NCBI RefSeq assembly: GCF_003581425.1
Contig: NZ_QXTG01000001.1
Location: 1,116,001 to 1,180,000 of the forward strand
Reading direction: 5' to 3'
Length of the DNA: 64,000 nucleotides
Origin: Amnibacterium setariae
Lineage (GTDB): Bacteria; Actinomycetota; Actinomycetes; Actinomycetales; Microbacteriaceae
Below, one piece after another: positions 1-64,000 of this stretch (the stretch's first letter is position 1; each line of letters begins with the position of its first letter). The notes under the pieces were generated by a model. The model made no database searches. It saw nothing but the letters and a program-made list of their open reading frames with translations, and was not told where the DNA came from. Both the position numbers and the translations under genes were made by a program.

Positions 1-338
1 GCGTGCTGCTGTTCCCCGCGGTCCTCGGCGTCGGCATGCTCGGCGTGCTCGTCGCCGGGCACACGACGGCCGGCCTGTTCGCCGCGGCGGCGCTCTGGGG
101 CTTCGGCTTCGGCGGCGTGCCGACCACGGTGCTGAGCTGGGGTGCACGGACCGAGCCCGCCCGCCTCGAGCAGATCGGCGGCGTCATCGTGACCGTCTGC
201 AACCTCGCGATCGCCGTCGGCGCCTTCGTCGGAGGCGTGCTGGTCGATCAGGTCGCCGTCAGCGGCCCGCTGCTCGGCGGCGGGGTCGCCGCGATCCTCG
301 GCGCACTCGTGCTCACGAGCCTGCGGGCGCGGCGGTGA
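1..338 (+). CDS. MFS transporter, C-terminal part (cut by window edge)
   Basis: The 3' end of a major facilitator superfamily permease whose start lies left of the window. The visible 111 residues are almost wholly hydrophobic and hold about four membrane segments. A GFGFGG-type glycine-rich stretch is followed by polar residues and then two more helices ending in a short Arg tail, as in the last third of 12-helix drug/sugar efflux permeases of the DHA1 type. The stop overlaps the next gene by four bases (GTGA), so the two are probably cotranscribed. The substrate cannot be told from this part. Confidence 0.75.
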   Translation, partial: VLLFPAVLGVGMLGVLVAGHTTAGLFAAAALWGFGFGGVPTTVLSWGARTEPARLEQIGGVIVTVCNLAIAVGAFVGGVLVDQVAVSGPLLGGGVAAILGALVLTSLRARR

Positions 339-1018
339 GCGTCCTCGGCATCCTCGGCGCGGGCCAGGCGGGTTCCGTGCTCGCCGCCGCGGCGATCGCC
401 GCCGGCTGGGACGTCGTCATCGCGAACTCGCGCGGCCCGGCGACCCTCGAAGGCTTCGCCCGGCGGCTCGGGCCCCGTGCCCGGGCCGCTCGGGCCGGGG
501 AAGCGGCGGACGCCGCCGACCTCGCCTTCCTCGCGTTCCCGTACGGCCCCGCCACCCCGTTGCCCGTTCGGGAGCTGACCGGCAAGGTCGTCGTCGACAA
601 CAACAACCACATGGTCCGGCGGGACGGGATCATCCCGGAGGTCGACTCCGGCCGCAGGACCGTGCACGAGCTGCGGCAGGCGCAGCTGCCCGGCGCGACG
701 GTCGTGGCCGCGTTCACGCACGTGCAGTTCCACGCCCGACCCGTGATCCGCGTCCCGGAGGACGAGCTGCCCGCGCTGGTGCGGCTCGCCCGCCCGGCGG
801 GAGCGCTCGACCGGAAGGCGCTCGCCGTGGCCGGCGACTCCGCGGCGGCGGTCGAGGCGGTCACCCGCTTCGCCGACGACCTCGGCTTCGACGCGGTGCA
901 CGCCGGCCCCCTCCGCGACTCCTGGCGCTTCGGCCCCGGGACGCCGGTGTGGCGCCACGCGGTCGACGGCCGGAGCCGCGACGCGCTCGTCCACGACCTC
1001 GCCGCCGCGACGTGGTAG
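335..1018 (+). CDS. NAD(P)-binding, F420-dependent NADP reductase-like oxidoreductase
   Basis: A 227-residue protein with an N-terminal Rossmann fold: GILGAGQAGSVLAAAAIAAG at residues 4-23 is the dinucleotide-binding glycine motif. It is followed by a strand ending in ANSRGP, as in the NADP_oxidored_F420 family (ProC/FNO-like). The VVVDNNNH segment near residue 88 also fits that family. The GTG start overlaps the stop of the upstream MFS gene, so translation is coupled. The family reduces NADP or related substrates. Cofactor F420 use is not proven here and the true substrate is unknown. Confidence 0.75.
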   Translation: MSVLGILGAGQAGSVLAAAAIAAGWDVVIANSRGPATLEGFARRLGPRARAARAGEAADAADLAFLAFPYGPATPLPVRELTGKVVVDNNNHMVRRDGIIPEVDSGRRTVHELRQAQLPGATVVAAFTHVQFHARPVIRVPEDELPALVRLARPAGALDRKALAVAGDSAAAVEAVTRFADDLGFDAVHAGPLRDSWRFGPGTPVWRHAVDGRSRDALVHDLAAATW

Positions 1019-1033
1019 CGGTCGGCGGGGCGG

Positions 1034-1636
1034 CTACGCGCGGAGGTGCCAGTAGTGGACGGTGCCGCGCCCGCCGTGGCGGGCGATCAGCGTGTCGACG
1101 GAGTCGTGGAGGCCGGAGGGCGAGTGCTCCGCGACGTCGATCTCGACGGACCCGTCCGCTCGAGGGGTGACTCGGGAGACGACGGCGGTGTGGTCCCGGT
1201 CGCCGCTGGCGTCCCAGTCGAACTGCGCGACGTCGCCGACCGCGACCTCGCCGCGGTGCCGGTCGTCGAGCGGGGCGGCGAGATCGGGCCGCGACGCGAG
1301 CCAGCGCATCATCGCGGTCGAGCTCACCCAGGTGCGGGTCGCCGCGCGCCGGCCGAGGGTGCTCGACGTGCCCCACTGGGCGCTCATGGCCCAGCCGCGC
1401 GCGTGCAGGGCCTGGCTCGTGAAGTTGACGCAGTCCGTGCCGCCGAAGTCGCCGTACTCGGGGTTGCGGTGCTGCCAGTACCGCTCGACGTAGGCGAGCT
1501 CGCGCGCGATCGACGGCGACGACGGCCGCGCGTCCGACGGCGGGACGTGGGGGATGGCCCGCCAGGCGATCGGCGCCGCGCCGGCGATCAGCACGAGCGC
1601 CGTGGCGCCGGCGATGACCCAGGACCGGCGCCGCAT
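1034..1636 (-). CDS. secreted amidase-domain protein (Amidase_6 type)
   Basis: A 200-residue exported protein. Residues 1-25 are a signal peptide or anchor (MRRRSW then a hydrophobic stretch). The mature part matches the putative amidase domain PF12671: GTDCVNFTSQ near residue 67 supplies the predicted nucleophilic Cys and DHTAVVSRV near residue 153 the His. Such domains occur in actinobacterial cell-wall or sporulation-type hydrolases; the substrate is not known. A TAGGGT hexamer ends 6 bases before the ATG with no Shine-Dalgarno, so the mRNA is probably leaderless. It converges on the oxidoreductase gene with only 15 bases between stops. Confidence 0.75.
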   Translation of the reverse strand: MRRRSWVIAGATALVLIAGAAPIAWRAIPHVPPSDARPSSPSIARELAYVERYWQHRNPEYGDFGGTDCVNFTSQALHARGWAMSAQWGTSSTLGRRAATRTWVSSTAMMRWLASRPDLAAPLDDRHRGEVAVGDVAQFDWDASGDRDHTAVVSRVTPRADGSVEIDVAEHSPSGLHDSVDTLIARHGGRGTVHYWHLRA

Positions 1637-1642
1637 CGCGCG

Positions 1643-1648
1643 ACCCTA
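1643..1648 (-). promoter_or_regulatory. -10 box of leaderless amidase-domain gene
   Basis: TAGGGT on the minus strand, six bases before the ATG at 1636. The spacing matches that of many genes in this window and implies that transcription starts at or next to the start codon. Confidence 0.5.
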
Positions 1649-1809
1649 GCGCGACCGGGACCAGACGGCACGGGCACGACGCGCGCCGCGCACCGATGAG
1701 GGGTGGCCGTCGGGATCGGCCGCGTGCTCGCGTGCGAGCCCGGTTCCCGCTTCCGCGTCGAGAGCGCGGAGCCGCGCGATCCGACCACGGGCGGGAGCCG
1801 CGGACGAGT

Positions 1810-2382
1810 TCAGCCCGCGGCGGGATCGAGCGTGAACCCGCTGCGGTACCCGAAGCCCTCGCTGCCGCTCAGCACCCGCGCCTCGACGATGATCTCGCCC
1901 TCGACGGGATAGCCGGCCGCCAGCACCACGCCGGGGAAGACGCGGTCCGGCAGCCGCACGGGGTTCCCGCTGTTGAACTGCGAGAGGGTGCGCGTCGCGG
2001 GCCCGACGTCCGTCCGGATCGACGCGCCCGAGCCGCCGGGGCCGGACCACGTCTGCTGCAGCGTCGCCTCGAGCGAGACGTGACGGGTCCGGTCGCACCG
2101 CCCGCGCTCGAGCGCGTACCCGGTCGCGGTGATCGTCGGGTCGGTCAGGCGCACGTCGGTCCATCGGGCGAAGGGACCCCGGCCGATGCGGTGGCCCGTC
2201 GCGGTGCCGCGGGCGGTCGCGTCGACGCAGAGGTCCAGGACCCTGGACGTGAAGGTGTGCCGGCTCGAGTAGGCGCGGGTCGCCTCGCGGTCCGGCCCGA
2301 GGCTCAGCACCAGCCCGGCGGCGACGAGGGCGATCGCCAGCAGCCCGGCGAGGACGAGCCGTGCGGGGCGACGGTGCAGCAC
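1810..2382 (-). CDS. secreted protein of unknown function
   Basis: A 190-residue protein with a short basic N-terminus, one hydrophobic segment (about residues 8-28) and a Thr/Gly-rich extracellular part with two cysteines (in LDLCVDA and RGRCDRT), which could form a disulfide. No family recognised. The GTG start at 2382 is chosen because a TAGGTT hexamer ends six bases upstream, the leaderless spacing used elsewhere in this window. About 170 bases separate it from the amidase-domain gene downstream on the same strand. Confidence 0.6.
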   Translation of the reverse strand: MLHRRPARLVLAGLLAIALVAAGLVLSLGPDREATRAYSSRHTFTSRVLDLCVDATARGTATGHRIGRGPFARWTDVRLTDPTITATGYALERGRCDRTRHVSLEATLQQTWSGPGGSGASIRTDVGPATRTLSQFNSGNPVRLPDRVFPGVVLAAGYPVEGEIIVEARVLSGSEGFGYRSGFTLDPAAG

Positions 2383-2388
2383 GGGCCG

Positions 2389-2394
2389 AACCTA
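2389..2394 (-). promoter_or_regulatory. -10 box of leaderless secreted-protein gene
   Basis: TAGGTT on the minus strand, six bases upstream of the GTG at 2382. There is no ribosome binding site between it and the start codon. Confidence 0.5.
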
Positions 2395-2464
2395 TCGACC
2401 GACCGCTCCTGCTGTCGCCCTCCGTGACCCCGCTCCCCGCCTCGTTCCCGGCCCCGGACGCGCC

Positions 2465-2495
2465 GGAGCACCCGTCGCGCGGCGACGGGTGCTCC
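2465..2495 (-). terminator. intrinsic hairpin downstream of lysine-rich peptide gene
   Basis: A perfect 14-bp stem (2465-2478 with 2482-2495) closed by a three-base loop. It begins nine bases after the stop codon of the 20-residue peptide gene on the minus strand. There is no strong T tract, which is common for actinobacterial terminators. Confidence 0.7.
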
Positions 2496-2504
2496 ACGGG
2501 CGAG

Positions 2505-2567
2505 CTACTTCTTGCTCTTCTTCTTGCCCTTCTTGTCCTTCTTCTTCTTGTCCTTCTTCTTCGCCAT
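2505..2567 (-). CDS. 20-residue lysine-rich peptide
   Basis: A 63-base open frame encoding Met-Ala followed by runs of Lys broken by Asp, Gly and Ser: 14 of 20 residues are Lys, all AAG, and two are Asp. Support for a real gene: a strong Shine-Dalgarno (GGAGGGAGGGG, a few bases before the ATG), a clean stop, and a perfect 14-bp hairpin immediately downstream. The peptide is highly basic, with an estimated net charge near +12, and has no hydrophobic segment or signal. It could bind RNA, DNA, ribosomes or polyphosphate; none of this is shown. No family recognised. Confidence 0.6.
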   Translation of the reverse strand: MAKKKDKKKKDKKGKKKSKK

Positions 2568-2649
2568 GTCGCCCCTCCCTCCGGTGCCGCGAGCGCTGCG
2601 GCGCTCCTCCCCGAGTCAACCCGCTCTTGACGCTTCGGGCAACTCGGGG

Positions 2650-2676
2650 TTGACGTGACGCCCCGCTCGCTACGCT
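2650..2676 (+). promoter_or_regulatory. -35/-10 promoter for the small HTH gene
   Basis: TTGACG at 2650-2655 and TACGCT at 2671-2676, separated by 15 bases. The -10 ends seven bases before the GTG at 2684, so the transcript is probably leaderless. The 15-base spacer is shorter than the usual 17. Confidence 0.5.
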
Positions 2677-2683
2677 CGCTCGC

Positions 2684-2929
2684 GTGAGTGGGAAGTCCCC
2701 GACGGCGGCGCTGGACCGGGCCGTCGAGACGCTGCGGCGGGATCCCGATCCGCTGACCCGCCTGGACTCCGTCCGGCGCGCCCGCGAGCGTCTGGAGCAG
2801 CTGGAGGCCGAGGCGGTCCGCGACGCGCGCGCCGCGGGCGCGACCTGGAAGTCGATCGGCGCGCTCTACGGGCTCAGCAAGCAGGGCGCGCAGCAGCGGT
2901 TCGGCACCGAGCCCCGCGGCGACGGGTAG
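2684..2929 (+). CDS. small helix-turn-helix-like protein
   Basis: An 81-residue soluble protein. Residues 1-50 form a charged, Leu/Arg/Glu-rich helix that could be a short coiled coil (ARERLEQLEAEAVRDARAAG). Residues 52-72 (ATWKSIGALYGLSKQGAQQRF) read as a helix-turn-helix recognition unit, a layout common in small actinobacterial proteins of unknown role. The GTG start is set by the leaderless promoter just upstream. Probable DNA-binding protein; targets unknown. Confidence 0.65.
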   Translation: MSGKSPTAALDRAVETLRRDPDPLTRLDSVRRARERLEQLEAEAVRDARAAGATWKSIGALYGLSKQGAQQRFGTEPRGDG

Positions 2930-3197
2930 CCACCGCCTCCCCACGGCTGCGACAGCGTGCTGCACAGGTCGAGCAGCCGCAGGTCTTGCGGCACGCCGCC
3001 GGAGGGGGATCCACCGCGCCCGATTGGTGTGCCGCTGCTCGTCCTCGGTCACGATCAGGAGCCCGAACCCGCCGTCGCCGTGCTGCACCGTTCGCGACGC
3101 CGGGGCACCCCGGCGTGGCGGGAGGGGCCGGCACGCTCCGCGCTCTTGACTGCGCCGCGCCGCGGCGGTGAGGTGGCCTCGGCAGCGAGGAGGACCC

Positions 3198-3788
3198 GTG
3201 GGGCTGGACAGGATCAGGCCGCTGGACGCGGACACCTTCCCCGCCTGGCTCGCGCTGGCGCAGAAGCACGACGGCGTCTGGGGCGGCTGCTACTGCTCCT
3301 ACTTCCACGCCGACACGGACCGCACGGCGAAGGACGGGTTCGACCGGCCGACGTTCAAGCGACGGCTGGTCGAGGAGGGCGTGGCGCACGCCGCCCTGGT
3401 CTTCGACGGTGACGACGCCATCGCCTGGTGCGAGTACGGCAGCCCCGCCGAGGTGCCGAACATCCACCACCGCAAGGAGTACGACGCGGGCGAGTCCAGG
3501 CCGGCGCCCTGGCGGATCACCTGCTTCTTCGTCGACCGCGACCACCGGCGGGCGGGTGTCGCCAGGGAGGCGCTCGACGGCGCCCTGCACCTGATCGGCC
3601 GGGCAGGAGGCGGAGAGGTCGTCTCGTTCCCGAACGAGCCCGTGCCGGGGAAGGCGACCTCGTCCTCCTTCCTCCACAACGGCACGAGGTCGATGTTCGA
3701 GAAGGCGGGCTTCACCTTCGAGCGCCGGCTCGGGAAGCGCAAGACCGTGATGCGCATCGTCGTGCCGCCGGCGCACGCGGAGCCGTGA
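3198..3788 (+). CDS. GNAT family N-acetyltransferase
   Basis: A 196-residue GNAT-like protein. DRIRPLDADTFPAWLAL is the first strand-helix unit. An unusual GGCYCSYFH segment follows near residue 33. ITCFFVDRDHRRAGVAREALDGAL near residues 107-130 is the acetyl-CoA pyrophosphate loop (R/Q-x-x-G-x-A form), and FEKAGFTFERRL near the end is the typical C-terminal motif. The GTG at 3198 is preferred over the in-frame GTG at 3168 because GAGGAGG lies four bases upstream of it. Substrate unknown. Confidence 0.8.
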   Translation: MGLDRIRPLDADTFPAWLALAQKHDGVWGGCYCSYFHADTDRTAKDGFDRPTFKRRLVEEGVAHAALVFDGDDAIAWCEYGSPAEVPNIHHRKEYDAGESRPAPWRITCFFVDRDHRRAGVAREALDGALHLIGRAGGGEVVSFPNEPVPGKATSSSFLHNGTRSMFEKAGFTFERRLGKRKTVMRIVVPPAHAEP

Positions 3789-3827
3789 CGCTGGTCGCCG
3801 CTGCGGGACCGGTCCACGGAGCCCGGG

Positions 3828-3901
3828 TACCCCCGCTGGGGTTCGAACCCAGACTGAAGCGATTTTAAGTCGCCTGCCTCTGCCGATTGGGCTACGGGGG
3901 C
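3828..3901 (-). tRNA. tRNA with anticodon UAA (tRNA-Leu), short variable loop
   Basis: A 74-base cloverleaf on the minus strand. The acceptor is GCCCCCG pairing with CGGGGGT (1-72 is G-U), with discriminator A. The anticodon stem GGCGA/TCGCT holds the loop CTTAAAA, so the anticodon is UAA. The T arm is CTGGG-TTCGAAC-CCCAG. CCA is not encoded (CCC follows). The variable loop is only five bases (TCAGT), whereas bacterial tRNA-Leu normally has a long variable arm; the D stem has just three good pairs, as in type II tRNAs. Leu is assigned from the anticodon and A73. Confidence 0.85.
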
Positions 3902-3967
3902 GTGCGCCCACGCTAGCGGGCCGCTGGCAGGGCGCCCCGAGGCCGCGAGCGACCCGCGCGGCGGCTC

Positions 3968-3973
3968 TAGGCT
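3968..3973 (+). promoter_or_regulatory. -10 box of leaderless lemA
   Basis: TAGGCT, seven bases before the ATG at 3981, with no Shine-Dalgarno in between. Confidence 0.5.
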
Positions 3974-3980
3974 TCCGCTC

Positions 3981-4553
3981 ATGGGAACCGCGACCTGGAT
4001 CTCGATGGCCGTCGTCGTGCTGCTCGTGGTCCTGCTCGCCCTCTACCTGTGGGTCACCTACAACTCGCTCGTCACCCTGCGGGTGCGCGTCGAGGAGGCG
4101 TGGAAGGACATCACCGCGCAGCTCGGGCAGCGGGCCGAGCTGATCCCGAACCTCACCGAGGCCGTCCGCGGCTACGCGCCGCACGACCGCACCGCGTTCG
4201 ACGCCGTCGAGAAGGCCCGCGCCGAGTCGTTGGCCGCGTCGACGCCGGCGGAGGCGAGCGCGGCCGAGAGCCACATGCAGCAGGCGCTGCGCTCGGTCTT
4301 CGCCGTGGCGGAGGCGTACCCGAGGCTGCAGGCGAGCCCGGACTTCCTCCAGCTGCAGGGCGACGTCGCCGACGCGGAGGACCGCATCCAGGCCTCGCGC
4401 CGCTTCTACAACGGCGGCGTCCGCGAGTTCAACACGCGGATCCAGGTGTTCCCGAACAACCTCTTCGCCCGCCGGCTCGGCTTCGGCCGCCGCGAGTTCT
4501 TCGAGGTCGGCGACCTCGCCGCGGTGTCGCAGCCGCCCCGCGTGCAGTTCTGA
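3981..4553 (+). CDS. lemA: LemA family protein
   Basis: A 190-residue LemA protein. One N-terminal membrane helix (about residues 5-27) is followed by YNSLVTLRVRVEEAWKDI, the family signature, then a long helical domain with QLGQRAELIPNLTEAVRGYA and RRFYNGGVREFNTRIQVFPNNL, both typical of LemA. It should lie at the membrane with the helical bundle in one soluble domain; its function is not settled in any species. Monocistronic: it has its own leaderless promoter and is followed by a strong hairpin at 4586-4624. Confidence 0.9.
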   Translation: MGTATWISMAVVVLLVVLLALYLWVTYNSLVTLRVRVEEAWKDITAQLGQRAELIPNLTEAVRGYAPHDRTAFDAVEKARAESLAASTPAEASAAESHMQQALRSVFAVAEAYPRLQASPDFLQLQGDVADAEDRIQASRRFYNGGVREFNTRIQVFPNNLFARRLGFGRREFFEVGDLAAVSQPPRVQF

Positions 4554-4585
4554 CCGGCACCGCCGATCCGGCCTCGACCGGGTGC

Positions 4586-4624
4586 GACGAAGGGCCCCTC
4601 CGCGATACGGAGGGGCCCTTCGTC
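4586..4624. terminator. bidirectional terminator hairpin between lemA and DUF2795 gene
   Basis: A perfect 17-bp stem (4586-4602 with 4608-4624) with a five-base loop, placed between two convergent genes and eight bases from the stop of the minus-strand one. It serves both directions. Confidence 0.85.
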
Positions 4625-4632
4625 GGTCGGGG

Positions 4633-4830
4633 TCAGTTGTTCGCGGACAGCTCGTGGCTGATCGCGTTCGGCCCGTCGTACTCGCGGTCCGGGATGTTGC
4701 CCAGCGCGTCCAGGATGTCCTGGCTCGCCCCGGAGCCCTTCGCCGTCGAGAGGATGGTGTCCTTCGTGACGGGGTAGTCCATCCCGCCCAGGTGCTTCTG
4801 CACCTCGATCGGGTTCGGCATGTCGGCCAT
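4633..4830 (-). CDS. DUF2795 domain protein
   Basis: A 65-residue soluble protein. PIEVQKHLGGMDYPVTKDTILSTAKGSGAS..ILDALGNIPDREYDGPNAISHEL is the DUF2795 pattern, a small helical domain frequent in actinobacteria and thought to be DNA- or protein-binding. The ATG at 4830 has AAGGAG seven bases upstream. It stands about 30 bases downstream of the GT2 gene on the same strand, so it may be cotranscribed with it. Function unknown. Confidence 0.85.
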   Translation of the reverse strand: MADMPNPIEVQKHLGGMDYPVTKDTILSTAKGSGASQDILDALGNIPDREYDGPNAISHELSANN

Positions 4831-4861
4831 GTCGTGCTCCTTCCTGCTGTCGCGACCGGCG

Positions 4862-5734
4862 TCAGCCGGCCGCCCTCTCCTCGAACACGGCGTGCACCGC
4901 GTCCACGGTCCGGTCCGGGATGGAGGTGGGCGCCTCGAGGTGCACGGCACCCGAGGGCAGCACGCCCGCCGCGCCGAAGCGCTCCATCACGCGCCACTGG
5001 GCGACGACGTCCTCGCCGCCGTGCTCCGGCGGCAGCTCCCGCCAGAAGTCGAACCCGCCGACCTCGACGAGCGCCTCCCGGCGGTACAGCACGCACCCGG
5101 CCAGCCACGCGACGCGGTACGGCACCCAGCCCTGCTCCGGCAGCTCGGTGCGGGCGGCGATGTGCACGAGGTTCGCGGCGTTGTGCAGCGTCCACCGCTC
5201 GGTGCCGGGGGAGTCGGGGCGGAGGCGCTCGGGCTCGACGCGGTCCGGCCAGGTCGCGAACGGCGCCTGCTCGTGCGGGCGCACGTCGTCGAGGAAGGAC
5301 AGGCCCTGCTGCGCGGCGCCGACGACGCCGCAGCCGAGCGACTCGATCGCGGCGTGCAGCGTCGCGAGCAGCCCGGGCTCGGGCCACACGTCGTCGTCGA
5401 GGAACAGCACGAAGGGGGCGGTCGCCTGTGCGAGCAGGAAGGCGCGGTGCTCCGCGATCCCGAGCCGGGGGAGGTGCTGCAGCACGCGGACCTCGCGGCC
5501 CTGCGCGGCGAGCACGCGGAGCATCGCCTGCACCGCGGGCGCCTCCGCCATCGCGTGGTCGTCGGACTGGTCGCTGATCGTCAGCCGGAACGCCGGGTCG
5601 TCCTGGGCGGCCAGGCCGGCGAGCACGACGGCGAGCTCCGCGATGCGGCCGGAGGTCGGCAGCAGCACGTCGACGACGGGCTCGGGGAGCTCGACCGGCT
5701 TCGCCCAGTCGCGGGCGGTGCGGCGGCTACGCAT
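4862..5734 (-). CDS. family 2 glycosyltransferase
   Basis: A 290-residue GT2 enzyme of the GT-A fold. VDVLLPTSGRIAELAVVLAGLAAQ at about residues 21-44 is the nucleotide-binding start. FVLFLDDDVWPEPGLLATL near residue 108 carries the DxD metal motif (DDD). GFDFWRELPPEHGGEDVVAQWRVM near residue 227 is the ED acceptor/base motif. No membrane segment, so cytosolic. Its start lies eight bases inside the end of the upstream hldE, which places it in the heptose glycan operon as a likely partner sugar transferase. Donor and acceptor unknown. Confidence 0.88.
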   Translation of the reverse strand: MRSRRTARDWAKPVELPEPVVDVLLPTSGRIAELAVVLAGLAAQDDPAFRLTISDQSDDHAMAEAPAVQAMLRVLAAQGREVRVLQHLPRLGIAEHRAFLLAQATAPFVLFLDDDVWPEPGLLATLHAAIESLGCGVVGAAQQGLSFLDDVRPHEQAPFATWPDRVEPERLRPDSPGTERWTLHNAANLVHIAARTELPEQGWVPYRVAWLAGCVLYRREALVEVGGFDFWRELPPEHGGEDVVAQWRVMERFGAAGVLPSGAVHLEAPTSIPDRTVDAVHAVFEERAAG

Positions 5735-7187
5735 CCGCGACCCCCGCCGCGCGCACCCGGGCGATCAGGTCGGTGGTGGAGTGCGGGCTGACGTAGTCGA
5801 GGATCCGGACCTCGCCGCCGTGCGCCTCCACGACCGCGGTCTCCTCGAGCATCTCGGGCACGTAGTCGCCGCCCTTCGCGTAGACGTCCGGCTCGATGCG
5901 CTCGATCAGCGCGATCGGGGTGTCCGTGGAGAACACGGTCACGTAGTCGACGCAGCTCAGCTCGGCGACGAGCCCGGCGCGGTCGGCGGCGGGGTTGAGG
6001 GGCCGGCCGGGCCCCTTCAGCCGACGCGTGGAGTCGTCGTCGTTCACCGCGACGACGAGGATGTCGCCCTGGGCGCGCGCCTGCTTGAGGTAGGCGGTGT
6101 GCCCGCGGTGCAGCACGTCGAAGCAGCCGTTCGTGAACACGATCCGCTTGCCCGTGACGCGTTCGGCGGAGAGCGCGGCGACGAGCGTGTCCTCGTCGAG
6201 GAGCCGCGCGCCGTCGCGCAGCGACGCCACCAGGTCCGCGGCCGTGCAGACGCCCGTGCCCGGCGTGCGGGTGACGACGTCGGCCGCGAGCTGCCCGAAC
6301 CGGGCCGCGCCGTGCAGGTCGAGCCCGGAGGCGAGCGCGAGCGTGAGCGCCGCCGCGAAGGTGTCGCCGGCGCCGTTCGTGTTCGCGTCGGGCGCCGGCT
6401 TCGCGAGGGTGCGGGAGGTCGCGCCGTCCGCGTGCACCACGGTGCCGTCGCGGTCGAGCGTGACGATCACGCCCGTCGCCCCGGTGCGCACGTGCAGCTC
6501 GCCCGCCGCGTCGGTGGCGGTGCGGACGCGGTCCGCGCCGAGCGGCCGGCCGAGCAGCCGCTCGGTCTCGCCGGCGTTCGGCGTGACGGCGTCGGGATGC
6601 AGGGCGAACCACGGCAGCAGGTCGTGCGCGTCGACGACGAGCGGCGCCGTCCGCTCGACGGCGCCGAGCGCCGTGCGGACGGCGCCGCCGGCGACGCCCA
6701 TGTCGTAGTCGCAGACCAGCACCGCGCCGGCGTCGGCGATGGCGGCGGGCAGGCGCGAGGCCACGGCCCCCGCCTCCTCGTCCGTCAGCTTCCGGCCCTC
6801 GTCGAAGCGGAGGAGGACCTGCCCGGCGACGCAGATCCGGGTCTTCACAGTGGTCGGGAGGCCCTCGAGCCGCACGACGCCCCCCGTGTCGACGCCGGCG
6901 GCCCGCAGCAGGGCCACGAGCACGTCCCCGGCCTCGTCCGCGCCGATCGATCCGACGATGCGGACGTCGGCGCCGAGCGCCGCGAGGTTCACGGCCGTGT
7001 TGGCGGCGCCGCCGGGCACGTCGTCGCGACCGCCGACCTGCACCACCGCGGCCGGCGCCTCGCGGCTGAGCCGGTCCGCGGTGCCGGTGATCCAGCGGTC
7101 GAGCAGCAGGTCGCCGACGACCACGACCGGGCCGCCGGAGAAGCCGAGGACCCGGTCGACGAGCGCGTCGTCCTGACGCCCGCTCAC
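5727..7187 (-). CDS. hldE: bifunctional heptose-7-phosphate kinase / heptose-1-phosphate adenylyltransferase (HldE-like, copy 1)
   Basis: A 486-residue two-domain enzyme. Residues about 15-325 are a PfkB/ribokinase-type kinase: GDLLLDRWITG, the substrate loop PGGAANTAVNLAALG, and NGAGDTFAAAL with the catalytic Asp. Residues about 345-480 are a nucleotidyltransferase with TNGCFDVLHRGHTAYL (HxGH) and the NDDDSTRRLKGPGRPL loop. In Gram-negatives HldE makes ADP-glycero-manno-heptose from heptose 7-phosphate, with GmhA and GmhB acting before and between its two steps. The GTG start overlaps the aldehyde dehydrogenase stop (GTGA). A longer upstream open frame is antisense noise. A second, more divergent copy lies at 14096-15454. 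Confidence 0.88.
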   Translation of the reverse strand: MSGRQDDALVDRVLGFSGGPVVVVGDLLLDRWITGTADRLSREAPAAVVQVGGRDDVPGGAANTAVNLAALGADVRIVGSIGADEAGDVLVALLRAAGVDTGGVVRLEGLPTTVKTRICVAGQVLLRFDEGRKLTDEEAGAVASRLPAAIADAGAVLVCDYDMGVAGGAVRTALGAVERTAPLVVDAHDLLPWFALHPDAVTPNAGETERLLGRPLGADRVRTATDAAGELHVRTGATGVIVTLDRDGTVVHADGATSRTLAKPAPDANTNGAGDTFAAALTLALASGLDLHGAARFGQLAADVVTRTPGTGVCTAADLVASLRDGARLLDEDTLVAALSAERVTGKRIVFTNGCFDVLHRGHTAYLKQARAQGDILVVAVNDDDSTRRLKGPGRPLNPAADRAGLVAELSCVDYVTVFSTDTPIALIERIEPDVYAKGGDYVPEMLEETAVVEAHGGEVRILDYVSPHSTTDLIARVRAAGVADA

Positions 7188-8563
7188 GCGGCGCCGCCGG
7201 GGAGGCCGAGGTGCACGACCGTGGTGGTGGTCATCTCGTCGAGCAGCTCGGGGCCGTAGCCGAAGCCGGAGCCGCTGCCCGCACGCGGCTGCGCGCTGCC
7301 GCCGGGTGCGCCGCCGAAGACCGCGTTGACCTTGACGGTGCCGACCGGGAGGAGCGCCGCCGCGCGGTGGGCGTGCGTCATGTCGTTCGTGAGCACCGTC
7401 GCCGCGAGGCCGTACTTGTCGGCGCCTGCGAGGCGCAGCCCGGTCTCGAAGTCGTCGACGACGACGACCGGCGCGACCGGGCCGAAGGTCTCCTCGGTCA
7501 GCACCGAGACGCCCTCCGGCACGTCCGTCAGCACGGTCGCGGGGTAGAAGACGCCGGCGCCGTCCGGCACGCGGCCGCCGGTGAGCACGGTCGCGCCCGC
7601 GGCCGCCGCGTCCTCGACCTGCGCCGCGACGGCGTCGCGCATGCGGCGGTCGACGAGCGGCTGGCGGGAGCGCTCGGTCCAGGCGTCCGCCTCGGCGACG
7701 AGCGCGGCGAGGAAGGGCTCCGCGACCGCGCGGTGCACGTACACGCGCTCGACGGAGGTGCAGATCTGGCCCGCGTTCGCGAAGGCGCCGAGCGCGGCCT
7801 GGGACGCGGCCCACACCGGGTCGACGTCGGCGTCGACCACGAGCGGGTCGTTGCCGCCGTTCTCGCGGATCACGTGCACGTCGTTCGGGACCGCGGCCGC
7901 GGCGAGCGAGCGGCCCGTCGCGGTCGACCCGACGTGGGCGATCACGGCGAGGCGGGGGTCCGCGGCCAGTGCCGCGCCGGTGGCGCCGTCGCCCGTCACG
8001 TGGACGAGCACGCCCTCCGGCAGCGCCGCGGCGAGGACCTCGTCGAGGAGGGCGCCGGTGTGCGGGCAGCGCTCGCTCGGCTTGTGCACCACGGTGTCGC
8101 CGGAGACGATCGCGGCACCGAGCAGACCGGCGGCGACGGCGACCGGGTCGTTCCAGGGCGTGAGGGCGAGCACCACGCCGCGCGGCTGCGGCGTCGCGAC
8201 GTCGATCGCGTCCCACGCGCCGCGGAGGCGCTTGCCGCGGTGGACCGGGCCGAGCTCGGCGTACTGGAGCAGCGTGTTGACCGCCGCCTCCACGCCGCCC
8301 TTCGCGTCGCCGGGCGACTTGCCCGTCTCGCGGACGTTCATCGCCGCCACCTCGTCCGCGCGGGCGGCCAGCGCCTGCGCCGCGGCGCGGAGCCGCAGCC
8401 CGCGCTCGGCGGGGGGAGTCGCGGCCCAGGCGGGGAACGCGGCGACCGCGCGGGCGACGCCCTCCGCCGCCTCCTCGTCGGTCGCGGCGACCAGCGAGCC
8501 GACCGGCTCGTCGCTCGCGGGGTCCGTGATCTCGATGGTGCGGGCGGAGACGGCGGTGGGCAT
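7184..8563 (-). CDS. NAD(P)-dependent aldehyde dehydrogenase family protein
   Basis: A 459-residue ALDH. LALTPWNDPVAVAAGLLGAAIVSGDTVVHKPS is the cofactor region. HVGSTATGRSL is the Rossmann loop. RENGGNDPLVVDADVD holds the Glu, and ANAGQICTSVERVYVH holds the catalytic Cys. Closest in pattern to succinate-semialdehyde or lactaldehyde dehydrogenases, but the substrate is not clear. The ATG at 8563 is chosen because family homology begins there; a GTG at 8620 would add residues without family resemblance. It is the first gene of the operon with hldE and GT2, and diverges from a GT9 gene across a 131-base gap. Confidence 0.85.
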   Translation of the reverse strand: MPTAVSARTIEITDPASDEPVGSLVAATDEEAAEGVARAVAAFPAWAATPPAERGLRLRAAAQALAARADEVAAMNVRETGKSPGDAKGGVEAAVNTLLQYAELGPVHRGKRLRGAWDAIDVATPQPRGVVLALTPWNDPVAVAAGLLGAAIVSGDTVVHKPSERCPHTGALLDEVLAAALPEGVLVHVTGDGATGAALAADPRLAVIAHVGSTATGRSLAAAAVPNDVHVIRENGGNDPLVVDADVDPVWAASQAALGAFANAGQICTSVERVYVHRAVAEPFLAALVAEADAWTERSRQPLVDRRMRDAVAAQVEDAAAAGATVLTGGRVPDGAGVFYPATVLTDVPEGVSVLTEETFGPVAPVVVVDDFETGLRLAGADKYGLAATVLTNDMTHAHRAAALLPVGTVKVNAVFGGAPGGSAQPRAGSGSGFGYGPELLDEMTTTTVVHLGLPGGAA

Positions 8564-8694
8564 GCGGCGGCGGCATCCTCTCGGAGCGATGCGCCGGCCG
8601 GGTGCCTCGCGCCCGATCACGGTACCGACGCGCCCCCGGGGGCGGCTGAGTGTCCGCCGTAAGCCGTCGGGGAGCCGCCCGGCAGGATTGCCCG

Positions 8695-9789
8695 GTGCCC
8701 GCCGTCGCCCCGCTCGCCCCGCGCTTCCCCGACGTGACGCACATCGCCGTGCTGCGGGGCGGCGCCCTCGGCGACCTCGTGTTCGCGCTGCCGGCGATCG
8801 CGGCGCTCCGGGCCGCGTACCCGGAGGCGTCGATCACCCTGCTCGGCGCTCCCGCCCACGCGGTGCTGCTCGCCGGTCGCGGCGTCGTCGACGAGGTCGT
8901 GCCGCTGCCGCCGATCGCCGGTGTCCGCGGCGACGAGACCGACGAGGAGCATGCCGCCGCGTTCTTCACCGAGCAGGCCGCGCGCGGGTACGACCTCGCG
9001 GTGCAGCTGCACGGCGGCGGCCGGAACGCCAACCCCTTCGTCGCGCGGCTCGGCGCCCGGTACGCCGTCGGCACCGCGACGCCGGACGCGCAGCGCCTCG
9101 ACCGCGTCGTCCACTACGACTACTTCCAGCACGAGGTCCTCCGCTGGCTCGAGGTCGCGGGCCTGGCCGGCGCCGAGCCCGTCGACCTCGAGCCGCACCT
9201 GCCCGTGCTCGCCGAGGAGCGCGCGGCGGCCCGCGGCGCGCTCGGCGGGGGGCCGACCGTGGTCGTCCATCCCGGTGCCACCGACCCGCGCCGGCACTGG
9301 CCGACCGAGCGCTTCGGCGCGGCCGCTGCCGCGCTCGCGGCCGAGGGCGTGCAGGTGGTCGTGGTCGGGGATGCCTCGGAGGTGCCGCTGGCGGCGCAGG
9401 TCGTGGCGGCCGCGCGGGCCGCGCTGCCGGAGGAGCAGCGCGGACGCGTGCGCTCGATCGCCGGGGAGCTCGACCTGCCGGGGCTCGTGGGCGTGCTCGC
9501 GGAGGCCTCGGTCGTGCTGGCGAACGACAGCGGGCCGCGCCACCTCGCCCAGGCGGCGGGCGCGAAGACCGTCGGGATCTTCATCTTCGGGAACGTGATC
9601 AACGCGATGCCGTTCGGCCGCGGTCGGCACCGGATCCAGCTCGGCCGGATCATGCACTGCCCCGTATGCGGGCGGAACGCGATGCAGGTCGGCTGGACCG
9701 AGCCGCGCTGCGAGCACGACCCGTCCTACGTCGCGGACGTCGAGGTGTCCGCCGTGCTCGAGGACGTCCGGGCACTGCTCGCGGACTGA
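8695..9789 (+). CDS. GT9 heptosyltransferase-like glycosyltransferase
   Basis: A 364-residue GT-B enzyme of family 9, the family of LPS heptosyltransferases. LRGGALGDLVFALPAIAALRAAYP is the N-terminal family signature. VVVHPGATDPRRHWPTERF near residue 190 and VVLANDSGPRHLAQAAGAKTVGIF near residue 275 are the donor-site motifs. Four cysteines near residues 322-342 (CPVC, then C in PRCEH) could form a metal-binding tail. The GTG at 8695 has GGCAGGA upstream and is preferred to 8650. The substrate is probably the nucleotide-heptose made by the neighbouring HldE; this is inferred. Confidence 0.85.
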   Translation: MPAVAPLAPRFPDVTHIAVLRGGALGDLVFALPAIAALRAAYPEASITLLGAPAHAVLLAGRGVVDEVVPLPPIAGVRGDETDEEHAAAFFTEQAARGYDLAVQLHGGGRNANPFVARLGARYAVGTATPDAQRLDRVVHYDYFQHEVLRWLEVAGLAGAEPVDLEPHLPVLAEERAAARGALGGGPTVVVHPGATDPRRHWPTERFGAAAAALAAEGVQVVVVGDASEVPLAAQVVAAARAALPEEQRGRVRSIAGELDLPGLVGVLAEASVVLANDSGPRHLAQAAGAKTVGIFIFGNVINAMPFGRGRHRIQLGRIMHCPVCGRNAMQVGWTEPRCEHDPSYVADVEVSAVLEDVRALLAD

Positions 9790-9873
9790 GCATCGACGGC
9801 GGACGCGGTGTGCGTCCGCTGGGGATCGGCGTCCCGGAGCGGCAGCCCCGCCCTCGGCGCGAGACCCTGCCGT

Positions 9874-10032
9874 GTGGCCATCGACATCGCTCTGCCGGTC
9901 GTGCTCGTGCTGATGATCCTGGTGATCGGCGTGAGCATCGTCGTCCTCGCCGTCCGCAGCCGGCGCGTGCAGCAGCGCAGCGGCGACGCCGCGATGGAGA
10001 ACAAGGCGCGCCGCGGCGACGAGCACCGCTGA
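9874..10032 (+). CDS. small single-pass membrane protein
   Basis: A 52-residue protein with one strong transmembrane helix at about residues 4-26 (ALPVVLVLMILVIGVSIVVLAV) followed by a basic, charged tail (RSRRVQQRSGD..ENKARRGDEHR). The stop is one base from the end of the convergent DUF222 gene. The GTG at 9874 is the start nearest the hydrophobic segment. No family recognised. The hydropathy pattern supports a real short protein more than chance. Confidence 0.55.
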   Translation: MAIDIALPVVLVLMILVIGVSIVVLAVRSRRVQQRSGDAAMENKARRGDEHR

Positions 10033-10033
10033 G

Positions 10034-11473
10034 TCAGAACGGGCAGGGACCCTCGTCGGCAGGAGGGGGCAGCAGGTCCGGTGGTGCGGGGTCGAGCGGG
10101 TCGTTCGGCGGGTCCGCGAAGTGGTGACCCCACGTCTCGTTCCAGCCGACCGTGCCGTCGTCCTCGACCGAGCCCTCGGTGAAGAGGCCTGCGGACTTCA
10201 GGTTGTGGTCGGTGCGGCCGAGGGTGACGAGGTTGGCGGCGTCGGTGGTGCCGCCGTGCTGCCATTCCCGGGCGTGGTCGATGTCGGCCAGGTGCGGCGC
10301 GGTCGTCGAGCCCGGGAACCGGGACCTTCCGTCGCGGATCTTCACCCACCGGGCGAGGTCCGCCGGCGGCGCGTAGACCTTGCGATCCATCGTCAGCCGG
10401 ACACCCGTCACGGGGTCGGTCAGGACGCGGATGAAGGAGGTCGCCGTGCCGGCGAGGGCTTTCGCGGTCTCGAGGTCGATGGGTCCGTAGCCGGTCAGCT
10501 GCGCCTGCTCCTTCGTCTTGCCGAGCCAGGCGAGTGCTGGGACGGTGAGGATCAGCTGGACCTGAACCGGCTTGCGCTGCGGGACGAGCGCGCCCTCGGC
10601 CGCGTGCTGTTCGAGTCCGTTGCGCAGGATGTCGAGGGCGATGTCGTGCCGGAGCTGCGCGATCCCGCGGGTCTCGCCCTCGAGGCCGTGCGCGCCGACG
10701 GCCGCCCTGTGCAGGGCGTCGTTGATCGGCACCCAGTCGGCGGCGAGCCCTTCGGCGACGAAGGCGACGCCGCCGTCGTGGCCGAGCTCGAGGCTCGTGC
10801 GGCGGCGCTCGTGCGTGGTGCGGGCGCGCTTCGCGGCGGCCTCGTCATCGAGCCGCGCCCGCGCCTTGCGGAGGTCGTCCCTCAGCCGCGTCGAGGAAAC
10901 GACCTTGACCGCGGCGACCTCGTCGTACGCGGCCCAGTGCTCGGCGTCGAGCCCTTCCGCCTCGCGGACGACGGTCCGCATCCGGTTCCAGGACGCCTTC
11001 CCGGCCCGGAACATCGCCCACGTCTGCGGGAGCCGGTCGCGGAGGGTGACGCCGCTGTCGACCTCACCGGCGACCGCAGCCGGATGCGCGCCGGTCTGGA
11101 GGCCGAAGGAACGGAAGAACGCCTGCGCACCGAGTCCCGCACGGGTGCCGTAGGACGCGCCGAACCGGTGGGCGAGGTCGATCATGGCGCGCTCGTACGC
11201 GGTCAGCAGCGCCGCGATCCGGTTCGATTCGGCGATGTTCTGCACCTGCGCGGCCTGCACGGCGAGGTCCTGCGTGTAGACGGCCGCGTCCTCCGTCAGT
11301 GCAGCGGCGAGCCAGGCCTCGTCCGGCACGGCGTCGGCGCCGAACTGCTCCCGGTACCGCTCGTCCGGCGGCAGCTGCGCGCGACGCTCCTCCTCGGCCA
11401 GCGCGTCCCACGCGTCGATCTCCTCGCGGGTCCACACCCGCGGGGGCTCGTCGTCACGGAACTCCTCGAACAC
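10034..11473 (-). CDS. DUF222 / HNH endonuclease domain protein (13E12 type)
   Basis: A 479-residue member of the DUF222 family, found in multiple copies in actinobacterial genomes. The N-terminal and middle helical part is DUF222; residues about 390-450 are an HNH domain. DIDHAREWQHGGTTDAANLVTLGRTDHNLKSAG keeps the His, Asn and His. The preceding RSRFPGST lacks both cysteines of the usual CRFPGC motif, so the zinc site is missing or different. Start: GTG at 11473 with TACATT seven bases upstream (leaderless pattern). A GTG at 11503 is possible but its Shine-Dalgarno is too close. Flanked upstream by a repeat cluster. Confidence 0.85.
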   Translation of the reverse strand: MFEEFRDDEPPRVWTREEIDAWDALAEEERRAQLPPDERYREQFGADAVPDEAWLAAALTEDAAVYTQDLAVQAAQVQNIAESNRIAALLTAYERAMIDLAHRFGASYGTRAGLGAQAFFRSFGLQTGAHPAAVAGEVDSGVTLRDRLPQTWAMFRAGKASWNRMRTVVREAEGLDAEHWAAYDEVAAVKVVSSTRLRDDLRKARARLDDEAAAKRARTTHERRRTSLELGHDGGVAFVAEGLAADWVPINDALHRAAVGAHGLEGETRGIAQLRHDIALDILRNGLEQHAAEGALVPQRKPVQVQLILTVPALAWLGKTKEQAQLTGYGPIDLETAKALAGTATSFIRVLTDPVTGVRLTMDRKVYAPPADLARWVKIRDGRSRFPGSTTAPHLADIDHAREWQHGGTTDAANLVTLGRTDHNLKSAGLFTEGSVEDDGTVGWNETWGHHFADPPNDPLDPAPPDLLPPPADEGPCPF

Positions 11474-11480
11474 GTCTCCG

Positions 11481-11486
11481 AATGTA
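11481..11486 (-). promoter_or_regulatory. -10 box of leaderless DUF222 gene
   Basis: TACATT on the minus strand, seven bases before the GTG at 11473. Confidence 0.45.
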
Positions 11487-11530
11487 GAGGAGGGGTCCGA
11501 CACTCCTTCCGGGCGATGGGAAGGGCTCGG

Positions 11531-11740
11531 GATGGTCTCGAGGCTCGCTGCGCTCGCACCTCGACCAGCGAGGCGGGGCGAGGGAGGAGGGCGCAGCGGG
11601 ATGGCCTCGAGGCTCGCTGCGCTCGCACCTCGACCGGCGGGACACGGTGGTTGAGCCGGGCGCTCCGCGCCCGTGCCGAAACCATCGCGCGGGCTCGGGG
11701 TGGTCTCGAGGCTCGCTGCGCTCGCACCTCCACCGGCGGG
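11531..11740. repeat. cluster of intergenic imperfect-palindrome repeats
   Basis: Three near-identical copies of a roughly 38-base unit (core TCGAGGCTCGCTGCGCTCGC) at 11531-11570, 11600-11640 and 11699-11740. Each is an imperfect palindrome ending in CACCTCGACC or a close variant. A second, related unit (GGTGGTTGAGCC ... GCCGAAACCATC, also palindromic) sits at 11645-11688 between copies 2 and 3. Another copy of the first unit is at 24702-24740. They fill the gap between the DUF222 and BKACE genes. Confidence 0.85.
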
Positions 11741-11747
11741 CCGGGCG

Positions 11748-12467
11748 TCAGCGGGCGAGCTCCATCGCTGCGGCGACCAGGGCCGCGTTGTCCGGGGCGA
11801 CGGAGCCGTCCGGGAGCACGAGCACGTCCTCCAGGCCGATCCGCGTATCGACGCCGCGGCGCAGCGCGTCCTCGAGCGCGGGCCACGCGGTCTCGTCCTC
11901 GCCGTGCTGCAGGCGCGGGGACAGGAGGTCGATGCGGTCGAGCACCGCGTGGATGCCGTCCGCGACGGCCGCCACGTCCCCGACGGGCAGGTCGCCGAGC
12001 TCCACGAGCACCCGCTCGGTGCGGTCCGCGAGGCCGCTGCGCGCGAGCAGCTCGGCGTCCTCGACGCTCCAGACCCCCGCCTCCACGCGCACGCCGACGC
12101 CGAGCAGCGCGCGAATCGTCTCGATGGCGCCGTCCTCGGAGACGTTCACGCTCGCGGCGTCCGGGCCGGTCCAGCGCGAGAGCAGGGCGACGCGGCGGTG
12201 CTGGTCGCCCTCGATCCAGGCACCGGTGCTCACGCTCACCGGCCACCGGCTCACGTCGTGCACGGCGTTCGCGGCCGCGTCGACCCACTGCGGGTCGAGC
12301 CGTTCGACCCCCTCCGGGTCCCTCGGGTGCACGTGGAAGGCGCGCGCTCCGGCCGCGCCGCAGGCGATGGCGTCCGCCTGCAGCTCCGCCGGGGAGATCG
12401 GCACCCCCGCGTGCTCCGACCTCGACCGCCGTCCGTTCAACGCCGCCTGCAGGAGCACGAGCCGCAC
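11748..12467 (-). CDS. BKACE family (DUF849) beta-keto acid cleavage enzyme
   Basis: A 239-residue TIM-barrel protein of the 3-keto-5-aminohexanoate cleavage family. LLQAALNGRRS at the start and VPISPAELQADAIACGAAGARAFHVHPRDPEG carry the family layout, with the HxH metal ligands in FHVHPRD. SVSTGAWIEGD and VEAGVWSVEDA are later strand motifs, and GLEDVLVLPDGSVAPDNAALV is the typical C-terminus. Family members cleave a beta-keto acid with acetyl-CoA using Zn; the substrate here is unknown. The protein is shorter than the usual 270-310. Start at GTG 12467, from homology; the longer upstream frame is not coding. Confidence 0.8.
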   Translation of the reverse strand: MRLVLLQAALNGRRSRSEHAGVPISPAELQADAIACGAAGARAFHVHPRDPEGVERLDPQWVDAAANAVHDVSRWPVSVSTGAWIEGDQHRRVALLSRWTGPDAASVNVSEDGAIETIRALLGVGVRVEAGVWSVEDAELLARSGLADRTERVLVELGDLPVGDVAAVADGIHAVLDRIDLLSPRLQHGEDETAWPALEDALRRGVDTRIGLEDVLVLPDGSVAPDNAALVAAAMELAR

Positions 12468-12561
12468 AGTAGGAACCCCGCCTTCGAAGGCGTTCAGACT
12501 CTCCGGGCGCTGATCGGATCCACAGCGGGAATTCCCGGCCACCGCGCGGCATTGCACCGGC

Positions 12562-13227
12562 GTGGACCTCGTGCACTGGCTGTTCGACGCGCAGATCACC
12601 ATCGGCAGCCAGCACCTGCTCTGGCGCGAGGTGCTCGGCAACGTCTTCGGGCTGCTGTCCGCGCTCGGCGGGATGCGCCGGAAGGTCTGGGCGTGGCCGG
12701 TCGGCATCGCCGGCAACGCGCTGCTGTTCACCGTGTTCCTCGGCGCGGTCTTCGGCACCCCGAACCCGGTGAACCTGCTCGGGCAGGCGGGCCGGCAGGT
12801 GATGTTCATCGTCGTCAGCGTCTACGGCTGGTACCGCTGGACCCGGCGCGACGACGCGGGCACGACCACGATCACGCCGCACTGGGCGTCCGCCCGGGAG
12901 CGGCTGCTGCTCGTGGTCGCGCTGGTCGGCGGCACCGCGATCCTGACGCCGATCTTCACCGCCCTCGGCTCCTACGCGCCGCAGTGGAGCGACGCCTGGA
13001 TCTTCACGGGATCGCTGCTCGCGACCTATGGCATGGCGAAGGGCTGGGTGGAGTTCTGGCTCATCTGGGTCGCCGTCGACGTCGTCGGCGTGCCCCTGCT
13101 GTTCTCGGCCGGCTACTACGCCTCCGGCCTCATGTACGTCGTCTACGGCGCCTTCACGCTGTGGGGCTTCTTCGTCTGGCGCGGCCAGCGCGTGCGTCCG
13201 TCCTCGGCGGTCGTCGTCGAGGGCTGA
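12562..13227 (+). CDS. pnuC: PnuC-type nicotinamide riboside/mononucleotide transporter
   Basis: A 221-residue membrane protein with about seven helices, rich in Trp and Tyr. VFGLLSALGGMRRKVWAWPVGIAGNALLF and FIVVSVYGWYRWTRRD are PnuC signatures. KGWVEFWLIWVAVDVVGVPLLFSAGYYASGLMYVVYG near the C-terminus is the W-rich substrate-binding half. The family imports vitamin B3 ribosides by facilitated diffusion, driven by phosphorylation inside. GTG start 95 bases from the divergent BKACE gene. Followed by a hairpin at 13248-13278. Confidence 0.9.
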   Translation: MDLVHWLFDAQITIGSQHLLWREVLGNVFGLLSALGGMRRKVWAWPVGIAGNALLFTVFLGAVFGTPNPVNLLGQAGRQVMFIVVSVYGWYRWTRRDDAGTTTITPHWASARERLLLVVALVGGTAILTPIFTALGSYAPQWSDAWIFTGSLLATYGMAKGWVEFWLIWVAVDVVGVPLLFSAGYYASGLMYVVYGAFTLWGFFVWRGQRVRPSSAVVVEG

Positions 13228-13247
13228 CCCGGTCTCTTCCCACATCT

Positions 13248-13278
13248 GGGGAACCAGCGCCGGAGGCGCCGGTTCCCC
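13248..13278 (+). terminator. hairpin downstream of pnuC
   Basis: A stem of 8+5 base pairs with one mismatch (GGGGAACC a GCGCC / GGCGC c GGTTCCCC) and a three-base loop, 20 bases after the pnuC stop and before the convergent SDR gene. Confidence 0.65.
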
Positions 13279-13307
13279 GGATGCAGGAGGAGAAGATCAG
13301 AAGGAGG

Positions 13308-14015
13308 TCAGGGCCAGCTCGGCTCCTCCTCGTGCATGACCGAGATCTCGCGCACCTCGGAGCCGCGCGGGCTCTGCAGCGCGAAGACGACCGCCGCGGC
13401 CACGTTGGCCGGGTCATTCAGGTTCGCGTCCTCGCCCGGCGCGTACTGCGCCGTGCGGCCGTCGAAGAAGCGCGTCTTCATGCCGGCCGGGATCAGCGTG
13501 GTGACGCCGATCTGGCCGCGGGTCTCCGCCGCGAGGGCGCGGCTGAAGCCGATCACGCCGAACTTCGAGGCGGAGTACGCGGTCGCGTCCGAGACGGCGC
13601 GCACGCCGAGCGACGAGGAGACCGTGACGACGCGGCCGTGGCTCGCGATCAGGGCCGGCAGGGCGGCGCGCACGACGGCGACGGTGCCGAGCAGGTTCAC
13701 GGCGACCACGCGCTCCCAGACGTCGCCCGGGATCTCGTCGAGGCGGCCGGGCTTGTCGATGCCCGCCGCGGTGACGATCGCGTCGAGGCCGCCCTGCTCC
13801 TCGGCGATGCGGGCGACGAGCGCCTCGACGCCGCGGGTGTCGGTGACGTCGCCCTGGTAGGCGGTGTAGGCGCTGCCCTCGACGTTCAGGTCGACGACGA
13901 TCGGGGTGCCGCCCGCGGCGGCGACCGCGTCGGCCACGGCGAGGCCGAGGCCGGAGGCGCCGCCGGTGATCAGCGTGCGGCCGACCGGCGTGAGGGTGGT
14001 GGAGGCGGTGGGCAT
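13308..14015 (-). CDS. short-chain dehydrogenase/reductase
   Basis: A 235-residue classical SDR. LITGGASGLGLAVADAVAAAG at residues 14-34 is the TGxxxGxG cofactor loop, an acidic residue in VVDLN suggests NAD preference, and AYSASKFGVIGFSRALA near residue 151 has the YxxxK catalytic pair, with the Ser in TVSSSLG. It lies 80 bases downstream of hldE copy 2 and is probably the last gene of the heptose operon. It is a classical (short) SDR, not the longer extended SDR HldD that epimerises ADP-heptose. AAGGA precedes the ATG at 14015. Substrate unknown. Confidence 0.85.
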   Translation of the reverse strand: MPTASTTLTPVGRTLITGGASGLGLAVADAVAAAGGTPIVVDLNVEGSAYTAYQGDVTDTRGVEALVARIAEEQGGLDAIVTAAGIDKPGRLDEIPGDVWERVVAVNLLGTVAVVRAALPALIASHGRVVTVSSSLGVRAVSDATAYSASKFGVIGFSRALAAETRGQIGVTTLIPAGMKTRFFDGRTAQYAPGEDANLNDPANVAAAVVFALQSPRGSEVREISVMHEEEPSWP

Positions 14016-14095
14016 GGAGGTCCTTCGGTCGTGCGGCGGCGCCGCGGTGGAGCAGGGAAGCGGATGAGGTGCGGAGGCGCGGACCGCGCCGCGCG

Positions 14096-15454
14096 CTAGG
14101 AGACGCGCTGGATCGCGGCGGCGAGCCTCGTGGTCGAGCGGCCGGGGAAGAAGGGCACGGTGACGGCGCGGCCGCCCCACTCCTTGATGACGGCCGCCTC
14201 GGGCAGGTCCTCCGCGTTGTAGTCGCCGCCCTTGACCCAGATGTCGGGCCGCACGCGGCGGATCGCCTCGACCGGGGTGTCCTCGGTGAAGACGACCACG
14301 CCGTCGACGACCTCGAGCGCGCTGAGCAGGTCGGTGCGGTCCTCCTGCGGCATCAGCGGCCGCTCGGGACCCTTCAGCCGGCGGACGGAGTCGTCCGAGT
14401 TCAGCAGCACGATCAGGCAGTCGCCGAGCGCGCGGGCGGCGGAGAGCGTCTTCGCGTGCCCGGCGTGGATCAGGTCGAAGCAGCCGCCCGTCGCGACGAC
14501 GGTGCCGCCCGCCGCCCGGACCCGCTCGACGACGGCGAGCGCGTCGCGGTCGGCGGAGGGCAGCGGCACGGCGGGCGCCGCCTCGAGCGTCGCGACGCCG
14601 CCGTCCGCGAGGAAGCCCGCGGTCGCGGCGACGGCGCGCTGCAGCGCGTCCTTCGGGGCGAGGCCCTCGCCGAGCGCGACCGCGATCGCGGAGGCGAACC
14701 GGTCGCCCGCGCCGTTGACGTCCGCGTCGCGGACCTCGGGCGCGGCCGCGACGAGCGGCAGGCCGGTGGCGGAGGTGCGCAGCAGGGCGCCGCGCGAGCC
14801 CATCGTGATCACGACGGCGGCGCAGCCCCAGTCGGCCAGCAGGCGGAGGGCGGCCTCGTCCGCGAACGGCACGCCGGAGCCCTCGAGCCCCGAGAAGCCG
14901 CGCGCCTCGCCGAGGTTCGGCGTGACGACGACGCCCGGGACCGGCGTCGCGCCCTTCGGGTGCGGGTCCCAGACGACCGGCACGCGGGTCGCCGCCTCCT
15001 GGATCGCGTCGCGGAGCGCGCGCTGCTCGAGCAGCCCGCGCCCGTAGTCGGCGACGACGACGAGCTCCGCGCCGGCGACGGCCGCGAGCATCTCGGGAGT
15101 CACCTCGGGCGGCAGCGGCGTGCCGGAGCCCTCGTCGATCCGGACGATCGGCTGCTCGCGGCTGCGGATCCGCGTCTTCACGACGGTGGGGGAGGGGGAG
15201 CGGCCCGGCACGAGCGCGACGCCGCCGAGCAGCGGCGGCAGGTCCGCGGCGCGGGCGTCGTCCGAGAGCGCGGTGACGAGGGCGACGTCGTGGCCGTCGC
15301 GCGCCAGCAGGGTCGCGACGAGGCCGGCGCCGCCGGCGCGCTTCGTCTCGGCGACCACGTCGAGCACGGGCACGGGCGCGTAGGGGGTGAGGCGCTCGAC
15401 CTCGCCCTCCACGTCGACGTCGAGCAGCAGGTCGCCGACCACGACGGTCCTCAT
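14096..15454 (-). CDS. HldE-like bifunctional kinase/nucleotidyltransferase, divergent copy 2
   Basis: A 452-residue enzyme with the same two domains as the gene at 5727-7187. The kinase (about residues 1-305) has GDLLLDVDVEG and NGAGDRFASAIAV with the catalytic Asp, but the substrate loop reads RAGGAGLVATLLA in place of GGAANTAVNLA, so the sugar pocket differs. The nucleotidyltransferase (about 320-450) has TGGCFDLIHAGHAKTL and LNSDDSVRRLKGPERPL. The ATG overlaps the gmhA stop (ATGA). Embedded between gmhA and an SDR, it is the likely HldE of this operon, or makes a related NDP-sugar. The gene symbol is withheld because the substrate is uncertain. Confidence 0.85.
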   Translation of the reverse strand: MRTVVVGDLLLDVDVEGEVERLTPYAPVPVLDVVAETKRAGGAGLVATLLARDGHDVALVTALSDDARAADLPPLLGGVALVPGRSPSPTVVKTRIRSREQPIVRIDEGSGTPLPPEVTPEMLAAVAGAELVVVADYGRGLLEQRALRDAIQEAATRVPVVWDPHPKGATPVPGVVVTPNLGEARGFSGLEGSGVPFADEAALRLLADWGCAAVVITMGSRGALLRTSATGLPLVAAAPEVRDADVNGAGDRFASAIAVALGEGLAPKDALQRAVAATAGFLADGGVATLEAAPAVPLPSADRDALAVVERVRAAGGTVVATGGCFDLIHAGHAKTLSAARALGDCLIVLLNSDDSVRRLKGPERPLMPQEDRTDLLSALEVVDGVVVFTEDTPVEAIRRVRPDIWVKGGDYNAEDLPEAAVIKEWGGRAVTVPFFPGRSTTRLAAAIQRVS

Positions 15455-16059
15455 CGGGTCGCCCCGAGCCGCTCGCGGACGATCGCGTCGAAGACGCGGC
15501 AGAGCGCGTGCACGGCGACGAGCTGCGCCTCCTGCACGTTGGCGCCGACGCCGGGCAGCGTGAGGGCGTCGTCCGCCGCGGCGGCCAGCGGGTTCGGGCC
15601 GGGGCCCGTCATCGCCCAGACCGTGGCGCCGGCGTCGCGACCGGCCTCGGCGGCGCGCACGAGGTTCGCGCTGGTGCCGCTCGTCGACAGCAGGACGAGC
15701 ACGTCGCCGGGGCGGGCGTGCGCCGTCACCTGGCGGGCGAAGGACTCGGCGTACCCGTAGTCGTTCGCGATCGCGGTGAGGGCGGAGGTGTCCGCGTGGA
15801 GGCAGATCGCGCTGAAGGCGCGGCGGTCGCCGTCGAAGCGCCCGACGAACTCGGCCGTCAGGTGCTGCGCCTCCGCGGCCGAGCCGCCGTTGCCGGCGGC
15901 GAGCAGCCGGCCGCCGTCGAGCAGCCGGTCGGCGAGCAGGGTGCCCCACCGGGCGAGCCGCGGCGACTCCTCCCGCAGGGCCTCGATCGTGGCGCCCAGG
16001 GCGACGACGTGCCGCTCCGCGACGGCCGCGGGGGTGTCCCGGACCTCGGTCGTGGTCAT
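15451..16059 (-). CDS. gmhA: sedoheptulose 7-phosphate isomerase (GmhA-like)
   Basis: A 202-residue SIS-domain protein. [26 protein letters not shown] near residue 51 is the GmhA signature, including the EF(V)GR segment. [19 protein letters not shown] and [21 protein letters not shown] complete the SIS domain, and [20 protein letters not shown] matches the family C-terminus. It converts sedoheptulose 7-phosphate to glycero-manno-heptose 7-phosphate in the cytosol, the first step of NDP-heptose synthesis. Start at ATG 16059 with CAGGAG six bases upstream; the ATG overlaps the stop of the upstream GT4 gene. Confidence 0.92.
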
Positions 16060-17303
16060 CGTTCTCCTGTCATGAGTCGCACCTGGTTGCGGGCTGCGAG
16101 GCGCTCGTAGACGCGCGTCGTGTCCGCTGCGATTCTCCGCCACGTGTAGCGGGAGGTCGCGCGCGCGCGTCCGGCGTCCCCGTAGCGACGGCGCAGCTCC
16201 GGGTCGGCGAGCATCGTCGTCACGGCCTCGGCGATCGCCTCGGGGTCGCGGGCCGGCACGTGGAGGCCGGTGACGTCCTCCACGACGGTGTCGATCAGGC
16301 CGCCGACGCCGGTGGCGATCACCGGGCGACCGCAGGCCATCGCCTCGAGCGGCACGATGCCGAACGGCTCGTACCAGGGCGCGCAGACGACGACGTCGGC
16401 GCTGCGGTACCAGGCGGGCAGCTCGTCGTGGCCCTTCCGGCCGGCCAGCACGACGCGGTCCTGCAGACCCTCGGCCTCGATGACGCGGCGCAGCCGCTCC
16501 GTCTCCGGCTCGGTCTCGAGGTGGTCCGCGTCGCCCGCGCCGCCGACGACGACGAGCTCGGCGTCGACCCCGGCCCGCACGAGCAGGCCGAGCGCCTCGA
16601 TCGCGTTGCCGACGCCCTTGCGCGGCACGAGCCGGCTGACGGTGAGGAGGCGGACGCGGTCGGTCCGCGGCGCGACGGGGCCCGTCGGCGTGAAGTGCGC
16701 GGTGTCGACGCCGCAGGGCACGACGGCGATCCGGGAGGACGGCACGCCGAACGCCTTGAGCTCGAACGCCTCGTCGGAGCAGGTCGCGACGACGAGGTCG
16801 GCGCGGCGGGCGACGCCGGGCTCGAGGAAGGCGCGCTCGGCGGGGGAGGTGTCCTTCGTGCCCTGCTGCCGCCGCTTGACGACGCCGAGGGCGTGGAACG
16901 TCTGCGCGACCGGCAGGTGGCCGCCGAGCGCGAGGTCGACCCGCTCGGCCGCGTCGAGGGCGGCGAGCCCGGACATCCAGAAGTGGCCGTGGACCACGTC
17001 GGGACGGTCGGCGGTCCAGGTCGCGGCGAGGAAGTCGGCGAACTCGCCCATGAGGGGCAGCAGCTCGTCCTTGGGCACCGGCGCGGCCGGGCCGGCGGGC
17101 ACGGGCACGACGGTGACGTTCGGCGCGAAGGGCACGCGGTCCGGCAGGTCCGGGTCGTCGCGGCGCGTGTAGACGTCGACCACGTGCCCGCGCGCACCGA
17201 GCGCGGTCGCCAGCGCGGCGACGTGGACGTTCTGCCCGCCCGCGTCGACGCCGCCGAGGGTGGCCAGCGGGCTCGCGTGCTCGGATACCAGTGCGATTCT
17301 CAT
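16056..17303 (-). CDS. family 4 glycosyltransferase (MshA-like)
   Basis: A 415-residue GT-B enzyme. [25 protein letters not shown] near residue 16 is the donor loop typical of MshA and sucrose-synthase-like GT4 enzymes. [10 protein letters not shown] follows near residue 106. [13 protein letters not shown] near residue 220, then [27 protein letters not shown] near residue 324, hold the EX7E-type motif. The resemblance to MshA (inositol-phosphate GlcNAc transferase of mycothiol synthesis) is general; the operon context argues for a glycan role instead. Four-base overlaps on both sides (ATGA). Confidence 0.88.
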
Positions 17304-18328
17304 CTCAGCCCTTCTCGCCGAGCAGTCGGGCCGGGCGCAATCCCTTGATTTCCCAGGTTCTTTCTGCGGGGTCCCCGTTCGAGGGCCGTTCCGAGCGCCT
17401 CGTCCCAGTCCGCGAGGAACCGGGCGAGGCCGTGCCGCTCGAGCGCGACCTCGCGGGCGACCCGGCCGCGGGCGACCGCCTCCTCGGGGTCGTCGAGCAG
17501 CCGGCGGGCGGCGCGGACGAGCTCGTCCACGTCCGCGGACACCGCGCCGGCCTCGGGCGGCACGGCGCGCGTCGCCTCCGTCGCCGCCAGCGCGATCACG
17601 GGCATCCCGAGCTGCATCGCCTCGATGAGCGAGAGCCCCAGCGAGGTCCAGCGGTGCGGGTGCAGGTAGGCGCGGCGCTCGGCGAGCGCGGGATGCATCT
17701 GCGCCGGCTTCACGTCGCCGAGGCCGGCGATCGCGGGGGAGCCCGGGAAGGCGCCGTCGAGCAGGTCGGTGCCCATGCCGAAGACCTCGACCGGGGCGAC
17801 GTCCGCGAACCGCGGCAGCAGGTCGGTGCCGGTCACGCGCCACCGCCGCACGGGCTCGTTGATCACCGCCGCGAGGCTCGGCCGCACGCCGGTGTAGCGC
17901 AGGCCGGGGTCGCGGACGCCGTGCTCGATCACGCGGGAGCGGGTCGCGCCGGTGTCCCACATCAGCGCGTTGAAGTGCGTGACGTGCACGAGGTCGAGGT
18001 CGGACCGGTCCGCCATCGGGTGCACGGAGACGGGCACGTCGCCCTTCGGCGTGTTGTGCTCGAGGTACACGGCCGGCAGGTCGACCCCGATGCGCCGCCC
18101 GGTCAGCCGCTCCGCCTCGGCGAGCTCCTCCGGCCGCTGCAGCACGACGACGTCCACGTCCTCCGCCGCGACGTCCTCGGGCGCCACCTCCCGGGCCGGC
18201 CAGTCCCGGCCGCCGAGGCCGAGGCCCCACCCGTCGCGCGCCGGGGTCGTGGGGAAGAGGTAGTCGTGGCCGCCGGCGACGAAGGCGTCGGTCCAGCCGC
18301 CGTGCACGTGCCAGAGCAGGATCTTCAT
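17300..18328 (-). CDS. GT-B glycosyltransferase
   Basis: A 342-residue protein beginning [26 protein letters not shown], with a GT-B-like second half: [33 protein letters not shown] near residue 222 is the GT4 acidic donor motif (E-A-M). A segment [12 protein letters not shown] near residue 108 is characteristic of a small group of actinobacterial transferases. No membrane helix. Stops and starts overlap neighbours by four bases. It sits between a GT9 and a GT4 gene in the heptose operon, so it probably adds one sugar to the same glycan. Donor not known. Confidence 0.8.
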
Positions 18329-19341
18329 CGCGCGGCCTCCGCGAGTCGTTCGGCGGCGTCCGCGACGGCGGTCGCCGGCACGGAGGCGAGGCAGGGGTGC
18401 CCGGCGATCGGGCAGATCCGCGCCCGGGAGTCGCGGCAGGCCGCGTGCTGGTCGCCGAGCAGCTCGACCGGGACGCCCCACGGCGCCCAGCGCACGGCGG
18501 GGACGACGGGGGCGAAGAGGCTGACGATCGGGGTCCCGGCCGCGGCGGCGAGGTGCGCGGGGCCGGTGTTGCCGACGACGACCGCGTCGGCGTCGCGGAG
18601 CAGCGCGCCGAGCTCGGCGAGGCCGAGCGCGCCGCCGAGGTCGACGCCGCGCCGGCCGGCGACGGCGGCGGTCAGTTCGCGCTCGCCGGGGCCGCCCGTG
18701 ACGAGCACGCGGTGCCCGCGGGCGGCGAGCTCCTCCACGACCTCGGCGCAGCGGTCGGCGGGGTACGCCCGCGCCGGCACGGCCGCGCCGGGGTGGACGA
18801 CGAGGTACGGGCCGTCGCCCGCGGCGGCCGGACGCTCCGGCAGCAGCGCGTCGAGGCGGCCGTCGTCGCCCTCGGGCAGCGGGAAGCCGGCGGCCTCCGC
18901 GATGCGCAGCGCGCGGACGGGCTCGGGCAGGTCCTCCGGCAGGGTCTCGCCGGGGATGAGCCGGACGTCGAGCAGGCCGCCCGCCGCGTCGACCGAGGCG
19001 CCGCTGATGCGGCGGACGCCCGCGAGGCGGAGGAGGAGGGCGAGCGGCAGCGGCGACTGGTGGAAGGAGGTCAGGACGACCGCCTCCTCGACGCCGGTCT
19101 CGGCGACGATCCGCGCGACCTCCGCGACGAGGTCCGCGTCGACCGCGCGGTCGGTCGGGGTGATCCAGGGCGCGGCGAGCACGCGGACCTCGGCGACGCC
19201 CGGCAGCAGCCGGCCGGCCGGGGCGCCCTGCGGGCCCGCGAGCAGGACGACCTCGGCGGCCGCGGCGACCGCGCGGATCGCGGGTCCGCTCACCAGCACG
19301 TCGCCCATGCTGTCCATGCGGGCGACGAGCACCCGCCTCAC
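18325..19341 (-). CDS. GT9 heptosyltransferase-like glycosyltransferase
   Basis: A 338-residue GT9 enzyme. [23 protein letters not shown] at the N-terminus is the family signature. [38 protein letters not shown] and [30 protein letters not shown] are the two donor-site blocks. Cysteines at the C-terminus ([23 protein letters not shown]) match a common GT9 tail in which Cys residues cluster. The GTG start overlaps the GmhB-like stop (GTGA). It probably transfers a heptose to an unknown acceptor. Confidence 0.87.
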
Positions 19342-19871
19342 GCGGCGTCCCCGGCGAGCGCGATGCGCACCGCTGTCCCGAGGTCGGGCGCGACCGCGCC
19401 CGCTGCCGCCACCTCCTCGTGCCGCGTCGTGGGGGTGGGGACGAGGACGGCGGTGCCGCCGGCGGCGTGGGCCGCTCCGACGTCCGCGCCGATGTCGCCG
19501 ATGACGACGGTGCGCGCCGGGTCGACGCCGAGCGCCGCCGCGGCCCGCAGCACCATCCCGGGCGCGGGCTTGCGGCAGTCGCAGCCGTCCTCGGGGCCGT
19601 GGGGGCAGACCTGCCAGGTGTCGAAGCCGCCGAAGAGCGCGTCCACGCGCGCGTTGACGGCGTCGACCTGCTCGCGCGTCAGGAGGCCCCGGGCGATCCC
19701 GGACTGGTTCGAGACCACGCCGATCGGCAGGCCCGCGGCGCGGACGGCGGCGACCGCGTCGATCGCGCCCGGCATGGGGGCGACCAGCTCCGGGTCCCCG
19801 TTGTACGGCACGTCGACGACGAGGGTGCCGTCGCGGTCGAACAGCACCGCCGCAGGAGTTCCGGAGGTCAT
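19338..19871 (-). CDS. gmhB: HAD phosphatase, GmhB-like (heptose bisphosphate phosphatase)
   Basis: A 177-residue HAD enzyme. LFDRDGTLVVDVPYNGDPELVAPMPGA is motif I with the nucleophile DxD, VVSNQSGIARG is motif II (Ser), and CPHGPEDGCDCRKPAPGMV near residue 90 carries the four-Cys/His zinc loop seen in GmhB. IGDIGADVGAAHAAGG is motif IV. It removes the 7-phosphate from heptose 1,7-bisphosphate. First gene of the minus-strand heptose operon. The ATG at 19871 begins near the family start but lacks a clear Shine-Dalgarno. A TTG at 19922 with AGGAG four bases upstream would add 17 unrelated residues and remains possible. Confidence 0.88.
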   Translation of the reverse strand: MTSGTPAAVLFDRDGTLVVDVPYNGDPELVAPMPGAIDAVAAVRAAGLPIGVVSNQSGIARGLLTREQVDAVNARVDALFGGFDTWQVCPHGPEDGCDCRKPAPGMVLRAAAALGVDPARTVVIGDIGADVGAAHAAGGTAVLVPTPTTRHEEVAAAGAVAPDLGTAVRIALAGDAA

Positions 19872-19955
19872 CAGGGGTATTGCTATCGGTTCGGCGCGTG
19901 CCGTTCCTGAGAGTCCACTCAACGGACTCCTACCTCATCCTGGGAGGATGGGGGC

Positions 19956-20900
19956 GTGTCGGAGGTGGACAGGGGGGCGGACGCGCCCCTCGCGATCGCC
20001 CTCCGGGCGCTCCAGCTCGGGGATCTGCTCGTCGCCGTGCCCGCGCTGAAGGCCCTCCGCGCCGCCCTGCCGGCGCACCGGCTGCTGCTCGCCACGTCAC
20101 CCGGTCTGGGGCCGGTGGTCGACCTCGTCCCGGCGGTCGACGGCCTCGTGCCGACGCGCGGCCTGGACCGGCCGCTGCCCTTCGCGCCCGGCGAGGTCGA
20201 CGTGGCGGTGAACCTGCACGGTGGCGGACCGGAGTCCGCCGCGCTCGTCGACGCGCTCGGCGCCCGGGTCGTCGTGCGGCATGCGATCCGGTCCGGGGAG
20301 CCCGGTCCGCGCTGGGTCGAGGCGCTGCACGAGCGCGTCCGATGGGTCCGGCTGGTCGCCGCGGCGGGGATGCCGGGGGATCCGCACGACGTCCGCATCG
20401 CGCGGTCCGCCACGCCGTCGCCCGCGCCGGCCGCGGCGGTCGTCCACGTCGGTGCCGCCTTCGCGTCCCGGCAGTGGCCCGTCGACCGGTTCGCCGCCGT
20501 CGCCGCCGCGCTCGCGGCCCGCGGGCGCGAGGTCGTCTTCAGCGGCAGCGCCGCCGAGCGGCCCCGCGCGCTCGAGGTCGCCCGCCTCGCGGGGCTGCCG
20601 GAGTCGCGGGTGCTCGCGGGCGCCACGACGCTCGACGCCTTCGTCGCCCTGATCGCGGACGCGGGCCTCGTCGTCACGGCCGACACGGGCGCCGGGCACC
20701 TCGCCTCCGCCTACGGCACGCCCTCCGTGGTGCTGTTCGGTCCCGTCGGACCCGAGCGGTGGGGCCCGCCGCCGGGGCCGCACGTCGCGCTCACCCACCC
20801 GGCCCTCCGTGCCGGCGACGCCTTCGCCGGCGCCCCCGACCCCGCGCTCGCGGCCGTCACCGCCGCGGAGGTGCTCGCGGCGGTCGACCGTCTGCCCTGA
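19956..20900 (+). CDS. GT9 heptosyltransferase-like glycosyltransferase
   Basis: A 314-residue GT9 enzyme, the third in the region. LRALQLGDLLVAVPALKALRAALP is the N-terminal signature. VAVNLHGGGPESA, VVHVGAAFASRQWPVDRFAAVAAAL and LVVTADTGAGHLASAYGTPSVVLFGPVGPERWGPP are the donor and acceptor blocks. It lacks the Cys-rich C-terminal tail of the other two. Divergent from the gmhB operon with under 90 bases between starts, so the two directions probably share a regulatory region. GTG start with GGGAGGA upstream. Confidence 0.87.
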   Translation: MSEVDRGADAPLAIALRALQLGDLLVAVPALKALRAALPAHRLLLATSPGLGPVVDLVPAVDGLVPTRGLDRPLPFAPGEVDVAVNLHGGGPESAALVDALGARVVVRHAIRSGEPGPRWVEALHERVRWVRLVAAAGMPGDPHDVRIARSATPSPAPAAAVVHVGAAFASRQWPVDRFAAVAAALAARGREVVFSGSAAERPRALEVARLAGLPESRVLAGATTLDAFVALIADAGLVVTADTGAGHLASAYGTPSVVLFGPVGPERWGPPPGPHVALTHPALRAGDAFAGAPDPALAAVTAAEVLAAVDRLP

Positions 20901-20926
20901 CCCGGTCCGGACCGGACCCGCCGGGG

Positions 20927-22129
20927 TCAGCGCGCGGCGAGCACGTCCGCCAGCGCCGGGGCGAGGTCGCCGGCGCCGACCACCTCGATCGCGTCGAGGC
21001 CCTGCCACGCGGCCGCGTCGCGCAGCACCGGCGCGAGCCGGGCGGCGGTCTCCGACGGCGGCGACGGCGCGGACGGCTCCGCCCAGGCCGCCTGCACGAG
21101 CAGCCGGCCCGCCTGGCGGTCCGACTTCAGGTCGACCCGGCCGACGAGGCGGTCGTCCACCAGGGCGGGCAGGACGTAGTAGCCGTGCTCGCGCTGCGCG
21201 GCGGGCGTGTAGATCGAGATCCGGTAGTGGAAGCCGAACAGGCGGAGGATGCGGTCCCGCTGCCAGACCACCGGGTCGAACGGCGAGAGCAGCGCTGCGG
21301 CGCGCAGCCGGGCCGGGGGTGCCGCGTCGACGTGGCGCCACGCGAGCAGCGGCCGCCCGTCGGCACGGGTCCAGCCCGGCACCTCGACGGGCACCAGCTC
21401 CCCGGCGTCCTCCAGCTCCCGCGCCGCGACGAGCGTCTCGTCCGAGCGCAGCCGGTGGTAGTCCGCGAGGTCGGGCAGCGCCGCGACGCCGTGCGCGACC
21501 GCCGCGCGCCGCACCAGCTCCCGGACGGCGACCGGCGCCGGGACCCGCTGGACGGGGCCGCCGAGCACCTGCTCGGGCAGCCCGTACCGGCGCTCGAAGC
21601 CGCGGCGACCCGCGCTCACGAGGTCGCCGGTCCGGAACAGCAGCTCGAGCACGCGCTTCGTGTCCGACCAGCCCCACCACGGCCCCTGCCGCACGCTCGG
21701 ATGCTCCTCGACCTCGCTCGCGGCGATCGGGCCGCGGTCCGCGATCTCCGCCAGCAGCGCGCCCGCGAGGTCGGCGTGCGCAGCGATCGCGTCGCCGTGC
21801 TTCGCGCGGAACCGGTCCATGCGGAAGGCGAAGAGCTCGAGGTCCGCCTTCGGCACGGACGCGGCCTCGTGCGCCCAGTACTCGACGCGATCGCCGGCGG
21901 GGTCGAACAGCATCCGGTCGAGCAGGCCGCGGTCGTACGGGCCGAGGCGCGCGAAGACCGGCAGGTGGTGGCTGCGCTCGAACACGTTGACCGAGTCGAT
22001 CTGCAGCAGCCGCAGCCGGTGCAGCACCGTCTCGATCCGGGCGCGCCCGGCCGTCGGCGGGTGCGCCCGGCCGAAGCCCTGCGCCGCGAGCGCGATGCGC
22101 CGCGCCTCCCGCGGGGTCAGCCGGTCCAC
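20927..22129 (-). CDS. winged-helix DNA glycosylase, YcaQ/AlkX family
   Basis: A 400-residue HTH_42 protein (PF06224). TVLHRLRLLQIDSVNVFERSHHLPVFARLGPYD near residue 30 contains the Q-hydrophobic-D motif (QID), the catalytic motif of the AlkX/YcaQ interstrand-crosslink glycosylases. GPWWGWSDTKRVLELLFRTGDL near residue 155 and LLSPFDPVVWQRDRILRLFGFHYRISIYTP near residue 285 are other family hallmarks. The family unhooks alkylated crosslinks in DNA. The GTG at 22129 has TACGGT six bases upstream (leaderless), divergent from the permease at 22208. Confidence 0.85.
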   Translation of the reverse strand: MDRLTPREARRIALAAQGFGRAHPPTAGRARIETVLHRLRLLQIDSVNVFERSHHLPVFARLGPYDRGLLDRMLFDPAGDRVEYWAHEAASVPKADLELFAFRMDRFRAKHGDAIAAHADLAGALLAEIADRGPIAASEVEEHPSVRQGPWWGWSDTKRVLELLFRTGDLVSAGRRGFERRYGLPEQVLGGPVQRVPAPVAVRELVRRAAVAHGVAALPDLADYHRLRSDETLVAARELEDAGELVPVEVPGWTRADGRPLLAWRHVDAAPPARLRAAALLSPFDPVVWQRDRILRLFGFHYRISIYTPAAQREHGYYVLPALVDDRLVGRVDLKSDRQAGRLLVQAAWAEPSAPSPPSETAARLAPVLRDAAAWQGLDAIEVVGAGDLAPALADVLAAR

Positions 22130-22135
22130 GCTCGA

Positions 22136-22201
22136 ACCGTAGCGGGGGCCGCGGACGGGCGCCGCGAGCAGTCCAGCGGGCGTGCAGCGGCTCCCTAGAC
22201 T
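22136..22201. promoter_or_regulatory. divergent leaderless promoters (ycaQ-like / AI-2E transporter)
   Basis: Minus strand: TACGGT (22136-22141) six bases before the GTG at 22129. Plus strand: TAGACT (22196-22201) six bases before the ATG at 22208. Neither start has a Shine-Dalgarno in the gap. Confidence 0.6.
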
Positions 22202-22207
22202 CGCGGG

Positions 22208-23410
22208 ATGGCCAGGCGATCGGATCCCTCGGAGGACGCGGAGGACGCCGTCGCGCGCGCCGTCCCGGTGGCCGTGCGCATCGCGGGCGCCTGGTCGTGG
22301 CCGATCGTCGGGCTGCTGATCCTCGTCGCCGTGGCGATCTTCGTCGTGATCCAGCTCCACGTCGTCGTGGTGCCCGTGCTCGTCGCGATCCTCATCACCG
22401 GCCTCATCAACCCGGTGAAGGCGCGGCTCGTCGCCCACCGCTGGCCGAAGGGGCTCGCGGTCGCCGTCACCTTCCTCGGCCTGCTCGTCGTCGTCGCCGC
22501 GCTCATCACGCTCGTCGTGCTGACGGTGCGCTCGGGCTTCGACGACATCCAGAGCCGCACCGCGACCGCCTACCGCTCGTTCCTCGGCTTCCTCAGCAGC
22601 GGCCCGTTCAGCATCTCCGAGTCGGACCTGCAGAACGCGATCGACTCCGCGACGAAGTGGGTGCAGCAGAACGGGTCGACCATCGCGTCCGGCGCGCTGA
22701 CGGGCGCGTCGACGGTCGGCGACATCGCGGTCGGCCTGGTGCTGTCGCTGTTCCTGACCCTGTTCTTCCTGATCGACGGCGCCGGCATCTGGCGATGGGT
22801 CGTGCGCCTCGCCCCGAAGCGGGCCCGCGCCGCGGTCGACGGCGGCGCCCGCGCGGCCTGGATCTCGATCGGCTCCTACGCGCGCGTGCAGATCGTCGTC
22901 GCGCTGATCGACGCGATCGGGATCGGGCTCGTCGCCCTGATCCTCGGGCTGCCGTTCGTCGTGCCGATCGCGGTGCTCGTGTTCCTCGCGGCGTTCATTC
23001 CGTTCGTCGGCGCGATCGTCACGGGCGGGTTCGCGGTGCTCGTCGCGCTCGTCTACGCGGGCCCGATCCCGGCCGTCGTGATGCTCGCCGGCGTCATCGG
23101 CGTGAACCAGCTCGAGTCGCACGTGCTGCAGCCGCTGCTCATGGGCACCGCGGTGCGCCTGCACCCGGTCGCGGTCGTGCTCGTCGTGAGCTCGGGCTCG
23201 ATCATCGCCGGCATCGGCGGCGCGGTCTTCGCCGTGCCGATCGCCGCCGCGGTCAACTCGGCCGTGAAGTACGTCGCCGGCGGCGCCTGGAAGGGCGATC
23301 CGCCGCCGCCCACCGACCCGCTGCCGCGCGAGCCGGAGCAGGGCGGGCGCGCCGCCCGCCGCCGCCGCAAGCGCGCCGCCGACCCCGAGGACGTGACCAC
23401 CGTTGCCTGA
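22208..23410 (+). CDS. AI-2E family transporter (PerM/YhhQ-like)
   Basis: A 400-residue membrane protein of the AI-2E/PerM family. Hydrophobic pairs lie at residues 30-65 and 80-110, followed by a soluble segment (about 110-175) and a C-terminal block of helices from 175 to 355. GLPFVVPIAVLVFLAAFIPFVGAIVTGGFAVLVAL and NQLESHVLQPLLMGTAVRLHPVAVVLVV are the family signatures. The tail is Pro/Arg rich and cytoplasmic. Substrate not known (the family includes Na/H antiporters as well as AI-2 exporters). The stop overlaps the TTG start of the threonine deaminase gene. Confidence 0.88.
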   Translation: MARRSDPSEDAEDAVARAVPVAVRIAGAWSWPIVGLLILVAVAIFVVIQLHVVVVPVLVAILITGLINPVKARLVAHRWPKGLAVAVTFLGLLVVVAALITLVVLTVRSGFDDIQSRTATAYRSFLGFLSSGPFSISESDLQNAIDSATKWVQQNGSTIASGALTGASTVGDIAVGLVLSLFLTLFFLIDGAGIWRWVVRLAPKRARAAVDGGARAAWISIGSYARVQIVVALIDAIGIGLVALILGLPFVVPIAVLVFLAAFIPFVGAIVTGGFAVLVALVYAGPIPAVVMLAGVIGVNQLESHVLQPLLMGTAVRLHPVAVVLVVSSGSIIAGIGGAVFAVPIAAAVNSAVKYVAGGAWKGDPPPPTDPLPREPEQGGRAARRRRKRAADPEDVTTVA

Positions 23411-24689
23411 CGCGGAGAGCACGATCGCGACCACGCCGGCAGCGGCCGCCGCGATCACCGACACGACCGATGCGCCGGTGGCGCCGTCGATCGAGCGCAT
23501 CCGGGACGCGGCCCGCTTCCTCGCCCCGGTCGCGGCGCGGACGCCGATGGAGCACTCCCGCTTCCTCGCCTCCATCACCGGCTCGGCCGTGCACCTGAAG
23601 TGCGAGAACCTGCAGCGCACCGGCTCCTACAAGATCCGCGGCGCCTCCTACCGGCTCTCCCGGCTCAGCCCGGAGGAGCGGGCGCGCGGCGTCGTCGCCG
23701 CCTCCGCCGGCAACCACGCCCAGGGCGTCGCCTTCGCGGCGCGCGAGCTCGGCATCGCGGCGACGATCTTCATGCCGAACGGCGTCGCCCTGCCGAAGCT
23801 CGAGGCGACCCGCGACTACGGCGCCCGGGTCGAGCTCGTCGGCGACGTCGTCGACGAGGCGCTCGCGGCCGCGAAGCGGTACGCGGAGGAGACCGGAGCG
23901 GTCTTCATCCCGCCGTTCGACCATCCGGACGTGATCGCCGGGCAGGGCACCGTCGGGCTCGAGATCCTCGAGGACGTGCCCGAGGTGCGCACCATCGTCG
24001 TCCCGATCGGCGGCGGCGGCCTGATCGCGGGCGTCGCGGCCGCGGTCAAGCAGCTCGCGCCGCACGTGCGGATCATCGGCGTGCAGGCGGAGAACGCCGC
24101 CGCCTTCCCCACGTCGCTCGAGGCGGGCGAGGTCCGGACCGTCGCGACCCGGCCGACGATCGCCGACGGCATCGCGGTCGGCACCCCGGGCCGCCTCACC
24201 TTCCAGATCGTGCGGGACCTCGTCGACGACGTCGTGACCGTGTCGGACGACGAGACCGCGAGCGCGATGCTCGTGCTGCTCGAGCGCGCCAAGCTCGTCG
24301 TCGAGCCCGCGGGCGCGGTCGGCGTCGCCGCGATCCTCTCCGGGCGGATCCCGGACCCGGGCAGCACCGTCGCGGTGCTCTCCGGCGGCAACATCGACCC
24401 GCTGATGATGGAGCGGGTGATCAGCCGCGGCCTCGTCGCCTCCGACCGCTACATGACCCTCCGGATCGGCCTGCCCGACCGGCCGGGCCAGCTCGCCGTC
24501 GTCTCGTCGGTGATCGCGGAGGCGAACGCGAACGTCGTCGAGGTGCTGCACACGCGGCACGGCACCGGCACGCAGATCAGCGAGGTCCAGATCGACATCA
24601 GCGTCGAGACCCGCGGCAAGGCGCACCAGGCCGCGCTGCTGGAGCGCCTCCGGTCCGCCGGCTTCGCCCCCCAGGTCGTCGAGGCCTGA
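23403..24689 (+). CDS. ilvA: threonine ammonia-lyase with ACT domain
   Basis: A 428-residue PLP enzyme. LKCENLQRTGSYKIRGASYRL near residue 67 has the Schiff-base Lys; SAGNHAQGVAFAAREL and VVPIGGGGLIAGVAAAVKQL are the PLP-phosphate and glycine loops. Residues about 345-425 (YMTLRIGLPDRPGQLAVVSSVIAEANANVVEVLHTR) form a single ACT regulatory domain. It deaminates threonine to 2-oxobutanoate; the biosynthetic or catabolic role cannot be told. TTG start overlapping the upstream stop, with GAGGA upstream. The N-terminal 35 residues are a low-complexity extension. Confidence 0.93.
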   Translation: MPDAESTIATTPAAAAAITDTTDAPVAPSIERIRDAARFLAPVAARTPMEHSRFLASITGSAVHLKCENLQRTGSYKIRGASYRLSRLSPEERARGVVAASAGNHAQGVAFAARELGIAATIFMPNGVALPKLEATRDYGARVELVGDVVDEALAAAKRYAEETGAVFIPPFDHPDVIAGQGTVGLEILEDVPEVRTIVVPIGGGGLIAGVAAAVKQLAPHVRIIGVQAENAAAFPTSLEAGEVRTVATRPTIADGIAVGTPGRLTFQIVRDLVDDVVTVSDDETASAMLVLLERAKLVVEPAGAVGVAAILSGRIPDPGSTVAVLSGGNIDPLMMERVISRGLVASDRYMTLRIGLPDRPGQLAVVSSVIAEANANVVEVLHTRHGTGTQISEVQIDISVETRGKAHQAALLERLRSAGFAPQVVEA

Positions 24690-24701
24690 GCGCGCGGGCT
24701 G

Positions 24702-24740
24702 CGGTCTCGAGGCTCGCCGGCGCTCGCACCTCGACCAGCG
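24702..24740. repeat. further copy of the intergenic palindromic repeat
   Basis: GCGGTCTCGAGGCTCGCCGG followed by CGCTCGCACCTCGACCAGCG, the same unit as the cluster at 11531-11740, placed between ilvA and greA. An inverse half copy (GGTCGAGGTGCG) follows at about 24753-24764. Confidence 0.8.
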
Positions 24741-24779
24741 GGGGCTCCCGACGGTCGAGGTGCGTCGTGCGGCGCCGGA

Positions 24780-25268
24780 TCAGCCCTCGTACGGGTCGAC
24801 CTTCACGATCTTCACCTCGATGGCGCGGCCGTTCGGCGCGGTGTAGCTGACGGTGCTGCCGACCTTCGCGCCGACGATCGCGGCGCCGAGCGGGCTGCCC
24901 TCGCTGTAGACGTCGAGGCCGGAGTCGCCCGCGATCTCGCGGCTGCCGAGCAGGAAGCGCATCTCGTTGCCCGCGACCGACGCGGTGACGACGTTGCCGG
25001 GCGCGACCTCGTCGCCCGCGCCGGCCGGCTGGCCGACCTCCGCGGTGCGGAGCAGCTGGGTGAGCTGGCGGATGCGGGCCTCGATCTTGCCCTGCTCCTC
25101 CTTGGCGGCGTGGTAGCCGCCGTTCTCCTTGAGGTCGCCCTCCTCGCGGGCCTGCTCGATGCGCTTCGCGATCTCGGTGCGGCCCGGGCCCGACAGCTCC
25201 TCGAGCTCGGCGGACAGGCGGTCGTAGGCCTCCTGCGTCAGCCAGGTGACGCTGCTGGTCTGGGACAT
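24780..25268 (-). CDS. greA: transcription elongation factor GreA
   Basis: A 162-residue GreA. The N-terminal coiled coil includes LTQEAYDRLSAELEELSG and IAKRIEQAREEGDLKENGGYHAAKEEQGKIEARI, with the acidic tip DL-x-E-N-x-x-Y that enters the RNA polymerase secondary channel. The C-terminal FKBP-like part ends GLDVYSEGSPLGAAIVGAKVGSTVSYTAPNG. It rescues backtracked polymerase. ATG with CGAGGA upstream. Next to the DUF4307 gene, as in mycobacteria. Confidence 0.96.
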   Translation of the reverse strand: MSQTSSVTWLTQEAYDRLSAELEELSGPGRTEIAKRIEQAREEGDLKENGGYHAAKEEQGKIEARIRQLTQLLRTAEVGQPAGAGDEVAPGNVVTASVAGNEMRFLLGSREIAGDSGLDVYSEGSPLGAAIVGAKVGSTVSYTAPNGRAIEVKIVKVDPYEG

Positions 25269-25389
25269 GACGGTTCCTCGTCTCGGTTTCCGGCGACCCG
25301 CGCAGCCGTGGCGTCCGCCGCGCTGGACGACGACGGCCGGGACGCCGGGCGCGCGCCTCGGCGCGCCGCGGCGGATCGAATGGGGGAGT

Positions 25390-25794
25390 CTAGGCGTCCC
25401 GGCAGGAATCGATCAAGCCGTTCGACGCCCGGCGAATGGTCCGCACGGTCGTCTCGCCGGTCCGGTTCACCTGCCCGGTCGCGGGCACGGTGATCTCCGC
25501 GAGCCCCACGACGCCGCCGGTGGAGTCCTGCGCCTCGATCGCGCAGATCAGCGCCGTGCCCGAGCGGCCCGTCACGAGCCACTGCACGTCGGTGGTCTCG
25601 TCCCCGGTCACCGTGATGCCGGTCGTCGTGACCTCGAGCGCGTCGGTCGCGCCGCCGATCCCGGTCCACACGCCCCACGCGCCGACCGCGAGCACGACGA
25701 TCCCGCCGGCCGCGATCGCCCCGATGCGGCGTCGTCGACGGCGGTCGCCGGTGCGGCCGTACCGCTCCTCGAGCGCCGTGGTGCGGGTGGTCAC
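25390..25794 (-). CDS. DUF4307 membrane protein
   Basis: A 134-residue protein with a basic N-terminus (RYGRTGDRRRRRRIG), one membrane helix at about residues 26-46 and an extracellular domain with two cysteines (ALICAIEA and LIDSCRDA). It matches DUF4307, which lies next to greA across Actinobacteria (Rv1081c in M. tuberculosis). Function unknown. GTG start with GGAGGA six bases upstream. Divergent from the small membrane protein gene at 25860. Confidence 0.85.
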   Translation of the reverse strand: MTTRTTALEERYGRTGDRRRRRRIGAIAAGGIVVLAVGAWGVWTGIGGATDALEVTTTGITVTGDETTDVQWLVTGRSGTALICAIEAQDSTGGVVGLAEITVPATGQVNRTGETTVRTIRRASNGLIDSCRDA

Positions 25795-25820
25795 GCGTCC
25801 TCCGCCCCTCCGCCGTGAAG

Positions 25821-25857
25821 TAGATTCGTGCGGTCCGAGGCTACTTCAGGAGGACCA
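25821..25857 (+). promoter_or_regulatory. promoter and ribosome binding site of small membrane protein gene
   Basis: TAGATT at 25821-25826 is a -10 candidate. The Shine-Dalgarno AGGAGGA lies just before the GTG at 25860, so this gene, unlike many here, has a leader. Confidence 0.5.
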
Positions 25858-25859
25858 CC

Positions 25860-26081
25860 GTGCTCGCGCTGCTGCTCGCGGCGACGCCCTCCCCGTCGCC
25901 CTCGTCCTCGCCGTTCGACGAGGCCAGCATCACGCCCGGCGTGGTCGGCTTCATCGCGATCCTGCTGGTGACGCTCGCGACGCTCGCGCTGATCGTCGAC
26001 ATGGTCCGCCGCGTCCGCCGGATCCGGTACCGCTCCGAGCTCGCCGAGCGCCGCGCGGGGGAGCACCCGCCCGGGTCCTGA
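25860..26081 (+). CDS. small single-pass membrane protein
   Basis: A 73-residue protein: a short N-terminal Ser/Pro-rich stretch, then a transmembrane helix at about residues 27-50 (GVVGFIAILLVTLATLALIVDM), then a basic tail RRVRRIRYRSELAERR. It occupies the position of the small membrane protein Rv1083, beside greA/DUF4307 and hemolysin III in mycobacteria; the mca gene found between them there is absent here. GTG start with a strong Shine-Dalgarno. Function unknown. Confidence 0.75.
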   Translation: MLALLLAATPSPSPSSSPFDEASITPGVVGFIAILLVTLATLALIVDMVRRVRRIRYRSELAERRAGEHPPGS

Positions 26082-26083
26082 CC

Positions 26084-26833
26084 TCAGGCGACGGGGTGGA
26101 GGGCGATCAGCAGGGTCGCCGTCCAGTGGCAGAGGAACGCGAGCACCGTGCAGGTGTGGAAGATCTCGTGGAACCCGAACCGGCCGGGGAAGGGGTTCGG
26201 GCGCTTGAAGCCGTAGGCCAGCGCCCCGACCGTGTAGAGCAGCCCGCCGACGACGACCAGCACCATCATCGCGGCGTTCGCCTCGAACAGCGGCACGAAG
26301 TAGACGACCGCGGCCCAGCCGAGCCCGAGGTAGATCGGCACGTACAGCCAGCGGGGCGCGCCCACCCAGAACACGCGGAACGCGATGCCGATCAGGGCCC
26401 CCGCCCACACGACGGCGAGCAGGACGACGCCCTGGGCCGGCGGCAGCGCCAGCAGCGACAGCGGCGTGTAGGTGCCGGCGATGAGCAGGAAGATGTTCGC
26501 GTGGTCGACGCGCTTCAGCGCGAGCTTCACCCTCGGCGACCAGTCCACCCGGTGGTACAGCGCCGAGTTGCCGAACAGCAGGATCGACGTCAGCGCGAAC
26601 ACGACGCACGCCCAGCGCGCCTCGGCGTCCGACGCGAGCGCGACGAGGACCAGGCCCGCGATCGCGGCGATCGGGGCCGTGACCGCGTGGATCCAGCCCC
26701 GCCAGGTCGGCTTCCGCTCGAGGTGCGCCGCGTCCGTGGCCTCCTCGAGGAGGGGGAGGTGGGCCGGCTCGGCGGCGGGCTCCGCGCTCGTCGCGGCGGC
26801 GACGGCGGTCGGGCGCTGCTCCCTCGATGCCAT
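26084..26833 (-). CDS. hemolysin III family (YqfA/PAQR) membrane protein
   Basis: A 249-residue seven-helix protein of the HlyIII/PAQR family. The first 45 residues are a charged, Ala-rich cytoplasmic tail. RGWIHAVTAPIAAIAGLVLV starts helix 1. GNSALYHRVDWSPRVKLALKRVDHANIFLLIAGTYTPL carries the family His/Asp metal ligands (S-x-x-Y-H and D-H-x-x-I). FGFHEIFHTCTVLAFLCHW supplies the C-terminal HxxxH. The name hemolysin is historical; PAQR proteins are thought to be membrane hydrolases or sensors. Leaderless: TACCCT lies six bases before the ATG. Confidence 0.88.
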   Translation of the reverse strand: MASREQRPTAVAAATSAEPAAEPAHLPLLEEATDAAHLERKPTWRGWIHAVTAPIAAIAGLVLVALASDAEARWACVVFALTSILLFGNSALYHRVDWSPRVKLALKRVDHANIFLLIAGTYTPLSLLALPPAQGVVLLAVVWAGALIGIAFRVFWVGAPRWLYVPIYLGLGWAAVVYFVPLFEANAAMMVLVVVGGLLYTVGALAYGFKRPNPFPGRFGFHEIFHTCTVLAFLCHWTATLLIALHPVA

Positions 26834-26839
26834 GCGACG

Positions 26840-26887
26840 AGGGTAGTCGGCAAGCCCCGGGCCGGGACCGGCGTTCAGGCGTAGCGT
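26840..26887. promoter_or_regulatory. divergent leaderless promoters (hemolysin III / cis-prenyltransferase)
   Basis: Minus strand: TACCCT (26840-26845) six bases before the ATG at 26833. Plus strand: TAGCGT (26882-26887) six bases before the GTG at 26894. Confidence 0.6.
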
Positions 26888-26893
26888 GGGCGG

Positions 26894-27670
26894 GTGCGGG
26901 GACGAGGGGTGCGGCTGCGCCGGCCCTTCTACTCGATCTACCAGCGGCGCCTCCGCCACAACCTCGGCTCGTCGGCGCTGCCGAAGCACATCGCGATGAT
27001 CCTCGACGGCAACCGCCGCTGGGCGCGTCTCGCGGGCCTCGGCGCGGCCGAGCACGGGCACCGCGCCGGCGCGGACAAGCTCGTCGAGTTCGCGGGCTGG
27101 GTGGACGCGCTGCGCATCCCGCACGTCACCTTCTACCTGCTGTCGACCGACAACCTCCGCGGGCGGGCCGACGCGGAGCTGACCGCGCTGTTCGACATCA
27201 TCGGCACGCTCGCGCTCGACCTGTCGGCGCGCTGGCGCATCCAGCACGTGGGGACGACGGAGGGGCTGCCGGAGGCGCTGCTCGCCGCGCTCCGCACGGC
27301 CGAGGCGCAGGGCGCGGGGAAGCCGGGCCTCCACATCAACCTCGCCGTCGGCTACGGCGGCCGCACCGAGATCGCGCACGCGATGCGGAGCATCGTGGCG
27401 GAGCACGCCGCGGAGGGCGGCACGCTCGACACGCTCTCCGACCGCCTCGACCCCGAGCTGATCGCCGCGCACCTCTACACGACCGGGCAGCCGGACCCGG
27501 ACCTCGTGATCCGGACGTCGGGGGAGCAGCGGCTGTCCGACTTCATGGTCTGGCAGAGCGCGCACAGCGAGTTCTACTTCGTGGAGGCGCTCGGCCCCGA
27601 CCTCCGCGAGGTCGACTTCCTGCGCGCGCTCCGCTCCTACGCCCAGCGGCAGCGCCGCTACGGCGCCTGA
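26894..27670 (+). CDS. cis-prenyltransferase (Z-farnesyl/undecaprenyl diphosphate synthase family)
   Basis: A 258-residue UppS-family enzyme. LPKHIAMILDGNRRWARLAGL near residue 29 has the catalytic Asp and the isoprenyl phosphate-binding DGNRRWA. TFYLLSTDNLRGRAD near residue 78 and DLVIRTSGEQRLSDFMVWQSAHSEFYF near residue 200 are the other conserved blocks. The position next to hemolysin III matches Rv1086, which makes Z,E-farnesyl diphosphate for decaprenyl phosphate, so a short-chain product is plausible. A lipid carrier is needed for peptidoglycan and other glycans. Confidence 0.9.
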   Translation: MRGRGVRLRRPFYSIYQRRLRHNLGSSALPKHIAMILDGNRRWARLAGLGAAEHGHRAGADKLVEFAGWVDALRIPHVTFYLLSTDNLRGRADAELTALFDIIGTLALDLSARWRIQHVGTTEGLPEALLAALRTAEAQGAGKPGLHINLAVGYGGRTEIAHAMRSIVAEHAAEGGTLDTLSDRLDPELIAAHLYTTGQPDPDLVIRTSGEQRLSDFMVWQSAHSEFYFVEALGPDLREVDFLRALRSYAQRQRRYGA

Positions 27671-27740
27671 CGGCGCCCCGCGCGACCGGGCCCGACCGGA
27701 CACCGGGGCCTTCCGGGCGCCGCTACGCTCGGTGATCGCC

Positions 27741-28868
27741 ATGGACGCCCTCACCGACTACCTCGACGGCTTCGGGGAGGAGCCCGGGTACCTCGACTTC
27801 GCGGCGTTCGGCCCGATCTCCGCCGCGGTGCTGGCGGAGACGGCGGCGCAGGAGGACCTCGTGCGGCGCGCCCGCTACGGCGCGCGGGAGCGGCTCGAGC
27901 AGGGCGCCCTGCGGCTGCGCGACGCGGCCGCGGTCGCGACCGGCTTCCGCGCCGACCAGATCGCCTTCCAGCCGTCGACCGGGCAGGGGATCCTGCAGGC
28001 CGTGTACGGCCTCGCGGGCGGCCTGCTCGTGTCGCGCGCCGACTACCCGGCCCTGCCGCTCACCGCCCAGCGGGCGGCGGAGGCGATGCAGGTCGTCACG
28101 CCGGTGCGGCTCGAGCCCGACGACGGGCGCGTCACGCCGGGCGCCGTCCGCGACGCGCTGACCGGCACGACGATGGCGGTGCTCGTCAGCGCCGTCGACG
28201 CGCGCACGGGCGCGGTCGCGGACCTCGACGGCATCCGGCAGGTGATCGGCGACCGGCTGCTGATCGTCGACGCCGTGCAGGCGCTCGGCGCGGTCGACCT
28301 GCCGTGGTCCGCGGCCGACGTGATCGCGTGCGGCGGCCAGAAGTGGCTGCGGGCTGGCTGGGGCGCCGGCTTCCTCGCCGTCTCCGACCGCGCCGCGAAC
28401 CGGCTGACCCCGGTGCTCTCCGGCGAGGGCGGCACCGGCGAGGACGTCGTGTACGACGAGGTGCTGCCGCCCGCCGAGGGCGCGGCCGGCATGCAGGTCT
28501 CCCGCCCCGACCCCGTCGCGGCCGCGCGGCTCGCCGCCGCGCTCGAGGACCTGACGCACGCGGGCCCCGCGGCCGTGGCCGCCGCCGTCGCCGAGCGCGC
28601 CGCACGCGTCATCGCGCTCGCCGACGAGTTCGGGGTCCCGGTGGTCTCGCCGCGCGCCGACGGCGACCGCGCCGGCATCGTCGTGCTCGAGCCGCTGCCC
28701 GAGCGGCTGACGGCGCTCACGGCCGCCCTGTTCAACCACGGCGTCTCGGTGACCATCCGGGACGGGCGCGTGCGGATCTCCCCGCACGCGGGAACCACGG
28801 AGGAGACGATCGCCATGCTCCGCACCGCCCTGTCCGCCTACGCGACCGCCGTGCGGCCCGTCCGATGA
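27741..28868 (+). CDS. class V aminotransferase family protein
   Basis: A 375-residue PLP enzyme of fold type I. LDFAAFGPISAAVL near residue 14 and IAFQPSTGQGILQAVYGLAGG near residue 74 form the cofactor phosphate region. LLIVDAVQALGAVDLPW near residue 174 has the Asp that holds the PLP ring, and IACGGQKWLRAGWGAGFLAV near residue 196 the Schiff-base Lys. SVTIRDGRVRISPHAGTTEETI is the typical end. Cysteine-desulfurase-like or kynureninase-like activity is possible; the substrate is unknown. ATG at 27741 is chosen; the GTG at 27732 is only two bases from the TACGCT box at 27724-27729. Overlaps the HAD gene by four bases. Confidence 0.85.
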   Translation: MDALTDYLDGFGEEPGYLDFAAFGPISAAVLAETAAQEDLVRRARYGARERLEQGALRLRDAAAVATGFRADQIAFQPSTGQGILQAVYGLAGGLLVSRADYPALPLTAQRAAEAMQVVTPVRLEPDDGRVTPGAVRDALTGTTMAVLVSAVDARTGAVADLDGIRQVIGDRLLIVDAVQALGAVDLPWSAADVIACGGQKWLRAGWGAGFLAVSDRAANRLTPVLSGEGGTGEDVVYDEVLPPAEGAAGMQVSRPDPVAAARLAAALEDLTHAGPAAVAAAVAERAARVIALADEFGVPVVSPRADGDRAGIVVLEPLPERLTALTAALFNHGVSVTIRDGRVRISPHAGTTEETIAMLRTALSAYATAVRPVR

Positions 28869-29722
28869 CGATCACCGGGCCCGGCCGCACCCTCTGGGTG
28901 AGCGACCTCGACGACACCCTGCTCGGGCCGGACGGGCTGCTGGAGCCCGCGACGCGCGACGCCCTCGCCCGGCTCATCGCCGACGGCGTCGACTTCACCG
29001 TCGCGACGGCCCGCTCGCCGCACACCGCGTTCTCCGCCCTCGACGGCGTGCCGCTCGCGCTGCCGCTCGTCGCCTACGGCGGCGCGACCGCGGTCGACCC
29101 GACCGAGCGCGGCCCGCTGTGGTGGGAGCACTTCGACGCGCGGTCGCTCGCGCCCCTCGTCGGCGCGGCGCTCGCGGCGGGCGTGACCCCGCTCGTGTTC
29201 TGGCTCGACGGCGACCGGGACAAGGTCAGCTGGGTGCGCGGCGCCGAGACCAGCGGCGTGGACGCCTTCCTCGAGACCCGGCAGGGCGACCCGCGGCTCG
29301 CGCCGGTCGACGGCTGGGACGAGGTCGACCACGACCGCGGCTTCTTCGTCAGCATCCGCGGCGAGTACCCGGTCGTGCGGCGGCTGTCCCGGATGATCCG
29401 CGCGATCTCGTGGGGCACGGGCTGCTCGCTGGCGCTCGCGGGCAGCCGCGAGAGCGGCGTCGGCGTCCTCGACGTCACGCCGTCGACCGCGACGAAGGGC
29501 ACCGGCGTCCGCCGCGTCGCGGAGGAGCACGGCTTCACCCGGATCGTCGCGTTCGGCGACGGCGCCAACGACCTGCCGCTGTTCGCGGAGGCCGACGAGT
29601 CGTGGGCCGTCGCGGGCGCGGACGACGAGGTGAAGGCCGCGGCGACGGGCGTCCTCGACGACCGCCCCGACGCGGTCGTCGCCTTCCTCGCCGAGCGGGC
29701 GGCGGCGCGCGCCGAGGTCTGA
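28865..29722 (+). CDS. HAD superfamily hydrolase (Cof/mannosyl-3-phosphoglycerate phosphatase type)
   Basis: A 285-residue HAD phosphatase. LWVSDLDDTLLGPDGLLEPATRDALARLIADG at residue 10 is motif I (DLDDT), FTVATARS motif II, and RIVAFGDGANDLPLFAEADESWAVAGADDEVKAAAT near residue 230 motif IV. The cap lies between (type C2, with a WYDH-like acidic and aromatic stretch). It dephosphorylates sugar phosphates in the family; the substrate is unknown. Its ATG overlaps the aminotransferase stop, so the two are coupled. Confidence 0.87.
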   Translation: MTITGPGRTLWVSDLDDTLLGPDGLLEPATRDALARLIADGVDFTVATARSPHTAFSALDGVPLALPLVAYGGATAVDPTERGPLWWEHFDARSLAPLVGAALAAGVTPLVFWLDGDRDKVSWVRGAETSGVDAFLETRQGDPRLAPVDGWDEVDHDRGFFVSIRGEYPVVRRLSRMIRAISWGTGCSLALAGSRESGVGVLDVTPSTATKGTGVRRVAEEHGFTRIVAFGDGANDLPLFAEADESWAVAGADDEVKAAATGVLDDRPDAVVAFLAERAAARAEV

Positions 29723-29789
29723 CGCCCCGCGTCCATCCCTCGTCCTCGCGTCGTCCTCGCGTCGTCCACCGGCCGTCGGAGGCGTGCCG

Positions 29790-29900
29790 TACGGTGTGCC
29801 GCATCGGGTACCTCACCCGGTCCGGGACGGCATCTGCGGCTCGCGACGACAGGAGGCGCGCATGGTCCCGGTGGGAAGGCGATCCGGGGAGGTCGGCTGA
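29790..29900 (+). promoter_or_regulatory. phoH leader with -10 box and a 12-codon upstream ORF
   Basis: TACGGT at 29790-29795 is a -10 candidate. At 29862-29900 a 12-codon frame (MVPVGRRSGEVG) starts with ATG, five bases after AGGAGG, and ends 24 bases before the phoH start, which has its own Shine-Dalgarno (AAAGAGG). It could be a leader peptide or an unrelated small peptide. Confidence 0.35.
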
Positions 29901-29924
29901 TCTCTCCCGGGGGAAAGAGGCCAC

Positions 29925-31286
29925 GTGCCTGACGCGCTGTCCGCCCAGTCCCTGCCGGCGAGCCCGGCCGAGCCCGCCACGGCGGCGAGCACCGGGACGC
30001 GCACCTTCGTGCTCGACACCTCGGTGCTGCTGTCCGATCCGAAGGCCCCGTTCCGCTTCGCGGAGCACGCGGTCGTGCTCCCGGTCGTGGTGATCTCCGA
30101 GCTCGAGGGCAAGCGGAACGACCCGGAGATCGGCTACTTCGCGCGGCAGGCGCTGCGGAACCTCGACGAGCTCCGCGTCCAGCACGAGCGGCTCGACTTC
30201 CCGGTGCCGGTCGGCGAGGGCGGCTCCCTCCGCGTCGAGCTGAACCACTCGAACATGAGCGTGCTGCCGAACGGCCTGCAGCTCGGCGGCAACGACGCGC
30301 GCATCCTCGCCGTCGCGCAGAACCTCGCGAACGACGGCCTCGAGGTCACGGTGGTGTCGAAGGACCTGCCGATGCGCGTGAAGGCGGCCTCCATCGGCCT
30401 CACCGCCGAGGAGTACACGGCCGAGCAGGCGGTCGACACCGGCTACAGCGGCGTCGCGGAGCTCGCGGTCGGCGCCGACGCGCTCGACGCGCTGTACGAC
30501 GAGCACCGGGCCTCCGCGCCCGAGGCCGAGGGCCTGCCGATCAACACCGGCGTCGTGCTCTCCTCCGAGCGCGGCAGCGCGCTCGCCCGCGTGGTCGGCA
30601 GGCGCGGCGAGCTGAAGCTCGTGCGAGGCGACCGCGACGTGTTCGGCCTGCACGGCCGCAGCGCCGAGCAGCGGCTCGCGATCGACCTGCTCACCGACCC
30701 CGAGGTCGGCATCGTCTCGCTCGGCGGGCGCGCGGGCACGGGCAAGAGCGCGCTCGCGCTCTGCGCCGCGCTCGAGGCCGTGCTCGAGCGGCAGCAGCAC
30801 CGCCGGATCATGGTGTTCCGGCCGCTGTACGCGGTCGGCGGGCAGGAGCTCGGCTACCTGCCGGGCGACGCCGCCGAGAAGATGAACCCCTGGGGGCAGG
30901 CGGTCTTCGACACCCTGGGCGCGGTCGTGTCGCAGAACGTGATCGACGAGGTCGTCGAGCGGGGCGTGCTCGAGGTGCTGCCGCTGACCCACATCCGCGG
31001 CCGCAGCCTGCACGACGCGTTCGTGATCGTCGACGAGGCGCAGTCGCTCGAGCGCAACGTGCTGCTCACCGTGCTGTCGCGGATCGGGCAGAACTCGCGG
31101 GTCGTGCTCACCCACGACGTCGCCCAGCGCGACAACCTCCGGGTCGGTCGGCACGACGGCGTCGCGAGCGTGATCGAGACGCTGAAGGGCCACCCGCTGT
31201 TCGGCCACGTCACGCTCACCCGCTCGGAGCGCAGCGCGATCGCGGCCCTCGTCACGGAGATGCTGGAGTCGAACGAGCTCTCCTGA
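29925..31286 (+). CDS. phoH: PIN domain-PhoH fusion ATPase (PhoH2-like)
   Basis: A 453-residue protein. Residues about 25-170 form a PIN nuclease domain ([22 protein letters not shown]; an acidic [12 protein letters not shown] later), and residues about 245-450 the PhoH ATPase with Walker [14 protein letters not shown] and Walker [17 protein letters not shown]. Mycobacterial PhoH2 combines unwinding and RNase activity and is paired with the small antitoxin PhoAT. No PhoAT-like coding frame is apparent upstream, only a 12-codon ORF. GTG start. A long palindrome follows the stop. Confidence 0.93.
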
Positions 31287-31313
31287 CCCCGTCGCGGATC
31301 CGCACTTCCTCCG

Positions 31314-31390
31314 CGGATCCGCAGTTCTCGCCCGACACGCCGCAGCCGGCACCCTCCGGCCCGGCGTGTCGCGGCAGAACTGCGGATCCG
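31314..31390 (+). repeat. long intergenic palindrome after phoH
   Basis: Inverted 29-base arms (31314-31342 and 31362-31390) that match at 26 of 29 positions, separated by 19 bases, starting 28 bases after the phoH stop. The start of the left arm (GCGGATCCGCA) is repeated at 31294-31304. It could terminate phoH transcription or be a dispersed repeat. Confidence 0.75.
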
Positions 31391-31583
31391 TGAAGGCCTG
31401 TGGAGGACGGGCGGCTCGCTCGCCTTCGCCCTGGCCCGTCGTCTCGTCGTCTCGGCACCCTGGACACGCTCGTGCGGCTGCCGCAGGAGCTCGCGCCCAC
31501 GACGCCGCTCGCCGAGATCTCCCGGACGCTCGAGCGCTCCGGGGGACCTGCCCCACTGCGTCGGCGACGCGGTCGTCTGGGCG

Positions 31584-31904
31584 GTGCTGCGGGCGCTCAT
31601 GAGCATCGGCCACCTCGCCGTGCTGCTGCCGGCGCATCCGCGCCTCCGCTCCGTCGTCGAGCCCACAGGACCGCTCGCCGCAGCGGCGCTCGGCGCCCTC
31701 CTGCTCGGCGGAGCGGGCTTCTTCCACTGGTGGAGCGCGTTCGCGACGGCCATGTCGGTGTCGGACGAGCTGCCGCCCGGCGCCGGAGGAACCACCGGCC
31801 TCGGCATGCTGATCGTGCTGGGCGGGCTGCTCGCGGGCGTCATCGGTGCCGTGCTCGGTGTCGTCGTCCTGGTCCGCGCGGCGAGGCGGAGCGCACCGGC
31901 CTGA
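31584..31904 (+). CDS. small membrane protein, possibly the 3' part of a frameshifted gene
   Basis: A 106-residue frame from GTG 31584 (or ATG 31599) with two transmembrane helices (about residues 30-52 and 71-98) and a basic tail. No family recognised. The coding signal (GC at third codon positions) continues upstream of the GTG: the frame reads DLPHCVGDAVVWAVLRA back to about 31545, and the frame one base off reads DTLVRLPQELAPTTPLAEISRTLERSG upstream. The shift falls in a run of five G at 31541-31545. The full gene may start near 31450 or 31400 and carry a one-base insertion, real or a sequencing error. Confidence 0.5.
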   Translation: MLRALMSIGHLAVLLPAHPRLRSVVEPTGPLAAAALGALLLGGAGFFHWWSAFATAMSVSDELPPGAGGTTGLGMLIVLGGLLAGVIGAVLGVVVLVRAARRSAPA

Positions 31905-31950
31905 TCGGCCGGGCTGTGGAGAACGCGCGCCGCCGCTGCGACGCGCGCTC

Positions 31951-31956
31951 TAGCCT
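31951..31956 (+). promoter_or_regulatory. -10 box of leaderless prepilin peptidase gene
   Basis: TAGCCT, six bases before the GTG at 31963. Confidence 0.5.
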
Positions 31957-31962
31957 CCCGGC

Positions 31963-32487
31963 GTGCTCGCCGTCGTCCGCCGCCTCCCGCGGGAGGAGCT
32001 CCTGCCCGTCGCGGGCCTGATCGTCGTCGCCGTCGCGGCGATCGGCGCGCGGCCGGTGCTGCTCGGGTTCGTCTGGCTCGCGCTCGTCACGCCCCGGCTC
32101 GTCGCGGTGGACCTCGCCGAGCACCGCCTGCCGGACCGGTTCGTGCTGCCCGGCTACCCGGTCGTGCTCGCAGCGGTGCTGCTGCAGGCGTGGTCGGACG
32201 GCACCGCAGCCGCCGGCCCGGTCCTCGCCGGGCTCGCCTGCGGGCTCGTGCTGCTGCTGCTCCACCTCACGGGCGGGCTCGGGCTCGGCGACGTGAAGCT
32301 CGCGCCGCTGCTCGGCGCGCTCGCGGGCGCCGCCGTTCCCGGCGCCGCCGTCCTCTGGCTCGTGCTCGCGTTCCTCGTCGGCGGGATCGCGGCGGTCGTC
32401 GTCCTCGTCCGCCGCGGCCCGGGCGCCCGGATGCCGTTCGGTCCGCCGATGCTCCTCGCCGCCTGGACGGTGCTGCTGCTCGCCTGA
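31963..32487 (+). CDS. A24 family prepilin peptidase
   Basis: A 174-residue membrane protein of the peptidase A24 family. VDLAEHRLPDRFVLPGYPVV near residue 47 carries the first catalytic Asp in its D-x6-P context, and GGLGLGDVKLAPLLGAL near residue 104 the second (GxGxGDxKL). Six or so transmembrane helices. It lacks the N-terminal methyltransferase domain of TapA/PilD, as is common for actinobacterial type IV pilus (Flp/Tad) enzymes. It cleaves prepilin leaders, but no pilin genes are in this window. Confidence 0.87.
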   Translation: MLAVVRRLPREELLPVAGLIVVAVAAIGARPVLLGFVWLALVTPRLVAVDLAEHRLPDRFVLPGYPVVLAAVLLQAWSDGTAAAGPVLAGLACGLVLLLLHLTGGLGLGDVKLAPLLGALAGAAVPGAAVLWLVLAFLVGGIAAVVVLVRRGPGARMPFGPPMLLAAWTVLLLA

Positions 32488-32490
32488 CCC

Positions 32491-32560
32491 GCTCGTGCAC
32501 CCCGCCGCGGCCGGTGCGACGCCGCGCGCCGGTGCACGAGCCGCGCGGCGTCGCACGAGC
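32491..32560. repeat. interleaved inverted repeats (A-B-A'-B')
   Basis: Arm A 32491-32501 pairs with A' 32531-32541 (11 bp perfect). Arm B 32514-32528 pairs with B' 32542-32556 (15 bp perfect). The order A-B-A'-B' gives two mutually exclusive hairpins or an H-type pseudoknot. The first eight bases of A also pair with 32553-32560. It lies between the prepilin peptidase stop and the next promoter. Confidence 0.7.
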
Positions 32561-32596
32561 GCCGCGTCGCGCTCGCCGACCGGCGCGGCGGTCCTC

Positions 32597-32602
32597 TACG
32601 GT
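32597..32602 (+). promoter_or_regulatory. -10 box of leaderless membrane protein gene
   Basis: TACGGT, seven bases before the ATG at 32610. Confidence 0.5.
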
Positions 32603-32609
32603 GCAGCGC

Positions 32610-33371
32610 ATGGATCGCGACGAGGCGACGACCCCCACCGCGGTGCTCCGACCGGTCGCGGTCGTCGGCGCCCTGCTCCTCCTGCTCGGCTCGGTGCTCG
32701 CGCTCGCGAGCGACGCGGTCGGCGAACGCGGGGCGGTCGGCTCCGCGCTCGTCGACGCCAAGGGCGTGTTCTGGGCCAACCAGGAGCTCAACGTCTGGTC
32801 CTGGTACTCCACGGTGCTGCTCGCCGCGCTGGCCGCGGCCTTCGCGGTCACCGCGCTCCTCCGCCGCGCCGCCCGCCGTCCGCACGTCGACGTCGTCGTC
32901 TTCGCGTGCGTCGCCGCCTGGCTGTCGATCGACGAGGCCGCAGCCCTCCACGAGCGGCTCGGCACCCTCGCTCGCGCGGTCGGCGTGCGCGGGACGTTCG
33001 AGTGGGTCGCGCTCGGGCTGCCCGTCGCGATCGTCGGGGTCGTCGCGCTCGTCCTCGTCTCCCGCCGCACCGAACCGCTGCTCCGGCGGCGGCTCGGGAT
33101 CGCGGCCCTCGTGTTCCTCGGCGGCTCGCTCGGGCTCGAGGCCGTCGCGGGAACCCTCGTCGAGACCTGGGGGCTCAGCAAGACGGCACCGCTCTTCATC
33201 CTCGAGGTGACGCTCGAGGAGGCGGCCGAGGTCGCCGGGGTGCTCCTCGCGCTCCGCGCCGTGCTCGGAGGGCTCCGCGTCGCCGTCGGGCCGAGCGGGA
33301 TCGCGGTCCACGACGAGCCCGAGCACGGCGGCCGCCGAGTGCGGGCGGAGGGCGCCCCCGTCGTGCGTTGA
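32610..33371 (+). CDS. multi-pass membrane protein with acid/His motifs, unknown
   Basis: A 253-residue protein with about five to six transmembrane segments (near residues 14-33, 65-86, 95-112, 131-152, 165-185 and 208-228). Two charged motifs face the membrane edge: AWLSIDEAAALHERL near residue 103 and ILEVTLEEAAEVAGVLLALRA near residue 198, patterns with clustered Asp/Glu/His that could bind metal. Large extracytoplasmic loop VFWANQELNVWSWYS after the first helix. No family recognised. Start set by a leaderless promoter. It ends 29 bases from the convergent gatD-like stop. Confidence 0.7.
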   Translation: MDRDEATTPTAVLRPVAVVGALLLLLGSVLALASDAVGERGAVGSALVDAKGVFWANQELNVWSWYSTVLLAALAAAFAVTALLRRAARRPHVDVVVFACVAAWLSIDEAAALHERLGTLARAVGVRGTFEWVALGLPVAIVGVVALVLVSRRTEPLLRRRLGIAALVFLGGSLGLEAVAGTLVETWGLSKTAPLFILEVTLEEAAEVAGVLLALRAVLGGLRVAVGPSGIAVHDEPEHGGRRVRAEGAPVVR

Positions 33372-33400
33372 CCGGCGGCGCGGACCGCGCGCCCGCCCGG

Positions 33401-34183
33401 TCAGACCGGGCGGCGGAGCCCGGTGCCCGCGCTCGCGGGCACGTAGGAGCGGGAGCCGCGGCCGGCCGCGCGGGCGTGCAGCACCGCGTTCGCCCGCTCC
33501 GCGATGCGGTCCACCGCGCGGTGCCGCTCCCCGGGCCGGTAGTCGAGCCCGCGGCGAGCGGCCGCGACGCCGAGCAGCTCGTCCGCGACCCGAGGGTTGC
33601 GGGGGAGCAGCGGGCCGTGGAGGTTCGTGCCGACGACCCGGCCGGACGCGGCGCCCTCGTCGGGCCGCCCCGGCGCGTTGCCCGCGCCGAGCAGCACCCG
33701 GCCCCACGGCTCCGTCCCCTCGTCGAGCTCCGCCTCCTGACCGAGGTTGTGGTAGCCGTGCACCCGGCCGATCGCGGTCTCCACGACGGCGAACCCGCTC
33801 ACGCGCGCGGCGGGTCGGCTGCTGCCGCGCAGCAGGCCGAGCCCGGCGACCGGCACCCGGTCGCCCGGCAGCAGGAGGCGGTCGAGCAGCAGGTGGAACC
33901 CGCCGGCGACCCCGAGCACCGGCACGCCGTCCGCGACCCACTCGTGCAGCACCGCCCGCTGCCCGGCGAGGCGGGCGAGCGCGGCGCGCTGCCCGGCGAC
34001 CGACGGGCCGCCGACGTGCACGAGGTCCGGGCGGGCGGCCCACCAGCGCCGGTCGTCGCCGGTGACCACCGCCGCGTCGATCCGGGCCCAGTCGAGCCGG
34101 CGCCGGAGCGCCAGCACGTTCCCGCGGTCGCCGTTGACGTCCATGCCGCCGGGCAGCAGGTCGAGCAGGACGACACGGCTCAC
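33401..34183 (-). CDS. GatD-like type 1 glutamine amidotransferase lacking the catalytic Cys
   Basis: A 260-residue CobB/CobQ-type amidotransferase, the partner of MurT. LLPGGMDVNGDRGNVLALRRRL and VVGTNLHGPLLPRNPRVADELL are the GatD signatures, the latter with the conserved His (residue 189). The nucleophile elbow reads VPVLGVAGGFHLLLD: the Cys of the usual GxCxGxQ motif is Ala93 and the Gln is His97. The whole protein has no Cys. It is therefore unlikely to hydrolyse glutamine. It may have another or structural role, for example as MurT partner in a ligase. GTG start overlaps the MurT stop (GTGA). Confidence 0.85.
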   Translation of the reverse strand: MSRVVLLDLLPGGMDVNGDRGNVLALRRRLDWARIDAAVVTGDDRRWWAARPDLVHVGGPSVAGQRAALARLAGQRAVLHEWVADGVPVLGVAGGFHLLLDRLLLPGDRVPVAGLGLLRGSSRPAARVSGFAVVETAIGRVHGYHNLGQEAELDEGTEPWGRVLLGAGNAPGRPDEGAASGRVVGTNLHGPLLPRNPRVADELLGVAAARRGLDYRPGERHRAVDRIAERANAVLHARAAGRGSRSYVPASAGTGLRRPV

Positions 34184-35499
34184 GACGCGCTCCGGTCGAG
34201 CCGCAGGCGGCGCCGGATGACGCGCATGCTCTCCGGCGTCATCACGATGCGGCGCCGCACGCCGTCCGGCAGCGGCGCGGTCAGGTGCGCGACCACCGCG
34301 CGGTCCAGGTCCTCGTCGACGCGGCCCACCGCGACCTCGTCGTAGGCGAGCCGGAGCGCGGTGTCCCACGCCTGCCACCCGGACACGAGGTCCACGTGCT
34401 CGAGCGGGCGCCAGTCCGCGAGCCATAGCTGCGAGGCGTCGAAGATGTCGCGGCCGACGGCGACCATCGTGGAGACGCCGCGCGGGTCGAGCAGGTCGAG
34501 GTTCGCCTGCATCGTCGCGGGGCTCTTCGTCAGCACGAGCTCCACCTCGGCGCCGAGCGCGGTCACGGTCTCCTCCCGCCCGAACACGGCGGCGGAGGCG
34601 TCGATCGCGGTGCGCGCCAGCCGCTCGTCGTAGCGCTCGCCGAGGACGGCCGCCGCGGCCTCGAGCGCGGCGGCCGCGTCCACGGCGACGTGGGCGCCGC
34701 GACCGGGCAGGCGGAGGACGTCGCGCCCGCGCTCGGTCCGCACCTCGGCCCGGTCGCCGTCCACGCGCTCGACGACCGCGTCGGCCGCCGTCTCGACCGC
34801 GGGGCCGGAGAAGTCGGGCGCGGAGCCGGGCGGATGCGGCAGCGCCGCGCGGACCGCGGCCGAGAGCCCGAAGCGGCGGACGACCGCCCCGGCCAACTCC
34901 CGGTCCCGGCCGATCGCGGCGACGAGCGGGTCGTCCGCGTTCACCACGAGCGCGCCCGTCGCCGCCTCGGCGGCCCGGCGGAGGTAGGCGGCGACGAGCT
35001 CCGGCTCCTGCCAGCGGTGCAGCTGGTCGATCATCACGTTCAGCAGCACGACCACTCGTGCGGCGGCGTCCGCGGCGACCGCGCCCGCGTAGCCCTCGTC
35101 GACCTCCACGACCGCGACGTCGGCGGTGGTCCGCGCAGCACCGTCGATCTGCGGCAGCAGCTCCGCGGTGATGCCGTGCGGGATGTTCGCGGTCCGCCGG
35201 TTGGCGAGCACGGTCAGGCCGTGCCGCTCGAGGATCGCCCGCACGAGCGCCGCGGTCGTCGACTTCCCGCTGGAGCCCGACACGACCACCACGCCGAGCG
35301 GCGGCTGCCGGAGCACGTGCCCCACCAGGTCGGGGGCGAGCCGCAGGGCGACGCGGCCGGGGATCGCGGTGCCGCCGCCGGGGCGGACGAGGTGCACGAG
35401 CAGTGCCGTCGCCCGGCCCGCGAGCACCGCCGCCCGGCGGCGCACGGGGCCGCTCCGGCGCCGAGCGCGGCGGAGCAGCGGGGCTCGCCGGTGCGCCAT
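34180..35499 (-). CDS. MurT-like Mur ligase (no zinc ribbon)
   Basis: A 439-residue Mur ligase-like protein: basic N-terminus, central ATPase with VVVVSGSSGKSTTAALVRAIL near residue 72 (usual form GTNGKTTT), NIPHGITAELLPQIDG, VVEVDEGYAGAV and VVVLLNVMIDQLHRWQEPELVAAYL (metal/ATP-binding region), and a C-terminal MurT domain (FGREETVTALGAEVELVLTKSPATMQANLDLL). MurT with GatD amidates D-Glu of lipid II. The Cys4 zinc ribbon of characterised MurT is absent: no Cys in the protein. Leaderless-type box TAGAAC lies seven bases upstream of the ATG. First gene of the two-gene operon. Confidence 0.85.
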   Translation of the reverse strand: MAHRRAPLLRRARRRSGPVRRRAAVLAGRATALLVHLVRPGGGTAIPGRVALRLAPDLVGHVLRQPPLGVVVVSGSSGKSTTAALVRAILERHGLTVLANRRTANIPHGITAELLPQIDGAARTTADVAVVEVDEGYAGAVAADAAARVVVLLNVMIDQLHRWQEPELVAAYLRRAAEAATGALVVNADDPLVAAIGRDRELAGAVVRRFGLSAAVRAALPHPPGSAPDFSGPAVETAADAVVERVDGDRAEVRTERGRDVLRLPGRGAHVAVDAAAALEAAAAVLGERYDERLARTAIDASAAVFGREETVTALGAEVELVLTKSPATMQANLDLLDPRGVSTMVAVGRDIFDASQLWLADWRPLEHVDLVSGWQAWDTALRLAYDEVAVGRVDEDLDRAVVAHLTAPLPDGVRRRIVMTPESMRVIRRRLRLDRSAS

Positions 35500-35506
35500 G
35501 CCCGCC

Positions 35507-35512
35507 GTTCTA
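35507..35512 (-). promoter_or_regulatory. -10 box of leaderless murT-like gene
   Basis: TAGAAC on the minus strand, seven bases before the ATG at 35499. It deviates from TANNNT at the last base. Confidence 0.4.
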
Positions 35513-35653
35513 CCCGAGGAGGAGCGCCGCGTCGCCGTTCCGCACGGCGTGTAGCGGAGGTCGGCCCGCCCTGACGGCCGACCCGCCGCGCGTGCCCCGG
35601 CCGGTCAGGTCGTGTTCACGCCGGTCGGATCGAGGGCACGAGCGGGATGCAGG

Positions 35654-37054
35654 TCAGCCGGGGCGCGTCATCGACAGGACGTCGAGCGCCGTGTCGAGCT
35701 GCTCCTCCGTCACCTCGCCGCGCTCGACGAAGCCGAGGTCGATCACGGCCTGCCGCACGGTGATGCCCTGCGCCACCGAGTGCTTCGCGACCTTCGCGGC
35801 CGCCTCGTAGCCGATCGCCCGGTTCAGCTTCGTCACGATCGAGGGGGAGGACTCGGCGAGGGCGCGGGCGCGCTCCTCGTTCACGGCCAGGCCCGCGAGG
35901 ACCTTGTCCGCGAGCAGGTGCGAGACCGCGGCGAGGAGGCGGACGGACTCGAGCAGCGCGGTGCCCATCACCGGGATCGCGACGTTGAGCTCGAAGACGC
36001 CGGAGGCGCCCGCCCAGGTGATCGTCGCGTCGTTCCCGATCACCCGCGCGGCGACCATGAGGGTCGCCTCCGGGATGACCGGGTTCACCTTGCCCGGCAT
36101 GATCGAGGAGCCCGGCTGCAGGTCCGGGATGTGCAGCTCGCCGAGCCCGGCGTTCGGCCCGGAGCCCATCCAGCGGAGGTCGTTCGAGATCTTCGTCAGG
36201 CTGACGGCGAGGACCTTCAGCGCGCCGGACGCCTCGACGAGTCCGTCGCGGGCGCCCTGCGCCTCGAAGTGGTCCGCGGCCTCGACGATCGGCAGGCCGG
36301 TGGTCTCGGCGAGGATCTCGATGACGGCGGGGGAGAAGCCCGCGGGCGTGTTGATGCCCGTGCCGGTCGCGGTGCCGCCGAGCGGCACCTCCGCGAGGCG
36401 CGGCACCATGGCGGCGATGCGGTCGAGCGCGAGCCGGATCTGGCGCGCGTAGCCGCCGAACTCCTGGCCGAAGGTCACGGGCGTCGCGTCCATCAGGTGC
36501 GTGCGGCCCGCCTTCACGAGCTGCGCCCACGCCGTCGCCTTCTCCTCGAGCGCCGTCGCGAGGTGCTCGAGCGCCGGCACGAGCACGGTCTGCACGGCCT
36601 CCGTCGCCGCGAGGTGCACCGAGGTCGGGAACACGTCGTTCGACGACTGGGAGGCGTTCACCTCGTCGTTCGGGTGCACGGGGCGGCCGAGGCGCTGCGT
36701 CGCGAGCGACCCGAGCACCTCGTTCATGTTCATGTTCGAGGAGGTGCCGCTGCCCGTCTGGTAGACGTCGACCGGGAACTGGTCGAGGTGCTCGCCCGCG
36801 ACGATCTCGTCGGCGGCGCCGACGATCGCGTCGACGACGTCCGTCGGCAGCACGCCGAGGCGGCCGTTGACGATCGCCGCCGCCCGCTTGATGCGCGCGA
36901 GCGCGACGACCTGCGCGTCCTCGAGCCGTGACCCCGAGATCGGGAAGTTCTCGACGGCGCGCTGCGTCTGCGCCGCCCAGAGCGCGTCGCGGGGGACGCG
37001 CACCTCGCCCATCGTGTCGTGCTCGATGCGGTAGGCAGCGTCGTCGGACGTCAT
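35654..37054 (-). CDS. fumC: class II fumarate hydratase
   Basis: A 466-residue class II fumarase. [33 protein letters not shown] at the N-terminus, [14 protein letters not shown] near residue 104, [18 protein letters not shown] near 135 and [15 protein letters not shown] near 320 (the family signature GSSxMPxKxNP) place it with FumC. It hydrates fumarate to malate in the TCA cycle and needs no iron-sulfur cluster. AAGGAG precedes the ATG. Last gene of the operon from xseA, 37 bases after the carbonic anhydrase gene. Confidence 0.96.
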
Positions 37055-37091
37055 CAGGCTCCTTCGCCGTGGGGAGGGTCGACCGGTCGGG

Positions 37092-37703
37092 TCAGGACGT
37101 GGCGCCCACCGCGAAGCGCCGCTCGACGCGGCCCTCCGCCAGGCGGTAGTTCGCACCGACCACGTCCACGGTACCGTCCGCCACCGTGGCGGACAGCAGG
37201 TCGGAGGCGGCGAGCAGCGACGCCACCGTGGACTCGAGGTGCGCCTCGCCGACGGCCGCCGCGTCGCCGTCGTGCGCCGCGCGCACGGCCGGCCGGATCG
37301 CCTGGATGTGGGCCGCGATCAGGGGCGGCAGCGGCGGCGCGTCGGGCGCGGAGGCGTCGATCGCCGCCTGCACGGCCCCGCAGCGGTCGTGGGCGAGCAC
37401 GACGACGAGCGGCACGCCGAGCACGCCGACCGCGTACTCGACCGAGGCGATCGCGGAGGCGCTCGCCACCTGGCCGGCGTTCCGGATCACGAACAGGTCG
37501 CCGAGCCCCTGGTCGAAGAGCACCTCCGCCGCGACGCGGGAGTCGCTGCACCCGAGGATCGTCGCGACCGGTCGCTGGCCCTCGGCGAGCTCGGCGCGCC
37601 GGTGCGCGTCCTGCCGCGGGTGCTCCGGCCGGTCGGCGACGAAGCGCTCGTTGCCGTCGGCGAGGCGCTGCCAGGCCGCGGTCGCCGCTCGTTCGGTGCT
37701 CAC
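37092..37703 (-). CDS. beta-carbonic anhydrase
   Basis: A 203-residue beta-class carbonic anhydrase. [31 protein letters not shown] near residue 48 has zinc ligand Cys and the Asp-Arg dyad, and [18 protein letters not shown] near residue 98 has the His and second Cys. NGxxRF-like [10 protein letters not shown] is at residue 17. It interconverts CO2 and bicarbonate. The GTG start overlaps the DUF4245 stop (GTGA). The link to fumC next door may be bicarbonate supply for anaplerosis. Confidence 0.94.
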
Positions 37704-38359
37704 GGCAGGGTCCCTCCGCCTTCCAGTCCACGGGCCTCGGCGCTCGCGGCGGCCTTCGCGGCGAGGTCGCGGATCTCGCGCTCCGGTGCCGTGCCGTACA
37801 CGGCGACGAGCACGCCGCCGATCCGCGTCGCGAGGCCGTAGGCGACGTTACCGGCGTCGCGGCCGAGCTCCCTGCGGTCGTACACCCGCCACGGCAGGCC
37901 GCCGATCGTGGTCGTGCCGGTGGGGCGGGCGCGCTGCATCGTCGTCGCCAGCAGGTCGTCGGTGCCGGGCAGCCCCTCGGTGAGCCCGGCGTACTCGGCG
38001 CCGTCGATCACCCAGCCGACGTACCAGGAGGAGCCGTCGCCGCTGCCCCGCAGCTCCGCCGCGTTGGCCTTCCAGCCGGCGGGCACCGCGGGGGCGATCA
38101 GCGGCCGGCCGGCGGTGTCGCCGTACTGCTGCGCGACCTGCTGCACGTCGACGTCCCGCTGCACGGGCTGGTCGCCGCGCGGCACGATCAGCACGATCGC
38201 GGCGACGAGGAGCACGCACGCGACGAGCGAGCCGACGAGGTTGCGCCAGTTCTGCCGCGACCGCCGCAGGACGCGGTCGCGCGCCTTGCGCTCGGCGGTC
38301 TCTTCGGGGGTCTCGGGCCGGCCCAGCTCCGCGACGACCCGGCCGGAGGGGTCGCTCAC
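37700..38359 (-). CDS. DUF4245 membrane-anchored protein
   Basis: A 219-residue protein: about 40 polar N-terminal residues, one membrane helix (about residues 43-61, VGSLVACVLLVAAIVLIVP) and an outside domain. SWYVGWVIDGAEYAGLTEG, TTTIGGLPWRVYDRREL and GGVLVAVYGTAPEREI fit DUF4245. Found next to exonuclease VII and carbonic anhydrase in this family of genomes. Function unknown. GTG start overlaps the xseB stop. Confidence 0.8.
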   Translation of the reverse strand: MSDPSGRVVAELGRPETPEETAERKARDRVLRRSRQNWRNLVGSLVACVLLVAAIVLIVPRGDQPVQRDVDVQQVAQQYGDTAGRPLIAPAVPAGWKANAAELRGSGDGSSWYVGWVIDGAEYAGLTEGLPGTDDLLATTMQRARPTGTTTIGGLPWRVYDRRELGRDAGNVAYGLATRIGGVLVAVYGTAPEREIRDLAAKAAASAEARGLEGGGTLP

Positions 38360-38568
38360 GACTCGGCGCGCGCGGCGTCGAGCCGCGCCCGCGCGCCCGT
38401 CAACCACGTCTCGCAGCGGGTCGCGAGCGCCTCGCCGCGCTCCCAGAGCGCCAGCGACTCCTCGAGGGTGGCGCCGCCCCGCTCGAGCTGATCGACGACC
38501 GCGATCAGCGCGTCCCGGGCGGCCTCGTACGACAGCGAGTCGATGTCGGTGGGTGCCGGGTCGGTCAT
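38356..38568 (-). CDS. xseB: exodeoxyribonuclease VII small subunit
   Basis: A 70-residue helical protein. LSYEAARDALIAVVDQLERGGATLEESLALWERGEALATRCETWL is the whole XseB signature. It pairs with XseA to degrade single-stranded DNA from either end. Ten bases after xseA; its stop overlaps the DUF4245 start. Confidence 0.95.
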   Translation of the reverse strand: MTDPAPTDIDSLSYEAARDALIAVVDQLERGGATLEESLALWERGEALATRCETWLTGARARLDAARAES

Positions 38569-38578
38569 GCCCGGCAGT

Positions 38579-39835
38579 CTACGAGCGGGCTCCGACCGGC
38601 TCGGCCCGGTCGGCGGGCTCCCGGTCGACGGCGCCCTCGCTCGTCGCGGCGACCGCCCCGTCGACCACGCGCACGGTCAGCGGCGTGCCGGTCGGGGCGT
38701 CGGCGACGTGCCGCAGCGCCGCGCCGTCGCCGCCGAGCACGATCGCGTAGCCGCGCTCGAGCGTGCGGAGGGGGGAGAGCGCGCGCAGGTGCCCGCGGGC
38801 CTCCGCGAGCCGCCGCTCGGCCGCGTCGACGGCGCGGTCGACCAGCTCGGCGGACCGCGCGGCCCAGCGGGTCAGCTCGTCGGCGCGGCTGTCGACGATC
38901 CAGCCGCCGTCCGCGAGCACGCGACGCTGCCGCAGCGACGCGACCCGGTCCGCCTCCATCCGCACCGTCTGCGTCAGGCGGTTGCGGATGCGCGCGCGGG
39001 CCTGGCTGACGCCGTTCAGCTCGTCGGTCACGTCCGGCACGACGCGCTTCGCCGCGTCGGTCGGGGTGGAGGCGCGCAGGTCGGCGACGTCGTCGAGCAG
39101 CGGCCGGTCGTTGTCGTGGCCGATCGCGCTGACGACCGGCGTCCGGGCCGCGGCGACCGCGCGGAGCAGCCGCTCGTCGCTGAACCCGAGCAGGTTCTGG
39201 AAGTCGCCGCCGCCGCGGGCGATGACGATGACGTCGACCTCGGGGTCCGCGTCGAGGGCCGCGAGCGCGGCGAGCACCTCCGGCACCGTGCGGTCGCCCT
39301 GCACGGCGGCGTGCACGACGCGGAAGTCGACGCTCGGCCAGCGCAGCTGCGCGTTGCGGATCACGTCCTTCTCCGCGTCGGAGTCCTTGCCCGTGATGAG
39401 GCCGATCCGGTGCGGGAGGAACGGGAGCCGGCGCTTGCGCGCGGGGTCGAACAGGCCCTCCGCCGCGAGCGTGCGCCGCAGCAGCTCGAGCCGCTCGAGC
39501 AGGTCGCCGAGCCCGACGTGCTTCATCTGGAAGACCTGCATCGAGATCGAGCCGGCCTTCAGCCAGTAGTCCGGCTTGACGAGCGCGATCACGCGGTCGC
39601 CCTGCTTGAGGTCCGCCGGCAGCCGCGACTTCACGCTCGACCAGATCTGGAAGGAGACGGTCACGTCCCGCTCGAGGTCCTTGAGCTTGCCGTAGACGTT
39701 CGCGCCGCGGACGCCCCACTGGGTGATCTCGCCCTCGACCCAGACCTGCCCGAGCCGGTCGATCCAGCCCTTCAGCTTGTCGCCGAGCACGCCCACCGAC
39801 CAGGGCGTCTCCGCCGTCCCGACGCCGTCGCTCAT
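38579..39835 (-). CDS. xseA: exodeoxyribonuclease VII large subunit
   Basis: A 418-residue XseA. The N-terminal OB fold (SVGVLGDKLKGWIDRLGQVWVEGEITQW..GANVYGKLKD) is followed by the nuclease domain: PHRIGLITGKDSDAEKDVIRNAQLRWP near residue 135, VDVIVIARGGGDFQNLLGFSDERLLRAV and PVVSAIGHDNDRPLLDDVADLRASTPTDAA. The C-terminal coiled coil is rich in Arg and Ala, and LSPLRTLERGYAIV is the typical end. First gene of the five-gene operon down to fumC. ATG at 39835 with AGGAG seven bases upstream. Only 23 bases separate it from the divergent ispH start. Confidence 0.95.
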   Translation of the reverse strand: MSDGVGTAETPWSVGVLGDKLKGWIDRLGQVWVEGEITQWGVRGANVYGKLKDLERDVTVSFQIWSSVKSRLPADLKQGDRVIALVKPDYWLKAGSISMQVFQMKHVGLGDLLERLELLRRTLAAEGLFDPARKRRLPFLPHRIGLITGKDSDAEKDVIRNAQLRWPSVDFRVVHAAVQGDRTVPEVLAALAALDADPEVDVIVIARGGGDFQNLLGFSDERLLRAVAAARTPVVSAIGHDNDRPLLDDVADLRASTPTDAAKRVVPDVTDELNGVSQARARIRNRLTQTVRMEADRVASLRQRRVLADGGWIVDSRADELTRWAARSAELVDRAVDAAERRLAEARGHLRALSPLRTLERGYAIVLGGDGAALRHVADAPTGTPLTVRVVDGAVAATSEGAVDREPADRAEPVGARS

Positions 39836-39846
39836 GCGCACGCTCC

Positions 39847-39852
39847 TAGAAT
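39847..39852 (+). promoter_or_regulatory. -10 box of leaderless ispH
   Basis: TAGAAT, six bases before the GTG at 39859. It overlaps the Shine-Dalgarno region of the divergent xseA, so both start signals share a 23-base gap. Confidence 0.6.
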
Positions 39853-39858
39853 CCTCGC

Positions 39859-40911
39859 GTGGTCCCCCCGGTCGAGCTCGGTCTTCCCGCGAGTCCGTCG
39901 ACCGCGTCCACGGTAGTCGACGGGTCCGTCACCGGGTCCGGTCGTGTGCTGCTCGCCGCCCCGCGCGGCTACTGCGCCGGCGTCGACCGCGCCGTGGTCG
40001 CCGTCGAGAAGGCGCTCGAGCGCTACGGCTCGCCCGTCTACGTGCGCAAGCAGATCGTGCACAACGTGCACGTCGTGAAGCGCCTCGAGGAGCAGGGCGC
40101 GGTGTTCGTCGACGAGGTCGACGAGGTGCCGACCGGCTCCCACGTCGTCTTCAGCGCCCACGGCGTCGCCCCGGCCGTCGTCCGCGCGGCCGCCGACCGC
40201 GGCCTGCAGGCGATCGACGCGACCTGCCCGCTGGTCACCAAGGTCCACCGCGAGGCCGTGCGCTTCGCGCGCGACGACCGGCACATCCTCCTCATCGGCC
40301 ACCACGGCCACGAGGAGGTCGAGGGCACGATGGGGGAGGCGCCCGAGCGCACCACGCTCGTGGGCTCGCCGGAGGAGGCCGACACCGTCGAGGTCGCCGA
40401 CCCGGACAACCTGGTCTGGCTCTCGCAGACGACCCTCTCCGTCGACGAGACGATGGAGACGGTCCGCCGCCTGCGCACGCGCTTCCCGAACCTCGCCGAC
40501 CCGCCCTCGGACGACATCTGCTACGCCACGCAGAACCGCCAGGTCGCGGTGAAGAAGATCGCCCGCGACGCGGACGTCGTGCTCGTGGTCGGCAGCGCCA
40601 ACTCCTCGAACTCGGTGCGCCTCGTCGAGGTCGCGCTCGACGGCGGCGCCCGCGCCTCCTACCGCATCGACGACGCGAGCGAGCTCGACCCCGCCTGGCT
40701 CGAGGGCGCCTCGACCGTCGGCGTGACGAGCGGCGCGAGCGTGCCGGAGCGCCTCGTCCGCGACCTGCTCGCGGTGCTCGCCGAGCACGGCTACGGCACG
40801 GTGGAGGAGGTGCGCACCGCGGAGGAGGACCTCGTCTTCTCCCTGCCCCGCGAGCTGCGCCGCGACGCCTCAGGCAACCGCGACCCCCGGGCGCTCGGCG
40901 GCCGCAGCTGA
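39859..40911 (+). CDS. ispH: 4-hydroxy-3-methylbut-2-enyl diphosphate reductase
   Basis: A 350-residue Isp[25 protein letters not shown] near residue 31 has the first cluster Cys, [16 protein letters not shown] near residue 122 the second, and [11 protein letters not shown] near residue 217 the third, the three ligands of the 4Fe-4S cluster. [19 protein letters not shown] and [12 protein letters not shown] are other conserved blocks. It makes IPP and DMAPP in the last step of the MEP pathway and supplies the cis-prenyltransferase elsewhere in this window. Leaderless GTG start. Confidence 0.97.
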
Positions 40912-41291
40912 CCGGGGAGGCGCGGCGCGCGCCGACCTGGGACCCGGTCGCCACCGTCGGCCTGCTCGTCATCGGGCTGATCGACGTCACGCGGACGGTC
41001 GCGCTCTCCCGCGACCTCGGGTCGGTGCTCGACGGCGTCTTCCGGGAGGCCGGCTACGGCGAGTACACGAGCACGGGCGTCGCCACGACCGTCGGCCTCG
41101 TCGTCGCCGCGGTGAACGTGCTCGGCCTCGTGCTGGCGATCGCGCTGGCCGTGCCGCGCCTGCGCGCGCACCGGACGGCGTTCTGGATCCCGCTCGTCCT
41201 CGGGCTCTCGTGCGCCGTCCTGACGCTGATCCTCGTGGTGGTCGCCGCGGCGCTCGACCCGGCGTTCACCGCCCACCTCCGCGCGGGCTGA
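40908..41291 (+). CDS. small multi-pass membrane protein, DUF6264-like
   Basis: About 127 residues with three membrane helices (near residues 12-28, 55-78 and 87-112). The [18 protein letters not shown] start and [36 protein letters not shown] end resemble DUF6264 proteins. No ATG, GTG or TTG lies in frame near the hydrophobic region. A CTG at 40908 overlaps the ispH stop as CTGA, the same geometry as the GTGA overlaps here, so a coupled CTG start is proposed. The start is uncertain. Confidence 0.6.
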
Positions 41292-41297
41292 CCCCGC

Positions 41298-42326
41298 TCA
41301 GCCCTGCGACTGCCCCGCGGAGCCGAGCTGGCGCGTGGCCTCGACGACCCGGGCCGCCATCGCGGTCTCGGCGGTCTTGCCCCAGGCGCGCGGGTCGTAG
41401 ACCTTCTTGTTCCCGACCTCGCCGTCGACCTTGAGCACGCCGTCGTAGTTGCGGAACATCGTGTCGGCGATGGAGCGGGTGAACGCGTACTGCGTGTCCG
41501 TGTCGATGTTCATCTTCACGACGCCGTTCGCGACGGCCTGCGCGATCTCCTCGTCCGTCGAGCCGGACCCGCCGTGGAAGACGAGCTCGAGCGGCTTCGG
41601 GCCGTGGCCGTACCGGTCCGCGAGCCCGGCCTGGATCTCGCCGAGCAGCTCGGGCCGCAGCTTCACGTTGCCGGGCTTGTAGACGCCGTGGACGTTGCCG
41701 AAGGTGAGCGCCGCGATGTAGCGCCCGTCCTCGCCGAGGCCGAGCGCGTCGACGACCTTCTCGACGTCGCCGAGCGTCGTGTAGAGCGCGTCGTTCGTGC
41801 CCTCGTGCTGGACGCCGTCCTCCTCGCCGCCGACGACGCCGATCTCGACCTCGAGGATCGCGTTGATCGCCTTCATGCGGGGGAGGAGGTCCTTCGCGAC
41901 CTCGATGTTCTCGTCGAGCGGCACGGCCGAGCCGTCCCACATGTGCGACTGGAAGATCGGCTCGCCGCCGGCCCTGATCTGCTCCTCGCTCGCCGCGATG
42001 AGCGGCAGCACGAAGCCCTCGAGCGCCGGCTTCGGGCAGTGGTCCGTGTGCAGCGCGACGGTGATCGGGTAGTTCTTCGCGACCTCGGTCGCGAAGCGCG
42101 CCATCGCCAGGGCGCCGGCCGCGCGGTTCTTCACCGTGTGCCCGGCGAAGTAGTCCGCGCCGCCCGTCGTGACCTGGATGATCCCGTCGCTGCCGGCCTC
42201 CGTGAGGCCCTGCAGCACGGCGTTGATCGTCTGCGAGGACGACACGTTGACGGCGGGGTAGGCGAAGCCGCCCGCCTTCGCGCGGTCGAGCATCTCGGCG
42301 TACTGGTCGGGGGTGGCGACGGGCAT
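41298..42326 (-). CDS. fbaA: class II fructose-bisphosphate aldolase
   Basis: A 342-residue class II aldolase. AYPAVNVSSSQTINAVLQGL near residue 22, VALHTDHCPKPALEGFVLPLI near residue 90 (DH zinc site), HMWDGSAVPLDENIEV near residue 128, EVEIGVVGGEEDGVQ near residue 159, FGNVHGVYKPGNVKLRPELL near residue 212 (His ligand), LVFHGGSGSTDEEIAQAVANGVVKMNIDTDTQYAF near residue 249. It splits FBP in glycolysis and gluconeogenesis. Divergent from glpX, which acts on the same compound; TAGAGT on the minus strand just upstream may be its promoter. Confidence 0.97.
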   Translation of the reverse strand: MPVATPDQYAEMLDRAKAGGFAYPAVNVSSSQTINAVLQGLTEAGSDGIIQVTTGGADYFAGHTVKNRAAGALAMARFATEVAKNYPITVALHTDHCPKPALEGFVLPLIAASEEQIRAGGEPIFQSHMWDGSAVPLDENIEVAKDLLPRMKAINAILEVEIGVVGGEEDGVQHEGTNDALYTTLGDVEKVVDALGLGEDGRYIAALTFGNVHGVYKPGNVKLRPELLGEIQAGLADRYGHGPKPLELVFHGGSGSTDEEIAQAVANGVVKMNIDTDTQYAFTRSIADTMFRNYDGVLKVDGEVGNKKVYDPRAWGKTAETAMAARVVEATRQLGSAGQSQG

Positions 42327-42444
42327 CGGGCGCTCCTGCCTTCGATCGTGCCGCGGCAGCGCGGCTGGCCGCCCTCACTCTAGTGATCGGCTGCCGCACG
42401 GCCCCGGCGAGTAGCGTCGGAGGCCGATGTGGAGGGAGCGGACG

Positions 42445-43422
42445 ATGGCTGAGTCGGACCTGGTGGCACGCCCGGATCGCAACCTGGCGATGGAGCTGGT
42501 GCGGGCGACGGAGGCGGCGGCGATCCGCGCGGTGCCGTTCATCGGCAAGGGCGACAAGCTCGCCGCCGACGGCGCCGCGGTGGACGCGATGCGGGCGTTC
42601 CTCGGCACGGTCGAGTTCGACGGCGTCGTGGTGATCGGCGAGGGCGAGAAGGACCGCGCGCCGATGCTCTTCAACGGCGAGCACGTGGGCACCGGGCGCG
42701 GCCCGCAGGCGGACATCGCCGTCGACCCGATCGACGGCACGTCGATGACGGCGCAGGGGCGGCAGAACGCGCTGTCGATGATCGCGGTCTCCGACCGCGG
42801 CACGATGCTCGACGCCTCCAGCGTCTTCTACATGGACAAGCTCGTCGCCGACCACCACGGCATCGGCGTGATCTCGATGGAGCAGACCGTCGCGGAGAAC
42901 ATCCGCGAGCTCGCGAAGGCGAAGGGCAAGCCGGTCGCCGACATGGTCGTGGCCGTGCTCGACCGGCCCCGGCACGCGGAGCTGATCGAGGAGATCCGCG
43001 CGGCCGGCGCCGGCACCCGGATCCTGCTCGACGGGGACGTCGCCGGCGGCATCAACGCGGCCCGCTACGAGACCCGGATCGACCTGTGCATCGGCGTGGG
43101 GGGCAGCCCGGAGGCGGTCGTCACCGCCTGCGCGATCAAGGCGCTCGGCGGGTTCATCGAGGCGAAGCTGGCCCCGAAGGACGACGCGGAGCGGCAGCGC
43201 GGGATCGCCGCGGGGCTCGACATGGACCGGATCTACGACGCGGAGGGCCTGGTCAAGGGCGGGAACACGATGTTCATCGCGACCGGCGTGACCGACGGCG
43301 GGCTCGTGGAGGGCGTGCGCCGGAAGGGCCCGATCATCCGGACCGAGTCGATCCTGCTCCGCAGCCGCTCCGGCACCCTGCGCCGCATCACCTCCGACCA
43401 CCTCGCCGACCGCTGGCTCTGA
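42445..43422 (+). CDS. glpX: class II fructose-1,6-bisphosphatase
   Basis: A 325-residue GlpX. AAAIRAVPFIGKGDKLAADGAAVDAMRAFL near residue 18, GVVVIGEGEKDRAPMLFNGEHVG near residue 58 (metal-binding GEGEKD), IAVDPIDGTSMTAQGRQNALSMIAV near residue 92, and CIGVGGSPEAVVTACAIKALGG near residue 218. It hydrolyses FBP to F6P in gluconeogenesis. ATG at 42445 is preferred over 42427 because GGAGGGA is nine bases upstream. TAGCGT at 42412-42417 is a -10 candidate. The divergent fbaA suggests joint control. Confidence 0.95.
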   Translation: MAESDLVARPDRNLAMELVRATEAAAIRAVPFIGKGDKLAADGAAVDAMRAFLGTVEFDGVVVIGEGEKDRAPMLFNGEHVGTGRGPQADIAVDPIDGTSMTAQGRQNALSMIAVSDRGTMLDASSVFYMDKLVADHHGIGVISMEQTVAENIRELAKAKGKPVADMVVAVLDRPRHAELIEEIRAAGAGTRILLDGDVAGGINAARYETRIDLCIGVGGSPEAVVTACAIKALGGFIEAKLAPKDDAERQRGIAAGLDMDRIYDAEGLVKGGNTMFIATGVTDGGLVEGVRRKGPIIRTESILLRSRSGTLRRITSDHLADRWL

Positions 43423-43448
43423 GCCCGCGGGCCCGAGCCCGAGCCCGA

Positions 43449-43531
43449 GCGATCGAGCAGGACCTCGTCGCTCCAGCAGGACCGCACGGGCGATCCGGTC
43501 CTGCTGGAGCGAGATCGTCCTGCTCGATCGC
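43449..43531 (+). repeat. long intergenic palindrome after glpX
   Basis: 36-base arms (43449-43484 and 43496-43531) around an 11-base centre. They match except for a short block in the middle. Starts 26 bases after the glpX stop; the convergent rmuC stop is 11 bases beyond. Likely terminator or dispersed repeat. Confidence 0.75.
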
Positions 43532-43542
43532 TCCGAGGCGGT

Positions 43543-44823
43543 TCAGGCGGCGTCGCCCGCGGCCGCGAGCTCGGGCGCGGTGAAGGGGCGCGGCACCGCG
43601 TCGAGCGGCGCGGCCTCGCCGAGGATCTTCGACTCGTCCATCCGGTTGATCTGCCGCCCGGTGACGAGCACCCGGGACTCGAGCGTCGCCGCGAACTCGT
43701 TGTAGGTCGTGACCGTGCGCTCGAGCGCGCCGCGCAGCTTCTCGGCGCGCTGCGCCAGCACCGCCAGGCGGTCGTAGAGCGTGCGGCTCAGCGTGAAGAG
43801 GCGGTGCGCGTCCTCCGTCAGCTCCTGCTGCGTCCACGTGTAGGCGACCGTCTTCAGCACGGCCCAGAGGTTCACGGGCGACGCGAGGGCGACCCGCTTC
43901 GAGAACGAGTGGTCGAGCAGCGACGGGTCCGCCGCGAGCGCCGCCGAGAGCAGCGACTCGGAGGGGAGGAATGCGACCACGAACTCGGGGGAGTGGAAGT
44001 CGGTCCAGTAGCCCTTCGAGGCGAGGGCGTCGATGTGCGCGCGGACCGCCTTCACGTGCTCCTTCATGAGCGCGTCGCGGCGCGCGGCCTCGGCGCCCAC
44101 GGCGGTGGGCGGGATCTCGTTCGCCTCGATGAAGGCGGCGAGCGGCACCTTCGCGTCCACGGCGATCGCCTTGCCCTCGGGCAGGCGCACGACGAGGTCG
44201 GGTCGGCGCGTGCCCTCGTCGGTCGTCGTCGACACCTGCAGGTCGAAGTCGACGCGGTTCGTGAGGCCGGCGCTCTCGACGAGGCGCCGCAGCTGCGTCT
44301 CGCCCCAGGCGCCGCGCATGGAGTTGTGCCGCAGCGCCGCGGCGAGCGACTCCGCGGTCGAGCGCACCTGCTCGCTGGAGGCGCGCGTCGCGAGCAGCTG
44401 CTGCTCGAGCGCGCCGTACTGCGCTGCGCGCTGCTGCTCCAGCTCGCTCACCTTGCCCTGCACCGTGCGCAGCGTCTCCTGCACCGGCGCGAGGGCCGCG
44501 AGCACGCGGGACTCCTCCTGCTCGCGCTGCCGCCGCGCCTCCGCCTCGGCCGACCGCGACGCCCGCTCCTCCTGCGCCCGCCGCTCGGCGGCCGCGAGCT
44601 CGCGCTGCAGCCCGTCGATGGTCGCCTCGTACGCGGCGAGCTCCGTCCGCAGGTCGGCGGCGACGGCGTCGCCCTCCGCCCGCGCGCGGAGGAGCGCCGC
44701 CTCGTGCCGGCCGGCGACGACGGCCGGGTCCTCGCCCGGGCGCCGGCGAGCCGCGAGGAGGCCGACGAGCGCGCCCACCACGAGGCCGACGACGAGCGCG
44801 CCGAGCGCGAGCAGCGGTTCCAT
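43543..44823 (-). CDS. rmuC: DNA recombination protein RmuC-like
   Basis: A 426-residue protein. One N-terminal membrane helix (residues 3-25), a coiled coil (about 40-165, LQRELAAAERRAQEERAS ... LRTVQGKVSELEQQ) and the RmuC nuclease-like domain: LRHNSMRGAWGETQLRRLVESAGL near residue 162, RPDLVVRLPEGKAIAVDAKVPLAAFIEA near residue 203 (PD-(D/E)XK-like acidic and Lys pattern) and GYWTDFHSPEFVVAFLPSESLLSAALAAD. RmuC limits inversions at repeats in E. coli. Divergent from the ArsR-like gene. Confidence 0.92.
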   Translation of the reverse strand: MEPLLALGALVVGLVVGALVGLLAARRRPGEDPAVVAGRHEAALLRARAEGDAVAADLRTELAAYEATIDGLQRELAAAERRAQEERASRSAEAEARRQREQEESRVLAALAPVQETLRTVQGKVSELEQQRAAQYGALEQQLLATRASSEQVRSTAESLAAALRHNSMRGAWGETQLRRLVESAGLTNRVDFDLQVSTTTDEGTRRPDLVVRLPEGKAIAVDAKVPLAAFIEANEIPPTAVGAEAARRDALMKEHVKAVRAHIDALASKGYWTDFHSPEFVVAFLPSESLLSAALAADPSLLDHSFSKRVALASPVNLWAVLKTVAYTWTQQELTEDAHRLFTLSRTLYDRLAVLAQRAEKLRGALERTVTTYNEFAATLESRVLVTGRQINRMDESKILGEAAPLDAVPRPFTAPELAAAGDAA

Positions 44824-44867
44824 GCGACGGATCGTGGCAGCGGCCGCCGACATCAAAAGCCGAACGT

Positions 44868-44907
44868 CGAAGCGAGTCTTTCGAAAGAGTCGTTTCGAGA
44901 GTACGGT
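44868..44907 (+). promoter_or_regulatory. operator palindrome and -10 box of ArsR-like gene
   Basis: A 30-bp palindrome at 44868-44897 with 13 of 15 arm pairs matched, centred on TCTTTCGAAAGA (44877-44888). TACGGT (44902-44907) is a -10 hexamer seven bases before the ATG at 44915. The palindrome covers the expected -35 region, so the encoded repressor probably blocks its own promoter. A likely MFS operon operator. Confidence 0.7.
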
Positions 44908-44914
44908 GGCCCGC

Positions 44915-45499
44915 ATGACCGATGAGCAGGAGCGGCCCCGGCTGGTCGACGACGTGGGCACCCTGCGCGCGCTCGCGCATCCCGTCCGGCTCGCGCTGAT
45001 CGAGCAGCTGACCCTGCGCGGCCCGTTGACGGCGACCGAGGCGTCCGAGCTCGTGGGGGAGTCGCCGAGCTCGTGCTCCTTCCACCTGCGGCAGCTCGCG
45101 AAGCACGGGTTCGTCGAGGAGACGGGGGAGGGCACGGGGCGGCGTCGGCCCTGGCGGATGACCCGGCTCGGCCTCAGCCTCGACCCGGACGAGGGCGACC
45201 CCGCGACCCGCCGCGCCGGCGCCGAGGTGGCCCGGCTGCTGCGCTCCGCGCAGCTCGCCCGCTACGACCGCTGGCGCGCCACACGCGCGACCTGGGCCGA
45301 GGACTGGCGGCGCGCCTCCATCGACGACGAGTACCTCTACTGGCTGACGGCCGAGGAGCTCGACGCCCTCCACGAGGAGCTCGCCGAGCGGCTGCTCGCC
45401 TTCCGGCGCGAGCGGCTCGCCGATCCCGGTGCTCGTCCGGCGGGAGCCGTCCCCGTCGAGCTGCTGCTCTTCGCGTACCCGATGGAGGAGGAGCGGTGA
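44915..45499 (+). CDS. ArsR-type winged-helix transcriptional regulator
   Basis: A 194-residue regulator. TLRALAHPVRLALIEQLTLRGPLTATEASELVGESPSSCSFHLRQLAKHGFVEE (residues 17-70) is an ArsR/SmtB helix-turn-helix with its wing (GTGRRRPWRM). The C-terminal half (about residues 90-194) is helical and rich in Arg/Glu, and could hold a ligand pocket; no metal Cys pair is seen. Leaderless start with an operator palindrome just upstream. The stop overlaps the MFS gene start (GTGA), so it should control that efflux pump. Confidence 0.88.
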   Translation: MTDEQERPRLVDDVGTLRALAHPVRLALIEQLTLRGPLTATEASELVGESPSSCSFHLRQLAKHGFVEETGEGTGRRRPWRMTRLGLSLDPDEGDPATRRAGAEVARLLRSAQLARYDRWRATRATWAEDWRRASIDDEYLYWLTAEELDALHEELAERLLAFRRERLADPGARPAGAVPVELLLFAYPMEEER

Positions 45500-46689
45500 G
45501 GGCGCTGCTCGGGGACCGCGACGCCCGGCTCGTCATCGGCGGCCAGACGGTGTCCGCGTTCGGCGACTCGGCGCTCTGGCTCGTCGCCGCGGTCTGGGTG
45601 CAGCAGCTCACCGGCTCGGTGTCGCTGGCCGGGCTCACCTTCTTCTTCCTCTCGCTGCCCGCCGTGCTCGCGCCGCTCGCCGGGTGGGCGGTCGACCGGC
45701 TGCCGCGGCGCCCGCTGCTCGTGGCCGGCAACCTCGTCAGCGCGGCGCTGGTGCTCCTCCTGCTGCTCGTCCGCGACGCGGACGACGTGTGGCTGGTCTG
45801 GCTGGTGATGACCGGCTACGGGTGCTCCGCCGTGCTGCTCGGCGCCGGCTCGTCCGCCCTGCTGCCCGACGTCGTGCCGGCGCCCCTGCTCGGCCGCGCG
45901 AACGCGCTCGCCCGGTCGCTGCGCGAGGGGCTCCGGATCGTCGCGCCGGCGGTCGGGACCGGGCTCTTCGCGGTCCTCGGCGCCGGCGCGGTCGCGGTGC
46001 TCGACGCCGTCACCTTCGTGCTCGCCGCGGCGGCGCTGCTGGCGCTGCGGGTGCAGGAGTCGCCGCGGGAGGCGCCGGCCGCGCACCCCCTCCGATCGCT
46101 CGGCGCGGGGTTCCACCACCTCGCGACCACGACGGCGCTGCGGCGGACCACGGTCGCGCTCGGGCTCGTGCTGCTCGTCGTCGGCTTCCTCGAGAGCGCC
46201 GGGTTCGCCCTCATCGTGGAGGGGCTGCACCGGCCGGCCGCGTTCGTCGGCGTGACGCAGGCGGCGCAGGGCGTCGGCGCCGTCATCGGCGGCGTCCTGG
46301 CCATCGGGCTCCTGCCGCGGATCGGGGAGACGGCGCTGACCGCCGTGGGCGGGGTCGGCCTCGGACTCGGCTGCGCGTGCTGGGCCCTGCCGGCGAGCGT
46401 CCCCGGCGCGCTCGGCGGCGCCGTCCTGCTCGGCGCCGCCCTGCCGTGGCTGATCATCGGCGCCGAGACGCTCGTGCAGCTGCGCACGCCGCGGGCGCTG
46501 CTCGGGCGCGCGTTCGGCGCGGTCGAGGTCGCGTCATCGGTGCCGCAGACGGTCTCCATCGCGGTCGGCGCCGGGCTCGTCGCGGCCGTGCCCTACGGGT
46601 GGGTCGTCGCCGCGGTGGCAGTCGTCTGCGCGGCCACGGGCCTGTGGCTGCTGCGCGGCCGGGAGCGGCCGGTCCCGCTGCCGGCCTAG
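45496..46689 (+). CDS. MFS transporter
   Basis: A 397-residue 12-helix permease. ARLVIGGQTVSAFGDSALWLVAAVWVQQLTGS is the first helix pair; GWAVDRLPRRPLLVAGNLVSAALVL near residue 62 carries the loop-2 D-R-x-x-R-R signature of MFS (DRLPRRP). It resembles antibiotic or heavy-metal efflux pumps of the MFS_3 type (enterobactin exporter-like). Coupled to the ArsR-like regulator. The substrate is probably a small toxic compound and cannot be named. Confidence 0.88.
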   Translation: MRALLGDRDARLVIGGQTVSAFGDSALWLVAAVWVQQLTGSVSLAGLTFFFLSLPAVLAPLAGWAVDRLPRRPLLVAGNLVSAALVLLLLLVRDADDVWLVWLVMTGYGCSAVLLGAGSSALLPDVVPAPLLGRANALARSLREGLRIVAPAVGTGLFAVLGAGAVAVLDAVTFVLAAAALLALRVQESPREAPAAHPLRSLGAGFHHLATTTALRRTTVALGLVLLVVGFLESAGFALIVEGLHRPAAFVGVTQAAQGVGAVIGGVLAIGLLPRIGETALTAVGGVGLGLGCACWALPASVPGALGGAVLLGAALPWLIIGAETLVQLRTPRALLGRAFGAVEVASSVPQTVSIAVGAGLVAAVPYGWVVAAVAVVCAATGLWLLRGRERPVPLPA

Positions 46690-47330
46690 GCGAAGGCCAT
46701 CGGCACGTGCGACTGCGGCGCCTGCGGCTCGAGCCGCGTCAGCCGGTCGCCCACCGCCGTCAGCAGGGAGTCCACGGTGTCGACCTCGTGGCGGCGGGCG
46801 GCGTGCACGACGATCGCGGCGCAGGCCTCGGCGTCCGCGAGGGCGTCGTGGTGCGCGAAGTCCTCGAACCCCGCCGCCATCGCGGCGACGGGCAGCCGGT
46901 AGGAGGTGAGCGCGTACGTGCGGCGCGCGACCCGGAGGCTGCAGAAGTAGTCGAGCGGCGGCGTGCGGACGCCGGACGCGAAGCAGGCGGCGCGGACGAC
47001 GCCCATGTCGAAGCGCGCGTTGTGCGCGACCACCGGCCGATCCCCGATCGCGCCGAGCAGGTCGTCGAGCTGCTCGGCCCAGCCGGCCGCGTCGACGACG
47101 CGGTCGGGCGTGATGCCGTGGATGCGGATGTTCCAGTCGCTGAACACGTCGTGCCCGGCCGGCGGCCGGATCAGCCAGCCGACGCGGTCGACCACCCGGC
47201 CGTCCTCCACGACCGCCACCCCGACGGAGCAGGCGGACGCGGCGGAGGGGCCCGCCGTCTCGAAGTCGATCGCGGCGAAGTCCAGTGGCACGGACGGGAT
47301 GCTGGCAGCGCCCTCCGACACCGGTGTCAT
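46686..47330 (-). CDS. DEDDh 3'-5' exonuclease (DnaQ-like)
   Basis: A 214-residue exonuclease. FAAIDFETAGPSAASACSVGVAVV near residue 18 has Exo I (D-x-E). GDRPVVAHNARFDMGVVRAACFA near residue 96 has Exo II (N-x-x-F-D). AHHDALADAEACAAIVVHAA near residue 157 has Exo III (H-D-A-x-x-D). It acts on DNA or RNA 3' ends; it stands alone, without a polymerase III alpha subunit. Stops of this and the MFS gene overlap on opposite strands. ATG at 47330. Confidence 0.9.
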   Translation of the reverse strand: MTPVSEGAASIPSVPLDFAAIDFETAGPSAASACSVGVAVVEDGRVVDRVGWLIRPPAGHDVFSDWNIRIHGITPDRVVDAAGWAEQLDDLLGAIGDRPVVAHNARFDMGVVRAACFASGVRTPPLDYFCSLRVARRTYALTSYRLPVAAMAAGFEDFAHHDALADAEACAAIVVHAARRHEVDTVDSLLTAVGDRLTRLEPQAPQSHVPMAFA

Positions 47331-47351
47331 CCGCCCCGCCGCGGCGCCGCC

Positions 47352-48677
47352 TCACGCGCCGACGCGCGCCCAGCGGCCCGTGCGGACGCGGAGGAGCAGG
47401 GTCACGGCGCGCGCCGCCATGTACGCGACCGCGAACACGGCCTGCACGGCCGCGACGGCGGCCGCCGGCGCCAGCGGCAGCGCCGCGACGAGGACGAGCA
47501 GCGGCACGGCGACGACGAGGTTCGCGAGCCCGACGAGGGCGAGGTATCTGCCGTCGCCCGCGCCGATCAGCACGCCGTCCAGCGCGAACACGACCGCGCC
47601 GAGCGGCATCGCGACCGCCAGCACCAGCACGCCGGCCGGCACCGCGGCGAGCACGGCCGCGTCGGCCGTGAAGACCCGGCCGACCACGGGCGCGACCGCC
47701 GCGGTGCCGAGCCCGAGGACGACCCCGGCCGCCGCCGAGAGCTCGAGCAGCCGGCGCAGCACGGCCCGCGCCTCCGCCGCGTCCCCCGAGCCGAGGGCGT
47801 GCGCGATCAGCGCCTGCCCGGCGATCGCGAGCGCGTCGAGCGCGAGCCAGAGCACGGAGGAGAGGGAGAAGACGACCTGGGTCGCCGCGAGCGCGCTCGT
47901 GCCGTGCGCGGTCGCCGCGACCACGGTGCCGACGAGGGCGATGCGGAGCGCGAGCGTGCGGAGCAGCAGCCACCCGCCGGCCCGCGCCGCCCCGACCACC
48001 CCGCCGAGCCCGGGTCCGAGCCCGGCGCCCTCCCGCCGCGCCCGCGCCGCGCAGACGGCGGCGAGCACGACGCCCATCGCGGTCTGTGCGAGCACTGTGC
48101 CCAGCGCCGAGCCGCGGACCCCGAGCCCGTCGGGGTGGATCAGCAGGGCGTTCAGCACGGCGTTCGCCGCAAACCCTGCGGCCGCCACCACGAGGGGCGT
48201 CCGCGCGTCCTGCAGGCCGCGGAGGAACCCGGTCGCCGCGACGACCACGAGCATCCCGGGCAGGCCCCAGACCGCGATGCCGAGCCACGCCGCCGCCGCG
48301 GCCGAGGTCGCCGCCGACGCCCCGAACAGCCCGATCAGCGCCGGGCCGCCGACCGCCCCCGCGAGGGCGAGGAGCACCCCGAGCCCCAGCGCGAGCCACA
48401 GGCCGTCGACCCCCGCGCGCATCGCCCCCGCCCGGTCGCCCGCGCCGAGCCGCCGCGCCACCGCGGGCGTCGTCGCGTACGCGAGGAACACGAGCAGCCC
48501 GACCGCCGTCTGCACGATCGCGCCCGCGACGCCGAGGCCGCCGAGCTGCGCGGCCCCCAGGTGCCCGACGAGGGCGGTGTCCGTCGCGACGAACAGCGGC
48601 TCGGCGAGCAGCGCGCCGAGGCTCGGCACCGCGAGCGCGGCGATCGACCGGTCGTGCGGGGAGCGCAGCACGACCAC
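47352..48677 (-). CDS. MATE family efflux transporter (DinF-like)
   Basis: A 441-residue protein with 12 helices in two homologous halves: LAVPSLGALLAEPLFVATDTALVGHLGAAQLGGLGVAG at residue 14 and AVVFALDGVLIGAGDGRYLALVGLAN near residue 352. It matches the DinF/NorM group (MatE). It exports cationic drugs with Na or H. It lies just downstream of the exonuclease on the same strand order, with a 21-base gap. Leaderless GTG: TACGGT six bases upstream. Confidence 0.92.
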   Translation of the reverse strand: MVVLRSPHDRSIAALAVPSLGALLAEPLFVATDTALVGHLGAAQLGGLGVAGAIVQTAVGLLVFLAYATTPAVARRLGAGDRAGAMRAGVDGLWLALGLGVLLALAGAVGGPALIGLFGASAATSAAAAAWLGIAVWGLPGMLVVVAATGFLRGLQDARTPLVVAAAGFAANAVLNALLIHPDGLGVRGSALGTVLAQTAMGVVLAAVCAARARREGAGLGPGLGGVVGAARAGGWLLLRTLALRIALVGTVVAATAHGTSALAATQVVFSLSSVLWLALDALAIAGQALIAHALGSGDAAEARAVLRRLLELSAAAGVVLGLGTAAVAPVVGRVFTADAAVLAAVPAGVLVLAVAMPLGAVVFALDGVLIGAGDGRYLALVGLANLVVAVPLLVLVAALPLAPAAAVAAVQAVFAVAYMAARAVTLLLRVRTGRWARVGA

Positions 48678-48683
48678 CCGCCG

Positions 48684-48713
48684 ACCGTACCGACCCCGCC
48701 GCCCGGTTACGGT
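48684..48713. promoter_or_regulatory. divergent promoters (MATE / ychF)
   Basis: Minus strand: TACGGT (48684-48689) six bases before the GTG at 48677. Plus strand: TACGGT (48708-48713) eight bases before the GTG at 48722. Confidence 0.55.
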
Positions 48714-48721
48714 TGTCGGCC

Positions 48722-49792
<1,071 letters not shown>

Positions 49793-49808
49793 CCCCGCCT
49801 GTCGTCGT

Positions 49809-49859
49809 GCTCACGCTTCTGGACGCGGCATCGCCGCTGCGGCGTCCAGAAGCGTGAGC
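49809..49859 (+). repeat. long intergenic palindrome after ychF
   Basis: Perfect 18-bp arms (49809-49826 with 49842-49859) separated by 15 bases, 17 bases after the ychF stop. Probably the ychF terminator; the same kind of element follows phoH and glpX. Confidence 0.75.
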
Positions 49860-49944
49860 AGAGCGGTCCTCCGGACCTGCGCGGGGCCTGACGGCCTCCG
49901 GTCGGGGCGCAGCCGCGGACGCGGAATCGTGCTGGACTGACGGG

Positions 49945-51360
49945 ATGTCCGACATCGCGGTCGACGCCGCCGCCCCTGCGCGGCTCGGCGTGTTCGACCT
50001 GTTCCGGGTCGGGATCGGGCCGTCGAGCTCCCACACGGTCGGCCCGATGCGGGCCGCCGCCGCGTTCGCCGCACGCCTGACCGCCGACGGGGTGCTCGAC
50101 CGGGTCGCGACGGTCGCGGTCCACCTCCACGGCTCGCTCGCGGCGACCGGGCGCGGGCACGGCACCTTCGAGGCCGTGCTCGCCGGCCTCGCCGGCACCG
50201 ACCCGGAGACGGTCCTGCCCGAGGAGTACGCGCGGCTGCAGGAGGGGATGGCGGCGACGGGCCTCGTCCCGCTCGACGGCGTCCGCCCCGTGCCGCTGAC
50301 GGTCGAGGGCCTCGTGCTGCACCCGCTCACCCGGCTGCCGCGCCACGCGAACGGCATGCGGTTCGACGCGTTCGACGCGGGAGGCGCGCTGCTCGCGACC
50401 GCGACGGCCTACTCCGTCGGCGGCGGCTTCGTCGAGCTCGAGGGGGAGGCGGCCGCCGCCCCGGACCCGACCCCCGTCCCGCTGCCGTTCCGCACCGCCG
50501 CCGAGCTGCTCGAGCACTGCGACCGCGAGGGGATCGGCTTCGCGGCGGTCATGCTGCGCAACGAGGTCGCGACCGCGCCCGAGCAGGAGGTGCGCGACCG
50601 GCTGCTCGCGATCCACGCCGTGATGACCGCGTCCGTCGCCTCGAGCGCGGCGCGCGGCGGCGAGCTGCCGGGCGGCCTCCACGTGCGGCGGCGGGCCGGT
50701 GCCTGGCTCGCGCGGCTCGAGGAGGAGGACCCGGACCGCGGCCCGGCGCGCTGGCAGGAGCGGGTGAACTTCGTCGCGCTCGCCGTGAACGAGGAGAACG
50801 CGTCGGGCGGCCGCATCGTGACCGCGCCGACCAACGGCGCGGCCGGCATCGTGCCCGCCGTCCTCGCCTACGCGCTCGACCAGGTGCCGGGGGTCCGGGA
50901 CGGGGATGCGGCTGCGCGCGACGACGCCGTCGTCCGCTTCCTGCTCGCCGCCGGCGCGGTCGGGGTGCTGCTGAAGCGGGGCGCCTCCATCTCCGGCGCG
51001 GAGGTCGGCTGCCAGGGCGAGGTCGGCTCCGCCGCCTCGATGGCCGCCGCGGGTCTCGCCGAGGTGCTCGGCGGCACGCCGCGGCAGGTCGAGAACGCGG
51101 CGGAGATCGCGATGGAGCACCACCTCGGCCTCACCTGCGACCCGGTCGGCGGCCTCGTCCAGATCCCGTGCATCGAGCGCAACGCGATCGCCGCGGCCCG
51201 CGCGGTGAACGCCGCGACGATGGCGCTGTGGGGCGACGGCCGGCACGCGGTCTCGCTCGACCAGGTCATCGCGACGATGCGCGAGACGGGCGCCGACATG
51301 CTCGACAAGTACAAGGAGACCGCGCTCGGCGGCCTCGCCGTCAACGTCGTGGAGTGCTGA
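49945..51360 (+). CDS. sdaA: L-serine ammonia-lyase (single-chain, 4Fe-4S)
   Basis: A 471-residue serine deaminase with fused beta and alpha domains. [26 protein letters not shown] at residue 11 is the substrate loop. The alpha part has [25 protein letters not shown] near residue 285, [25 protein letters not shown] near residue 353 and [26 protein letters not shown] near residue 395, with three cluster cysteines. It makes pyruvate and ammonia from serine. Upstream of the gcv operon, so it complements glycine/serine breakdown. Confidence 0.95.
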
Positions 51361-51404
51361 CGCGAGGAACGCCCCGAGCGGAGCGGTCGTGGCCACGCGC
51401 CGGT

Positions 51405-51432
51405 GTGCGCACGCGAACGGCGTCGCGTGCAC
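51405..51432 (+). terminator. hairpin downstream of sdaA
   Basis: Imperfect stem: GTGC (gc) ACGCGA paired with TCGCGT GCAC, loop about six bases, with a two-base bulge, 45 bases after the sdaA stop. The remaining 175 bases to the next gene show nothing else recognised. Confidence 0.35.
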
Positions 51433-51607
51433 GCCGGAGGCGTGTCGCGGCTCCCGGCTCGTTCCCTGCACATCCGGAGGCCGTCCTCTCCGTACGTCCG
51501 GGCCAGAATCGGCCGGCTCGCGGCGTCGTCCCGGGCGATCCGCCCCGGACGGCCGGCGACCGGATCGGGCTCCCGTGCACACGGAGAACCGTGGTTGCCT
51601 TGACGCG

Positions 51608-52213
51608 ATGAACGCGCTCCCGATGTTCCCGCTCGGCTCGGTGCTGCTGCCGCACATGCCGCTGCCGCTCCGGGTCTTCGAGCCGCGCTACCTCGCGATG
51701 CTGCGGGACATCCTCGCCGACGAGCCGAGCGAGTTCGGCGTGACCCTCATCGAGCGCGGCCAGGAGGTCGGCGGCGGCGACGTGCGCACCGACATCGGCA
51801 CGGTCGCGCAGATCGGCAGCCTCGACACGTCCGGCGAGTCGATCCTGCTCATCGCGCAGGGCGTCCGGCGCATCCGCGTGGACCGCTGGCTCGACGACGC
51901 GCCGTACCCGCGCGCCGAGGTGTCGGACCTCCCGGACCCCGAGTGGTCGGAGGACCTGGCGCCGATGCTCGAGCGCGCCGACCGGCTCGTCCGCAGCGTG
52001 CTGAAGCTCGCGGAGGAGACGGGGGCCGAGCTGCGCTGGCCGCCCGACATCGGCCTCGACGACGACCCCGCCGCGGCGGCGTGGCAGCTCGCCGCGATCG
52101 CGCCCTTCGGGCCCCTCGACCAGCTCGACCTCCTCCGGTCCACCTCCATCGAGCGGCTGCTCTCCCGCACCATCGACCTCGCCGAGGACGCCCACACCAT
52201 CTACAGCGCCTAG
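51608..52213 (+). CDS. LON peptidase substrate-binding domain protein
   Basis: A 201-residue protein made only of the LON N-terminal domain. [33 protein letters not shown] at residue 4 is the LON signature; [16 protein letters not shown] and [26 protein letters not shown] are later strands. There is no AAA ATPase and no protease domain. Single-domain LON proteins are common in actinobacteria and of unknown function. ATG at 51608; a longer upstream frame is not homologous. Confidence 0.85.
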
Positions 52214-52239
52214 CCCCTGTGCGGTGCCGGACCGCCCGG

Positions 52240-52245
52240 TAGAGT
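52240..52245 (+). promoter_or_regulatory. -10 box of the gcv operon
   Basis: TAGAGT, about 34 bases before the first glycine aptamer. It would give a leader that carries the whole riboswitch. Confidence 0.5.
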
Positions 52246-52278
52246 CGGCGGCACAACCGAACACACCGGCCGAACGGC

Positions 52279-52475
52279 CGATGCGGGAGAGCCGGCGCAG
52301 CGGGACATCGCTGCGCCGGCACCGTAGGAGCAACCGCCCCGGAATCTCTCAGGTCCACGCACCGCATCGAGCAGGCCGCTCTGGAGAGCGGAGCAGCGTC
52401 CTCGCGGGCGCGGGCTCCCGCCGACGGGGAAAGGGCTGCGCGCGGCCCGAATCTCTCAGGCACGAGAACAGAGGG
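52279..52475 (+). promoter_or_regulatory. tandem glycine riboswitch
   Basis: Two glycine aptamers in series. Aptamer 1 (about 52279-52368) has the closing stem GATGCGG/CCGCATC, GGGAGAG near the 5' side and CCGGAATCTCTCAGG near the 3' side. Aptamer 2 (about 52377-52475) repeats CTGGAGAG ... CCGAATCTCTCAGGCA with closing CTCT/AGAG-type pairs. The paired GGAGAG and CTCTCAGG blocks define the class. It should switch gcvT-gcvH-gcvP on with glycine; the gcvT start is about 55 bases after it. Confidence 0.93.
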
Positions 52476-52530
52476 GGAGCTCCACCCGGGCCGGCGCCGC
52501 CGGTCCGGCGACGACGCCCGAGGAGTCCGC

Positions 52531-53673
52531 GTGACCGATCCGAGCCCTCGCCGCTCCCCGCTGCACGACGTGCACGCGGCCGCCGGCGCCGCCTTCACCG
52601 AGTTCGGCGGCTGGACGATGCCGCTGCGCTACTCGGGCGACCTCGCGGAGCACGCCGCCGTGCGCCGCGCCGCCGGGCTGTTCGACCTGTCGCACATGGC
52701 GGAGATCCTGGTGCTCGGCCCGGGCGCCGCCGACGCGCTCGACGCCGCGCTGCTCGGCGAGCTGTCGACGGTCGCGGTCGGCCGGGCGAAGTACACGCTG
52801 CTGCTGAACGGCGAGGGCGGCGTGGTCGACGACCTCGTGGTCTACCGCACCGGCGAGGACCGCTACCTCGTCGTCGCGAACGCGGCGAACCGCGACGTCG
52901 TCGTCGACCGGCTCCGCGACCGCGTCGTCGGCTTCGACGCGGCGGTGCAGGACGAGACGGACGAGGTCGGCCTGATCGCGATCCAGGGCCCGCGCGCGGA
53001 GGAGATCCTGCTCGAGGTCCCCGCGTTCGCGGTCGCGGACGACGCCGACCCGACCGAGCAGCACTTCCGGGAGTCGATCGCGGCCCTCCGGGGCTACCGC
53101 TTCCTCCGCGCCCTCTGGGACGGCCACCCCGTGCTCGTCGCCCGCACCGGCTATACCGGCGAGGACGGGTTCGAGCTGTACGCCGCGCCCGAGCTCCTCC
53201 CGCGCCTCTGGACCGTGCTGATGGACCTCGGCCGAGGCGCCGGCCTCGTGCCCGCGGGCCTCGCCGCACGCGACACGCTGCGCCTGGAGGCGGGCATGCC
53301 GCTGTACGGGCACGAGCTCACCCCGCTCACGACGCCGCAGCAGGCCGGCCTCGGCCGCCTCGTGCGCCGCGACAAGGCGGCGGACTACGTGGGCCGGGCC
53401 GCCGTCGAGGCGCCGGAGGCGGAGGGCGAGCGCGTGCTCGTCGGCCTCGCCGCCGAGGGCCGCCGCGCGGCCCGCGCCGGCTACCCGGTGCTCGCGGGCG
53501 ACCGCGAGGTCGGCGTCGTCACGAGCGGCGTCCTCAGCCCGACCCTCGGCCACCCCGTCGCGATGGCCTACGTCGACCGCCCCGCGACCGGCGAGGAGCT
53601 CGCCGTCGACGTCCGCGGCTCCCGGCTCCCCGTCACGACCGTCCCGCTGCCCTTCTACTCCCGAAAGGCCTGA
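52531..53673 (+). CDS. gcvT: glycine cleavage system aminomethyltransferase (T protein)
   Basis: A 380-residue Gcv[27 protein letters not shown] at residue 9, [20 protein letters not shown] near residue 50, LDTLVLN-type [18 protein letters not shown] near residue 90, and [20 protein letters not shown] near residue 201 are the folate/lipoyl contact blocks. [19 protein letters not shown] is also conserved. It passes the methylene group to tetrahydrofolate and releases ammonia. GTG start. Two bases separate it from gcvH. Confidence 0.96.
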
Positions 53674-53675
53674 CC

Positions 53676-54050
53676 ATGGCGAACGCAGAGGACCTGCAGT
53701 ACACGGCCGACCACGAGTGGGTGTCCGCCGACGGCGACATCGCCACGGTCGGCATCACCGGCTACGCGGCCGAGCAGCTGGGCGACATCGTGTTCGTCGA
53801 CCTGCCCTCGGTCGGCGACGCCGTCGAGGCCGGCCAGGTGATCGGCGAGCTCGAGTCGACGAAGTCCGTCGGGGAGCTGTTCTGCCCCGTCAGCGGCACG
53901 GTCACCGAGGTGAACGAGGAGCTCGCCGCCGCCCCCGAGATCGTCAACAGCGACCCGACCGGCGCCGGCTGGCTGCTCAAGGTGCAGGTCGCGGAGCTGC
54001 CCGAGCTGCTCGACAAGGCCGCCTACGACGCCCTGACGGGAGCCGCATGA
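53676..54050 (+). CDS. gcvH: glycine cleavage system H protein
   Basis: A 124-residue H protein. [41 protein letters not shown], then [26 protein letters not shown] with the lipoylated Lys in ESTKSV (near residue 64). It carries the aminomethyl arm between P, T and L proteins. The ATG follows gcvT by two bases; the stop overlaps gcvP (ATGA). Confidence 0.97.
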
Positions 54051-57022
54051 CCATCCAGCCCTTCGAGGACCTCAGGACGACGCAGCCTCAGGACGCCGCC
54101 GACCTCGCCGTCCGCCCGGCGCTCGGCGCGCCCGACGCGTTCCGGCGCCGTCACATCGGCACCACCGCCGACGCGCAGGAGCGCATGCTCGCCGCGGTCG
54201 GCGTCGCCTCCACCGACGAGCTGATGGCCCGGGCCGTGCCCGCCGCGATCCGCCAGGACGAGGACCTCGTCACGGGCCTCCCGCCCGCGGCCTCGGAGCG
54301 CGAGGCGCTCGCGGAGCTCCGCCGCCTCGCGGCCAGGAACACCGTGCGCACGTCGCTCATCGGCCTCGGCTACTCCGGCACGGTCACGCCGGCGGTGATC
54401 CAGCGGAACGTGCTCGAGAACCCCTCCTGGTACACGGCCTACACGCCGTACCAGCCGGAGATCTCGCAGGGCCGGCTCGAGGCGCTGCTGAACTTCCAGA
54501 CCGCGGTCGCGGACCTGACCGGCCTCACGACGGCGAACGCGTCGATGCTCGACGAGGCGACCGCGGTCGTGGAGGGCATGCTCCTCGCCCGTCGTGCCTC
54601 CCGCGCCCGCACGGCCCGCTTCGTGGTGGACGCGGACGCGCTGCCGCAGACGAAGGCCGTGCTCGCCGGCCGGGCGGAGGCGGTCGGCATCGAGCTGCTC
54701 GAGGCCGACCTCGCCGGCGACGGGCTGCCGGAGGGCGACCTGTTCGGCGTGCTCGTGCAGTACCCGGGCGCCTCCGGGCGCGTGTGGGACCCGACCGCCG
54801 TGATCGAGGCCGCGAAGGCGCGGGGCGCGCTCGCGGCCGTCGCGGCCGACCTGCTCGCGATGACGCTGCTGACCCCGCCGGGGGAGCTCGGCGCCGACGT
54901 CGCGGTCGGCTCCAGCCAGCGCTTCGGCGTGCCGATGGCGATGGGCGGCCCGCACGCCGGCTTCATGGCCGTGCGCGCCGGGCTCGAGCGCCAGCTGCCC
55001 GGCCGCCTCGTCGGGGTGTCGAAGGACGCCGACGGCGCGCCCGCCTACCGGCTCAGCCTGCAGGCGCGCGAGCAGCACATCCGCCGCGAGAAGGCGACGA
55101 GCAACATCTGCACCGCGCAGGTGCTGCTCGCCGTCATGGCCTCGATGTACGCCGTCTACCACGGGCCGGCCGGGCTCAAGCGGATCGCGGAGCACGTGCA
55201 CGCCACGGCGTCGCGCGCGGCCTCGATGCTGCGCGCGGCGGGCGCCCGGGTGCACGAGCAGCCGTTCTTCGACACGATCCTGGTCGACGTGGCCGACGCG
55301 GACGCGGCGCTCGCCGCGGCCCGCGACCGCGGGCTGTGGCTCCGGCGCGTCGACGCCGGCACCGTCGGCGCGTCCTTCGACGAGACGACCGACGACGCCG
55401 TCGTGGGGGTGCTGGTCGAGGTGCTCGCCGACGGGCGCGGCGGGGAGCCCGTGTTCGTCGCCGGTGGCGCCGCCACGCTGCCCGTGCAGCTGCTGCGCAC
55501 CTCCGAGTACCTCGCCCACCCGGTGTTCAACTCGTTCCATTCCGAGACCGGCATGATGCGGTACCTCAAGTACCTGGCCGACCTCGACTACGCGCTCGAC
55601 CGCGGCATGATCCCGCTCGGCTCCTGCACGATGAAGCTCAACGCGGCGACGGAGATGGCCGCCGTGACCTGGCCGGAGTTCGGGGACCTGCACCCGTTCG
55701 CGCCGGCGGAGGACGTCGCCGGCTCGCTCGAGCTGATCGGGCAGCTGGAGTCCTGGCTCGCCGACCTGACCGGGTACGACGCCGTCAGCCTGCAGCCGAA
55801 CGCGGGCAGCCAGGGCGAGCTCGCGGGCCTGCTCGCGATCCGCGGGTACCACCGCGCGAACGGCGACGACGCGCGCACCGTGTGCCTCATCCCGTCGTCC
55901 GCCCACGGCACGAACGCGGCCTCCGCGGTCCTCGCCGGGCTGAAGGTGGTCGTCGTCGCGTGCGACGAGCTCGGGAACGTCGACCTCGACGACCTGCGCG
56001 CGAAGGTCGCGACCCACGCGGACGAGCTCGCCGCGCTGATGATCACGTACCCGTCGACGCACGGCGTCTACGAGCACGAGGTGCGGGCGGTCACCGACGC
56101 GGTGCACGCCGCGGGCGGGCAGGTCTACATCGACGGCGCGAACCTCAACGCGCTCGTCGGGCGGGCGCGGTTCGGCGACTTCGGCGGCGACGTCAGCCAC
56201 CTGAACCTGCACAAGACGTTCTGCATCCCGCACGGCGGCGGCGGGCCCGGCGTGGGGCCGGTGGCGGCGAAGGCGCACCTGGCGCCGCACCTGCCGTCGC
56301 ACCCGTTCGCGCAGGAGGCGCCGGAGGGCGTCCGCGGTCCGGGCCGGTTCGGCGGCACCCCGGTGTCGGCGGCGCCGTTCGGGTCGCCGGGCATCCTGCC
56401 GATCTCGTGGTCCTACGTGCGGATGATGGGCGCAGACGGGCTCCGCGAGGCGACGGACGCGGCGGTGCTCGCCGCGAACTACGTCGCGGCGCGCCTCGGC
56501 GACGCCTACCCGGTGCTCTACCGGGGCGACGGCGGCCTCGTCGCGCACGAGTGCATCCTCGACCTCCGGCCCCTCACCGCGGAGACCGGGGTCACGGTCG
56601 ACGACGTCGCGAAGCGGCTGATCGACCACGGGTTCCACGCCCCGACGATGTCGTTCCCGGTGCCGGGCACGCTCATGGTCGAGCCGACCGAGAGCGAGGA
56701 CCTCGGCGAGATCGACCGGTTCGTCGACGCGATGCTCGCCATCCGCGCGGAGGCGGACCGGGTCGGCTCCGGGGAGTGGCCGGCGGACGACAACCCGCTG
56801 CGGAACGCGCCGCACACGGCGCGCGCCGTCACCGACACGGTCTGGCCGCACGCGTACTCGCGCGAGGTCGCGGCCTACCCGTTCGAGTCGTCCCGCCACG
56901 GGGAGGCGCGGCTGCGCTCGGTCCGCGGCAAGTACTGGCCGCCGGTCCGCCGGATCGACCAGGCGTACGGCGACCGCAACCTCGTCTGCGCCTGCCCGCC
57001 GCCGGGAGCGTTCGAGGACTGA
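54047..57022 (+). CDS. gcvP: glycine dehydrogenase (decarboxylating) P protein
   Basis: A 991-residue homodimer-type P protein with two PLP-fold halves. [19 protein letters not shown] near residue 35; [23 protein letters not shown] near residue 130; [24 protein letters not shown] near residue 524; [16 protein letters not shown] near residue 617; and [24 protein letters not shown] near residue 717, with the Schiff-base Lys. About 40 residues longer than the usual 950. It decarboxylates glycine and loads H. No lpdA (L protein) is in the window. Followed by a perfect terminator. Confidence 0.97.
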
Positions 57023-57033
57023 CCCGCCGCCGC

Positions 57034-57067
57034 GGGGCCCGGCACGGCGAGCGCCGTGCCGGGCCCC
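57034..57067. terminator. terminator hairpin after gcv operon
   Basis: Perfect 15-bp stem (57034-57048 with 57053-57067), loop GAGC, 11 bases after the gcvP stop. It may also serve the convergent 2'-5' ligase-like gene. Confidence 0.85.
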
Positions 57068-57100
57068 GGCTCGGGCCGAGCACGGCGCGGCGCGGGCGGC

Positions 57101-57646
57101 TCAGGCGAGCGGGGTGACGGTCTTCCGCTCGGAGTCCCAGAGGCGCGCGCCGGTGAACCGGCAGGGGAGCGGCTCCACGTCGAGGAGGCCGAGGGCGTCG
57201 CCGAGCCGCTCCGCGGGCACGCGCCGGGCGAGGCTCACGTGCGGCGTCCACGCGTCGGGCGCCGTCTGCTCGTGCACGGGCGCGTCCGGCGCGTGCAGCC
57301 GCAGCGCGCGGTGGACCGCCGCGTGCAGGGTCAGCAGGGGACGGCTCGGCACGACCTGCCGCGTCAGCACCCAGCGGTGGCGGTGGCCGCCGAAGAGCAC
57401 GGGCGACCCGACCACCGCGGCGAGCCCGCCGGCGCCGAGGCCCCAGCCCTCGAAGACCGCCCGCAGCGCCGCCTCCGCCGCGGGGAAGCCCTGCTCCTCG
57501 GTCACCGCGACCGTCACGTGCGGCCGGTTGGACTCGCCGGAGTGGGTCGCGAGGCTCGGCAGCCCGGCGTCCGCCAGCGCCGTCCAGGCGGCGCGCAGCA
57601 CGCCCTCCGCCGCGTCGTCGAGCAGCAGCTCGATGCTCTGGACCAC
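57101..57646 (-). CDS. 2'-5' RNA ligase family protein
   Basis: A 181-residue protein of the 2H phosphoesterase superfamily (LigT-like). Two H-x-[TS] motifs: RPHVTVAVTEE near residue 41 and WTPHVSLARRVP near residue 134. The central strand is FGGHRHRWVLTRQVV. The family cleaves or makes 2'-5' or cyclic phosphodiester bonds in RNA or nucleotides. The GTG at 57646 has TAGCGT seven bases upstream, so the transcript is probably leaderless. Confidence 0.87.
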   Translation of the reverse strand: MVQSIELLLDDAAEGVLRAAWTALADAGLPSLATHSGESNRPHVTVAVTEEQGFPAAEAALRAVFEGWGLGAGGLAAVVGSPVLFGGHRHRWVLTRQVVPSRPLLTLHAAVHRALRLHAPDAPVHEQTAPDAWTPHVSLARRVPAERLGDALGLLDVEPLPCRFTGARLWDSERKTVTPLA

Positions 57647-57653
57647 CCGGCGA

Positions 57654-57659
57654 ACGCTA
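57654..57659 (-). promoter_or_regulatory. -10 box of leaderless 2'-5' ligase-like gene
   Basis: TAGCGT on the minus strand, seven bases before the GTG at 57646. It lies across the stop codon region of the upstream GNAT gene. Confidence 0.45.
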
Positions 57660-58457
57660 CGCGGAGCCGCCGACAGCGTCCCCGATGCGGGCGTCCGGGG
57701 CGTCGACGCGCGACAGCTGCAGCTGCGTCTCCACCTCGCGGAAGCCGAGGCGCCGGTAGAGCCCGATCGCGGGCCCCGCGCGGTCCGCGACGATGACGGC
57801 GGTGCCGCAGGCGAGGGCCTCGCGGGCGACCCGCAGGCCCGCTGCGACGACCGCGCCCGCGTGCCCGCGCCGCCGGTGGGCGACGGCGGTCTGCACGTCC
57901 TGGAAGCGGGCGACGCCGGGCAGCGCGGCGGCGACGCCCGCGGTGGCGACCACGCGCCCCTCGACCTCCACCCCGAGCCAGACCGCGCGGCCCCGCTCGA
58001 CGAGCCCGCGCTGGTCCTCCGTACGGCGACGGGTGAACTCGACGTGCTCCTCGTCCGGCGCCTCGGCGAGCTCGAGCGCGATCGCGGTGACCGCCGCCCA
58101 GTCGTCGTCGGAGGCGAGCGGGCGGACGCCCGTGGCAGGCACGGGCGCGGGACCCTGCGACGTCAGGACCGCCAGGCGCTCGACCTCGAACCCGGCGGAG
58201 CGCCACGCGCCCTCGTCGAGCGCCGGGTGCGCGTCGTCGACGCCGATCGTCGTGAACCCGGCGCCCGGGAAGGCGGCCGCGTGCTCGCGGACGCGCGCCG
58301 CCGGGTCGCCCGCGGCGGGCACGAGCAGGAAGCTGCCCCAGCGGTACGCGGGGTTCCCCGGTGTCCTGACCACGAGCGCGTCGCCGGTCGGGGCCGCCTC
58401 CGAGCCCTCCGCCGTCCGCAGCGCCACGTCGGTCGCGAAGGCGAGCGACCGGGTCAC
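57657..58457 (-). CDS. GNAT family N-acetyltransferase
   Basis: A 266-residue protein. A long N-terminal domain (about residues 1-130) precedes the GNAT core (about 145-260): VRPLASDDDWAAVTAIALEL is the start, VVATAGVAAALPGVARFQDVQTAVAHRRRGHAGAVVAAGLRVARE is the acetyl-CoA loop (RRRGHAGA) and RAGPAIGLYRRLGFREVETQLQL the C-terminal motif. Two-domain GNAT enzymes of this kind acetylate small amines or peptides; substrate unknown. GTG start overlaps the CPBP stop (GTGA). Confidence 0.83.
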   Translation of the reverse strand: MTRSLAFATDVALRTAEGSEAAPTGDALVVRTPGNPAYRWGSFLLVPAAGDPAARVREHAAAFPGAGFTTIGVDDAHPALDEGAWRSAGFEVERLAVLTSQGPAPVPATGVRPLASDDDWAAVTAIALELAEAPDEEHVEFTRRRTEDQRGLVERGRAVWLGVEVEGRVVATAGVAAALPGVARFQDVQTAVAHRRRGHAGAVVAAGLRVAREALACGTAVIVADRAGPAIGLYRRLGFREVETQLQLSRVDAPDARIGDAVGGSA

Positions 58458-59230
58458 GGCAGCAGGCCCGGCGCGAGCTGCCGCAGCACGTCGTAGCCGA
58501 TGAAGCTCACGAGGTCGAGCACGAAGTGCGCGACGAGGAGCGGGCCGAGGCGGCCCCAGCGCCGGTACACGAGCACGAAGACGACGCCCATCACCGCGTT
58601 CCCGACGAACCCGCCGAAGCCCTGGTAGAGGTGGTACGAGCCCCGCAGCAGCGCGCTGGTGAGCAGGACCGCCCACGGTCGCCAGCCCTTCGCGTCGAGC
58701 CGGTCCACGAGGAAGGCGACGACGATCACCTCCTCCTGCACCGCGGCGCGCGCCGCGGAGAGGACGAGGACCGGCACGGCGTACCACTGGGGCCCGATCC
58801 CGGAGGTGTCGACGTTGAGGTTGAGGCCGAGCGCGACCGCGCCGAAGTAGAGCGCGAGCCCGGGCACGCCGATGCACGCCGCGAGGAGCACGCCCCCGCC
58901 GACGTCGAAGCCGGGGCGCCGCAGGTCGAGGCCCGTGCGCCGGAGCACGCCGGGGCCCATCAGGTAGAACGCGAGCAGCACCGGCACGAGCGGGAACGCG
59001 ATCGCGAGCAGCTGCTCGACCAGGTCGAACACCGCGCGGTCGTTCTGCTGCGGGTTCAGCGTCTGCACCTGGCGGTTCAGCGGGCCCCGGGTGAGGGAGT
59101 CGGCGAGCGACAGGACCGAGTAGACCGCGGACTGGCCGAGGCTCACGCCGAGCACGAGGAGCACGTCGACGCCGGGCCGCGCGGGTCGGAGCGCCGCCGC
59201 GGCGCCGGGTGGACGGGCGGTGTCGGTCAT
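58454..59230 (-). CDS. CPBP family intramembrane metalloprotease-like protein
   Basis: A 258-residue membrane protein with about seven helices. Motif 1 EEVIVVAFLVDRL near residue 166 (two Glu; the Arg of the usual EExxxR is not at the standard place), motif 2 LLRGSYHLYQGFGG near residue 195 (His) and motif 3 LVAHFVLDLVSFI near residue 237 (H-x-x-x-D). These fit the CPBP/Abi family, whose members include CAAX proteases and bacteriocin self-immunity proteins. Cellular target unknown. Coupled to the GNAT gene. Confidence 0.85.
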   Translation of the reverse strand: MTDTARPPGAAAALRPARPGVDVLLVLGVSLGQSAVYSVLSLADSLTRGPLNRQVQTLNPQQNDRAVFDLVEQLLAIAFPLVPVLLAFYLMGPGVLRRTGLDLRRPGFDVGGGVLLAACIGVPGLALYFGAVALGLNLNVDTSGIGPQWYAVPVLVLSAARAAVQEEVIVVAFLVDRLDAKGWRPWAVLLTSALLRGSYHLYQGFGGFVGNAVMGVVFVLVYRRWGRLGPLLVAHFVLDLVSFIGYDVLRQLAPGLLP

Positions 59231-59376
59231 GCTGCGCGCAGGTGGACGAGGCCAACGGAACCGCGCGCAGGCGCAACAGCGTTGCGTGCGACACTGTCGG
59301 AGGGCAACGGACCGCCCGGATCGCGCAGCGATGCGACGTGGACCATTTCCGACATGTAACGAATTCTTCACCGGTT

Positions 59377-59404
59377 TTGTCGGTGCCCCCGGCGTACGTA
59401 CGAT
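59377..59404 (+). promoter_or_regulatory. promoter of the oligopeptide transporter operon
   Basis: TTGTCG (59377-59382), 16-base spacer, TACGAT (59399-59404), in the AT-richest stretch nearby (59345-59385). It gives a leader of roughly 60 bases before the GTG at 59470, which has GGGAGGG upstream. Confidence 0.6.
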
Positions 59405-59469
59405 TCCTGCGTCCCCATCCGGGGGCGCGGCGACGTATGCCGCGACGAGCGTCCTCGGGAGGGCAAGGC

Positions 59470-60525
59470 GTGTCACTGAGCGGACCGACCGAGTTCGAGG
59501 CCGTCGCGGCCGACGACGGACTCGCCGGCTCCGGCCTCCAGGGCGACGGCAACCCGGCGCCGGACGCGACGGCCCCCGGCATCGCCGGCCGGTCCCTGTG
59601 GGCCATCGCCTGGCGGCGGCTCCGCCGCGACAAGCTCGCGCTCGCCGGCGGCGTCGTGATCGTGCTGTTCATCCTCGCCGCGGTCTTCGCGGACCCGCTG
59701 GCGGCGCTGTACCTGAACATCGTCGGGCGGGGGAGCGAGACCTTCGCGACGGCGCACAACACGCCGCCGAGGAACGTGCTGGACGAGCTGACGCTGCTCC
59801 CGGTGGGCGCGTTCAGCGGCGCGAGCGCGAAGTTCTGGCTCGGCGTGACGCCGCAGGCCGGGCTCGACATCCTCACGAACCTGCTCTACGGCGCACGCAC
59901 CTCGCTCGTCATCGCGGGCCTCGCGACCGCCCTCTCCCTCGTGCTCGGCGTCCTCGCCGGCGTGATCGCGGGGTTCTACCGCGGCTGGATCGACGGGGTC
60001 CTGTCGCGGATCATGGACGTGCTGCTGTCGTTCCCGACGCTGCTCTTCTCGCTCGCGCTCGTCTCCGTGTCGAGCATCATCACGACGTCGTCCTTCGCGC
60101 GGTACGCCGTGATCGTCTTCGTCCTCGGATTCTTCTCGTTCCCCTACATCGGCCGCATCGTCCGCGGTCAGGTGCTCTCGCTGCGCGAGAAGGAGTTCGT
60201 GGAGGCCGCCCGCAGCCTCGGCGCCGGCAACGCGCGGATCATGTTCCGCGAGATCGCGCCGAACCTCGTCGGGCCGATCCTCGTCTACACGACGCTCGCG
60301 ATCCCGAACAACATCCTCGGCGAGGCGGGCCTGTCGTTCCTCGGCGTCGGCGTCGTGCCGCCGACGCCCTCCTGGGGCCAGATGCTGTCCGACGCGGGCG
60401 GCTTCATCCAGGTCGACCCCTTCTACATCTTCCTGCCGGGCCTCGCGATCTTCATCACGGTGCTCGCCTTCAACCTCTTCGGCGACGGGCTGCGCGACGC
60501 GCTCGACCCCAAGGCGCGTCGATGA
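59470..60525 (+). CDS. peptide/nickel ABC transporter permease (DppC/OppC type)
   Basis: A 351-residue permease. About 40 acidic N-terminal residues, then WAIAWRRLRRDKLALAGGVVIVLFILAAVFADPLA (OppC-type N-terminus). The BPD_transp_1 domain spans about residues 130-340; the EAA loop is FVEAARSLGAGNARIMFREIAPNLVGPILV near residue 240, and LGEAGLSFLGVGVVPPTPSWGQMLSDA is the family signature. It forms the inner-membrane pore with the permease at 62528. Here it comes before the binding protein gene, unlike the usual A-B-C-D-F order. GTG start. Confidence 0.93.
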   Translation: MSLSGPTEFEAVAADDGLAGSGLQGDGNPAPDATAPGIAGRSLWAIAWRRLRRDKLALAGGVVIVLFILAAVFADPLAALYLNIVGRGSETFATAHNTPPRNVLDELTLLPVGAFSGASAKFWLGVTPQAGLDILTNLLYGARTSLVIAGLATALSLVLGVLAGVIAGFYRGWIDGVLSRIMDVLLSFPTLLFSLALVSVSSIITTSSFARYAVIVFVLGFFSFPYIGRIVRGQVLSLREKEFVEAARSLGAGNARIMFREIAPNLVGPILVYTTLAIPNNILGEAGLSFLGVGVVPPTPSWGQMLSDAGGFIQVDPFYIFLPGLAIFITVLAFNLFGDGLRDALDPKARR

Positions 60526-60670
60526 GGACCCTCCACACCGGCGCCGCAGGCGCCCTCCGATCGTGCGGTCGCGGCGACCTCGTCGCCGACGTCCGCCGGG
60601 CCGTTCCGGCCGAACCGACGGGCGGTCGCACCGCCGCCCGACACAGCACACAGAGCGAGAGGACATCTCG

Positions 60671-62434
60671 ATGAGGTTCAGAAGGAAGACGCTCGGCATC
60701 GCCGGCGTCGCCGTCGCGGGGGCACTGCTCCTCGCCGGCTGCTCCACGGGCGGCAGCGGCAACACGAACGGCAACGGCGGCAGCTCGGCCGCGACGACGG
60801 GCTTCAACGCCGCCGTCGACAAGGTCATCAACCCGTCCACGAAGAAGGGCGGCACGCTGAAGCTGGCCTCGACGGACGACTGCGACTCGTGGGACCCGGC
60901 GCGCACCTACTACGGCTGGTGCCTCAACATGCAGCGCCTCCAGAGCCGGACGCTCGTGAACTACTCGAAGGTCAACGGCACGAAGTTCACCCTCGCGCCC
61001 GACCTCGCGACGGACCTCGGCTCGCACAACGCGGACTACACCGAGTGGACGTACACGCTGAAGGACGGCCTGAAGTTCTCCGACGGCTCCGCCATCACGG
61101 CGCAGGACGTCAAGTACGCGGTCGAGCGCTCCTACGCGACCGACGTCATCACCGGCGGCCCGGGCTTCTACTTCACGGCGATCATCGACGCGCCGTCGTC
61201 GTACAAGGGCCCGTACAAGAGCGGCGACCTGCCCAGCTCGGCCATCGAGGTCTCCGGGAACAAGATCACCTTCCACCTGAAGAAGGCGTTCGCGGACTTC
61301 AACTACCTGCTCGCGCTGCCGACGTCGGCCCCGGTCCCGAAGGCCAAGGACACCGGCGCGAACTACACGAAGCAGCCCGTCGCCTCCGGTCCGTTCGTCA
61401 TCTCGGCGTACACCCCGAAGAAGTCGGTCACGTTCACGCGCAACAAGTACTGGACGCAGTCGACCGACGACATCCGCAAGCCGCTGGCCGACGAGATCGA
61501 CCTGACGATCAACAGCAACAGCGACGACATCGACAACCAGCTGCGCACCGGCGCCCTCGACGCGCGCATGGACACGGCGGTCAACCCGACGTTCCAGTCG
61601 CAGATCCTCACGCAGCCGAAGCTCAAGGCCAACGCCGACAACCCGGCCGGCCCGACGACGCGGTACACCGCGATCGCCACGAGCGTCGCGCCGTTCGACA
61701 ACATCCACTGCCGCAAGGCCGTGTTCTACGCGTGGGACAAGGCGGCCGGCCTGGCCGTCGCGGGCGGCGCCGCCGCCGGCAAGATCGCGTACTCCGCGAC
61801 CCCTCCCGGCATCCTCGGCTACGACCCGTCGTACAACCCCTACCCGTCCGGCAAGGACAACACGGGTGACGTGACCAAGGCCAAGGAGGAGCTGAAGGCC
61901 TGCGGCAAGCCGAACGGCTTCTCGACGAAGTACGCCTACTCCACGCCGGACGTGACGAACGGCAAGGCGTTCGCCGCGGTCAAGGCGGCCCTCGGCCGCG
62001 TCGGCATCCAGGTCTCGCCCGCCACGGCGAGCGCGGCCGACTACTACGCGACGTTCGTCGGTTCGCCGAACAACGTGAAGAACCAGGGTCTCGGCCTCAT
62101 CGCCGCGGGCTGGGGCGCGGACTTCCCGACGCCGTACGGCATGTTCCAGAACATCGTCAACGGCGGCGCGATCCTGCCCCAGGGCAACAGCAACTACGCG
62201 TCGATCAACATCCCCGAGGTCAACAAGATCCTCGACGACACGGGGACCCCGTCGACGCAGGAGTCCGGCGAGAAGCTGAACCACGCCCTCATGGAGGGTG
62301 CGCAGTTCCTCCCGACGCGCTACGCCGCGGACCTCTGGTACCGCAACCCCCGCATGACCAACGTGACCGCCAACAACGCGCTCGGTTTCGGCGCGTACGA
62401 CGTGGTCAACGTCGGCGTCAGCGACGGGAAGTGA
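60671..62434 (+). CDS. peptide ABC transporter substrate-binding lipoprotein
   Basis: A 587-residue SBP_bac_5 protein. Signal peptide with lipobox: residues 1-24, LLLAGC, Cys24 lipidated. A Gly/Ser/Asn-rich linker follows, then the binding domain: KGGTLKLASTDDCDSWDPARTYYGW near residue 57, WTYTLKDGLKFSDGSAITAQDVKYAVERSYA near residue 122, KQPVASGPFVISAYTPKKSVTFTRNKYW near residue 235. It delivers peptides or similar solutes to the permeases. A perfect hairpin follows at 62479-62514. Confidence 0.95.
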   Translation: MRFRRKTLGIAGVAVAGALLLAGCSTGGSGNTNGNGGSSAATTGFNAAVDKVINPSTKKGGTLKLASTDDCDSWDPARTYYGWCLNMQRLQSRTLVNYSKVNGTKFTLAPDLATDLGSHNADYTEWTYTLKDGLKFSDGSAITAQDVKYAVERSYATDVITGGPGFYFTAIIDAPSSYKGPYKSGDLPSSAIEVSGNKITFHLKKAFADFNYLLALPTSAPVPKAKDTGANYTKQPVASGPFVISAYTPKKSVTFTRNKYWTQSTDDIRKPLADEIDLTINSNSDDIDNQLRTGALDARMDTAVNPTFQSQILTQPKLKANADNPAGPTTRYTAIATSVAPFDNIHCRKAVFYAWDKAAGLAVAGGAAAGKIAYSATPPGILGYDPSYNPYPSGKDNTGDVTKAKEELKACGKPNGFSTKYAYSTPDVTNGKAFAAVKAALGRVGIQVSPATASAADYYATFVGSPNNVKNQGLGLIAAGWGADFPTPYGMFQNIVNGGAILPQGNSNYASINIPEVNKILDDTGTPSTQESGEKLNHALMEGAQFLPTRYAADLWYRNPRMTNVTANNALGFGAYDVVNVGVSDGK

Positions 62435-62478
62435 CGCTGACGCGTCACCCCGTCCTCCCCTGAGGAAGGACAAGGAAC

Positions 62479-62514
62479 GGGTGCCCGGCCGGTCGCGAGA
62501 CCGGCCGGGCACCC
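62479..62514 (+). terminator. intra-operon hairpin after the binding protein gene
   Basis: Perfect 16-bp stem (62479-62494 with 62499-62514), loop GCGA, between the lipoprotein gene and the next permease gene. It may attenuate readthrough or protect the upstream mRNA so that binding protein exceeds permease. Confidence 0.8.
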
Positions 62515-62527
62515 TGCCCGAACGCAC

Positions 62528-63532
62528 ATGATCCGCTTCGTCGTGAGCCGTCTGATCGGCATGGTCCTCGTGCTGATCGTCGTGAGCATGGTGACGTTCC
62601 TGATCTTCCAGGCCGTCCCGCTGCTCGCGAAGTCGTCGCCCGTCTACTACTACATCGGCAAGGCGCCGGCGACCCCCGAGCTGCTGCAGTCCCTCACGCA
62701 CCGGTTCGGCTTCGACCAGCCGCTGCCCGCGCAGTACTGGTCGTACCTCGCCGGCTTCTTCGGCAAGTCGGTCACCGACGGCACGAGCGCCGCGGTGCAG
62801 TGCCCGTTCCCGTGCTTCGGCTACTCGTTCCGCCGGAACGAGCTCGTCAGCACCCTGATCGGCCAGGCCCTGCCCGTCACGATCAGCCTCGCCGTCGGCG
62901 CGGCGATCCTGTGGCTGATCGGCGGCCTCACCGTCGGCACGCTGTCCGGCCTCAAGCCCGGCTCGCTGGTCGACCGCGCGGGCATGACCGGTGCGCTCGC
63001 GGCCGTCTCGCTGCCCATCTTCTTCACCGGCCCGGTCGCGCTGCTGATCTTCGTGTACACGCTCGGCTGGCTGCCCGACAACAACGGCTACGTCGACATC
63101 ACGCAGAACCCGGTCGGCTGGTTCCTCAGCCTGCTGCTGCCGTGGATCTGCCTCGCGCTGCTGTTCGCCGCGCTCTACGCCCGGCTCACCCGGTCCAACG
63201 TGCTCGAGACGATGAACGAGGACTACATCCGCACCGCGCGGGCCAAGGGCCTCGACCGACGTACGATCGTCGTGAAGCACGGACTCCGTGCGGCCCTCAC
63301 CCCGGTCGTCACGATCTTCGGCATCGACATCGGCGGCCTGATCGGCACCACGATCATCACCGAGACGGTCTTCAACCTCCGCGGGCTCGGCACGCTGTCG
63401 ATCCAGGCGATCCGCGACCTGGACCTCCCGGTCCTGCTCGGGGTGACCGTCGTCGCGGCGTTCGCGCTCGTGATCGCCAACTTCATCGTCGACGTGCTGT
63501 ACGGGTTCATCGACCCGCGCGTCTCCGTCTGA
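62528..63532 (+). CDS. peptide/nickel ABC transporter permease (DppB/OppB type)
   Basis: A 334-residue permease. MIRFVVSRLIGMVLVLIVVSMVTFLIFQAVP is the OppB N-terminus. HRFGFDQPLPAQYWSYLAGFF is typical near residue 58. The EAA loop is NEDYIRTARAKGLDRRTIVVKHGLRAALTPVVTIFG near residue 229, and FIDPRVSV the family end. The middle holds a short Cys pair (QCPFPCFGYSFRRNE, near residue 97). Works with the permease at 59470. The ATG lies 13 bases after the hairpin. Confidence 0.94.
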   Translation: MIRFVVSRLIGMVLVLIVVSMVTFLIFQAVPLLAKSSPVYYYIGKAPATPELLQSLTHRFGFDQPLPAQYWSYLAGFFGKSVTDGTSAAVQCPFPCFGYSFRRNELVSTLIGQALPVTISLAVGAAILWLIGGLTVGTLSGLKPGSLVDRAGMTGALAAVSLPIFFTGPVALLIFVYTLGWLPDNNGYVDITQNPVGWFLSLLLPWICLALLFAALYARLTRSNVLETMNEDYIRTARAKGLDRRTIVVKHGLRAALTPVVTIFGIDIGGLIGTTIITETVFNLRGLGTLSIQAIRDLDLPVLLGVTVVAAFALVIANFIVDVLYGFIDPRVSV

Positions 63533-63555
63533 CGCACCGCGACAGGAGCAACCCG

Positions 63556-64000
63556 ATGGTCGACACCTCGCCGTCCGCCGCAGCCGTCCGCGACTTCGCG
63601 GACGAGCAGCCCTTCCTCGTCGTCGACGACCTGCGCGTCCACTTCCCGACCGACGACGGCCTCGTCAAGAGCGTCGACGGCCTCTCCTTCGAGCTGCGCC
63701 GCGGCGAGATCCTCGGCATCGTCGGCGAGTCCGGTTCGGGCAAGAGCGTCACCGCGCAGGCGATCCTCGGGCTCCACAAGGGCTCGCAGGCCAAGGTCAC
63801 CGGGCGCATCCTGCTCGACGACCAGGACCTGGTGCCCCTGTCGGAGAACGAGATGCGCCGGGTCCGGGGCGACGAGGTCTCGATGATCTTCCAGGACCCG
63901 CTGTCGAGCCTGCACCCCTTCTACACGATCGGGAACCAGATCTCCGAGGCCTACCTCGTGCACCACAAGGTGTCGAAGAAGGAGGCCCGGCAGCGCACGA
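63556..64000 (+). CDS. peptide ABC transporter ATP-binding protein (DppD/OppD type), N-terminal part
   Basis: The first 148 codons of an ABC ATPase cut by the window edge. FLVVDDLRVHFPTDDGLVKSVDGLSFELRRGE is the A-loop and first strands, ILGIVGESGSGKSVTAQAILGLH (about residues 56-78) the Walker A, and DEVSMIFQDPLSSLHPFYTIGNQISEAYLVHHKVSKKEARQRT the Q-loop and following region with the SSLHP signature of oligopeptide ATPases. ATG with CAGGAG upstream, 23 bases after the permease stop. Signature motif and Walker B lie outside. Confidence 0.93.
   Translation, partial: MVDTSPSAAAVRDFADEQPFLVVDDLRVHFPTDDGLVKSVDGLSFELRRGEILGIVGESGSGKSVTAQAILGLHKGSQAKVTGRILLDDQDLVPLSENEMRRVRGDEVSMIFQDPLSSLHPFYTIGNQISEAYLVHHKVSKKEARQRT

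Follow-up and report, generated by a model that had tools for sequence, protein, structure and literature searches.

The closest described systems are the MurT/GatD lipid II isoglutaminyl synthases of Staphylococcus aureus and Streptococcus pneumoniae, in which GatD supplies ammonia from glutamine and MurT amidates D-Glu. MurT is thought to activate the alpha-carboxyl of this residue as an acyl phosphate, and we know of no other ligase that activates it. The same carboxyl must be activated to make B-type peptidoglycan, whose cross-link originates at D-Glu and which has served as a taxonomic marker for decades. None of the matches listed from the open-access full-text literature named an enzyme for the bond that defines these walls, which is weak evidence of absence. 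In the published passages on the S. aureus enzyme, Cys94 and His189 of GatD form a proposed triad with MurT Asp349 as its third member (PMC6113224), and GatD Arg128 binds glutamine (PMC5871853). The C94A mutant has no glutaminase activity (PMC5871853), C94S abolishes activity in vitro (PMC6113224), and C94G cannot use glutamine. Combined with MurT, the C94G protein accepts ammonia for the amidation of lipid II at pH 8.5 and shows no activity with it at pH 7.5, and without GatD, MurT was inactive whichever donor was supplied (PMC3266927). The substrates of the S. aureus complex are lipid I and lipid II rather than soluble precursors (PMC6085368). According to the S. pneumoniae structure paper, murTgatD is universal in Actinobacteria, and the passages on these genes make no mention of a loss of the cysteine (PMC6085368). 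Such a loss in Microbacteriaceae is not described either in the titles and abstracts among the matches listed from the open-access literature.

We analyzed a window of 64,000 nucleotides from Amnibacterium setariae (Microbacteriaceae; contig NZ_QXTG01000001.1), which carries a MurT/GatD-like pair on its minus strand. The features used below are the following, with positions counted in the window except for the last one.

33401..34183, minus strand: GatD-like subunit, 260 amino acids, no cysteine, GTG start (open reading frame, domain and structure matches)
33617..33619, minus strand: His189, equivalent of the catalytic histidine, kept (alignment)
33803..33805, minus strand: Arg127, equivalent of the glutamine-binding Arg128 of S. 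aureus (alignment)
33890..33919, minus strand: former nucleophile elbow VLGVAGGFHL, residues 89-98 (alignment with S. aureus GatD)
33905-33907, minus strand: Ala93, in place of Cys94 of S. aureus GatD (alignment)
34180..34183, minus strand: GTGA, overlap of 4 bases between the murT-like stop and the gatD-like start (open reading frame coordinates)
34180..35499, minus strand: MurT-like Mur-ligase subunit, 439 amino acids, no cysteine, zinc ribbon absent (open reading frame, domain matches)
34438..34440, minus strand: Asp354, equivalent of the triad residue Asp349 of S. aureus MurT (alignment)
34495..34509, minus strand: QANLD, the QxNxD motif of the type-1 clade, MurT-like residues 331-335 (alignment)
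35254..35277, minus strand: ATP-binding loop GSSGKSTT (GTNGKTTT in S. aureus), MurT-like residues 75-82 (alignment)
Contig C2, about 721861-723881: another MurT/GatD pair of the same genome, directly after the housekeeping sigma-factor gene

The GatD-like protein is a homologue of GatD over the GATase domain that lacks the catalytic cysteine. It matches PF07685 (GATase_3) with 46.7 bits for a cut-off of 27, and S. aureus GatD (6gs2) with an E-value of 3e-23, residues 10-225 aligning on residues 10-225. In this alignment the elbow VLGVAGGFHL faces GLTICGGYQF, with Ala93 opposite Cys94 and His97 opposite Gln98, and Arg127 and His189 fall on Arg128 and His189. This confirms the original prediction that the elbow carries alanine for cysteine and that His189 is kept; as also predicted, the protein is devoid of cysteine (we count none, and none in its MurT-like partner). 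The predicted histidine in place of glutamine is real in the window protein but is not a general feature: among the proteins that lost the cysteine, Q, E, D, H, K, and further residues are found there. The protein misses the cut-off of the NCBIfam GatD equivalog (85.1 bits against 450), a weak test, since the MurT of a Leifsonia pair with an intact GatD cysteine likewise misses the MurT equivalog cut-off (162 against 800).

The partner matches MurT structures and is closer to the MurT model (83.8 bits) than to that of MurF (28.9 bits). It has the Mur ligase middle domain (PF08245, 35.3 bits), its MurT_C domain falls below the cut-off (PF08353, 15.6 against 25 bits), and it keeps the equivalents of the ATP-loop lysine, Glu108, and Asp349. 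The overlap of the two genes makes translational coupling likely. Among the open reading frames at 26000-42000, the nearest recognised wall-related gene is an undecaprenyl-diphosphate-synthase-like one (26894-27670, by our own reading), about 6.5 kb away. AlphaFold models of the GatD-like and MurT-like proteins, made from alignments of two rows (window and L039), had mean pLDDT of 51.6 and 46.2, too poor for use.

The loss of the cysteine belongs to most of the Microbacteriaceae and not to the window locus alone. We sampled 99 genomes (59 of them Microbacteriaceae), then 120 Microbacteriaceae, and added one named locus of Glaciihabitans tibetensis (L039). A pair was kept only if both genes were found, which gave 121 distinct pairs once L001, L003-L008, L022, L052, L145, 13 duplicate loci, and L115 (no GatD hit) were left out. 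Weak relatives may be missed, because only the best candidates of each genome were scored (at most 14 in the family searches and 5 in the class search). Classes were defined by the residue at GatD position 94, and the MurT partner separates them independently. There are 33 canonical pairs with the cysteine (17 from Microbacteriaceae and 16 from the rest of the order), 79 of type 1, 7 of type 3 (His), and 2 odd ones (Gly and Asn). Type-1 pairs have Gly (58), Ala (15), Ser (3), Asn (2), or Thr (1) at this position. Since Cys94 is replaced in every type-1 (79/79), type-3 (7/7), and odd pair (2/2), and the classes are separated independently by MurT, the loss is due neither to chance nor to sequencing error. 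In type-1 GatD proteins the equivalent of Arg128 is kept in 76 of 79 cases and His189 in 54.

Pairs without the cysteine occur in 83 of the 120 Microbacteriaceae genomes (74 with type 1, 7 with type 3, and 2 odd), and most type-1 genomes have one MurT hit each. Sorted by content, 72 genomes have type 1 only, 2 have type 1 and a Cys pair, 7 type 3, 12 a Cys pair only (the Cys type thus being present in 14), 2 an odd pair, and 3 are unclassified (G043 and G142, with loci at contig ends, and G125). The remaining 22 have no MurT hit at an E-value of 1e-20; 16 of these encode a CofE-like protein and 6 neither, G162 being placed among the latter by subtraction. We also considered, and rejected, the idea that every Microbacteriaceae genome has a dead pair, given the 12 of 120 with the Cys type only, the 16 with a CofE-like protein and no MurT hit, and the 6 with none.

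Another residue acting as nucleophile at position 94 is excluded for most members, with Gly or Ala in 73 of 79 type-1 rows. This leaves the three Ser, one Thr, and two Asn; C94S abolished the activity of the S. aureus enzyme. One of the loci with Ser (L116) is a sigma-linked pair in a very reduced Microbacteriaceae genome (G021, a single contig of 927303 bases).

In a class-wide search of 296 genomes, scores of 545-639 bits were found in Microbacteriaceae only; other members of the order followed with 375-399, and no genome farther out exceeded 189. We read 21 loci from 80 genomes with a hit outside the family: 20 have the cysteine and L243 has no readable elbow. A plasmid search with the window MurT gave one weak match, the Leifsonia pair with an intact cysteine (L264, Leifsonia shinshuensis plasmid, 2809-5758), a canonical MurT/GatD followed by an M15 peptidase flagged as VanY-like in the record. 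A type-3 MurT gave 15 plasmid records, among which we read one pair, in Vescimonas fastidiosa (L263, 2995-5048): a type-3-like MurT and a GatD-like "hypothetical protein" with Gly at position 94. Judged by its sequence, a dead GatD is present in Bacillota too.

We built a quick maximum-likelihood tree of MurT, without GatD, from 93 of 142 rows after removal of close copies and short rows; it comes with warnings for four long rows and for odd letter make-up in 13, including that of the window (L009). A single branch (SH-aLRT 99) sets all 52 type-1 rows apart, the type-3 rows fall into a separate clade with the two odd rows nearby, and two changes between Cys and non-Cys suffice. Hence, the loss in type 1 is old and stable. 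The window pair shares its group with L039 and L010, the latter from genome G023, where such a pair is the sigma-linked one. In 11 comparisons of GatD genes without the cysteine from relatives (the window gene being left out and L002 used twice), dN/dS ranged from 0.09 to 0.36, which shows that the gene is maintained by purifying selection in these relatives. The value for GatD exceeded that of its MurT in 10 of these 11 comparisons, against 1 of the 3 canonical ones in which both values were finite.

The type-1 MurT partner has changed as well. Lys59, Glu108, and Asp349 (S. aureus numbering) are kept in 79 of 79 proteins, and Arg133 in none. A QxNxD motif has appeared, with Asn323 in all 79, Gln321 in 72, and Asp325 in 70; neither Gln nor Asn belongs to the most frequent residues at these sites in the 33 canonical rows. 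Ahead of Asp349, the loop has lost three residues. The Cys4 zinc ribbon pattern is found in none of the 79, and only 10 of the 33 canonical rows pass the same pattern. The full retention of Asp349 in the absence of Cys94 suggests that this residue may have another task.

The genome of A. setariae has the other pair without the cysteine on contig C2 (L001/L002, also L213), with Gly at position 94. This sigma-linked pair might act as the main ligase, and the window pair might be a paralogue for a further or alternative residue. The subclade of the window pair is shared with Glaciihabitans, which also has two pairs without the cysteine, one of them sigma-linked. In Glaciihabitans tibetensis (L039, 4742-6892), the window-type pair is followed by a gene that we read as a class A penicillin-binding protein, which hints at a putative dedicated transpeptidase.

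The end of the housekeeping sigma gene lies beside 79 of the 88 loci without the cysteine (72 of 79 type-1, 7 of 7 type-3, and 0 of 2 odd) and, within the fetched stretches, beside none of the 33 canonical ones, although its absence is weak evidence because the fetched flanks are limited. Of the 19 stretches read from genomes without a MurT hit, two of which stop at contig ends, 13 have a CofE-like gene after the sigma gene; no such gene is there in the 12 stretches of Cys-only genomes or in the 6 of other families. The CofE-like protein matches PF01996 (45.2 bits) and scores 28.4 against a cut-off of 180.65 bits for the CofE equivalog. It occurs in 17 of the 120 genomes, and the 81 type-1 or type-3 genomes are not among these (Fisher p 2.7e-10, ignoring kinship). 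In 13 of these 17 genomes the gene is in the sigma slot; it is outside it in G138, and its place relative to the sigma gene is not settled in G049, G058, and G143. Species of the same genus differ at the slot, with type 1 or CofE in g7 and g9, and type 1 or type 3 in g37, g42, and g48.

More precisely, at most one gene lies between the sigma gene and the CofE-like gene that follows it in L177, L178, L180-L185, L188, L190-L192, and L203. These loci are often beside an ATP-grasp gene (PF14397), and L203 also has a diaminobutyrate transaminase. In G058 (L127, C1:612390-614386), a CofE-like gene lies immediately upstream of the odd MurT/GatD pair, and the two ligases may therefore work in one pathway.

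The slots that we read at length also carry the PF14397 ATP-grasp gene and a pair of alanine-racemase-like genes; a split alanine racemase is seen in L216, L217, L227, L229, and L231. The two genes differ in two motifs: by pattern, gene one has the SYGxT[YF] tyrosine motif in 0 of 7 cases and the PLP-lysine motif in 4 of 7, and its partner has them in 5 of 5 and 0 of 5, respectively. The two products are possibly a heterodimer making a D-diamino acid. A diaminobutyrate transaminase is in the slot of G025 and G101 (TIGR02407, 601.8 bits for a cut-off of 552.2 in G025); six of the 40 genomes searched have one that exceeds the cut-off, and in four of these it is not part of the slot. Some of the walls in question have diaminobutyrate as their bridge residue.

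FemAB-type enzymes use aminoacyl-tRNA and extend from an amine. They would therefore not make the B-type bond, for which an ATP-dependent carboxylate-amine ligase is expected. If canonical pairs go with A-type walls, FemAB genes should be found alongside them. Among 40 chosen genomes, FemAB was found in 9 of 12 with the Cys type only, 0 of 12 with type 1, 0 of 4 with type 3, 1 of 8 with CofE, and 2 of 4 from the order. Among the 120 Microbacteriaceae it was found in 22: 9 of 12 Cys-only, 4 of 6 without any candidate, 7 of 81 with type 1 or type 3, 2 of 17 with CofE, and 0 of 3 unclassified. The difference between Cys-only and type-1 or type-3 genomes has a Fisher p of 2e-6, ignoring kinship. 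The seven type-1 or type-3 genomes with FemAB (best E-values from 7.5e-11 to 3.2e-5) and the two with CofE count against a role of the pair in the bridge, as do the Cys-only G006 (same genus as the window), G103, and G109, which had no FemAB hit in the search of 120 genomes. The Cys-only members do not fit this contrast if the Microbacteriaceae are B-type without exception.

The Microbacteriaceae are described as having B-type peptidoglycan (PMC10978784), and D-diaminobutyrate forms the link between the D-Glu and D-Ala of Clavibacter michiganensis (PMC9603630). B-type walls are reported for two carriers only: Glaciihabitans, with B10 and diaminobutyrate according to data at the level of the genus (PMC7033078), and G016, taken as Rhodoluna lacicola, whose only pair is sigma-linked with Ala at position 94. 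The peptidoglycan of R. lacicola is B10 and yields D-Ala-D-Dab and Gly-D-Glu (PMC4156110, which cites the peptidoglycan scheme of 1972).

We prefer to read the pair as a ligase that attaches a bridge amino acid to the D-Glu alpha-carboxyl, with GatD as a non-hydrolysing partner, and we give this reading a probability of about 0.58. The pair would be a two-subunit Mur-type ligase. Judging from the motifs it keeps, its MurT-like subunit would bind ATP and convert the alpha-carboxyl of D-Glu, within the stem peptide on its lipid carrier, into an acyl phosphate. With Cys94 lost, glutamine is very probably no longer hydrolysed, a claim of the original prediction to which the published C94A, C94S, and C94G mutants lend strong support. 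The amine of an amino acid would then attack in place of ammonia, giving a D-Glu-alpha-amino acid bond from which the B-type cross-link would start; this exchange is the smallest step from the chemistry of MurT. The residue added would probably be a diamino acid (D-diaminobutyrate, ornithine, or lysine), or a glycine before one. The GatD-like subunit would remain an obligatory structural partner: the C94G data indicate that a GatD with Gly, the commonest state here, can be required by a MurT that takes an outside amine. It might also hold the incoming amino acid in the old glutamine pocket, since Arg128 is kept. The link with B-type walls that had been predicted from the window draws support from how the pairs are spread over the family, from the slot that they share with CofE, from the opposite distribution of FemAB, and from the two B-type carriers with diaminobutyrate; the initial interpretation as a whole stands in part.

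The same observations can be read in other ways. The pair could still amidate D-Glu with free ammonia, the nitrogen source also of mammalian CPS1, whose glutaminase domain likewise lost its cysteine. The original prediction had left the choice between a bridge amino acid and ammonia open, and we favour the former. The C94G mutant can amidate lipid II at pH 8.5 when given ammonia, and the ATP-site residues, Asp349, and the GatD-like subunit are all kept; this mutant is however inactive at pH 7.5, and ammonia leaves unexplained the QxNxD motif, the exchange with CofE at one locus, and the walls reported for two carriers. We thus consider it unlikely, and less likely than bridge ligation. By the same chemistry as bridge ligation, the pair could also decorate the alpha-carboxyl of D-Glu with glycine or another residue outside the cross-link, a decoration known from Micrococcus luteus. 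One of the two pairs of A. setariae could do this, but the family is described as B-type and 74 of its 120 genomes have type-1 pairs, mostly with one MurT hit, and we regard such a role for the pair as more doubtful still.

A function farther from the cross-link seems improbable. The window copy is an additional one, unlinked to the sigma gene, with the nearest recognised wall-related reading frame about 6.5 kb away, so one may think of a ligation outside peptidoglycan or of a regulatory pseudoenzyme; yet its relatives keep the ATP-site residues under purifying selection, a PBP-like gene follows the Glaciihabitans pair, and type-1 or type-3 pairs are rarely together with FemAB. The least credible alternative is a GatD-like gene in decay, with MurT as the one subunit that counts. 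The higher dN/dS of GatD relative to MurT goes in this direction, but the values for GatD still are those of a maintained gene in the relatives, and among the 89 loci taken for MurT (L040-L128) a GatD hit is missing only at L115.

Beyond ligation of a bridge residue by the pair, we tentatively propose, as a possibility that falls short of even odds, that the type of peptidoglycan is set by an exchangeable cassette at one slot, which lies between the sigma gene and a gene that we read as gyrB/parE-like. The cassette would exist in three forms: MurT and a dead GatD of type 1, MurT and a dead GatD of type 3 (His) whose origin is separate, and the unrelated CofE-like ligase. The split alanine racemase pair, and sometimes an enzyme making diaminobutyrate, would accompany them. 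In the MurT forms, the glutaminase would be a non-hydrolysing holder of the amino acid, handing the bridge residue to the ligase. The dead GatD with its changed MurT, and the CofE-like ligase exchanged with them, are candidate enzymes for the B-type bond. If this is true, an amidating enzyme investigated as a drug target would have become a bridge-building one after the loss of its catalytic residue.

Compared with the MurT/GatD synthases of S. aureus (6gs2/7q8e) and S. pneumoniae (6fqb), the pairs described here have the same overlapping genes, a homologous GatD, the equivalents of Arg128 and His189, the ATP site of MurT, Glu108, and Asp349. They differ by the absence of the nucleophilic cysteine, of the Cys4 zinc ribbon, and of Arg133, by a loop shorter by three residues, and by the new QxNxD motif. 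MurE and MurF share the Mur ligase middle domain and, if our proposal is right, the attack of an amino acid amine on a carboxyl phosphate, but the window ligase matches them less well (28.9 bits for MurF against 83.8 for MurT) and would need its GatD partner, and soluble precursors are not the substrates of the S. aureus MurT/GatD, which uses lipid I and II (PMC6085368). The FemAB/MurM transferases also build the interpeptide bridge, with a polarity opposite to that of a bond on the D-Glu carboxyl, and FemAB is present in only 7 of the 81 type-1 or type-3 genomes. Finally, a member of the CofE (F420-0:glutamate ligase) family is found in the same slot after the sigma gene in 13 of its 17 genomes, and never together with type-1 or type-3 pairs; unlike MurT, this CofE-like ligase belongs to an unrelated family (PF01996), far under the cut-off of the CofE equivalog.
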